This document shows, piece by piece, positions 1 to 37,164 of a DNA stretch of 37,164 nt. The stretch is from the IMG/VR virus record IMGVR_UViG_3300006100_000032, positions 1-37,164 of that record. The stretch is one strand, 5' to 3'. Source of the stretch: a virus. The translations under genes were made by a program, and so were the position numbers. The first letter of the stretch is position 1. The number at the start of each line of letters is the position of its first letter. The notes beneath the pieces were generated by a model. The model did not search any database and had not been told where the DNA came from. It saw nothing but the letters and a program-made list of their open reading frames with translations.

Positions 1-2
1 CT

Positions 3-1460
3 ATGCCACGTTTATCACTTTACAAACCAGAAAAAGGTGCCGACTATAAATTTATAGATCGCAATGCTAGCGAGATGTTTCAAGCTGGCGGTACTGATGT
101 TTATTTGCACAAATATTTAGGTACTAATAATACTGCTGAAAATGCCACTGCAGACAAACCAGTATACGCCAACACTAGTGTCACAAACATACAGGATTTA
201 CTATTCTTAGAAAATCGAGATAGCACATATGATAAAGAAATATACAGAATCCGAGGAATGTATAATGTACAAAATATTGACTTTAATTTAAGTCAATTTG
301 GCTTGTTCATCGACAACGATACACTTTACATGACTGTGCATATTAACGATTTTATCAAATATATAGGTCGTAAACCGATCAGTGGTGATGTAATAGAGTT
401 GCCGCACTTGCGTGACGATTTTGCTCTTAATGATTTTGACGTAAGTTTGCCACGCTACTATGTTATTGAAGATGTAGGGCGTGCTAGTGAAGGATTTAGT
501 GTCACATGGTATCCACATTTATATCGATTAAAAATTAAAAAGATTGTTGACAGTCAGAAATATGCAAGTATCTTCAATGAACCAGCAAAGGATGCTAACG
601 GTGACCCTACTAACCTGACACTAAGAGATTTATTGAGTACATATAACAAAGAGTTGTCTATTAATGATCAAGTAATTGCACAAGCGGAAGCAGATGCTCC
701 TAAGAGCGGTTATGAAACTCGTCAATACTATACACTTGCTGTTGACCCAACGAATGGAAAACCTGTATTACAAACATCTTCAAGTTCAGAATTGCTGGCT
801 AGTAACAATAGTTTAAACACTGGAGCTGGTGTACAGGATGGTGTGCCAAAACGTAGTGGGTATGCTGGTTACTTGTTAGGTGACGGTTTTCCAGTTAACG
901 GTTACGAATTTGGATTTGGAATACAATTTCCGGCAAATCCTGCTCCTGATGATTTTTTCCTTAGATCAGACATGATGCCTAACAGGTTGTATAGATTTGA
1001 CGGGAAGCAAAGTGCATGGATTGCTGTAGAAGATGCTGTAAGAATGACTATGACTCAAACTGATACGAGAGCAACACAGAAAACTGGATTTATTAATAAT
1101 GATTATTATACGTATAATGATGCTGTAATTTCTGATTACGCAAATTTAGATGTAGGCACCACTTCTATTAATACATTGATACCTTTTAATACTAGCGCTG
1201 TTTACTTGGTGTTGAAATATCAAACCGATGTACAAGCATTAGAATATGTAATTTCAGATTATCCAAACTTATTTACAGTGTACCAATATACCAGTCCTAC
1301 CGGAGTTCAAACTAATAATGTGCAAATTAATTTACCTGTAATTAACAATGTGCAACAAACCATTCCATATGCTGGGCAATGGACTATTACACTATATAAT
1401 GCTAGAGAAACACAAAAACAAAGTCTTAGTAAGGCACTTAAACCAAGGGCAGATTTATAA
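3..1460 (+). CDS. T4 gp14-like neck protein
   Basis: This 485-aa protein probably sits at the head-tail junction (neck), where gp14 relatives join the portal side to the tail after DNA packaging. The middle part (about residues 75-180) follows the T4 gp14 pattern: a segment reading LSQFGLFIDNDTLYMTV, then GRKPISGDVIELPH, then an aromatic-rich stretch (RYYVIEDV, WYPHLYR). T4 gp14 is about 256 aa, so this copy is much longer. The extra part includes a glycine-rich segment near residues 285-305 and a PNRLYRFDG motif typical of marine T4-like relatives. The ATG lies 2 bases from the window edge, so an upstream in-frame start cannot be excluded, although MPRLSLYKPEKG is a plausible natural N-terminus. 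The next gene begins at the last base of this stop codon (TAATG overlap), and that gene being gp15-like supports the call. The assignment rests on remembered family patterns, not an alignment. Confidence 0.62.
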   Translation: MPRLSLYKPEKGADYKFIDRNASEMFQAGGTDVYLHKYLGTNNTAENATADKPVYANTSVTNIQDLLFLENRDSTYDKEIYRIRGMYNVQNIDFNLSQFGLFIDNDTLYMTVHINDFIKYIGRKPISGDVIELPHLRDDFALNDFDVSLPRYYVIEDVGRASEGFSVTWYPHLYRLKIKKIVDSQKYASIFNEPAKDANGDPTNLTLRDLLSTYNKELSINDQVIAQAEADAPKSGYETRQYYTLAVDPTNGKPVLQTSSSSELLASNNSLNTGAGVQDGVPKRSGYAGYLLGDGFPVNGYEFGFGIQFPANPAPDDFFLRSDMMPNRLYRFDGKQSAWIAVEDAVRMTMTQTDTRATQKTGFINNDYYTYNDAVISDYANLDVGTTSINTLIPFNTSAVYLVLKYQTDVQALEYVISDYPNLFTVYQYTSPTGVQTNNVQINLPVINNVQQTIPYAGQWTITLYNARETQKQSLSKALKPRADL

Positions 1461-2905
1461 TGGAATTTTTCTACGACGGACAAATTAGACGATATATTAC
1501 ACAGGTAATTCGTGTGTTTAGCAATTTTGTAGTACAATATGGCGATGGTACCTTGGTTCGTATTCCAGTTATGTATGGAGATGCTGATCGTCAAGTAGCT
1601 AGTATTATTAGAAATAATAGCGAAAACAAAGTCAGCAACGTTCCACGAATAGCTGTATATGTTACCCAGTTGGCGTTAGATAGAGACAGACTTGCTGATG
1701 CAACATTTGTAAGCAAAGTTAATATTCGTGAAAGAGATGTAGCCGGTGGAGCTTACACACAAAGTCAGGGTAGAAACTATACGGTTGAAAGACTGATGCC
1801 TACACCTTTTAAACTAACCATGAAAGTTGATATTTGGTCAAGCAGTACAGAACAAAAGTTACAAATACTTGAACAAATTTTAGTGTTGTTTAATCCTAGT
1901 TTAGAATTGCAAACTAATGACAATTATTTAGATTGGACTAGTCTTAGTGTGTTGAATCTTAATGACATTAATTGGTCAAGTAAAACTGTACCAGTCGGCA
2001 ATGATACACCAATTGAAATTGGAACTTTGACTGTAGATACACCTATTTGGATAAGTCCTCCAGTTAAAGTTAAACGTCTTGGCGTTATTACAAAAATTGT
2101 TACTAGTATGTACAATAGTTCTGCTACTAGCAATAGCACATATATCGAAGGATTAGGTGCAGATCCTATAAGTCCAACTACTTCTTTCAGTGATTTTTTA
2201 GATTTATCAATTACTACTATAAACAATTATAAGATAGAAGTATATGGATCACAAGTAATTGCTTTACATCCAGCAGAAAGTTTATATCCAAATGAACCTA
2301 CAATAGATGCAACACCAGTACGTCAAGGTGCACCAATTAACTGGTTAGAAATATTTGCATCGGCTGGAGGAAAATATATTGCTGGAAGCAGTACAATTTA
2401 TCTACAACAACCTAACGGTTCATTTGTAGTAGGAACATTTGCAATTAATAGTTTAGATAACACTAAGTTACAAGTTAATTGGAATCCAGATACATTGACT
2501 ACTAATACTGGTATTGATAGTCAAGGAAATCAAGAAGGCAGCGAACATTATAATGCATCAACTAGTCACAGACCCAATAGCCCTGGAACATTTGATGCTA
2601 TCATAAATCCGCAATCGTATACTCCTGCAAATTTATCTGTAGGCACACGTTATTTAATTATAGAAGATATTGGATCTGCTGGAAATACCACAGCAGTATG
2701 GGGAGCGTTAGTAGCGGTTGCTAATGACATTATAGAATGGGACGGTTCTCGATGGAATGTAATTTTTAATGCTAGCCAAGAAACTACTAGTATGATATGG
2801 CAAACTAATATATACACAGGAGTTCAGTACTTATGGAACGGAGTTTCTTGGGTCAAGAGCTACGAAGGTGAATATACGGCTAGCCAATGGAAAATAGTAC
2901 TATAA
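1460..2905 (+). CDS. T4 gp15-like tail sheath stabiliser/completion protein with C-terminal extension
   Basis: This protein is likely to cap the tail tube and sheath at the end facing the head, as T4 gp15 does. The N-terminal 180 residues match the gp15 pattern: an opening FFYDGQIRRYITQVIRVFSN, then VRIPVMYGD, a Pro-Ile block (VPRIAVYV), and MPTPFKLTMKVDIWSS followed by EQILVLFNPS. T4 gp15 is about 272 aa and this one is 481. The extra C-terminal half contains YLIIEDIG, DIIEWDGSRW and QYLWNGVSWVKSYEGEY, a repeated W-G-S-W type beta module seen in marine phage structural proteins. The start ATG overlaps the upstream stop by one base (TAATG), which suggests translational coupling. A purine-rich AAGGGCA lies upstream. 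The 3' end overlaps the Nudix gene by 19 bp. Confidence 0.7.
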   Translation: MEFFYDGQIRRYITQVIRVFSNFVVQYGDGTLVRIPVMYGDADRQVASIIRNNSENKVSNVPRIAVYVTQLALDRDRLADATFVSKVNIRERDVAGGAYTQSQGRNYTVERLMPTPFKLTMKVDIWSSSTEQKLQILEQILVLFNPSLELQTNDNYLDWTSLSVLNLNDINWSSKTVPVGNDTPIEIGTLTVDTPIWISPPVKVKRLGVITKIVTSMYNSSATSNSTYIEGLGADPISPTTSFSDFLDLSITTINNYKIEVYGSQVIALHPAESLYPNEPTIDATPVRQGAPINWLEIFASAGGKYIAGSSTIYLQQPNGSFVVGTFAINSLDNTKLQVNWNPDTLTTNTGIDSQGNQEGSEHYNASTSHRPNSPGTFDAIINPQSYTPANLSVGTRYLIIEDIGSAGNTTAVWGALVAVANDIIEWDGSRWNVIFNASQETTSMIWQTNIYTGVQYLWNGVSWVKSYEGEYTASQWKIVL

Positions 2906-3336
2906 AAGAACAAATTGTATGTAGTGGTGCATTATTTTATGCCAAGACTACTGGCAGATTTTTGCTACTACAAAAAGCTCACGGTAAACACGAAGGTACT
3001 TGGGGGTTAGTAGGCGGTACTACTATTGACGGAGAAACTCCATGGGAGGGTCTTCAAAGAGAAATAGTAGAAGAAATTGGAATCATTCCTGACATAATCA
3101 AAACTATTCCATTAGAAACATTTGTTAGTAACGATCAGGTGTTTAATTTTCATACTTATTTGTGTGTAGTAGAAAAAGAATTTGTACCTATACTAAGCAA
3201 CGAACATCAAGGGTGGTCGTGGGCAACTATAGATCGCGCACCTAAACCGTTACATCAAGGTCTGCGCAATAGTTTTAGTAGTAAAATTATTAGAACTAAA
3301 TTACAAACAATATTTGATCTAGTTGAATTGATATAA
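2887..3336 (+). CDS. Nudix hydrolase
   Basis: This is a 149-aa cytosolic pyrophosphohydrolase of the Nudix family, acting on an unidentified nucleoside diphosphate derivative. The 23-residue Nudix box is perfect: G44, E50, R58-E59-I60, E62-E63, G65-I66, so the metal-binding glutamates are present. The length is normal for a single-domain Nudix enzyme. The fold appears complete, with the N-terminal strand ALFYAKTTGRFLLLQKA before the box and YLCVVEKEF after it. The start lies inside the 3' end of the gp15-like gene (19-bp overlap) and no strong ribosome binding site is adjacent, so it probably depends on coupling to the upstream gene. The gene ends 1 bp before a bidirectional terminator. Substrate candidates known for this family (ADP-ribose, NADH, Ap4A, 8-oxo-dGTP, capped RNA) cannot be separated by sequence here. 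Confidence 0.9.
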   Translation: MENSTIKEQIVCSGALFYAKTTGRFLLLQKAHGKHEGTWGLVGGTTIDGETPWEGLQREIVEEIGIIPDIIKTIPLETFVSNDQVFNFHTYLCVVEKEFVPILSNEHQGWSWATIDRAPKPLHQGLRNSFSSKIIRTKLQTIFDLVELI

Positions 3337-3337
3337 T

Positions 3338-3364
3338 AAAAAAGCCGCATATAGCGGCTTTTTT
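3338..3364. terminator. Bidirectional rho-independent terminator
   Basis: A perfect inverted repeat: six A plus GCCGC (3338-3348), loop ATATA, then GCGGC plus six T (3354-3364). It forms a hairpin with a U tract on either strand. It sits between the converging stops of the Nudix gene (3336) and the minus-strand structural gene (3369), so it can end both operons. Confidence 0.9.
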
Positions 3365-3368
3365 GTTT

Positions 3369-6300
3369 TTACGCTTGCGCTTCACCCCAACGTAGAATTA
3401 AGTTCTGGTTAAGCGGAGAACCTTGTGTAATATATGCATTAATAAACAATGCATCACAACCATTTGGATATGTGCCACGACCACCAATTGGAGTATTAGT
3501 CAATTCTTTAAAAGGAGTTAAATCTAACGAATCCTTGTTAGCTGGAGAATTAACATATGAGAATACAGTTTCGCCTGGTAATGCATATGTACCTCGACTA
3601 AACTGAATAATTGCACCGCTTGTTTGCGCAACTAATATTGTTTGATTAACAGTAATTGTTGAAGAACTAATTGACAAAACTTTAGTTAATCCTTGCAATG
3701 CTGCGGTACTATTTGGAAAGAATACGTCATCACCAACTTGAACACCTGCAACGCTAGCAACTGTAAATTGTGTTGCGCCAACACCTGGACTACTTGTAAT
3801 AGTTGTTGAGTTTGTTACACTGTTATTGAATACCATGCTTGCACCTGGAGCAACTTGACTGAAACTTGGTTGTCCCGTTGGATTAACCGCACTACTTAAA
3901 CTATTCCATTGTATATTAGTCAAAGCAGGATAGTTGCTAGGATTTAATACACCTTCAATAACAATGGCAGTATTAGCATTAGTTGTGTTACCCGCACATG
4001 ATTCAAGTGTTTGTAACAAGAACGACGCACGATTAATAAGTTCACGTGCTCCTAGATCGCCTGGCAACGCATTACTTACACTAGGACTTAAACGTACAGC
4101 AAACGCTGTGGTCTTTTTAGTCGAAATGTTAACGTTGGGCTGACTATAGTTGAAAATATATGAACGGTCTGAATCAAATCCGCCGTCTTCAATAAATGCA
4201 CTACCCCAGTGGCTAACAATTGGACTTGCACTTGGCAATATCAACACTACTCCAGTATTTGGAGTATGTGTTGCAACTGGTCCACCTAAAAATTGTCGAT
4301 ATCCACCAGTTACCCAAGGCACAATTGGTTGTGTTCTTGCACAGCCAGTTAATGCATTGATGTTCATGTAATAACTAGTATTAGGCGGAGTAAAAATAGC
4401 CTGTACCATTACAGTACCACTGCCGCCTGCTGTTGTTGGGTACGAAGTACTGAGTTGTAAAATATTTCCAGTAATGCTAAAAATATAATATGTTGTATTA
4501 TTTGCAAGATTACCAAATGTGTACGCATTAGGATTTGTAAACACAATTGGCATACCAACATACATATTAGCTGTGCTAGTTACAGTAATTCCGTTGACTG
4601 TCGATAATGTAGCTAGTGTATTTACTTTACCAGTATATGTAATTATTTCGTTATCAATGTAAACTGTAGCAGTATTTCCAGTAACTGGTGTTGGGAATGA
4701 ACTAGCATCGTTAATTGGAATAGTTGTATCGCTAACTGATACGTTTACTGTACCTACAATATAGCTTCTAGCACTAGAATTTTGAACTTCATAGCGTACT
4801 GGCATGTTACCAGTACGCATCCAACCTTCATTATTCAAGTTGTTATTACGCAATCTGTGTACAAAAGTATAGTTACCTTTTGGATCTCGCATCATCCAGT
4901 CAATAGAGCCAGCACCATACCATGTCCATTGCATACCAACCATCTGCATCTTGTATGGAATGCACTGGTATCCGCTGGCATTGTAAGGACCATTTGATCC
5001 ATCAAATCTATCTAAATTCCATTGACTTTGCGGAATGATACGATCAATAGTTTTAGTAATCTTAATGCCGCTTACGTTTGCATATCCACGATACTGAGGA
5101 TTAACATACATTAGTGTGTCGCTAACTACTTGTGTTACTACATGGCTCATGCCTCGAATAACAACGCGATCACCTACCCATAATTGGCTTGTAAAACGTG
5201 TGTTTAAACCAATGATTTGACCTGACCCGATAACAACTGATATAGTACCAGCTAGTTGGAATGTACTTGCACGTTTTACTACACTAATAGTTTGACCGTC
5301 GTATTGGAAAAATACGCCATTTTGTTCATCAAATGTACCACTGCGTACTACAGCACCGTACCAGCTTGTAATACTCACTAACGTTGGATCTGATATAGTT
5401 GCAGCTAAAGTAGCTAGACCTGAGTTTAAAACTCCATTGGCAACAACTTGTAGTGTACGTTCATCAAGAATACCTGCTACAACATAATTTCCGTTATATC
5501 CGTTAGTTGTAATTCCAGATAAATTAAGTCCAGCACCAATTTGGCATCCATGGTCCACGTCATCTGTTACAATAGTTATAACAGCAGCTGCCGTTACCAC
5601 TGATCCACTCACTGTTCCTGTACTTCCCAATGAGATTGGCACATTAGCCACTTGATTTGCTAAACTTGATGACAATGTAATAGTGGTTGAATTAGTTACT
5701 GTCATCACAAAGTATGTGCCTGCAGTAAATCCTGTAGAAGTAACTAATGTACCCGAAACAATAATCGCCTGTCCTACTACATATGTACCACTAGTAATTG
5801 TGGCAACGCCTGCTGTGGTAATATTAGTAATGGCCAAACCTGTAACATAAGTTGTATTAGTTGATGTTACTTGTCTGACAAAGTAGTTAGGAGCCATTAA
5901 AAAACCAGTGTTAAAGTTAATAGCTTTACCTGACTGATAACGCATATACTTTTTACTCATACGTATAGCTTGTGCATCGTATGTTGGTAATCCTGTTCCT
6001 AATTGTACACCGCCATCAAATGGTCTATGTGTATAAAAACTATCTGGTCTTGGATACAATGTAGCAATAACACTTCCGCTTATTAATCCAACACCACGTG
6101 CTGTGTAGGTAAATGTGCTAGGTGTAAGTACTTGTTCTACAAAAAATGGTCCGGTTAATAATATGTTATTATTAAATCCGTTATCCGATGTGCATAATAC
6201 ATTAATAGTATGTCCTGGTACAAGTCCGTGTGGGCTATATGTATTAACTGTAATAGTAGCTTGAGTAGATACTCCTGTAATAGTCGCACCACTAGCAGTA

Positions 6301-8081
6301 CCTGTACTAGTACTGATAGTATAGCCGCCAGTACCGCCAGTACCGCCACTAAATGCTGTAATTACTGTACCACTAGGTACACCAGTACCGCTTAGTCCCA
6401 TTCCAACTGTTAATTGTCCTGATGTTACACCGCTAACAGACAAACTGTTACCTGAAATAGTTCCTGTTACTACAGCTGTCGTAGGTGGTGTACTGTAGGT
6501 AAATGTTGGAAGTCCTGCTGAAACACCCCATAAGTAGCCGCTAGCTCCTGTTACTGAAATATTAACACCAACTTGAGCACTCATGCTACCAGTTGCCGTC
6601 GATTGTACAAATGGTGTTCCACCGGGCGTTGCACTAACAACACAACTGAAAGCATCTAAAATTTGACTTACATAATAAGTTGTAGCTGTTAAATTACCAA
6701 ATGGTGTTCCGCTCAGCGTAATTGGTTCGCCAACTATTAAGTTGTATGTACCGTTTACTTGTTGCCCTTGGAAAGTATATGGAGATAACCTAATGCTGTT
6801 AGTTAACGCATTAGTAGAAAGTACAGTAGTTGTATATGTGTTGTTAGTGCTGACTGTAATCTGTGTGCCAGACACAATGCTGGTGACATAATATGTAGTA
6901 CCACTAGTAATGCCGCCGAAACTGGCGCCACCTGTTACATTCATATTACCGTTGACTGCTGTAGCAGATGGTACAAATACTGTTGCTAACCCGCTATCGA
7001 TTGTAAGAACAACATTTCTTGTATCAACTACAGTCTTAATATAATACGTATTACCGCTAACAATTCCTCCAAAACCCGTGCCGCTAAAATATAAAGGCAT
7101 ACCTGAAATCATACCAACAGTAGTACCAAGTGTAATTGTTGATGTTTGTCCATTTACCGTAGTAGCAACAGCATTGGTAATGATTGAACTGAATGTTATA
7201 GCTGTTCCTACAACAAGTCCTGTGGTACTACTAACAACAACACTACCATTACCCACGTTAGTACCAGTAGCTGTTATTGATAATACAGCATTAATTGCTG
7301 CACCTGTGTAAAATCCGCCTTGACGTAGTTGAATAAATGCTGTAAAAATACTATCACCGTTATTAAATCCTACTTTACCTTTGGCAATATAGATAAATTG
7401 TGTAGCATTTAATACGTTATAAACAAGAAAACTGCCTTCAGCTCGATCGTACCCAGTAATAGCACTGTTAAATCCACGAATAGTGATTGGTTGTCCTACT
7501 GTATAATTATGCGCCGCACTTGTAGTAATTGTAATTTGACTTTCAGCTGTAGTTAGTCCGCCTGTTGATGAACTTGCATCTGTTGTTGCAGCTGTAACAG
7601 CCAAATCAGTTCCTGGAATTTCATAAATTGCAGGATAACCTCGCATTTGACTAATAGTCAACCACTTTGTAGGTTGCATACCGTATTCAAAGTCAGCGTC
7701 AAGTAACGATTGCGGAGCAGCAACACGAGTACGTTCAAACGCATCTGTACCCATTGGCCAAGGGCGAGTGGTTGTTTCTGCATTTTCTACAAAAATCTGG
7801 ATAGCATCTGTGGACAACATACCAGTTAATACTAGCGAAGTAGCCAGTGTTATCGTAGTCGTACCGTCAAAATTATCTAATACTGTTGGATAGTTGAGGT
7901 CGTTATTTCTAGAAAAAGCAACAGTAGTTCCGGTATAAGTAACATCTGCAAAATTATAAAGAATCGTGTTTTTTGTGGTATTTGTAATGACCAACAATTG
8001 TTGCAAATCCCATTTTCCAGGAACTTCAATGGTACCCAATGCTGGGTTAAAAACGTATTGTCTAAGTTGGGCTTTTGCCAT
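3369..8081 (-). CDS. Giant tail/fibre structural protein (1570 aa)
   Basis: A virion structural protein of a type common in marine T4-like phages, probably part of the baseplate-fibre apparatus. No enzymatic motif is visible. The N-terminus ([20 protein letters not shown], with [10 protein letters not shown] near residue 133) and three later blocks look like the conserved core. These blocks are [14 protein letters not shown] near residue 675, [16 protein letters not shown] followed by [14 protein letters not shown] at about 1055-1100, and [14 protein letters not shown] near 1343, with [11 protein letters not shown] at the C-terminus. Between core blocks lie long low-complexity Thr/Ser/Gly/Val inserts (about residues 170-650 and 740-920, and one near 1100-1250). 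These carry repeated hairpin units such as GTTYYV and [17 protein letters not shown], so the protein is much longer than the core requires. RBS-like GGAG is about 10 nt before the ATG. It is last in the minus operon that starts at 10487. A weak late-promoter-like octamer lies at 8110-8117. Confidence 0.8.
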
Positions 8082-8109
8082 TTAATAATTCTCCGAATCT
8101 TTCTATGTG

Positions 8110-8117
8110 TATTTAGC
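8110..8117 (-). promoter_or_regulatory. Weak T4-type late promoter candidate
   Basis: On the minus strand this reads GCTAAATA, two mismatches from the T4 late consensus TATAAATA. It is 29 nt upstream of the ATG at 8081, which differs from the 21-nt spacing of the three better candidates in this window. It lies in the 58-bp gap between two fibre genes, so secondary late initiation for the giant gene is possible but poorly supported. Confidence 0.25.
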
Positions 8118-8139
8118 TTAGGTTATCTGCCTACCTATT

Positions 8140-8910
8140 TTACTGTCCCATACTGAAAAAAGACATTGCAATTGCAATTTTTTCAGTATAACGTTTAGTT
8201 GAACCGTAACTTCTTTGAAAACCGTTCCAAGTTTCATCAGGTGCAGTATGCGTCACTTGAGTGAAAAAACTTGCAACAGGAGTTTTAGATCCTATAATCA
8301 TATTATCAATAGTTCCAACAGCTTGTGGATTTATAGTGACTATACCGGTATTTGGTGATATTACACCGTTTACAGTTACTGCTGTAGGACTGATAGTTAT
8401 ATTTTGTTGAGAAGTAACAGTTATGTTACCCACCATGTTGGTTTGGACACTGCTAGTACCTAGCGTTAATACACCTAATGGTGCAATAGTAGCTAATCCG
8501 CTAGGTGAAATACTTGCAGTGCTATTTGTACCAGATACCGTTAAATTGGAAAATGTTCCAGCTGCTGGTGTATTTAAACCAATGGTCATATTATCAATTG
8601 AACCTTGCAAGGCAGGTTTAATTGTTGATATCAGTGTACCGCCTGTTAAGTTCAAATTTCCAGTAACAGCTAATGTGCCGCCTACTGATAATCCAGTAAG
8701 AACTCCCGGGATTGAAGTAACAGACGATCCTAATGAAGTTTGAGTCAATAAAGGAACACCACTATAGCTAATATAAGATCCGGCTGTAAGTTCTATGCGA
8801 CTGCCAGTAACTGTAACTGTTTGAGTTATTAGATTTCCAGCATTATCGACAATAAAATACGGACTTTCAAATCCATAACTAGATCTTAATTGTTTGACTA
8901 CGTTACCCAT
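8140..8910 (-). CDS. Tail-fibre-like repeat protein (256 aa)
   Basis: Probable fibre component; no catalytic motif seen. It shares a repeated beta unit with the next two upstream genes. The unit here appears as GSIDNMTIGLNTPAAGTF and GTIDNMIIGSKTPVASFF, each preceded by an ISPSG or ISPTA type strand. The N-terminus (MGNVVKQLRSSYGFESPYFI) and the C-terminus (WNGFQRSYGSTKRYTEKIAI, then MSFFSMGQ) are non-repetitive and could be interface or trimerisation segments. The start follows the upstream gene's stop by 12 bp with an AGAGAA Shine-Dalgarno-like stretch. It is co-oriented with its neighbours behind the promoter at 10508-10515, so late co-expression is likely. Specific role unknown. Confidence 0.75.
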   Translation of the reverse strand: MGNVVKQLRSSYGFESPYFIVDNAGNLITQTVTVTGSRIELTAGSYISYSGVPLLTQTSLGSSVTSIPGVLTGLSVGGTLAVTGNLNLTGGTLISTIKPALQGSIDNMTIGLNTPAAGTFSNLTVSGTNSTASISPSGLATIAPLGVLTLGTSSVQTNMVGNITVTSQQNITISPTAVTVNGVISPNTGIVTINPQAVGTIDNMIIGSKTPVASFFTQVTHTAPDETWNGFQRSYGSTKRYTEKIAIAMSFFSMGQ

Positions 8911-8922
8911 ATATGTTCTCTA

Positions 8923-9450
8923 TTATGATAATGCTACACCATAGGCTGCACTTAATGCGGCAACATAGCCTTTTGTTACTACAGAACTACTGCTAGTAGG
9001 TTGAGTGGTAGTTAATGTAATAGCTGTAAAGTTTGCGGTTGACGGAGTGTTTACTCCAATGTTTACATTGTCAACTGTACCTGTAACCGCTGGATTAATA
9101 ATCACTGTACCAGATCCCGATGGACTAATTGTAACGTTGCCGCCAGCAGGAGTTAAATTTACAGCACCTGTAGCAGTTAATGTTGTAAATGTGCCTGCAG
9201 CAGGAGTAGTCGCACCAATAATGATATTGTCTAAATTTCCAGTTGTTGTCGGAGCCAGTGTTAACGTTCCAGATACGGTAAAATTTGTGACAGAAAAATT
9301 AGTACTATTAAGATTAAATGTTAAAGTATTTGTAAGTGGATTAGTAGTAACTACTAATGCTCCTGTCCCCGTTACATTTAGTGTGTTATTCGTAGGAGTT
9401 AAACTTATAGGGTTTTGTCCCGGTACTGCTATATATGTATATCCATTCAT
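8923..9450 (-). CDS. Tail-fibre-like repeat protein (175 aa)
   Basis: A small fibre-like protein built almost entirely from the same unit as its neighbours: GNLDNIIIGATTPAAGTF and GTVDNVNIGVNTPSTANF, with the strand VTISPSGSGTVIINP between them. The N-terminus is MNGYTYIAVPGQNPISLTPT. The composition is very rich in Thr, Asn, Val and Gly, with no Cys and no charged catalytic residues. The ATG overlaps the upstream stop in a TAATG arrangement, which suggests translational coupling. It could be a shaft segment that assembles with the 345-aa and 256-aa proteins; this is inference from the shared repeat. Confidence 0.72.
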   Translation of the reverse strand: MNGYTYIAVPGQNPISLTPTNNTLNVTGTGALVVTTNPLTNTLTFNLNSTNFSVTNFTVSGTLTLAPTTTGNLDNIIIGATTPAAGTFTTLTATGAVNLTPAGGNVTISPSGSGTVIINPAVTGTVDNVNIGVNTPSTANFTAITLTTTQPTSSSSVVTKGYVAALSAAYGVALS

Positions 9451-10487
9451 TAAATTGCTCCCATTAGTAGTCGTCCTTGTATACTACCTAACGATACTAG
9501 TTGTGTGTTAAGGTTTGGCGCTGCGCTCAAAGTTAATTTATTGAAACGGCCAGTACCTGGTGTGATTGATCCAACTTTCATATTATCCATACCACCTACT
9601 ACAGATGCAGGTGCAATTTTTAAAATTCCAGCTCCTGATGGACTAATCCTTACAGCTGAATTATTTGAATTTAAATTAGCTTGTACGGTGGTTACTAGTG
9701 TGTTAAAACTGCCAGCAACTGCTGTATACTGTCCTATAACTACATTATCCGATGCCCCTGAACTGATAGTAGATGTTATGGATCCTGTAACAGATAGTCC
9801 TGGCAAGTTTGCTAGATTAAATGTAATAGTATTGTTTACTGGTGCTGAAACAATGCTTATAGTTTTATCAGTATTTGCAAAATTTACTGAATCTAAAATA
9901 AATTTAGCTGATAATGTTGTATTAACAGGAACAGCAATATTACCAATGTTGCTTAAAGTAACACCCCCAGAATCGCTAACTTGCATAAAACCATTGGTAA
10001 GATTAGAGTTGTTCCAATTAGCCAATACTCCATTTTCTCCGCCAGTATTGTTAGACTCGCCTGTTATTTTTGGGGGTGCTAGTTGAGTCAATCTTTCTGA
10101 ATACGTAGCTTTCCATGTTAGATATACACCAGTCAACGGTGTTATATTATCTGTAGAATATAAAGGACTTACTAGTAAACTTACACTTGAAGTATTTACA
10201 GTAGTACTAAATTGCACTAAATCTCTACCAGTATTTGTACGACCATAAACTGTTAAACTAGCTTGGTTAACTTTGGCCGTCACAATTACTGTTAATTTTT
10301 CAATATCGTCGGGGCCGTACTCTACAGATATATCATATTCTGCTGTGGTAAAATCTCCCATGTACCATGTGTCCAATACTGTGTTGGGGTACACCGGCAC
10401 CGTTTCTCCTCTAAAGGAAAAATTGGCTCTATTTTTAAACTTAATAGTATTGCGCAAGCCCTGGGTAAAATAATCGAAAAAATTCAT
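9450..10487 (-). CDS. Virion structural/fibre protein with conserved N-terminal domain (345 aa)
   Basis: First gene of the minus-strand fibre operon. The N-terminal 135 residues (starting MNFFDYFTQGLRNTIKFKNR, then FSFRGETVPVYPNTVLDTWY and VYGRTNTGRDLVQFS) form a conserved domain that I recognise from T4-like marine phage structural proteins of unassigned role. The C-terminal part carries two copies of the fibre unit shared with the downstream genes, GASDNVVIGQYTAVAGSF and GGMDNMKVGSITPGTGRF, separated by an ISPSGAGILKIAP strand. This suggests an anchoring domain plus a short shaft. A CATAAATA late promoter lies 21 nt before the ATG. The stop overlaps the next start (TAATG). Confidence 0.8.
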   Translation of the reverse strand: MNFFDYFTQGLRNTIKFKNRANFSFRGETVPVYPNTVLDTWYMGDFTTAEYDISVEYGPDDIEKLTVIVTAKVNQASLTVYGRTNTGRDLVQFSTTVNTSSVSLLVSPLYSTDNITPLTGVYLTWKATYSERLTQLAPPKITGESNNTGGENGVLANWNNSNLTNGFMQVSDSGGVTLSNIGNIAVPVNTTLSAKFILDSVNFANTDKTISIVSAPVNNTITFNLANLPGLSVTGSITSTISSGASDNVVIGQYTAVAGSFNTLVTTVQANLNSNNSAVRISPSGAGILKIAPASVVGGMDNMKVGSITPGTGRFNKLTLSAAPNLNTQLVSLGSIQGRLLMGAI

Positions 10488-10507
10488 GTAGACACCATAG
10501 TATCATA

Positions 10508-10515
10508 TATTTATG
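10508..10515 (-). promoter_or_regulatory. T4-type late promoter for the fibre operon
   Basis: The minus strand reads CATAAATA, one base from the T4 late consensus TATAAATA. It lies 21 nt upstream of the ATG at 10487. T4-type late transcription begins a few bases downstream of the octamer, which would leave a short leader. The same octamer class at the same spacing occurs at 28385-28392 and 18984-18991. Confidence 0.65.
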
Positions 10516-10552
10516 GCTTTGTTACCAATTCCGTTGCAACCAACCGCTAAAA

Positions 10553-10571
10553 TATGCTAAATTATAGCATA
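10553..10571. promoter_or_regulatory. Inverted repeat immediately upstream of the cassette -10
   Basis: Arms TATGCTA (10553-10559) and TAGCATA (10565-10571) form a 7-bp perfect inverted repeat with a 5-bp spacer, ending 2 bp before the TATAAT box. The position fits an operator or activator site for the enzyme cassette. The left arm also resembles the TGCT core of a T4 MotA box, located 11 bp before the -10. No regulator is encoded in this window, so the role is inferred from position alone. Confidence 0.4.
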
Positions 10572-10572
10572 C

Positions 10573-10578
10573 TATAAT
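10573..10578 (+). promoter_or_regulatory. Sigma70-type -10 (TATAAT) of the enzyme cassette
   Basis: A perfect TATAAT lies 14 nt before the ATG at 10592, with Shine-Dalgarno AGGAAG at 10582-10587 between them. No -35 hexamer is present at 16-18 bp spacing, which points to an activator-dependent (middle-type) promoter or an extremely short leader. It differs from the ATAAATA late signals in front of the structural genes. Confidence 0.45.
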
Positions 10579-10591
10579 TATAGGAAGATTT

Positions 10592-11545
10592 ATGACCCAA
10601 AGAAACAAAGCCTTTTTTATCAACGGTGGCGCAGGAAGAACAATTTGTGCTATCCCGGCTTTAGAAAAATATGCCGAAGAAGTAACTAAAGATTTTTTAA
10701 TTGTATGCGAAGGCGGAACCGATATGTTTAAAGGCCATCCGTTGCTATACAGCAAAGTATACGATCATTGGCACAAAAATTTGTTTGAGGAAAAGTTAAT
10801 TCATATGGACTTGGTCAGTCCTGAACCTTATAGAGCATGGGAATATTTTAATCAAAAATGTTCAATTGCACAGGCATTTGATATCATTATTAACAACAAA
10901 GGTATCAGAGATTTGCCAAGGCCCACATTACGTCTATCTAATGAGGAAATGTTAGTAGGACATCAAATTACATCTGAAGTTAGAGAAAAAACCAAAAAAG
11001 AAAAAGTTGTAGTTTTTCAACCGTTTGGTCGGGGAGTAATTTCGCAGAATAATGTAATCATGGATCCAGGCGGTCGTAGTTTTGAAGGGTCAAATACAAT
11101 CAGCATAGTTAAAAAACTACAGAAAAAAGGGTTTGCTGTAGTTCTCATGAGCGAAATTGGTATTGATTTTCAAAAACATGGTTGCAAAGATCCGGTTGCT
11201 ATGCCACAAAATGTTGATTTAAGAAAATGGGGCGGTATTATTGCCAATGCTGATTACTTTTTAGGGTGCGATAGTGTAGGACAGCATTTAGCCTATGCTG
11301 TTGATAAACCTGGGTCAGTAGTATTTGGTTCTACGTTTCCTACTAATGTATCATACCCAGACAATGAGAAATTTGATTTATTAGATATGGGCGATACTAT
11401 TAGACAATATAGCCCTATTAGAATTACTATGGATGATGTAGCAGATCGAGGTAATGATGGTATCATGCGTATGAATGAATTGCAAGAAGACGCTATTGTA
11501 GAATCTGTAATCAATGGTGTTAAAAAATGGGCCGATACTGAATAA
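10592..11545 (+). CDS. GT9/heptosyltransferase-like glycosyltransferase
   Basis: A 317-aa GT-B fold glycosyltransferase-like protein related to the ADP-heptose:LPS heptosyltransferase family (GT9). The N-terminal half starts with FFINGGAGRTICAIPALEKY (glycine-rich loop at residues 12-17). The C-terminal half has VVVFQPFGRG near residue 137 and the family nucleotide-sugar-binding pattern DSVGQHLAYAVDKPGSVVFG (D227, H232), the counterpart of the D-S-G-x-x-H-L-A-A signature. No signal peptide or membrane segment, so it should act in the cytosol. It is the first gene of a three-gene operon; the SGNH-like gene begins 3 bp after its stop, and a carbamoyltransferase follows. The donor and acceptor sugars are unknown. 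GT9-like proteins in phages may act on something other than LPS core, so heptosyl transfer itself should not be assumed. Confidence 0.75.
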   Translation: MTQRNKAFFINGGAGRTICAIPALEKYAEEVTKDFLIVCEGGTDMFKGHPLLYSKVYDHWHKNLFEEKLIHMDLVSPEPYRAWEYFNQKCSIAQAFDIIINNKGIRDLPRPTLRLSNEEMLVGHQITSEVREKTKKEKVVVFQPFGRGVISQNNVIMDPGGRSFEGSNTISIVKKLQKKGFAVVLMSEIGIDFQKHGCKDPVAMPQNVDLRKWGGIIANADYFLGCDSVGQHLAYAVDKPGSVVFGSTFPTNVSYPDNEKFDLLDMGDTIRQYSPIRITMDDVADRGNDGIMRMNELQEDAIVESVINGVKKWADTE

Positions 11546-11548
11546 ACT

Positions 11549-12469
11549 ATGGCAAGACTTTTTACATTTGGATGCAGTTATTCTAGTTATTGTTGGCCAA
11601 GCTATGCTAACTTGTTATCCTTAGAATATGATAATAAGTTAAATGGCAATTGGGCTATGTCAGGATTAGGTAATCGCGCCATAGTGGAACGACTAGCTGA
11701 AGCACATTGTAAACATCAATTTACCAAAGATGACACAATCATAGTGCAATGGAGTTCACATATTAGGCACGATTGGTGGCATCAAACATCCTTACCTGAT
11801 CGAACAATAGGCTGGAAAACCTATGGTAGTATTTTCAATTATCACAATGTAAAATTGTTTGATAAAAACTGGGTAGATACTTTCTTTTTTGAACCTGCAT
11901 ATATGATGCATACATTTAACAGTATCATGCTAGCACAGTCAATGCTTGACAGTATTGGATGCCAGTGGTTTATGACTAGCATCGGCGACATTAGAAATAT
12001 GGGTAACGATATTCGTCAGCATAATGACAAATACGGAGAACTTACAAATCTAGTTAAAAATGTCAATAAACCAGGATATGCTGTATATGCTATAACGCCA
12101 GAATTGGAAGTTTATAATAAACCTATATGGGAAGATCGAGCAGATAAATGGATTATGCCGCTAGAATTATTTGCACAAACTTGTTCTGAACTTACGTACA
12201 GTTTTAGAGATTCGAGAGGTACTCCATGGTTTGATTTACATCCTACCACTCGACAACACACTATGTGGATTGAACAAGAATTAAGTAAAAAGTTGCCAGT
12301 TTCTCAACGTGTAATTGATAGCGGATACGAACTAGCCAACTATATAGATTTAATACATAGAAAATACATAACTAACTTTGATGCTTTTCAGTTCGCACTT
12401 ACGAAAAAAGAAAAATTTCCAAAAATTGTAGAAGAAATGATTTGGCCAGGAATAACACAAGGATTTTAA
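11549..12469 (+). CDS. SGNH-hydrolase-like protein
   Basis: A 306-aa protein with the block layout of the SGNH/GDSL hydrolase fold. Block I is FTFGCSYS with putative nucleophile Ser10 (the usual GDS is GCS here). The block II region GNWAMSGLGNRAIVE carries Gly41-Asn42. IIVQWSSH is a block III-like strand. FDLHPTTRQH carries Asp229 and His231 in the block V D-x-H position. This suggests an esterase, deacylase or sugar O-acyl-modifying activity, or a non-catalytic relative. There is no signal peptide. It is tightly coupled: 3 bp after the glycosyltransferase stop and 1 bp before the carbamoyltransferase start. Its place between two sugar-modifying enzymes suggests a shared glycan substrate, which is inference. 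The family call is from motif order only. Confidence 0.6.
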   Translation: MARLFTFGCSYSSYCWPSYANLLSLEYDNKLNGNWAMSGLGNRAIVERLAEAHCKHQFTKDDTIIVQWSSHIRHDWWHQTSLPDRTIGWKTYGSIFNYHNVKLFDKNWVDTFFFEPAYMMHTFNSIMLAQSMLDSIGCQWFMTSIGDIRNMGNDIRQHNDKYGELTNLVKNVNKPGYAVYAITPELEVYNKPIWEDRADKWIMPLELFAQTCSELTYSFRDSRGTPWFDLHPTTRQHTMWIEQELSKKLPVSQRVIDSGYELANYIDLIHRKYITNFDAFQFALTKKEKFPKIVEEMIWPGITQGF

Positions 12470-12470
12470 T

Positions 12471-14285
12471 ATGAAAAATTTAAGAAAAGACATCTGGATT
12501 GCAGGTGTTGCAAGAGGACACAATAGCAGTGTATGTTTACTTAAAAACGGAGAAATTGTTTTTAGTATCGAAGAAGAAAGGCTAAGTCGAAGCAAATACG
12601 ATGGCGGTCCATTTGCGGCTATGTTAAAGATTTTAGATTATACAGATAGACTAGATTATCTAGTAATTGCACATACACAAACACTAAGAGAAACTGCAGG
12701 TAGGGTAGATTTTAGTGGAGACGATATCTATACAGGTCTTGCTAGAAAGTTAGGGCTTATTAGTCGCAATGAAAATCCATATAATCATCCCCAAGTGTTA
12801 GATTATAGTATACACCATCATAAATTGCATGCTGCATGTGCGTTTTATCGTTCAGGATTTGACGAAGCTGCAGCACTAATTGTCGACGGTGCTGGAACAT
12901 TTATTCCACTTAATGTTTCGGGAGAAACTATTACAGGTTGGGAAACTGAAAGTATTTTTGATTGTTCGTATCCTGCATGGTTTGATACAGTATATAAACA
13001 TATTGGTGTCCGAGGACCGATGCCTGGTGCGTATGTCAAAGAATTTGACAGCGCACAGTACGACGAAGTGGGCAGGACACATGAAGCATTTGTTACTGAC
13101 AGAGCCGGTATTACTAAAGTGTACGAAGCTGTAACACAATATTGCGGATGGCAGTCGATTGAAGCAGGAAAAACTATGGGATTATTTCCGTATGGAAAAC
13201 CTAATGATGCTATTCCGACATTATTTGATAAAACCAGTATCGCTCCTGTTGCTAATAGAAACATAATAGTTCCTACATATCCTAACGGTGCATCAGTTAA
13301 CTATAATTTGTTTGAGTACTTACAAGATAAAGTAACAGACATGCCAGACGACGACGTAACTCTTAGAGATAATCGTAGAGATTTAGCCTATGCTTGTCAA
13401 ACACAAACACAAGAACAAGTGCTACGGTTAATTAGACTAGCTGTAGAAAAAACAGGTCATAAAAAAGTGGTTATTTCAGGCGGGTATGGATTAAATTGTG
13501 TTGCTAATTATTACTATTTAGAACAATTAAAAGACGACGGTATTGAAATTTATGTAGAACCAATTAGCAATGATGCTGGAACTGCCATTGGTGCTGCTAT
13601 ATTGGCATTTAAACGATATGGATATCCACACATGCCAATTGATTATACCAAGGATGGATTATATTTAGGATTTAAATATGATGTGGATTTTGATAGTCTG
13701 AACAGTATAGTTCAACAGTACAATGCTGAAATTACAGATGCTACTGATAGCGATATTGTTGATTTATTAATGAATAAAAACATTGTATCCTTATATCAAG
13801 GACGTAGTGAAAACGGTCCTAGAGCGTTGGGAAATCGTAGTATTTTATTTAATCCGACATATGAAGATGGAAAAGACTATGTTAATAATATAAAACATAG
13901 AGAATATTTCCGTCCATTTGCTGGTAGCATCTTACAAGAACATGTACATGAATGGTTTGATTTACGTGGTATGCAAGATAGTCCTTATATGATGTATGCT
14001 GTAAATTGCCAACTAGGTATTGAAGAAAAAATTCCTGCTATTATTCACGTAGATGGTACATGTCGTATTCAAACAGTTACTGAAGAACAAAATAAACACT
14101 ACTATAGTTTAATTAAAGCATTTTATGATAAAACAGGTATTCCTATTTTGTTCAATACTAGTTTTAACCTAGGTGGTGAACCATTAGTTGAAACTATTAA
14201 AGATGCTATACACACATTATCTAATAGTGAAATTGAATATCTGTATTTGCCAGAATATGGCAAATTGGTCAAAGTAGCTAATTAA
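12471..14285 (+). CDS. O-carbamoyltransferase, NodU/CmcH/TobZ family
   Basis: A 604-aa cytosolic enzyme of a family that transfers a carbamoyl group from carbamoyl phosphate, via carbamoyl-adenylate, to a hydroxyl of a sugar or related acceptor. The full family architecture is present. The N-terminal Kae1-like domain has GHNSSVCLLKNGEI (residues 16-29), IEEERLSRSKYD (33-44), the metal-binding-type HHHKLHAA (115-122), VDGAG, GKTMGLFPYG and ISGGYGLNC. The C-terminal YrdC-like domain has GRSENGPRALGNRS (444-457), HVDGTCRIQTV (526-536) and NTSFNLGGEP (562-571). Length is normal. AAGGAT lies 7 nt before the ATG, and the gene starts 1 bp after the upstream stop. It ends in a bidirectional terminator. 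The acceptor is unknown: a glycan is suggested by the neighbours, but phage carbamoyltransferases acting on 5-hydroxymethylcytosine are also known. Confidence 0.93.
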   Translation: MKNLRKDIWIAGVARGHNSSVCLLKNGEIVFSIEEERLSRSKYDGGPFAAMLKILDYTDRLDYLVIAHTQTLRETAGRVDFSGDDIYTGLARKLGLISRNENPYNHPQVLDYSIHHHKLHAACAFYRSGFDEAAALIVDGAGTFIPLNVSGETITGWETESIFDCSYPAWFDTVYKHIGVRGPMPGAYVKEFDSAQYDEVGRTHEAFVTDRAGITKVYEAVTQYCGWQSIEAGKTMGLFPYGKPNDAIPTLFDKTSIAPVANRNIIVPTYPNGASVNYNLFEYLQDKVTDMPDDDVTLRDNRRDLAYACQTQTQEQVLRLIRLAVEKTGHKKVVISGGYGLNCVANYYYLEQLKDDGIEIYVEPISNDAGTAIGAAILAFKRYGYPHMPIDYTKDGLYLGFKYDVDFDSLNSIVQQYNAEITDATDSDIVDLLMNKNIVSLYQGRSENGPRALGNRSILFNPTYEDGKDYVNNIKHREYFRPFAGSILQEHVHEWFDLRGMQDSPYMMYAVNCQLGIEEKIPAIIHVDGTCRIQTVTEEQNKHYYSLIKAFYDKTGIPILFNTSFNLGGEPLVETIKDAIHTLSNSEIEYLYLPEYGKLVKVAN

Positions 14286-14311
14286 AAAAAGGAGCGTTAA
14301 GCTCCTTTTTT
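14285..14311. terminator. Bidirectional rho-independent terminator
   Basis: Six A plus GGAGC (14285-14295), loop GTTAA, then GCTCC plus six T (14306-14311). It forms a perfect 11-bp stem on both strands. It lies between the converging stops of the carbamoyltransferase (14285) and the minus-strand chaperone-like gene (14313), so it insulates the enzyme cassette from the fibre cluster. Its design matches the terminator at 3338-3364: six A/T pairs, five GC-rich pairs, 5-nt loop. Confidence 0.9.
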
Positions 14312-14312
14312 A

Positions 14313-15599
14313 TTAATGCCCTTCTGGCTGTACCATACCAGAATTTGGATTTCTATCTGGTTCTGGTCTGTCATGACCTATTTTTGGTTCATCAGGTCTA
14401 TCTGGATGTATTGGTCCACTAATTTTATGTGATCCAGTAGTAGGCATACTTAAAAACTTAATTCCTTTATTGCCTTCTGTTGGTGTATTTTGTAATGGAT
14501 CATCTAATACTATTTGTTTTTTAGCTGAATCTATTGAAACAACTTCAGTTTTGTGATCGAACAAATCTGTTACTAAATGATCTTGCATATCTAAGCCCAT
14601 GCCAACTTCGATACCAGTTACATTGGTGACTTGAATAACTCTGTGTCCCTCAGTGTTGATAGGAGCAGGTGCTGTTAGATCTAAATCTACCCAAACATTT
14701 GATGTTGCTCCATGTAGTTGCGGCAATAATTTTAAATCTCGTTGATATAATACCCACTGATCCAAAATATCTGCTGGCATACTACTATCATGGTAATATA
14801 CTTTGGCAAAATCTCCAATTGATCCGGTTGTAATAGCTACAGCTGGACCTCCTCTGCTAGTGGCCAGTTGGCATGCTGTTGTTGTTGGATTTCCAACAAC
14901 ATAAAAATTAACTAGATTTAACGCTTCACCAGTAAGCCCATTAATTGAAATTGTAGTTGTACTATCTGCACCGTCGATCACTACAATAGCATCATCGGGA
15001 ATTGGATCCGGTTCTGCATCAAAATTAAGTGTTGTTGGACTACCATAAACTACATTTACTAGTCTAACAGGATTAGTTCTATGATTAGCATGATCTAGTA
15101 CACTATTTCTCCAGTGTCTTAAATCGTGCCAATCGCTGTGTGGTTGTTGCCATGGGAATGGTTCTACCCAAGTTTGTGTTGTAGGGTTATATTCTACAGC
15201 CATTCTATTGTAAGCATGGTCTGGAGGCATATTATCATCGTGTGGGCGAGTGTATGTTGTACCGTCTGGTAATGTTTCTGTATGCTGAACTAGTGTTGCA
15301 TAATCTACTTTACCGATCGGGTCAACTAATAATTGTGCAACCAATGGATTAGCTGCGCAATCTAATTTTACTAGATACTCGTCTGGATGTACCGGAAAAT
15401 CCTCTGGATCCCATTCGGCAATCATATAATCACCATGGTATGTATTGGTTGCTTTTTTCATACGCAACCATACAAAATCTGGACCATTATATGTCCATGT
15501 AGCTGTTTTACCTAAAACTCCAGTTTGTGCTAGATATTCATCTGGAATTGGGTAAGTAAATGTTACTGAAATTTGTTGTGTTATTCCTGTTTTTGGCAT
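14313..15599 (-). CDS. Tail-assembly-chaperone-like protein, long form with insertion (428 aa)
   Basis: Paralog of the 230-aa protein at 17149-17841. Both start with a TFTY-(P/D)-(I/L)-PD-(E/A)-YL-x-QT strand, a K-TATWTY-x-G motif, and a W-R-(N/D)-S-(V/T)-L helix after PW-(Q/K)-(Q/K)-PH. The short form continues directly into a W-x-x-YRQKLRDLP helix as in phage tail assembly chaperones. Here about 85 residues (VNVVYGSPTTLNFD to VYYHDSSMPA) separate the two helices, which resume at LDQWVLYQRDLKLLPQL. A C-terminal extension rich in His, Pro and Asp follows. Last gene of the minus cluster, 27 bp from the terminator. It probably helps fold or attach the Gly/Cys-rich proteins encoded just upstream, but it could also be a structural protein that has absorbed a chaperone-like domain. 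Confidence 0.6.
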   Translation of the reverse strand: MPKTGITQQISVTFTYPIPDEYLAQTGVLGKTATWTYNGPDFVWLRMKKATNTYHGDYMIAEWDPEDFPVHPDEYLVKLDCAANPLVAQLLVDPIGKVDYATLVQHTETLPDGTTYTRPHDDNMPPDHAYNRMAVEYNPTTQTWVEPFPWQQPHSDWHDLRHWRNSVLDHANHRTNPVRLVNVVYGSPTTLNFDAEPDPIPDDAIVVIDGADSTTTISINGLTGEALNLVNFYVVGNPTTTACQLATSRGGPAVAITTGSIGDFAKVYYHDSSMPADILDQWVLYQRDLKLLPQLHGATSNVWVDLDLTAPAPINTEGHRVIQVTNVTGIEVGMGLDMQDHLVTDLFDHKTEVVSIDSAKKQIVLDDPLQNTPTEGNKGIKFLSMPTTGSHKISGPIHPDRPDEPKIGHDRPEPDRNPNSGMVQPEGH

Positions 15600-15605
15600 T
15601 TTATT

Positions 15606-16364
15606 TTATCCGTAAGTTACCGAGACTAAGCCGCCACCGCCGTATTCACCACAGCAACAGTTATTAGCTGATCCAATTCCTGGTCTGCCACCGCCGCCTG
15701 GAAAGTATGGTCCTGTGCCCCAACTTGTACATCCGCCCCATTGACATCCATGTGGTCCTGTCCATGGTCCTGATACTGTAGCTGGTGCTACTGCTGCAAA
15801 TCCTTGAGCTTTTGCTCCACAGAATTGTGTTTGGAGTTCACCGCCACTATAACCTGGCATTGTGATATCGCCTCCGCATGCAGAACTTTGACAACAAATT
15901 ACATTACATCCTGTATAGCATGAAAAATATTGCCAACAAGTACTAATACTTTGGCAACCGCCTTGTGCGCAAAAATTACTTAATCCGTATCCGTTTACAA
16001 ACGACACATATCCTGGACAACCTGTACAATAAGGTGTTGAAAATGTTGTACTACCTGCACAAATTGTATAGCCTTGACCTGCTAATCCACCAGCTGTACC
16101 GGCACACACTGATTTAACTGAATATGCTCCTGCGCCACCACCACTTCCAGACTGACAGCAACAACTTCCACCGCCGCCGCCGCCTCCACCCCAGATTTCA
16201 AATGTAACCCATGTTGTACCTGCAGGTGCTGTCCAATAACAGCACTGACCGCCATTTTGACCGCTACAATAACTTCCGTTATAAACTAAAAATTCTGTAG
16301 GATAGTTGGTAGAATATACAGGTTGATTAACTGTAAATGCTATATTTGCTAAACTTGTTGCCAT
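15606..16364 (-). CDS. Cysteine-rich Gly_rich_2-like adhesin candidate 3 (252 aa)
   Basis: A glycine- and cysteine-rich protein with 24 Cys in 252 residues by my count. The layout matches phage glycine-rich tail domains: an aromatic strand WTAPAGTTWVTFEIWGGGGG, a glycine-rich body, and a terminal strand GGGGLVSVTYG. Uniquely, Cys clusters interrupt the glycine runs: GGQCCYW near residue 38, GGSCCCQSG near 66, CTGCPG, NVICCQ and NNCCCGEYGGGG near the end. The start MATSLANI is shared with two paralogs at 16380-17141 and 17854-18624. There is no signal peptide. It may form a polyglycine-type lattice at a fibre tip, with Cys giving disulfides or metal sites. Function is inferred; no enzyme motif. 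GGAA serves as a ribosome binding site. Confidence 0.75.
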   Translation of the reverse strand: MATSLANIAFTVNQPVYSTNYPTEFLVYNGSYCSGQNGGQCCYWTAPAGTTWVTFEIWGGGGGGGGSCCCQSGSGGGAGAYSVKSVCAGTAGGLAGQGYTICAGSTTFSTPYCTGCPGYVSFVNGYGLSNFCAQGGCQSISTCWQYFSCYTGCNVICCQSSACGGDITMPGYSGGELQTQFCGAKAQGFAAVAPATVSGPWTGPHGCQWGGCTSWGTGPYFPGGGGRPGIGSANNCCCGEYGGGGLVSVTYG

Positions 16365-16379
16365 ATTATTCTATTCCGT

Positions 16380-17141
16380 TTATTTGTAAGTTATAATTAC
16401 TAGGCCGCCAGCACCAAATGCACCACAATAACAGTTTCCACCGTTTGCAATAGCACTTGCGCCGCCACCGCCTGGGAATGTTGCGTAAGTATTATTCAAA
16501 CTATTATATCCGCTGTTGTTACTACAGCTATCTGTTTGCATACGTAACCCTGTTCCGATATAAGTTGGTTCAGCAACATAACCGTAACCATCCCATGCAC
16601 AACCTGCGCCATTATGCATACCACCGTTGACTCCGCACAATGCAAAATCAACGTTACACACACCTGCTTGACAAACAAAACTTAAACAGTTACACCAGTT
16701 ACCATATGTTCCGCAACCAGTACATCCACCACCGCCGCCGCCTGCGCAGATATTTATTGCGTATGTTGAACCGCCTTGTACAAACGAAGTGTATCCACCA
16801 GCGCCGTTATTACAACATCCCCAACAACCAGAACTGGCTGCACACACTGTATACGATTCGCCTGGAACTACACGAGTTGTTTTTCTTCCGTAGGATCCGC
16901 TGGCGCCACTTTGCATTGGGCTCATGCAACAACAAGATGCGGCACCAGTGCCGCCACCGCCCCACATTTCAAATCTTACCCAACTCGCGTTAGCTGGAAC
17001 TGTCCACAAACAACATTGGCCGCCGTTGCTTACACTATTGATGCTTGTATTATAAACATAAATTGTATTTAAATAGTTGGTAGTACTGGCGTTAATAGTC
17101 CAACGACTATCAGGAAAAAGCGACGATAATGAAGTTGCCAT
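16380..17141 (-). CDS. Cysteine-rich Gly_rich_2-like adhesin candidate 2 (253 aa)
   Basis: Second member of the trio, with 21 Cys in 253 residues by my count. Aligned landmarks are NGGQCCLWTVPANASWVRFE, WGGGGTGAASCCCM, GCWGCCNNGAGG, CAGGGGGGCTGCGTYG, and the end GGNCYCGAFGAGGLVIITYK. The first 40 residues after MATSL differ from the paralogs and may specify the attachment partner. The central 70 residues are also divergent, as expected for a receptor-binding surface. It is 7 bp downstream of the chaperone-like gene at 17149-17841 and 15 bp upstream of the third paralog, consistent with one transcript. The glycine-rich tail domain call is based on the W-x-P-A-x-x-x-x-V-x-F-E-x-W-G-G-G-G pattern. 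Confidence 0.75.
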   Translation of the reverse strand: MATSLSSLFPDSRWTINASTTNYLNTIYVYNTSINSVSNGGQCCLWTVPANASWVRFEMWGGGGTGAASCCCMSPMQSGASGSYGRKTTRVVPGESYTVCAASSGCWGCCNNGAGGYTSFVQGGSTYAINICAGGGGGGCTGCGTYGNWCNCLSFVCQAGVCNVDFALCGVNGGMHNGAGCAWDGYGYVAEPTYIGTGLRMQTDSCSNNSGYNSLNNTYATFPGGGGASAIANGGNCYCGAFGAGGLVIITYK

Positions 17142-17148
17142 TTAAATA

Positions 17149-17841
17149 TTACCCTTCTCTTGAATGGATTTTTGGATCTTGACCTAATGTCCACTTTCTT
17201 GGAGGCGATCCAGGCATTACTGGAAAACTAACTTTCCAAGGATCAACACCTTTAAATGTTTCTGGAAGATCACGTAATTTTTGACGATATTCTTCCCATG
17301 CCGCACGATCTTGTGGCGCACATGTTCTAACGTTCATGTCTGAACTTGCTAGAGTACTATCACGCCATTTTTTCAAATCATCCCAAGTAACATGCGGTTT
17401 TTTCCATGGAAGTGGTTTGACAAAATCTTGTGCAACTGGATCCCATGTAATTTCTGTTAATTCATATGTATGATCTGGAGGAGTTGGATCTGGATGACCA
17501 TACCAAGTATTATCTGGTAATGCTTCTTCAGTATGTGGTAATTCACCATATACATAATCACTGTGTACCATGCTAGCTATCAACGGATTAACATTGGCAT
17601 CGATGAATATCTTGTACATATTTTCAGGAGTAGGTACATCTTCACCGTTATCACCTTCGTGGTGATGAAATTTACTTATGATCTTTCCTGTTGCCTTATC
17701 AGCATATATCCATAATTTATCGTAACCACGATAAGTCCATGTAGCTGTTTTTTTCAAATTATTTGTTTGATACAAATACGCATCAGGAAGATCGTATGTA
17801 AACGTAACTTCTATCATATTTAACTCTGGTGGATTTTCCAT
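17149..17841 (-). CDS. Tail-assembly-chaperone-like protein, short form (230 aa)
   Basis: A probable tail-fibre assembly chaperone. The C-terminal region carries the signature arrangement of phage tail assembly chaperones: WDDLKKWRDSTLASSD, then APQDRAAWEEYRQKLRDLP, then DPWKVSFPVMPGSP (about residues 143-210). The N-terminal half, with EVTFTYDLPDAYLYQT and KTATWTYRGYDKLW, is shared with the 428-aa paralog at 14313-15599 and may bind the client. It is rich in charged residues and low in Gly, unlike its neighbours, as expected for a soluble chaperone rather than a fibre. It is transcribed between two Gly/Cys-rich proteins (12 bp after one, 7 bp before the other). AGAGG precedes the ATG. Confidence 0.68.
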   Translation of the reverse strand: MENPPELNMIEVTFTYDLPDAYLYQTNNLKKTATWTYRGYDKLWIYADKATGKIISKFHHHEGDNGEDVPTPENMYKIFIDANVNPLIASMVHSDYVYGELPHTEEALPDNTWYGHPDPTPPDHTYELTEITWDPVAQDFVKPLPWKKPHVTWDDLKKWRDSTLASSDMNVRTCAPQDRAAWEEYRQKLRDLPETFKGVDPWKVSFPVMPGSPPRKWTLGQDPKIHSREG

Positions 17842-17853
17842 TTTTAACCTCTT

Positions 17854-18624
17854 TTAACCGTATGTAATAACTATTAGACCTGCACCGCCCCATTGACCCC
17901 AACAGCAGCCGCCAGCACATGCTTGACCTGAACTACCAGGACCGCCTGGAAATCCAATTTGTTGTTGTGCGTAATAGTAGCAACCTGCTACAGTCATTGG
18001 TTGAGCGCAACTACTACTTCCAAACATCGAGTTTGGTTGATATTTTAAACTTCCACTTTTCCATGGATAGTGTTCTTGCGTACAGAAATTGTTTTCATGA
18101 TCGCCGTTGTTTTGAATATAACCCATGCATAAGTCGCCGCATAAATTACAGCAACACATAATTCCGCCACAACAGTTTCCGTAACAACTTTGGCCGCCCA
18201 TGTGTCCACAATAAGTACAGCCGCCTGCGCCGCCTGCGCCGCAAGCCACAACTGTACCAGCACTATTGGTTACAAAACTAGGGAATCCGCAACCTGCATT
18301 GAAACATTGACTACAACAACCGCTACCTGCAGCACAAATATTGTAGTAAGGACATATATTAGTAGAAACTGTTTTTTTAACGTATTGTCCTGAACCTGGA
18401 GCTTGTACAGGGCCTTCACAACAACACGACCCAGCACCATCTCCGCCAGCACCCCACACTTCAAACTGAACATATTGTGTACCAGTTGGGCAAATCCAGC
18501 AACAACAGCATCCGCCAGACTGAGTACCGACTCCAAAATACCCACCACAGACCATCTGTTGTCTAATTTTGTAGTAGGTTTTTGCGCCAGATATTAAATT
18601 TAAATTTACGAGTGATGTTGCCAT
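17854..18624 (-). CDS. Cysteine-rich Gly_rich_2-like adhesin candidate 1 (256 aa)
   Basis: The most cysteine-rich of the trio, with 32 Cys in 256 residues by my count, including a CCCC run (SGGCCCCWICPTG near residue 40), GAGSCCCEG near 70, MCCCNLCGDLC near 153 and GGCCWGQWGGAGLIVITYG at the end. The scaffold (WICPTGTQYVQFEVWGAGG, KKTVSTN, GFPSFV, FPGGPG) is that of phage glycine-rich tail domains. It also has several His near Cys (YCGHMGG, NGDHENNF), which would suit metal binding but does not show it. The start MATSLVNL is shared with both paralogs. AAGAG is the likely ribosome binding site. Placed just upstream of the short chaperone-like gene, it is a plausible client of that protein. Confidence 0.75.
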   Translation of the reverse strand: MATSLVNLNLISGAKTYYKIRQQMVCGGYFGVGTQSGGCCCCWICPTGTQYVQFEVWGAGGDGAGSCCCEGPVQAPGSGQYVKKTVSTNICPYYNICAAGSGCCSQCFNAGCGFPSFVTNSAGTVVACGAGGAGGCTYCGHMGGQSCYGNCCGGIMCCCNLCGDLCMGYIQNNGDHENNFCTQEHYPWKSGSLKYQPNSMFGSSSCAQPMTVAGCYYYAQQQIGFPGGPGSSGQACAGGCCWGQWGGAGLIVITYG

Positions 18625-18633
18625 ATTTTACTC

Positions 18634-18963
18634 TTAGTGTCCGCCTAATAACCAACCGTATGCTGAGCTATAAATTAGTGTTACAGCACAATAGTTAATG
18701 TTTAATGTTAAACTGGTATTAGCATTAGCAATGTTAGCTGCACCGTTCTGTGCTATTGTAACGTTAGATGCAGCAAATGCACCTGTAGCATCAATAATTT
18801 GCACAGTATCTCCGTCTAATGCTGCTGCTGTAGGAGGTAAAGTTAAAGTCATACCGCCTGCAGTACAAATTACACGATCATTTGTTAGCATAGTGTAGTT
18901 AGTACCAGCGTTATAACGTATTACCGATTGTGCTGTTCCTGTTGTTGTGATATATCGTCCCAT
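18634..18963 (-). CDS. Small beta-rich fibre/structural protein (109 aa)
   Basis: I do not know a named function. The protein has a domain found at fibre ends and as small stand-alone proteins in marine phages: RVICTAGGMTLTLPPTAAAL, then GDTVQIIDATGAFAASNVTI, then NYCAVTLIYSSAYGWLLGG at the C-terminus. The alternating hydrophobic pattern suggests an all-beta fold, perhaps trimeric. A late promoter octamer (GATAAATA) lies 21 nt before the ATG, so this gene may begin the transcript that carries the Gly/Cys-rich and chaperone-like genes. GAGGAA is a strong ribosome binding site. Confidence 0.72.
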   Translation of the reverse strand: MGRYITTTGTAQSVIRYNAGTNYTMLTNDRVICTAGGMTLTLPPTAAALDGDTVQIIDATGAFAASNVTIAQNGAANIANANTSLTLNINYCAVTLIYSSAYGWLLGGH

Positions 18964-18983
18964 GTTGAATTCCTCTAGTAATT

Positions 18984-18991
18984 TATTTATC
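18984..18991 (-). promoter_or_regulatory. T4-type late promoter before the adhesin/chaperone cluster
   Basis: The minus strand reads GATAAATA, followed by further A/T. It is 21 nt upstream of the ATG at 18963, identical in spacing to the octamers at 10508-10515 and 28385-28392. It occupies the 35-bp gap between two genes. Confidence 0.6.
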
Positions 18992-18998
18992 TTAATAG

Positions 18999-19325
18999 TT
19001 ACGTTGTTGAAGTCTCAATTCCGTAGGCTACAAAACTAACTCCAACTGCACTAGATCTAACTAGGATGGAATTACCTGGATTTATAACCAATCCTGTACG
19101 TTCTAATACCCCGTGTGATAGAATTTCTGTTTCATATTCGATAAATTCGTTATTTCCAATCGTTGTGGTAGAAGTACTAATTCCTATACGAACTGATATT
19201 GCATTGTTACTTCTGTTGCACACTGATACTGTAGCCATTGTAAAAAACCCAGCTGGTGCTGTATACAATAATGTATCTGTTGCAGCTGCTGGAATGTCTA
19301 ATACTCCAAATCGTCCTGTTGCCAT
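18999..19325 (-). CDS. Small conserved phage structural protein, paralog b (108 aa)
   Basis: One of two adjacent paralogs of equal length. Shared landmarks are the start MATGR-(F/L)-G, TLLYT-x-P-x-G-(F/N)-F, a V-(S/T)-(V/L)-(C/V)-NR strand, EFIEYE, HGVLERTG, and the end VAYGIET. Proteins of this kind are common in T4-like marine phages as unassigned structural proteins next to fibre genes. Small, all-beta by pattern, with no catalytic residues. It follows the first paralog by 18 bp. GGAG is present before the ATG. Role unknown; a ring or collar element on the fibre is one possibility. Confidence 0.75.
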   Translation of the reverse strand: MATGRFGVLDIPAAATDTLLYTAPAGFFTMATVSVCNRSNNAISVRIGISTSTTTIGNNEFIEYETEILSHGVLERTGLVINPGNSILVRSSAVGVSFVAYGIETSTT

Positions 19326-19343
19326 GTTTAAATCTCCGTTATT

Positions 19344-19670
19344 TTATGATGTTGCTGTTTCTATGCCATATGCCACAGCATTAACACCAAGTAGGCTACT
19401 TCTAAATAGCACAGATTGGCCAGCTTGTAGGACAATACCAGTTCTTTCTAGCACACCATGCGCTGACAATATAACTTCATATTCAATAAATTCGGCTGCA
19501 GCAATTGAACTAGTTGCGGCACATGCTCCTAGACGTACTGTACACTCTGTATTTGTTCTGTTAACTAATGTTACAGATACTACTGCAAAATTGCCTGGCG
19601 GGCAAGTATACAATAACGTATCTACGTTGATTGTTCCAATATCTACCGCCCCTAATCGTCCTGTTGCCAT
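19344..19670 (-). CDS. Small conserved phage structural protein, paralog a (108 aa)
   Basis: Partner of the gene at 18999-19325, with the same length and the same order of motifs (MATGRLGAVDIG, TLLYTCPPGNFAVVSVTLVN, AEFIEYEVILSAHGVLERTG, VNAVAYGIETATS). The two differ most in the middle loops, so they are diverged tandem duplicates rather than recent copies. It begins 12 bp after the 2893-aa spike gene, with GAGGA as ribosome binding site, so it probably belongs to the same late transcript. Specific function unknown. Confidence 0.75.
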   Translation of the reverse strand: MATGRLGAVDIGTINVDTLLYTCPPGNFAVVSVTLVNRTNTECTVRLGACAATSSIAAAEFIEYEVILSAHGVLERTGIVLQAGQSVLFRSSLLGVNAVAYGIETATS

Positions 19671-19682
19671 TTTAAATCCTCG

Positions 19683-22600
19683 TTAATTTAGTAAGAAGTT
19701 TACAGCTAATGGGCTTCCATCTACCCCTGCTATAAAATACATCTTGTTTGCCACTTTAATCTGCACTTGGGTAGTAGTACTAATACTATTTCCTGCTATG
19801 TAAATTGAGCCAGCCGTTAGTGTATTTACATTCAATGAACTACCACCGCCACCAATTTGGCTACTAATATAAGATTTAATAGCTTTTTGTGTTGGTAAAA
19901 TATTGTCACTATTTGCTGTAAAATACGGATCTGTTGAAAAACTAGTAATTGTAGCACTGTTATTGCCTAAACTTACTGATCCAATAGTTAAACTATTCAA
20001 ACCAGCTACGTTGAACGCACTAGCATTTAGAGTAGCAGTACCAGTTGCTTGCTGTACGCTGAATAAATTACCAACGTTAAAATTGCCGTCTTGGTCTGTA
20101 CTTGTAAAGAATACACGACCACCATTATTGCTAACTGTTTGATAGTTACCGTTAGCCACTAATAACGGAGTTCCTGGATAGTTGGTATTAGTAAAATTAC
20201 CAGTACCAATACTTAAAAAGTCATGTCCTGTCAAACGCACTTGACTATACTTAATTCTTAATGTAATTGCTGTGCCATTGGCTGGTGCATTAGTTGTAGT
20301 TAAACTTGGATTAATTTGGAATTGTGCGGTATACGGATATAATCCGCCACCAGTTCCAATTAAGTTAGTTACTTGCACCAGTTTGTAAATAGTACTATTT
20401 CCATTAAAAATTATATTTGATCCTGCTACCGGTGTTGTATATATTCCAGCTACGTTAATGTAAGTACCTGGTTGATATATATCTGCAATTCCGTTAGTTA
20501 CTACAGTTGCACTGGCTGTAGCGTATGCTAAACCTCTATTAGTAAATGTTGGATTTGCAATAGCGCCTGTTCCAGTTCTAACACTCCAGGTTGCACTAGT
20601 TGTTTGATTTGGATCAATAATTGTTACAGCAGGTGTGCTTGCATATCCACTACCTGGTTCAATCATCTTAAATGATGTCACTGCTCCACCGGCAACTGTC
20701 ACACGAGCTTGTGCTGTACAACCTGTTGTAATTAAATTATATCCTGTTGTACCGTATGTCAGTACTACCCAATATGGAACACTGTTTGGATTTCCAAATG
20801 CTACAACGCCTGCAGATGCTGTAGTACTTAATGTTCTTGAAGTCCAGTAAATACCGTCTTCACTAGTAGCACAAGTAGTTGAGCCAGCATCGGTATTGGT
20901 TGCCATGAACAATCCTTGCGCATATCTTACCTTATTCCATGTTTGGGTGCTCGGTAATCCAAGACCGGCATACCATGTAATACCATCAAAACTATAAGCT
21001 GTAGCACTTGTATTAGCCGCAATTGCAACAAATTTATTCTTACCAAATGCTACACTAGTCCAGTTTTGACTGCTTGGCAATCCGTTGCTAGCTAACCAAC
21101 CAACTGTTGGATTTGTACTGTAAGCAGATGTAGTTCCGCCTGATGCTATAGCTACCCAGGTAGCACCACCAAATGCAATACTTGTCCAGTTGGCTGTTTG
21201 TGGCAATGCTGCTCCAGTTGTCCAGCTAGATCCGCCATTTGTACTAATAATTACGCTAGATCCGCCGTATTGAATAGCTATAAACTGGCTAGATCCGCCA
21301 TATGCTATGGCACTCCAGTTAGTAGTTAAGCCTAACGTGCCCGATGCGGTCCAAGTAACACCGCCATTTGTACTAATAGCTCCTGTGTTTGAACCGTTAG
21401 CAACTGCAACCCATGTACCAACTGATCCATTTGCACCGTATGCAACAGCTGACCAAGTTGAACTTGCTGGCAATGCGCCACCTGCGTTCCATCCAGAACC
21501 AGTGGTGCTATACATTGTTGATGTTCCAGCATTAGCAATAGCAACAAAGTTACCGCCTGCACCTTGTCCACTGTAGGTAAAGTTATTGATGATTCCACCA
21601 ACAGTATTAGTTACTGTGATTGTAATATTATTAGTCGGTGTGGTTCCGCCTAAATTTGCACCTGCAATAGTTAAAGTATTACCAATTGCGTAACCAATAC
21701 CGCCGGTTGCTAATGTTACTGAATATGCAATACCAGTTCTAGTGATATTAAATTGTGCACCGGTTCCTGAGCCGCCTGTAACACCAATACTTGAATATGT
21801 TCCGTTAATATCTCCGTATGCGCAATCTATCCATGTTCCAGATGTCTGAGTACCCAATACACTAGTGAATCCTGGACTTGTAAATGTAACTCTTGGCTCG
21901 ATAATATAATTTGTAGTAACATCCAAATTAGCCAACAATGGCCATCCTGTAACTACATGATCCCATCCTGCTGGATACCATGTAATCGATTGACTTGTTG
22001 TAGTTGTTACAGCTAGTCCAGCTGTAGCATTCGAAGATGAAGCTGCACTAAACACGGAATTAGTAAACGTAGTCATACCAACTGCTGTTGTTGCAGTTGT
22101 TGTAACACCAACAGCATAGTATAGTGTGGCTGTATTTAAATTAGTTCCTGTAGTAGCACTTAGATAAAATGGCATACCATTATACATGCCTGCTGTGCTA
22201 GAAACTGTTATAGTATTTTGTGTACCCGTAATAGTAGCACTCGCTCTTGTTTGATTTGCGCTTACAATATAGTTTGCTGTAGCTGTAGGTGTTCCTGTAG
22301 CAGCTTGATTCAAACTATAAGTTCCTAATCCGCCTGGAATATAAAAACTAGTTGTACCAGATACGGCACCAACTAATGGCTGACTTAGTGTAACTGTTAA
22401 TGCATTAAAATTAATAGCTGTTACAAATGTGTTAGCTGGAAGTCCAGATATTGGAGTAATAAACATTGCAGGAGCAATTGTTCCAATAGATCCAACAGTA
22501 AATGAACTCAATGTAAGTGTACTTTGCCCACTTGTGCCTGTTATTGTACAAGTTGCTTGCGCGGTAGATCCTGTAGCATTAATTTGTCCAGTAATATAAG

Positions 22601-25600
22601 TGTAATTAGTTACGCTACCACCACTTAGTAATCCACCTGTCATAAGATTACTTGCACTTACTGTTGCTGACAACAATGTGCTTGAAATATTAGTTACAGT
22701 ACCTGCTGTAGGTGTTGTACCGCCTGTTACAGTATATGTAATACTAGTTTGGCTAACAATGCTTGTAACAACTACACTAGTTGGGCTACCACCATAAAGA
22801 GTACCTGTACCAGATGTTGCTGTTAAAGGCATACCAACAACGCAACTGCTAGTTGAGCTCATACCTGTAATAGTTGCTGTCCAAGGACCTGCACCAGTAA
22901 TAGAACCGATTGTACCTGTTGTACTTACTACGCTACTTGCCAAACTTGATGTGCCAATTGCACCAGTTGAAGTTGCAGAAATGTATGTACCAGCTGTAAT
23001 TGTACCTGAGCTAGTTAAGAACATGCCAGGAGCAAATGCAGAACCAGTAACTGCGCTAATTGGAACAAACACAGCAGGTATATTTGTAATTCCAACAGCT
23101 ATAATTACACCAGTTGCACTAGATGTTGCTGTAGTTGTTGCTGAAATAGGCAATGTAGGAATAGTTTCTTTTGCAATTTGAGCAATTTTACTACCGTTAT
23201 TATAGTTAGTGATATAACCAGTTTGTCCGCCGCCGGTACCGCCGATTAATACAATTCTTTCACCTACATATACTCCACTAATGTTTGTGTCAGTTGCAGC
23301 AATCGTAATTTGATATAATGTACCAGCTTGGCCTACGTTACTGATAATAACATAGTTTGCACCGCCAGTTAGATAACGTGTTTCAAATACCGCATTATCA
23401 CGGAATTCATTACCAACTGTTGCCACATTATAACCGCCACTACTTGCAATATTAAATGTTGCTGTATTTGCTGTCTGTCCAGCATTAGTAAATTCTAATC
23501 TCCAAACTCTATTTACTGCATCGGTTAATACGTTTGCAATAATTGGATATGTATAACGATTGTTAACGGTTGCTGTTACAGGGGTTTCTGTTAGATCGTA
23601 TCCTTCTGCAACAACTCCATAACTACCATATGAGCTGTTACCGTTAGTAGCACGAATTTTTGCACCAGCTTCTGCAAGATAACCAATTTGGTTATAGTAC
23701 GAGAACACAGACACACACTCTGTTAACGCATTAGTTCCATATGCCCACACTCCGATACCGTCACTTAGAACTTGGGTAAAATCATTACAAACTATACTTC
23801 TATTACCGCCATTGTGTAATGTTCCATCAATTTTTAATCCAACACACCCGGTTCCGAATGTTGTCACGTTTTGTACGTAAGGAGATTTTCTAAAAATCCA
23901 AACGCTTGTATCTTGGGGGCCAACTCCTGGATCTAAACTAGTATAAGCGCCGGCTGTTGGTCGACTTGTACCATAGTTGCTACTATAAGTTGTTCCGCTT
24001 AAACTAGCACCAGTAAATGCAATATAAGTACCAGCTATAGCATTATTATAAGTTGTAGATAACGTTAATGTTGTTGTAGTTAATACACTACCAATATAAT
24101 AAGTTCCAGCTGTAAGTCCGCCACCGCCTGTTCCTGCTACAATAAATTGATTTCCGGTTGCCATACCTGTAGTACTTCCTACAGTTATAGTTCCGCCTGT
24201 ATTTGTTGTACCATATGTGGCCACTGTAGTAGCAGTAATTGATCCAGTACTAATTGCTACTGGAGTACCAACACTTCCAGTCAATCCGTATAACGTCATA
24301 TTTCTAACACCAGAACCATTTCTGCAATAGAACATGTTTCCAGTTAAATATCCTGCTGTTAAACTTGTACTTGAAATACTCAAAGAACTAGCAGCACTTA
24401 ATAATGCATCTGATCCAGTATTATAAATTGTATAAGTTCCAGCTTTACCTGCATAAAAGAAATATGCAGTAGTAGTATTTCCAGTGAAACTTGTAGTTAG
24501 TTCGTTACTTAATGTAACAGTAGTACCATTGACAGCTGTAACAAATGTATTAGTAGGTATTCCTGAAATAGTTGCACCATTACCAGATACAAACATACCA
24601 ACTACAACAGATGCATTAGCTGAACTTAATGTAATATTGTACGATCCGCTAGTACCATTGAATGTTTGGCTTGTTGCTGATGATCCTGATGCTCCTGTTA
24701 ATTGAGCTGTAATTTGTACAGGGCTTAATATAGCAGAGTTTCCAGTCAAATACATTCCTACAATGATGTTACCAGTTGCTGTAAATGTAGTACTTGTGGG
24801 ATTACTACTTGTTAATGTTATATATGTACCAGCTAGCGCATTTGTATAACTAGTTGCTAGTGTTAATGTTGTAGCCGATAATACTTGTCCAACAAAATAT
24901 GTTCCTGCACTAATACCGCCACCGCCTGCGCCAGTAATAACAAATTGATGTCCAGTTAATAGCCCAGTGGTATTTGCTACTGTAAGATAACCGCCTGTTC
25001 CTGTTGATCCATAAGTGCTAATACTAGTACTTGTAATACTAATATTAGATAAAATATTGGTCATAGCCGACACTGTTAATGTTCCAGCGGAAGTCGAACC
25101 AGTAAATGGTGCTGTAGTTGAAAGTGGTTGAACAATTACGCCACGCAATTCGTCTCCAACTAATGCTACGTTTTCTGGAACACTAATTGGTAGTACTTCA
25201 TTGTAAGTTCCGTTCTTAATAAAGATAGTACTAGTAACTCCGGCATTTGCAGAAGGAATGCTTGCTGTACTTACATTAGTTAGTGCTGTTGTTATAATAC
25301 TGATTAAACTAGTAATATTTGCACTTGCTCCAGCTTCTGCAACGTAATTAGTATCAATAGTTTGATTAATTACAGAACCTGCAATAGATCCACCGCTTGA
25401 ATATGTTGCTGTAGTTAAACTTGCAACAGTCACACTAGAAGTTGACAAACTAATAACTTTGAATGATCCGTTGAAACCGCTTGGAGATACTCCGCTAATT
25501 GTAATAGTTTCGCCGATTACAAATGGACTATTAGTTTGAGTTGCAAATGTAAATGTAACTAATCCGTTCAATCCAGATGCACCTGTGATAGTCAAAGATG

Positions 25601-28364
25601 TAACAGCTCCGCTACCTCCAGTTGTGTTTTGATAGATAGTACCAGGTGCTGTATTTGCAATAACATTAGTAGTTAACAAGTTTGATAATTTGTTTAGAGC
25701 AGCAATATAAAATGCTGCTTGTGAAGCTACGTTAGTTGTAATAAATGTCGACGTAGATCCTTGTTGAAAAAATGCCAATGCAGCTGCTACAGTTTGACTG
25801 TTGCCGCCTCTTACTAAATCGTAGATTACAGCGTCAACAATATATCCTGCATCTCGTTGTGTTTTATACTGATCATAACTTGATGAAGGGCTGAATGGAG
25901 ATATGCTGTTTGTTTTTTCATAAATCATCCAGTTATACATTTCGGCTATAGCCCAATTTTTATTTTGAGTTAACAAATAGCTAGTGTTAGGATAGTAAGT
26001 TCCATTTAACACTTGTTGACACGCATATTTTATAGTTTTCCAAGGACGATCTAATGTTTGACCGTAATTAGGTGCAGGGCTATCTACACCATTAGTGTTA
26101 CTAACATAGTACACATCACTAATTAAACCAAAATATCCCCAAGATGGAAGACCTCCGGCGCTTACTTTTAAGACTTGCCCAACTGAACCAATTCCTAAAC
26201 GGGTAGCACCTGTTGGACCATAGTATGCAATATCTCCCGAAGTAGTTAAAATACTTGTACTTGCACCCGCGGCAATTAAATTCCAATAAGTTCCTGTTAA
26301 ATCATTTGGTGGACTGTTTAAAGAAGATGCAGTATGTGCTAAAATACAAACATAACTATTTGGTCCATAAACTGTAATATCACCTGCAACATATGCTGTA
26401 CTAGTTATCCAAGTAGATGAGTATCCAATGAATGAATATGTTGTAATTGCACCGCCAGTAACCGTACCAACTGTAATTGTAATATCATTAAATGGTGATA
26501 TACCTCCTACAGATGTTCCTAATATTTTAATAATATCGCCTGCGGTATAGTTAGTACCGTTAGCTGTTTTGTTTAAACTGTATACAGTTCCAGTTGATGT
26601 TACTGTAAACTGTGCGCCTGCTGCTGATCCGTTTGTTACTGTAACATTAGTTGTACTAAGACCTGTATAAGTTGCACCTGGAGCATTGAATCTAACCCCA
26701 GTATTTAAACGACTCCAATATGTTGTATTAGGCGGTTGATTGCCCGAGCTTGGAGTGTGATCTAAAATACATACATATGTATATGCACCGTTACGGACAA
26801 CATTACCTACTCGATATCCAGTCTGGCCTGTTTGTAATCCTGTTGGACTAGTGGTCCAATCGCCTAACAATGTCCAACCGGTAGTGTACAAGAACCAATT
26901 ATTTGCTGCCACAGTTCCAAACCCGGTAGCTGCAGACAGCGGGCCATTAGGAATAGTATAAGATACTTGTGTTGTAGTAGGAGTACCAGTTACAACCCAT
27001 GTTCCGTTATAGCTAGATGGAACCACGTTAGCTACTGTAATTGTTTGGTTAGCCGTAAACGGAACTGAACCTTGTGTGGCATAAGTTAAAGTTACTGTGT
27101 TACCAACTGTGCTTGCAGCCGTGATAGTAATTGTATTAGGTGAACTTACATCAGTAGTTGGAACTACTCCTGAATTTTGACTTGCTGCAATATAACTAAA
27201 ACCGCCGTAGGTAACCAAATCGCCATTTTGGTATGTTGTGCTACTATTCCAGGTATTGAAATAAGTTAATCCTTCTACAAATTTACTCCAATTAGTTTCG
27301 ACAAATGTGCTATAACTAGTATGTGGAGTTGTACAAATATAAGTATCCGCACCATAAAGTACTATATCGTTAGCTTTATATCTAACACTACTTGAGCTCC
27401 ATAAACCTAAGTAGTTAAAACCTTTGTGTAAATAATCCCAATAACTTTGATTTGCTTCTAGACCGCTAGTGGCTGAGCTAGCACTAGTATGTGCGGTGTT
27501 ACATACGTATAAATATCCGCCGTATCTTACTACATCATTGACTCGATATGCAGTCGAAGTTAACCAATCTACAGTCCAAGTAAACCCATCAGCAAAAACA
27601 GTCCACTTACTTTGATCGTTTTCTAAACCTTTAGTACCGTTTGCTGATATTGTTCCTGTTGTTCCTGTATAACTTCCACCCAAAGCATACGTTACGTAAG
27701 TAGTTGTACAAGCTAGTACAGTAAATGTTCCATTAAATTGAGTTGTTGAAAAATTACTAACTGTAAGAGTAGTTCCTGCTGAATACGGCGCAATAGATTG
27801 TGTTGATGCAAATGTTAATGTAGCAGTCCCGCCTGTTGCTGTTGCAGACGATACAGAAAGTGTCGTAGTTGACGCACTACTTTGATGTCCTGTATTACAT
27901 ATATAAGTTTCGCCGCCATATTTTACTACATCGTTTGCTTTATATCTATAAAGACTTGCCCAATTACCTAACCAGTTGAAACTAGTAGCATATACGGTCC
28001 AGTTAGATAAATTTGCTTCGAGACCGGCACTAGTATCTGGACTTTGTCCAGAATTCGCAGAATTGCTACTTGTATGTGCAGTGTTACAAATATATACAAT
28101 TCCACCATATTTTACAATATCGTTTACATTGTAGTATGTATTAATAGTCCAGTTACCAGTCCAAGTTGAACCATCTGAAACCTGATTCCACTTAGTAGGT
28201 ATTGCTGATAAATCAGTAACAAAATTAGCCGATGCCGTATGAGCAATAGTGCAAACATAGGTTTTACCACTATTTCTTACTATGTCGTCTTTTACATAAG
28301 ATGTTCCTGTAGTCCATGTGCCTTGCCATACGAAGCGCAATCTACCAAGTTTAAATTCTGCCAT
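19683..28364 (-). CDS. Giant tail spike/fibre B (2893 aa)
   Basis: A very large virion protein, paralogous over its whole length to the 2329-aa protein at 28412-35401. Domain order by residue: an N-terminal strand (MAEFKLGRLRFVWQGTW); eight CBM5/12-like units (about 15-680) of the form G-x-W-x(5)-Y-x(3)-D-x-V-x-Y-x-G-x-x-Y-x-C-x(3)-H-x-S; a conserved block VYYVSNTNGVDSPAPNYG with AEMYNWM and VDAVIYDLVRGGNS (about 750-870). A beta-helix-like region follows, with IFIKNGTYNEVLPISVPEN (about 1045), MFYCRNGSGVRNMTLYGL (about 1341), RKSPYVQNVTTFGTGCVGLK and KIRATNGNSSYGSYGVVAEG (about 1490-1590). Then come propeller-like STNG-x-x-W repeats (about 2270-2515) and a C-terminal domain with TGHDFLSIG, STDQDGNFNVGNLF and LPTQKAIKSY. 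Low-complexity inserts absent from the paralog lie near 1360-1465 and 1740-2125. A late promoter lies 21 nt upstream. Glycan binding or cleavage is plausible, but I see no clear catalytic residues. Confidence 0.85.
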   Translation of the reverse strand: MAEFKLGRLRFVWQGTWTTGTSYVKDDIVRNSGKTYVCTIAHTASANFVTDLSAIPTKWNQVSDGSTWTGNWTINTYYNVNDIVKYGGIVYICNTAHTSSNSANSGQSPDTSAGLEANLSNWTVYATSFNWLGNWASLYRYKANDVVKYGGETYICNTGHQSSASTTTLSVSSATATGGTATLTFASTQSIAPYSAGTTLTVSNFSTTQFNGTFTVLACTTTYVTYALGGSYTGTTGTISANGTKGLENDQSKWTVFADGFTWTVDWLTSTAYRVNDVVRYGGYLYVCNTAHTSASSATSGLEANQSYWDYLHKGFNYLGLWSSSSVRYKANDIVLYGADTYICTTPHTSYSTFVETNWSKFVEGLTYFNTWNSSTTYQNGDLVTYGGFSYIAASQNSGVVPTTDVSSPNTITITAASTVGNTVTLTYATQGSVPFTANQTITVANVVPSSYNGTWVVTGTPTTTQVSYTIPNGPLSAATGFGTVAANNWFLYTTGWTLLGDWTTSPTGLQTGQTGYRVGNVVRNGAYTYVCILDHTPSSGNQPPNTTYWSRLNTGVRFNAPGATYTGLSTTNVTVTNGSAAGAQFTVTSTGTVYSLNKTANGTNYTAGDIIKILGTSVGGISPFNDITITVGTVTGGAITTYSFIGYSSTWITSTAYVAGDITVYGPNSYVCILAHTASSLNSPPNDLTGTYWNLIAAGASTSILTTSGDIAYYGPTGATRLGIGSVGQVLKVSAGGLPSWGYFGLISDVYYVSNTNGVDSPAPNYGQTLDRPWKTIKYACQQVLNGTYYPNTSYLLTQNKNWAIAEMYNWMIYEKTNSISPFSPSSSYDQYKTQRDAGYIVDAVIYDLVRGGNSQTVAAALAFFQQGSTSTFITTNVASQAAFYIAALNKLSNLLTTNVIANTAPGTIYQNTTGGSGAVTSLTITGASGLNGLVTFTFATQTNSPFVIGETITISGVSPSGFNGSFKVISLSTSSVTVASLTTATYSSGGSIAGSVINQTIDTNYVAEAGASANITSLISIITTALTNVSTASIPSANAGVTSTIFIKNGTYNEVLPISVPENVALVGDELRGVIVQPLSTTAPFTGSTSAGTLTVSAMTNILSNISITSTSISTYGSTGTGGYLTVANTTGLLTGHQFVITGAGGGGISAGTYFVGQVLSATTLTLATSYTNALAGTYITLTSSNPTSTTFTATGNIIVGMYLTGNSAILSPVQITAQLTGASGSSATSQTFNGTSGSYNITLSSANASVVVGMFVSGNGATISGIPTNTFVTAVNGTTVTLSNELTTSFTGNTTTAYFFYAGKAGTYTIYNTGSDALLSAASSLSISSTSLTAGYLTGNMFYCRNGSGVRNMTLYGLTGSVGTPVAISTGSITATTVATYGTTNTGGTITVGSTTGMATGNQFIVAGTGGGGLTAGTYYIGSVLTTTTLTLSTTYNNAIAGTYIAFTGASLSGTTYSSNYGTSRPTAGAYTSLDPGVGPQDTSVWIFRKSPYVQNVTTFGTGCVGLKIDGTLHNGGNRSIVCNDFTQVLSDGIGVWAYGTNALTECVSVFSYYNQIGYLAEAGAKIRATNGNSSYGSYGVVAEGYDLTETPVTATVNNRYTYPIIANVLTDAVNRVWRLEFTNAGQTANTATFNIASSGGYNVATVGNEFRDNAVFETRYLTGGANYVIISNVGQAGTLYQITIAATDTNISGVYVGERIVLIGGTGGGQTGYITNYNNGSKIAQIAKETIPTLPISATTTATSSATGVIIAVGITNIPAVFVPISAVTGSAFAPGMFLTSSGTITAGTYISATSTGAIGTSSLASSVVSTTGTIGSITGAGPWTATITGMSSTSSCVVGMPLTATSGTGTLYGGSPTSVVVTSIVSQTSITYTVTGGTTPTAGTVTNISSTLLSATVSASNLMTGGLLSGGSVTNYTYITGQINATGSTAQATCTITGTSGQSTLTLSSFTVGSIGTIAPAMFITPISGLPANTFVTAINFNALTVTLSQPLVGAVSGTTSFYIPGGLGTYSLNQAATGTPTATANYIVSANQTRASATITGTQNTITVSSTAGMYNGMPFYLSATTGTNLNTATLYYAVGVTTTATTAVGMTTFTNSVFSAASSSNATAGLAVTTTTSQSITWYPAGWDHVVTGWPLLANLDVTTNYIIEPRVTFTSPGFTSVLGTQTSGTWIDCAYGDINGTYSSIGVTGGSGTGAQFNITRTGIAYSVTLATGGIGYAIGNTLTIAGANLGGTTPTNNITITVTNTVGGIINNFTYSGQGAGGNFVAIANAGTSTMYSTTGSGWNAGGALPASSTWSAVAYGANGSVGTWVAVANGSNTGAISTNGGVTWTASGTLGLTTNWSAIAYGGSSQFIAIQYGGSSVIISTNGGSSWTTGAALPQTANWTSIAFGGATWVAIASGGTTSAYSTNPTVGWLASNGLPSSQNWTSVAFGKNKFVAIAANTSATAYSFDGITWYAGLGLPSTQTWNKVRYAQGLFMATNTDAGSTTCATSEDGIYWTSRTLSTTASAGVVAFGNPNSVPYWVVLTYGTTGYNLITTGCTAQARVTVAGGAVTSFKMIEPGSGYASTPAVTIIDPNQTTSATWSVRTGTGAIANPTFTNRGLAYATASATVVTNGIADIYQPGTYINVAGIYTTPVAGSNIIFNGNSTIYKLVQVTNLIGTGGGLYPYTAQFQINPSLTTTNAPANGTAITLRIKYSQVRLTGHDFLSIGTGNFTNTNYPGTPLLVANGNYQTVSNNGGRVFFTSTDQDGNFNVGNLFSVQQATGTATLNASAFNVAGLNSLTIGSVSLGNNSATITSFSTDPYFTANSDNILPTQKAIKSYISSQIGGGGSSLNVNTLTAGSIYIAGNSISTTTQVQIKVANKMYFIAGVDGSPLAVNFLLN
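23964..24290 (-). repeat. Module inserted between LYGL and RPTAGAY in spike B
   Basis: About 105 residues of Thr/Gly-rich sequence lie here between two blocks (NMTLYGL and RPTAGAY) that are only about 14 residues apart in paralog A. The insert includes a unit of about 200 bp (24021-24222) that is clearly related at DNA level to 24822-25020 in the same gene. The shared order is a GGGG-(I/L)-x-AGTY-(F/Y)-(V/I)-G-x-V-L strand followed by TTLTL-(A/S)-T. Confidence 0.7.
24822..25020 (-). repeat. Second copy of the ~200-bp unit in spike B
   Basis: This segment encodes GAGGGGISAGTYFVGQVLSA and TTLTLATSYTNALAGTYITL. It matches the copy at 24021-24222 (GTGGGGLTAGTYYIGSVLTT). Long stretches of bases also agree, so this is a duplicated module rather than convergence. 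Confidence 0.65.
26330..28325 (-). repeat. Array of eight CBM5/12-like units in spike B
   Basis: Eight diverged units with conserved Trp, Tyr, Asp-x-Val, Tyr-x-Cys and His-x-Ser positions, for example NDIVKYGGIVYICNTAHTS. The pattern resembles short chitin/cellulose-binding modules. Unit 6 has lost Cys and His. Two YNGTF-type modules and one GAQF-type module are spliced between units. Confidence 0.7.
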
Positions 28365-28384
28365 TTTATTTCATTCCTCTGATG

Positions 28385-28392
28385 TATTTATG
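28385..28392 (-). promoter_or_regulatory. T4-type late promoter for spike B
   Basis: The minus strand reads CATAAATA in the 47-bp gap between the two giant genes, 21 nt upstream of the ATG at 28364, with GAGGAA as ribosome binding site between. It has the same octamer and spacing as at 10508-10515. Confidence 0.65.
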
Positions 28393-28411
28393 TGAAATGT
28401 AAATCATGTTT

Positions 28412-31400
28412 TTACAATAATCCACTGTTACTGTTATTAAAGAAAATTTGAGCTATCATACTTCCATCAACGCCCTGACTTCCTGCACCTGCTTGTGGAA
28501 AATATGCTTTATTTGATATTTTCACTGCGGCGCCTGTTGTCGAAAAGATTTCATTTTGTCCGTTTGAAAGACCAACTGCAACTGTACCTGCAGTTAATAG
28601 TGATGTAAATGCATTAGAACCTCCAGCAGCAATGGCTCGTGACATATAAGATTTAATAGCTTTTTGTGTTGGAATAATAGTATCACTGTTTGCTGTAAAG
28701 TAACTATCTGTTGAAAATTGATTAATAATTACAGCGTTAGTTCCAACACTGAATCCACCAATTGCCAAACTGGTAATACCATTTAAATTAAACAAACTTG
28801 CACTAATTGTAACTGTACCAGTTGCTTGTTGAACTCCAAACAAATTACCTACTTTAAAATTACCGTCCTGATCAGTACTAACCACAAACACACGCCCGCC
28901 ACCGTTGTATTGTATTTGCTGATTTTGTAAAGCAGTACTGATATCAACGTTTGGATAATTTGTTGTTCCAAAATTACCAGTACCAATATATAAAAAGTCA
29001 TGTCCTGTCAAACGCACCTGACTGTATTTTACACGAATAGTAACAGATGTGCCATGCGCAGGTTGTAAACTATTATCAAGATTTATACTCAATTGGAATT
29101 GATATATGTTTGTTGACAATTGTGTAATTAATACTATATTATATTGTACAGCACTTCCTGCAATAACTAAGTTAGCTCCTGGAGTTGGTGCTACAGTTAT
29201 ACCTGAACAAATAAGATTTTGGGGTCCTTGTAAAATATCTGCAAACCCATTACCAGATACTGTTACAGTTGTTGTACTAGTTTGATATCCAGTACCTCTG
29301 TTTACAAAGCTAGGATTAGCTAATACACCAGTACCAGTTCTGCATAGAGTTGTTGCAAATGTACCTTGAGTGCCAGTCGCTGTACCAACTACTAGGATTA
29401 AATTATTTCCGCCACCACCACCTAGACTTGTTCCTGGAATTGTAATAGTATCACCAACAGCATAATTTGAACCAGCTGTAGTTATACTAACAGTTGTGTT
29501 AAGACTAGTATACGTTGTACCTGATCCAGTTTTATTGATAGTGAAAACAGCACCAGAACCAACTCCGCTTGTAGTTAATTGTGTAACATTACTGTATGAT
29601 CCCGCGCTTGCAATACTTGTACCACTAACTGTAAATGTTGTAGTACCTTGTGCCAATGTTCCTGATACTACATTAGGGTCGTAAATAGTTAGTGTAGGAG
29701 TTGCAAGATAGCCGCTTCCTGGCTCTTGCATTTTAATAACACCAATTCCGCCAGAACTTATAGTTGCTCGAGCAAATGCTGTTGCTCCTGTTGCTATTGA
29801 CACAGCAACACCGACATTGTTACCTGCTACAGTAACCCATGTTGGTGTAATATTTCCAGTAACTGTTGGATTACCAAATACAACGGCATTGTATGCTTGA
29901 GTGCTGCCTGGTAAAGTGCGGACAGTCCAGTTTAGACCGTCTTGGCTTGTCAAACATACTGAACTACTTAATCCTGTTGCTATGAATAATCCTTGACCGT
30001 ACGATACACTAACCCAGTTACCTGCTTGTGGTAATGTGCTTGCATACCATGTAATACCATCTAAACTATATGCGGCTTTCGTTGTTGTAGCAGTTCCTAC
30101 ATTACCAGCATCAACTGATACAAATCTTCCATTGCCATATGCTACTGAACTCCAATAGGCACTGCTTGGCATGGTAGTACCAACCCAAGTAGCTCCGTTA
30201 GTACTGTATGCTGATATATTTGATGCTAAAATAGAACCGGTTCCTACAGAATAACCTGAAACAGCTACATATACTCCTGGTCCACTACCCCAAGCTACTC
30301 CGCTCCAAGCAGCAGGTCCCACCAAAGAGCCTGCAGGGCTCCAACTACTACCATTTGATGATGTAGCTGTTGTCAACCCATAAGTTGCTATTGCTAAAAA
30401 TTGTCCTGCTATTGAATTATATGTAACTGCTGACCAGCTTGCACTTGTTGGCATAGATGAAGAACCATAAGTTCCACTTGAATAATATGCTGCAGATGTA
30501 GTTGTTCCAACAAATACAAATATATTATTACCGTATGCACATGCTGTCCATGTTCCAGCAGATAATGCTGTACTTGATGTCCAAGAAGTACCATTAGTAG
30601 ATGTAGCTGTTAGTCCGGCATTATCTAATGCAAAATATAAATTATTACCGTATGCTACACTTATCCAATTATTAACTGCAATAGTCCTTGCAGTAGCTGT
30701 GAATCCTGGACTACTAAATGTTAAACGAGGTTCAATTTGATACTGTGTAGTAGTATCTAAAGTAGATACAATTGGAGTACCGGCTATAATATGATCCCAT
30801 CCGTTTTGATTTGTGCTTTCTGTATAGATAGTTGCTAGTTTAGTTGATGCATTGTAGGCTTGGATATATCCATATTGACCAACACCTGTACCACTTATAA
30901 TTACTAGACGCAATCCTACATAGTTAAGCGCAGTATTAGTATCACTGGTTGCAAGATAGATACTAGTAGTATTACCACCACTTGATTGATTACCTGCTGT
31001 AAGATAACCACTTCCTCCAAGTCCAAGACTTGATCCAGTTAAGTGTGTTTCAAAAATACCATAGTCTCTAAATTCATCGGCAATTACACTTGCATATAAA
31101 CCTGCGCCAGCAAATGTATAAGTTGCAGAACTATAATTTTGTCCGCAGTTACTAAATTCTAATTTTAAAATTTTATTTTGTGCTTGCCCAGCAAATGCAG
31201 AATATACCTGAGCTTGGAAGAATCGATTATTAACAGAAGCCGAAATTGGAACTTCTGTAATATCAAATGTTTCAGCAACTACTCCGTATTTTCCATAAGA
31301 ACTATTTCCGTTAGTAGCACGAATTTTCCCGCCAAGTTCTGCAAGATAACCTGCATGACAATAGTAAGAGAACACTGATACTAATTCAGTTAATGATCCT

Positions 31401-34400
31401 GGGCCAGTACACCAACAACCAATACCATCGCTTAATACTTGTGTAAAGTCGTTAGCAACAATAGATTTATTTCCGCCAGCATGTAGCGAACCGTCAATTT
31501 TTAATCCAACACATCCAGATCCAAATGTTGTTACATTTTGTATGTAAGGAGATTTTCTAAAAATCCAAGCACTAGTATCATAAGGTCCTTTACCAGGATC
31601 TAAACTAACATATGCACCAGCTGTTGGACGTTGTGTTAGATATGTATTAAGCGGGCCGAGCCCACCTGCTAGTCCATACAATGTCATATTTCTAATACCA
31701 GATCCATTTCTGCAATAGAACATATTGGCTGTTGTATATCCGCCGACCATAGTACTAGTAGCAACAGTTTGTGAATAACTAACAGTGTATACTCCAAGTC
31801 CTCCTGGTGTTCCAGACACTTGTGCAGAAATTTGAGTTGGGTATAACACAGCTGCTGCCGATATCCACATCCCTATAGCAATGCCGCCAGTTGATACACC
31901 CAATGTCGAAACAGTATATGTACCTAAAAGTGCAAATGTTAGTTGCGTCTGGGTACATGTTAGTACGGTAAATGTTGCATTAACATTTGCAGATGTACTA
32001 GTTACTAATGGTACAAATCCTGATAATGTAATAGAAGACCCGACAACGTAAGGTGCGGACGTTTGACTAGCGTAAGTTGCTGTAGCAATACCATTATTGA
32101 CAGTAAATCCAGTAATATTAATCGATGATACACCGGATACTGTTAATTGTGATCCTGCAATAGTTCCTGTAAATGAAGTATTAATAGGGGAAGGTTGTAC
32201 AATAGTATTACGTAATTCATCTCCTACAATGGCTGTATTTTCAGGAACAGTAATTGGTAGTATTTCGTTGTATGTACCATCTTTGATAAAGATAGTGCTA
32301 GTAACTCCGGTGTTAGTTGGAGGAATAACAGCAGTACTTTGATTAGTTAATGCTGATGTTATAATTCCAATAAGCGAACTAACAAGTGTATTTGATCCGG
32401 ATTCGGCGGCAATTTGTCCGCTGTATGTTTGTGTTATGGCTGAACCTGCAATAGTTCCGCCGTTGATATAAGTTGCTGTCGTAGTTGATACATAACTTAC
32501 ACTAGTAGAACTTACCGCTGTTACTATAAATGTTCCATTATATGATACAGGGTTAACATTAGCAACTGTGATTGTTTCTCCAGCAACAAATGGAACTCGA
32601 GATTGTTGTGCAAATGTTAATGTTATCAAACTACCAGTCGCACTGCCGCCTGTTATAGATACAACAGCCGATGATGCTCCGGTTAATGCTTGATAATTTT
32701 GCGAAGGTGCAGATTGTGCTATTGCATTTTGCATTAAAGATAATAACTGATTTATTGCTGCAATAAAATATGTTATTTCTCCAGCAACATTAGAATTATA
32801 AAAATTATTTGTTCCTGGTTGGAAGAATGAATATGCAGACGCAACCGATTGGCTATTGCCTCCCCTAGTCATATCATATATCACACCGTCAATGATATAT
32901 TCTGCATCACGTTGTGTTTTATTAGGATCATAAACAGCACCTGGACTAAATGGAGAGTTTGAATTTGTCGACTGATAAGTCATCCAATTATACATTTCGG
33001 CAATAATCCATTGCTTATTAATTGTTATCAATGTAGCTGCGTTTTGATAATATGCACCAGATTGCACCACTTTACAAGCATAAGCAATGGTTGCAAATGG
33101 TGCATTTAATGAAGTACCATAATTAGGTGCGTCAATTCCGTTAGTGTTACTAACATAATAGACATTATTAATATATCCAAAAGTACTCCATTGAATCTGT
33201 GTGCCTGTTGATTTTAATACTTGACCTACTGTGCCAATTGGCAGTGCAGTAGGTGCATTTGCTACATAAGTTGTAATGTCACCTTGATTAGTCATAACTT
33301 CAAGGTGATCACCTTGAATATAAACAGCCCAATAAGTATTAGATACATCTAACTGTGGATTATTAAAACTATTTGCAGTATGTCCTTGTATACATCTATA
33401 AGATGTTGCATAGTATGTTACAGTATCACCGATAACATAGACTGTACCTAATATCCATTTGTTTAACCAATAACTGCCTGATACAATCAATTGCCAATAA
33501 CTTGCAGATGTATTTGGATCATTTCCAATGTTATCTGCAAGACATACATACACTTGCCCGTCTCTTCTGACTACATTGCCAACATAATATTGTGTCGTTA
33601 ACGAAAAATCGCCATTAATAGTGTAACCAAACGTAACCAAAGTCCAATCAGTTGCATCGGTACTAGGAACTTGTGCTGTGTTATTTGTATTACTATAATA
33701 ACTGTATCCGCCGTATTTGACGATATCGCCTGGCGCATATCGTGTATTTACATCCCATGGATTTCTATATTCGAGACCTGGAGCATATATAGACCATTTG
33801 CTAGCATCAAACAATATCCCAGATGTGTGATATGTTGTGCAAACATAAGCATTTGCTCCATATTTTACTACATCTTGAATTTTATATCTAAAACTACCAC
33901 TCCATGATGATTTATAATCAACACCTTGCGCTACAACTTGCCATGAATTAATATCATTTTCTAAACCTAGAGCAATAGTACTTGCACTAAGATGTGCTGC
34001 AATACAACGGTATACAATACCACCATATCTTACAATGTCATCTAATTTATAGTGTGTACTAACTGTCCAATCGGTAGTCCATTTATCAGTATAAACAAGT
34101 GTAACCCATGAACTTTGATTTGCCTCTAGTGCCAACTGACTTGTGCCTGTAATAGTGCCGCCGTTTGCTGCGCCAGTTGTTGAATTAACATATGTGACAC
34201 TTGAAGTTGTACATGCTGTAACTACATAAGAACCGTTATATCCGCTCACAGATACACCGGCAACTGTAATTGTACTACCAACTATAAATGGTGCAATAGC
34301 TTGAGATTGAAAAGATAACGTAACTGATCCACTAAATGTCGATACCGTTGTTACATTAATATATGCAATAGCCGGAGCACTTACGTGTGCTACAGTGCAT

Positions 34401-35401
34401 CTATACTCAGTACCGCCATATTTTACAATATCGTTTAATCTATAAGTTGTGTTGTTGGTCCAATTGCCGCCAGTCCAATTATCTGTACTAGCATATACAG
34501 TCCAATAAGGTTGATTATATTCTAGACCAACTTGGCTTGTACCAGTAATAGTTCCAATAGTCGTTAATGCTGAAACTGAAGAATTGGCAAAAGTTACAGA
34601 TGATGAACTGCAATTTAAAACAGTATATGTTCCATTATAACTATTAGGAGCCATACCAGCTATAGTAATAGTTGATCCTACAAGATAAGGTTGCAATATT
34701 TGATTAGCAAACGTCATAGTTACGTTTGTGCCATTTCCTGATACACCTGTAGGTACAATTGGGTTTGATAAATTAACGCTAGTATGCGGATAATTGCAAA
34801 TATAAATTAAACTATTATATCTAACAATCATTCCTAAACTATAGGCTGTATTTGGTTGCCAATTTCCTTGCCATGAATAACCGTCAAACCATAATTGCCA
34901 ATAAGGATTTGGTACGTTAGGTAGTACTTGTGTATTAATAGTATTTAAATCTGCATAGAATCCAGAGTAACTGACTCCGTTCCAAACTGTAGCAACAGCT
35001 GGTCCAGTTACTGATCCCGAAGCACCAGTGTATGTTCCTGCTAAATTGTAACTAACTGTGGTTGTACTAACATTATTGATAGTTGTAATTGCACATGTTG
35101 TTACTATAAATGTTCCGTTAAATGCTGTTTGCGTAAACCCACTTACTGTAATTGTTTGCCCAACTAAAAATGGTGCTGTTGGAATTGTTTGTGTTGCTGT
35201 GAAAGTTAATACCGCAGTACCACCTGATGCAGTCGCACTAGATACTGTAAGAGTTTGTGTAGGACTAGTACTTGTATGTCCCACTAAGCACACATAACTT
35301 TTTCCATCGTATCGAACAATATCATCTTTGGTATATGTGGTACTGCCAGCCCAAGTACCTTTCCATGTAAATCTTATTCTGTCTAATCTAAATTGAGCCA
35401 T
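28412..35401 (-). CDS. Giant tail spike/fibre A (2329 aa)
   Basis: The shorter paralog of the 2893-aa protein. Order by residue: MAQFRLDRIRFTWKGTW; eight CBM5/12-like units (about 14-677), with three YNGTF-type modules placed after the first three; VYYVSNTNGIDAPNYG with AEMYNWM and IDGVIYDMTRGGNS (about 745-860); a beta-helix-like region with IFIKDGTYNEILPITVPEN (about 1034), MFYCRNGSGIRNMTLYGLAG (about 1225), RKSPYIQNVTTFGSGCVGLK and KIRATNGNSSYGKYGVVAET (about 1270-1380); propeller-like blades with a YGNN or YGNG strand and STNG-x-(S/T)-W turns (about 1577-1857); and a C-terminal domain with STDQDGNFKVGNLF and IPTQKAIKSY (about 2130-2329). It lacks the two large inserts of spike B, so it shows the uninterrupted order. 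Its start lies 18 bp after the 119-aa gene. Probably a host-surface glycan-binding spike; catalysis is not demonstrated. Confidence 0.85.
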   Translation of the reverse strand: MAQFRLDRIRFTWKGTWAGSTTYTKDDIVRYDGKSYVCLVGHTSTSPTQTLTVSSATASGGTAVLTFTATQTIPTAPFLVGQTITVSGFTQTAFNGTFIVTTCAITTINNVSTTTVSYNLAGTYTGASGSVTGPAVATVWNGVSYSGFYADLNTINTQVLPNVPNPYWQLWFDGYSWQGNWQPNTAYSLGMIVRYNSLIYICNYPHTSVNLSNPIVPTGVSGNGTNVTMTFANQILQPYLVGSTITIAGMAPNSYNGTYTVLNCSSSSVTFANSSVSALTTIGTITGTSQVGLEYNQPYWTVYASTDNWTGGNWTNNTTYRLNDIVKYGGTEYRCTVAHVSAPAIAYINVTTVSTFSGSVTLSFQSQAIAPFIVGSTITVAGVSVSGYNGSYVVTACTTSSVTYVNSTTGAANGGTITGTSQLALEANQSSWVTLVYTDKWTTDWTVSTHYKLDDIVRYGGIVYRCIAAHLSASTIALGLENDINSWQVVAQGVDYKSSWSGSFRYKIQDVVKYGANAYVCTTYHTSGILFDASKWSIYAPGLEYRNPWDVNTRYAPGDIVKYGGYSYYSNTNNTAQVPSTDATDWTLVTFGYTINGDFSLTTQYYVGNVVRRDGQVYVCLADNIGNDPNTSASYWQLIVSGSYWLNKWILGTVYVIGDTVTYYATSYRCIQGHTANSFNNPQLDVSNTYWAVYIQGDHLEVMTNQGDITTYVANAPTALPIGTVGQVLKSTGTQIQWSTFGYINNVYYVSNTNGIDAPNYGTSLNAPFATIAYACKVVQSGAYYQNAATLITINKQWIIAEMYNWMTYQSTNSNSPFSPGAVYDPNKTQRDAEYIIDGVIYDMTRGGNSQSVASAYSFFQPGTNNFYNSNVAGEITYFIAAINQLLSLMQNAIAQSAPSQNYQALTGASSAVVSITGGSATGSLITLTFAQQSRVPFVAGETITVANVNPVSYNGTFIVTAVSSTSVSYVSTTTATYINGGTIAGSAITQTYSGQIAAESGSNTLVSSLIGIITSALTNQSTAVIPPTNTGVTSTIFIKDGTYNEILPITVPENTAIVGDELRNTIVQPSPINTSFTGTIAGSQLTVSGVSSINITGFTVNNGIATATYASQTSAPYVVGSSITLSGFVPLVTSTSANVNATFTVLTCTQTQLTFALLGTYTVSTLGVSTGGIAIGMWISAAAVLYPTQISAQVSGTPGGLGVYTVSYSQTVATSTMVGGYTTANMFYCRNGSGIRNMTLYGLAGGLGPLNTYLTQRPTAGAYVSLDPGKGPYDTSAWIFRKSPYIQNVTTFGSGCVGLKIDGSLHAGGNKSIVANDFTQVLSDGIGCWCTGPGSLTELVSVFSYYCHAGYLAELGGKIRATNGNSSYGKYGVVAETFDITEVPISASVNNRFFQAQVYSAFAGQAQNKILKLEFSNCGQNYSSATYTFAGAGLYASVIADEFRDYGIFETHLTGSSLGLGGSGYLTAGNQSSGGNTTSIYLATSDTNTALNYVGLRLVIISGTGVGQYGYIQAYNASTKLATIYTESTNQNGWDHIIAGTPIVSTLDTTTQYQIEPRLTFSSPGFTATARTIAVNNWISVAYGNNLYFALDNAGLTATSTNGTSWTSSTALSAGTWTACAYGNNIFVFVGTTTSAAYYSSGTYGSSSMPTSASWSAVTYNSIAGQFLAIATYGLTTATSSNGSSWSPAGSLVGPAAWSGVAWGSGPGVYVAVSGYSVGTGSILASNISAYSTNGATWVGTTMPSSAYWSSVAYGNGRFVSVDAGNVGTATTTKAAYSLDGITWYASTLPQAGNWVSVSYGQGLFIATGLSSSVCLTSQDGLNWTVRTLPGSTQAYNAVVFGNPTVTGNITPTWVTVAGNNVGVAVSIATGATAFARATISSGGIGVIKMQEPGSGYLATPTLTIYDPNVVSGTLAQGTTTFTVSGTSIASAGSYSNVTQLTTSGVGSGAVFTINKTGSGTTYTSLNTTVSITTAGSNYAVGDTITIPGTSLGGGGGNNLILVVGTATGTQGTFATTLCRTGTGVLANPSFVNRGTGYQTSTTTVTVSGNGFADILQGPQNLICSGITVAPTPGANLVIAGSAVQYNIVLITQLSTNIYQFQLSINLDNSLQPAHGTSVTIRVKYSQVRLTGHDFLYIGTGNFGTTNYPNVDISTALQNQQIQYNGGGRVFVVSTDQDGNFKVGNLFGVQQATGTVTISASLFNLNGITSLAIGGFSVGTNAVIINQFSTDSYFTANSDTIIPTQKAIKSYMSRAIAAGGSNAFTSLLTAGTVAVGLSNGQNEIFSTTGAAVKISNKAYFPQAGAGSQGVDGSMIAQIFFNNSNSGLL
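29375..29605 (-). repeat. GAQF-type module in spike A
   Basis: Encodes GSGAVFTINKTGSGTTY, then an SNYAVGDTITIPGTSLGGG strand and NNLILVVGTATG. It sits between a YDPN strand and RTGTGVLANPSF. In spike B the corresponding IDPN and RTGTGAIANPTF blocks are nearly contiguous, while related modules occur elsewhere in B, at 21553-21812 and 26430-26680. Confidence 0.65.
33368..35365 (-). repeat. Array of eight CBM5/12-like units in spike A
   Basis: Eight diverged units, for example DDIVRYGGIVYRCIAAHLS. They share the unit pattern of the array in spike B, and unit 6 is again the one lacking the Cys/His pair (YSYYSNTNNT). This matching loss implies the array was present before the two spikes duplicated. 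Confidence 0.7.
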
Positions 35402-35419
35402 TACTATTAACCTTTAATT

Positions 35420-35779
35420 TTATGGGTTTGTTGAGTATGTATATGTTTGATTTACTCGTGCAACAAATTCTCCGCTAGTAGGATCTAGATAATAGTTAAT
35501 ACTAATGTCGTCCCATCTAAACTGTTCGTAATTTAAATTTGCATTTATCAAATTATGATAAACATCTCTACCTTCAAAAAAATCAACACCTTCATCAAAT
35601 GATAATAAATTACCGTTTTGATCGCCAGGGTTATTTATAAACACGCTATCTGTTCCAGTTAATTGATCAACTTTTGTCAAATATAAATCACCTTGATCTG
35701 TTCTACGAAGGGCGTAAAAAAATCTAGGTCTGCCGCCTAAAATATCAGTTGATGGTGTGTTTGATCCTACATATGACAT
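35420..35779 (-). CDS. Conserved phage structural protein (119 aa)
   Basis: A small protein of unassigned role, of a type found beside giant fibre genes in T4-like marine phages. Visible parts are a Gly/Pro/Arg-rich start (SNTPSTDILGGRPRFFYALR), a LYLTKVDQL strand, an acidic stretch FDEGVDFFEGRDVYHN, and a tyrosine-rich C-terminus (YLDPTSGEFVARVNQTYTYS). It contains more charge than the fibre proteins around it, which fits a connector or assembly factor. AAGGAT precedes the ATG. It lies 10 bp after the 186-aa gene and 18 bp before spike A, so these are probably one transcript. Confidence 0.7.
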   Translation of the reverse strand: MSYVGSNTPSTDILGGRPRFFYALRRTDQGDLYLTKVDQLTGTDSVFINNPGDQNGNLLSFDEGVDFFEGRDVYHNLINANLNYEQFRWDDISINYYLDPTSGEFVARVNQTYTYSTNP

Positions 35780-35789
35780 AATTTTATCC

Positions 35790-36350
35790 TTAACTAATTT
35801 CTACCCAGCTCATTACCAAATCTAATGTATTAGAAATATTAGATGTTACAAATACATTATTGGCATTACCTAATACTAATTTTTCTCCGTTAGATACTAC
35901 TCTTAAACTTTGATAAGCAGGTACTGGAATATTTCTAATATAATATGCTGTTGTTCCTGCTAGAGTGTCTTGTAGTTGAATAGTTGCTAGCGTTGTCTCT
36001 GAACTTGTGTTAGTTAAACTAAGCCCAATAACTGTTGTAGTTGCCGAAGAATTAGAAGTTAATATAGTATTCACAATAGTACCGCCGGTAGCTGCACCAG
36101 TAGTTGAATTTGAATAAGTTACACTGCTAGTTGTTGCACCAGTTACAATATAACCGCCATTATAATTTAATACACTAATACCTGAAACATAAATGTAACT
36201 ACCAACAGCATAAGGAATTGCTGTCTGAGTTGCAAATCTTAGTGTAACATATCCCGTGCTAGGACTGCTGGCTGTGACACTAGTTACTGTTAAAGTTGTA
36301 GTAATTCCATTTATACTAGTTGCTAGTCTATTTTTAAATACTGTTGTCAT
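35790..36350 (-). CDS. Fibre-associated protein carrying one YNGTF-type module (186 aa)
   Basis: The first 90 residues are one copy of the module found repeatedly in both giant spikes: VTLRFATQTAIPYAVGSYIY, then VSGISVLNYNGGYIVTGATT and SSVTYSNSTTGAATGGTI. The remaining part (LSLTNTSSETTLATIQLQDT, then YYIRNIPVPAYQSLRVVSNG and TLDLVMSWVEIS) resembles a small T4-like structural domain and is probably the ancestral core into which the module was added between an N-terminal strand (TTVFKNRLATSINGITTTL) and the rest. GGAT is before the ATG, and it starts 3 bp after the upstream gene. Confidence 0.7.
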   Translation of the reverse strand: MTTVFKNRLATSINGITTTLTVTSVTASSPSTGYVTLRFATQTAIPYAVGSYIYVSGISVLNYNGGYIVTGATTSSVTYSNSTTGAATGGTIVNTILTSNSSATTTVIGLSLTNTSSETTLATIQLQDTLAGTTAYYIRNIPVPAYQSLRVVSNGEKLVLGNANNVFVTSNISNTLDLVMSWVEIS

Positions 36351-36353
36351 TTT

Positions 36354-37164
36354 TTATCCAAAAGTTAATACAGTTGCTATACTAATGTCGCTGGCTTGCG
36401 AGCTATTAATACCACCTGCATTACCTACAATACTGCCCCATGTTGCTCCGTTAAATACTTCAACCGCTTCTTGGTCTGTATTAAATCTAACCATGCCCGT
36501 TTGACTGTACAAAGTTGGTGGTCGATCACTAGTTCCATTTCCTGATGGAATCGTTACACCATAAGTTCCACCAAAAAGATAATATCCATAACCTGTAGAA
36601 TTAAATCGAGTAATCTGGTTAGTTGTCGTATTAGTAATACTATTTCCATTAAATTGTACTGTACCTATTGTTACACTACCAGTTCCATTTGGCGTTAAAT
36701 TTAAATTGGTATTTGAAGTATATGTACTAATTGTGTTTCCGCTAATGTCGATGTTAGTTGTTTTAAAATCAATTGTGTAAAGTTGTGTGCTATTAATATA
36801 AGCTGTATTAACACCACCTGCATAAAAATTTATTACATTATTACCTGCACCTGGAGAACTTTCAGTAGTAATATAAGTATTTCCATCAACACTTTGTACT
36901 CCGCCTAAATTTGTCCAGTAACCATTTGCATAACCTTCATATCGATTAGTAATGGTATTATACCTAATCATACCATTTGCACCAGCAGGTCGTTGGCCGG
37001 TGTTACCAACTGGTATTAGTAAACTGCCATTGTTGTTAATTATTACACTACCAGTACCCTGTGGAGTCAATACTATATTTGCATTTGAATTTACACTACT
37101 GATAATATTATTGTAAATACTTAAATTTTGAACTTGTACACTTCCGGTTCCATTGGCTGTAATA
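36354..37164 (-). CDS. Tail-fibre protein, 5' partial (runs off the window)
   Basis: The reading frame is open to the right edge, so the start codon lies beyond 37164. An apparent TTG start at 37070 is internal. It has at least 269 codons here. It contains repeated strands ending in GTGSV: TANGTGSVQVQ, LTPQGTGSVIIN and LTPNGTGSVTIG. It also has two R-P-x-x-x-x-x-G-M-(I/V)-R-(Y/F)-N-T blocks (QRPAGANGMIRYNTITNRYE and DRPPTLYSQTGMVRFNTDQE), a wall-type motif seen in phage fibre proteins with WTNLGGVQSVDGNTYI. No catalytic motif is visible. Probably a shaft or connector of the fibre complex encoded downstream. Confidence 0.78.
   Translation of the reverse strand, partial: ITANGTGSVQVQNLSIYNNIISSVNSNANIVLTPQGTGSVIINNNGSLLIPVGNTGQRPAGANGMIRYNTITNRYEGYANGYWTNLGGVQSVDGNTYITTESSPGAGNNVINFYAGGVNTAYINSTQLYTIDFKTTNIDISGNTISTYTSNTNLNLTPNGTGSVTIGTVQFNGNSITNTTTNQITRFNSTGYGYYLFGGTYGVTIPSGNGTSDRPPTLYSQTGMVRFNTDQEAVEVFNGATWGSIVGNAGGINSSQASDISIATVLTFG

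Follow-up and report, generated by a model that had tools for sequence, protein, structure and literature searches.

Three neighbouring open reading frames (ORFs) in a 37,164-nucleotide stretch of viral DNA (IMG/VR record IMGVR_UViG_3300006100_000032, positions 1 to 37,164; hereafter the window) encode glycine-rich paralogues with extraordinary numbers of cysteines, and we asked what these proteins are and what their cysteines do. We find that they belong to a cysteine-rich family of predicted Pam3-type fold that is carried by cyanomyoviruses and whose members have long been in databases as hypothetical proteins. Our favoured explanation, which we hold to be fairly likely, is that the three proteins are chaperone-folded receptor-binding tips of the long tail fibre of a T4-like cyanophage, stapled by disulfides after lysis.

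Three cysteine-rich paralogues within a tail-fibre cassette

All three ORFs are complete and begin with ATG (Table 1). The first-pass annotation, made from the sequence alone, had put about 24, 21 and 32 cysteines into proteins of about 255 residues, and these counts proved exact; its remark that such density is unusual is borne out as well, since it far exceeds the norm of phage virion proteins. The motifs that it had listed are likewise present, namely SCCC, a CC ahead of the first conserved tryptophan, a WGGGG run, a C-terminal cysteine cluster and a closing G-L-(V/I)-x-(V/I)-TY strand, which in copy 1 (the third in coordinate order) reads GAGLIVITY, a trivial deviation. When aligned over their full length to copy 3, copy 2 is 41% and copy 1 is 35% identical. 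Most of the window's other proteins have 0-2% cysteine, and the full range among the other ORFs that reach 100 aa is 0-2.8%, with the exception of a spurious antisense ORF at 12845-13264 (3.6%). The interval 15606-18624 also includes the cysteine-poor ORF of a chaperone that is integral to the cassette.

Reading along the minus strand, the giant fibre is followed by three small proteins, copy 1, a chaperone, copy 2, copy 3 and a second chaperone-like protein, after which carbohydrate genes lie on the opposite strand. The profile of phrog_4205, a family of unassigned function, matches all three copies over positions ~36-285 of 287, and Pfam Gly_rich_2 (PF21722) exceeds its gathering cut-off in copy 2, reaches 15.8 bits in copy 3 and has no match in copy 1. 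For other genes of the window, too, the closest cultured counterparts are cyanomyoviral (a carbamoyltransferase at 64% identity and a structural protein at 45-47%), and these matches make a picocyanobacterial host the most likely one.

Table 1. Features of the cysteine-rich adhesin cassette in the window.
Feature	Coordinates	Strand	Properties and matches
Second chaperone-like protein	14313..15599	-	428 aa; N-terminal part common with chaperone 1 (phrog_9740), plus C-terminal extension; equivalent position in other three-copy, two-chaperone loci
Cys-rich adhesin (predicted), copy 3	15606..16364	-	252 aa, 24 Cys (9.5%); phrog_4205 E 4e-35; orthogroup of 50; AF2 pLDDT 87.6, pTM 0.85; Pam3 fibre 7ypx/7yfw Z 19.0/18.1
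Cys-rich adhesin (predicted), copy 2	16380..17141	-	253 aa, 21 Cys (8.3%); PF21722 Gly_rich_2 33 bits (cut-off 24.3); phrog_4205 E 7e-26; orthogroup of 47
Tail-fibre assembly chaperone 1	17149..17841	-	230 aa, 1 Cys; Pfam Phage_tail_APC E 2.5e-8; phrog tail fibre assembly families
Cys-rich TNF-like/polyglycine adhesin (predicted), copy 1	17854..18624	-	256 aa, 32 Cys (12.5%); phrog_4205 E 7e-16; orthogroup of 49 in tree; AF2 pLDDT 83.3, pTM 0.82; Pam3 fibre 7ypx/7yfw Z 14.5/14.0
Small fibre-associated protein, between giant fibre and copy 1	18634..18963	-	109 aa; weak matches to tail fibre families; counterpart at equivalent place in locus L001
Small fibre-associated protein	18999..19325	-	108 aa; phrog_11338 tail fibre
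Small fibre-associated protein, paralogue of 18999..19325	19344..19670	-	108 aa; phrog match
Giant tail fibre, presumed shaft bearing the adhesins	19683..28364	-	2893 aa; phrog_9851 tail fibre E 1.6e-135; fibre homologue adjoins cassette in nearly all loci

A protein family of T4-like cyanophages

Searching with a profile of the three copies uncovered 79 IMG/VR loci, and tblastn located homologues in the cultured cyanophages S-SSM7, S-SSM6a, Sf-FS3, P-SSM2 and P-SSM5 as well as in a single-cell phage. ORF-level HMM searches yielded 183 distinct full-length proteins with 17-32 cysteines, and annotated isolates carry 25-36 overall, P-SSM2 gp304 and gp306 having 36 each. The annotated homologues in cultured phages (P-SSM2 gp304/306, S-SSM7 gp114-116, Sf-FS3) are hypothetical proteins in databases, and the papers that we searched contained no description of this family. 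The available text passages on the S-SM1 virion proteome (PMC3037559) do not mention the cysteine-rich proteins. Aligned together, 189 proteins of T4-like cyanophages carry 17-32 cysteines apiece and average 9.6% cysteine.

Two search patterns were used for the IMG/VR scan, one of which contains the CC at alignment columns 81-82; conservation at these two columns is therefore inflated by ascertainment, a bias that is absent for other columns and for paralogues recovered by HMM within the same loci. The HMM was built from cysteine-rich sequences, and cysteine-poor relatives could be missed. Copy 1 alone gave no confirmed match in the IMG/VR scan and no tblastn match among cultured phages, and PDB sequence searches with 3- and 136-sequence profiles gave no match at E<=1. 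When genome contigs were scanned, only one MAG was positive, and it carried an apparently mis-binned phage.

Predicted fold

We ran AF2 on single chains of copies 3 and 1 with the family alignment and obtained confident models (Table 1), the low-confidence stretches of which fall in the poorly conserved middle and at about residues 200-220. The top PDB matches of the copy 3 model were the fibre of cyanophage Pam3, both as 7ypx (rmsd 8.5 Å, 209 residues aligned) and as 7yfw (2.9 Å, 192), and the same fibre gave the best of all listed matches for copy 1 (7ypx, 3.2 Å, 195 aligned). Next for the two models came the Bxb1 tail tip (Z 13.8 and 12.5) and the TNF-like/glycine-rich domains of ALK/LTK (Z up to 9.4 and 11.0), followed by a gap to Z <=4.2; S16 gp38 (6F45) was absent among the best structural matches listed. 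These confident models and structural matches predict that the cysteine-rich proteins fold as a TNF-like plus polyglycine structure like the Pam3 fibre tip, and they support the glycine-rich tail domain proposed in the first-pass annotation. Each chain would thus comprise a TNF-like beta-sandwich and a bundle of polyglycine-type strands with variable distal loops. On these models the proteins are a cysteine-rich variant of a known adhesin fold and would work like a Pam3-type fibre-tip adhesin.

Pam3 gp24 forms a TNF-like fibre trimer, the distal part of which is proposed to recognize the host; diversity increases toward the distal tip, and a trimeric chaperone does the folding (PMC9608196). 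The Pam3 paper makes no mention of cysteine or disulfide (PMC9608196), so that the fold itself apparently does not need cysteines.

Recurrent triplets and the make-up of the tip

To describe the cassette across relatives we counted 68 distinct cassettes with both flanks present. Each consists of a fibre gene, then one to three cysteine-rich copies with one or more chaperones, then carbohydrate genes, and a tail-fibre assembly chaperone is present in 68/68. Three copies occur in 57 cassettes, one copy in 8 and two in 3, and none has more than three. We rejected a strict one-or-three rule for copy number, as P-SSM2, AG-345-F15 and L087 have two. The arrangement Cys-chaperone-Cys-Cys-chaperone accounts for 45 of the 68, with 1 further cassette (among the 57) carrying a frameshifted third copy, and Cys-Cys-Cys-chaperone for another 11.

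In the tree, the copies of the two-chaperone type A fall into three orthogroups in fixed order (49, 47 and 50 members) with moderate to weak FastTree bootstrap support, A1 being monophyletic in 19/100. The copies of the S-SSM7-like type B form a single clade (100/100), as do the P-SSM2-type and the single-copy types (100/100 likewise). Because type B is one clade, this phylogeny probably implies two or more separate origins of triplets, unless gene conversion homogenized one lineage.

This recurrence bears on how the copies are used. A serious possibility, though one we stop short of preferring, is that the three copies act independently as adhesins, each a homotrimer on its own fibre or on an alternative tip, and so broaden the host range. 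Identities of 35-41% between the paralogues, their variable loops and lineage-specific cysteines, and the occurrence of one-copy phages favour this reading. Against it stand the near-constant number of three and the fixed order, since both should vary in a repertoire that serves host range. We also entertain, more tentatively, that the three paralogues make up one heterotrimeric C1q-like tip, possibly with intersubunit disulfides, instead of three homotrimers. The trimeric state of the TNF-like Pam3 gp24 (PMC9608196) together with the repeated arrival at three paralogues, three also being the maximum, suggests such a heterotrimer, and the fixed order of the type A orthogroups, the probably separate origin of the type B triplet and the single chaperone that serves three copies in type B are in line with it. 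However, 8 cassettes make do with one copy and 3, of the P-SSM2 type, with two; the two chaperones of type A split the copies 1+2; and gene conversion in type B could imitate independent triplication, with A1 monophyly itself weak.

Cysteine conservation

The first-pass annotation had listed cysteine positions conserved across the three copies, and its idea survived comparison with homologues, as columns 158, 310, 337, 81 and 82 are cysteine in 95-100% of the 189 aligned proteins. Column 158 reaches 100%, columns 310 and 337 99%, and columns 81/82 97/95% (the latter two inflated by the search pattern), followed by columns 210 (92%) and 110 (91%). Common cysteine columns in 189 relatives mean that the cysteine richness is not due to chance. 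Moreover, cysteine is the most persistent residue at each level of divergence, exceeding glycine and tryptophan both at 30-40% identity (0.62, 0.59 and 0.36, respectively) and at 60-70% identity (0.91, 0.83 and 0.81). Being the best-conserved residues across the relatives found, the cysteines probably hold the predicted host-binding tip in a fixed shape.

Conservation is nevertheless not uniform: 10, 13 and 10 cysteines of copies 3, 2 and 1 are kept in at least 90% of their own orthogroup, whereas 7, 4 and 13 are present in less than half of it, and the cysteine set is therefore a conserved core plus a fast-changing part. Nor is high cysteine content general to the glycine-rich domain, given that another PF21722 protein of P-SSM2, an in-genome control, has 134 glycines and 2 cysteines.

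Thiol pairing versus metal binding

To examine pairing, we reconstructed cysteine gains and losses along the tree by parsimony and set them against 300 simulations in which two-state characters evolved independently on that tree. Cysteine gains and losses at columns 166 and 388 coincided in their branches (familywise p 0.003), and columns 179 and 388 changed in opposite directions to a degree equalled in 0/300 simulations, exactly one of the two being cysteine in 167/189 proteins; alignment errors around columns 386-389 could alter these covariation counts. The simplest reading of the covariation is a 166-388 pair for which 179 is able to substitute. A weaker co-change of columns 195 and 208 (familywise p 0.13) is suggestive only, and both AF2 models place these positions roughly opposite one another in a predicted beta-hairpin. 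Such co-gain, co-loss and trade-off between positions point to thiol pairing. The first-pass suggestion of disulfide cross-links forming after release into oxic seawater thereby gains indirect support for its chemistry, from the covariation and from the precedent of phage Milano; its seawater element is not demonstrable from an IMG/VR fragment of unstated habitat.

Even cysteine totals are not favoured over odd ones (63 proteins even, 76 odd), which leaves at least one cysteine per odd-count chain unpaired, intersubunit or a metal ligand. Full pairing within one chain was accordingly rejected. A disulfide between vicinal cysteines is rare, and metal-binding proteins are also known to contain CC clusters. 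We weighed a version of the same adhesin in which the cysteine clusters take up Zn, Fe or Fe-S while still in the host cytosol and the bound metal stiffens the tip or engages host metal-uptake receptors. Fe-loaded tail tips are known in other phages, a "Ferrojan horse" idea is mentioned in the literature, and besides the common odd counts, CC, CCC and CxC are enriched 2.5x, 6.7x and 1.4x. We nonetheless regard metal loading as unlikely, as CxxC, the usual Zn/Fe-S spacing, is at chance level (ratio 1.06), histidine is scarce in the family (4.6 per protein), the three proteins match no metal-protein family in Pfam or PHROGs, and two-body co-gain and trade-off are simpler to explain by thiol pairs than by three- or four-ligand sites. 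The metal loading raised in the first-pass annotation thus drew no support. We found nothing in favour of the cysteine richness being functionless composition drift or an annotation artefact. That reading is practically excluded, being refuted by the near-invariant columns and unmatched persistence of cysteine and by the low cysteine content of the other genes in these loci, namely those for chaperones, fibres and carbohydrate functions (medians 0.55-1.8%).

Proposed maturation of the tip and its significance

Returning to the disulfide-stapled tip, we infer tip location, receptor binding and post-lysis disulfides as follows. By analogy with Pam3, the Mu/Pam3-type chaperone of the same cassette would fold the chains in the reducing cytosol. 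After lysis the thiols would oxidize, and the resulting disulfides, as cysteine conservation and covariation suggest, would staple the glycine strands and variable loops. A rigid host-binding head might then keep its shape while loop sequences and individual cysteine pairs turn over. More speculatively, three diverged paralogues would make up the tip in this lineage, perhaps assembled into a single C1q-like heterotrimer. The fullest version of this idea, in which three obligate, diverged TNF-like/polyglycine subunits and one or two chaperones yield an asymmetric disulfide-stapled tip whose cysteine pairs are reshuffled in evolution to re-scaffold variable receptor-binding loops, strikes us as doubtful.

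How T4-like cyanophages recognize their hosts is poorly understood at the molecular level, and these proteins offer a concrete candidate family of tip proteins. Members that sat as unnamed hypotheticals in the long-cultured model phages P-SSM2 and S-SSM7 now come with a predicted structure, an accompanying chaperone gene and a chemistry open to experiment. Should their cysteines form disulfides, the proteins would be phage adhesins with an unusual degree of cross-linking, synthesized in a reducing cytosol but maturing outside the cell; should they bind metal instead, they would be relevant to the idea that phage tails can be loaded with metal. The recurrent triplets, in turn, raise the possibility of heteromeric receptor-binding tips.

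Comparison with known systems

The T-even/S16 gp38 is a glycine-rich tip adhesin that Pam3 gp24 resembles, but S16 gp38 has a beta-helix domain instead of a TNF-like one (PMC9608196), and it is related to the cysteine-rich proteins only via Pam3. The extracellular domain of ALK/LTK shares the layout of a TNF-like sandwich plus polyglycine helices (Z 8-11); however, ALK/LTK is an animal receptor, its structural similarity lies below that of Pam3, and common ancestry is unproven. With respect to chemistry, Agrobacterium phage Milano has an extensive disulfide network in its mature virion with structural proteins of only 2.1% cysteine, against 0.9% in T4 (PMC10811340). Both systems have cysteine-enriched proteins, those of Milano being of the virion and those here predicted tip proteins; the Milano disulfides are mapped in the sheath, tube and baseplate, the fold is not TNF-like/polyglycine, and the garland proteins gp125 and gp127 have no cysteine (PMC10811340).

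Homologous cysteine-rich proteins occur in the same cassette of cultured phages (phrog_35878, phrog_4205): P-SSM2 has two copies, gp304 and gp306, with an N-terminal extension and one chaperone, and S-SSM7 has three tandem copies, gp114-116, with one chaperone. As in Pam3 gp24/gp25 (7YPX, 7YFW; PMC9608196), a TNF-like domain running into a glycine-rich distal domain is accompanied by an adjacent chaperone gene in a phage of a cyanobacterial host. Pam3 gp24, however, is one gene whose homotrimer docks straight onto the baseplate (PMC9608196), whereas the family described here has ~10% cysteine, comes as one, two or three paralogues and is encoded downstream of a giant fibre.

Fibre genes and neighbouring proteins of the window

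The two giant tail fibre genes of the window adjoin each other, and the fibre gene appears to have been duplicated. A PHROG search at E 0.001 returned no match for the window proteins at 8140-8910, 8923-9450, 9450-10487 and 11549-12469, the last of which has an N-terminus that looks GDSL/SGNH-like by eye.

Giant tail fibre genes of the window
Position	Length (aa)	PHROG match
19683-28364	2893	phrog_9851
28412-35401	2329	phrog_9851

The cassette in other genomes

The entire cassette was also found in one Neomarinimicrobiota MAG, on two contigs, PBPT01000082 (L103) and PBPT01000016 (L104), that are probably wrongly binned phage; the former locus is nearly identical to an IMG/VR contig (L047).

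P-SSM2 encodes, at locus L097 (109786-110481), a further PF21722 glycine-rich protein of 485 aa with 134 glycines and only two cysteines, a candidate polyglycine virion protein, and a terminase-like ORF lies close to it. In cultured phages (L083, L084, L085), the neighbourhood of the cassette encodes 2OG-Fe(II) oxygenases and a cupin with a cysteine dioxygenase annotation, joined in P-SSM2 by a glutaredoxin; any link between these enzymes and tip thiols or hydroxylation is putative.
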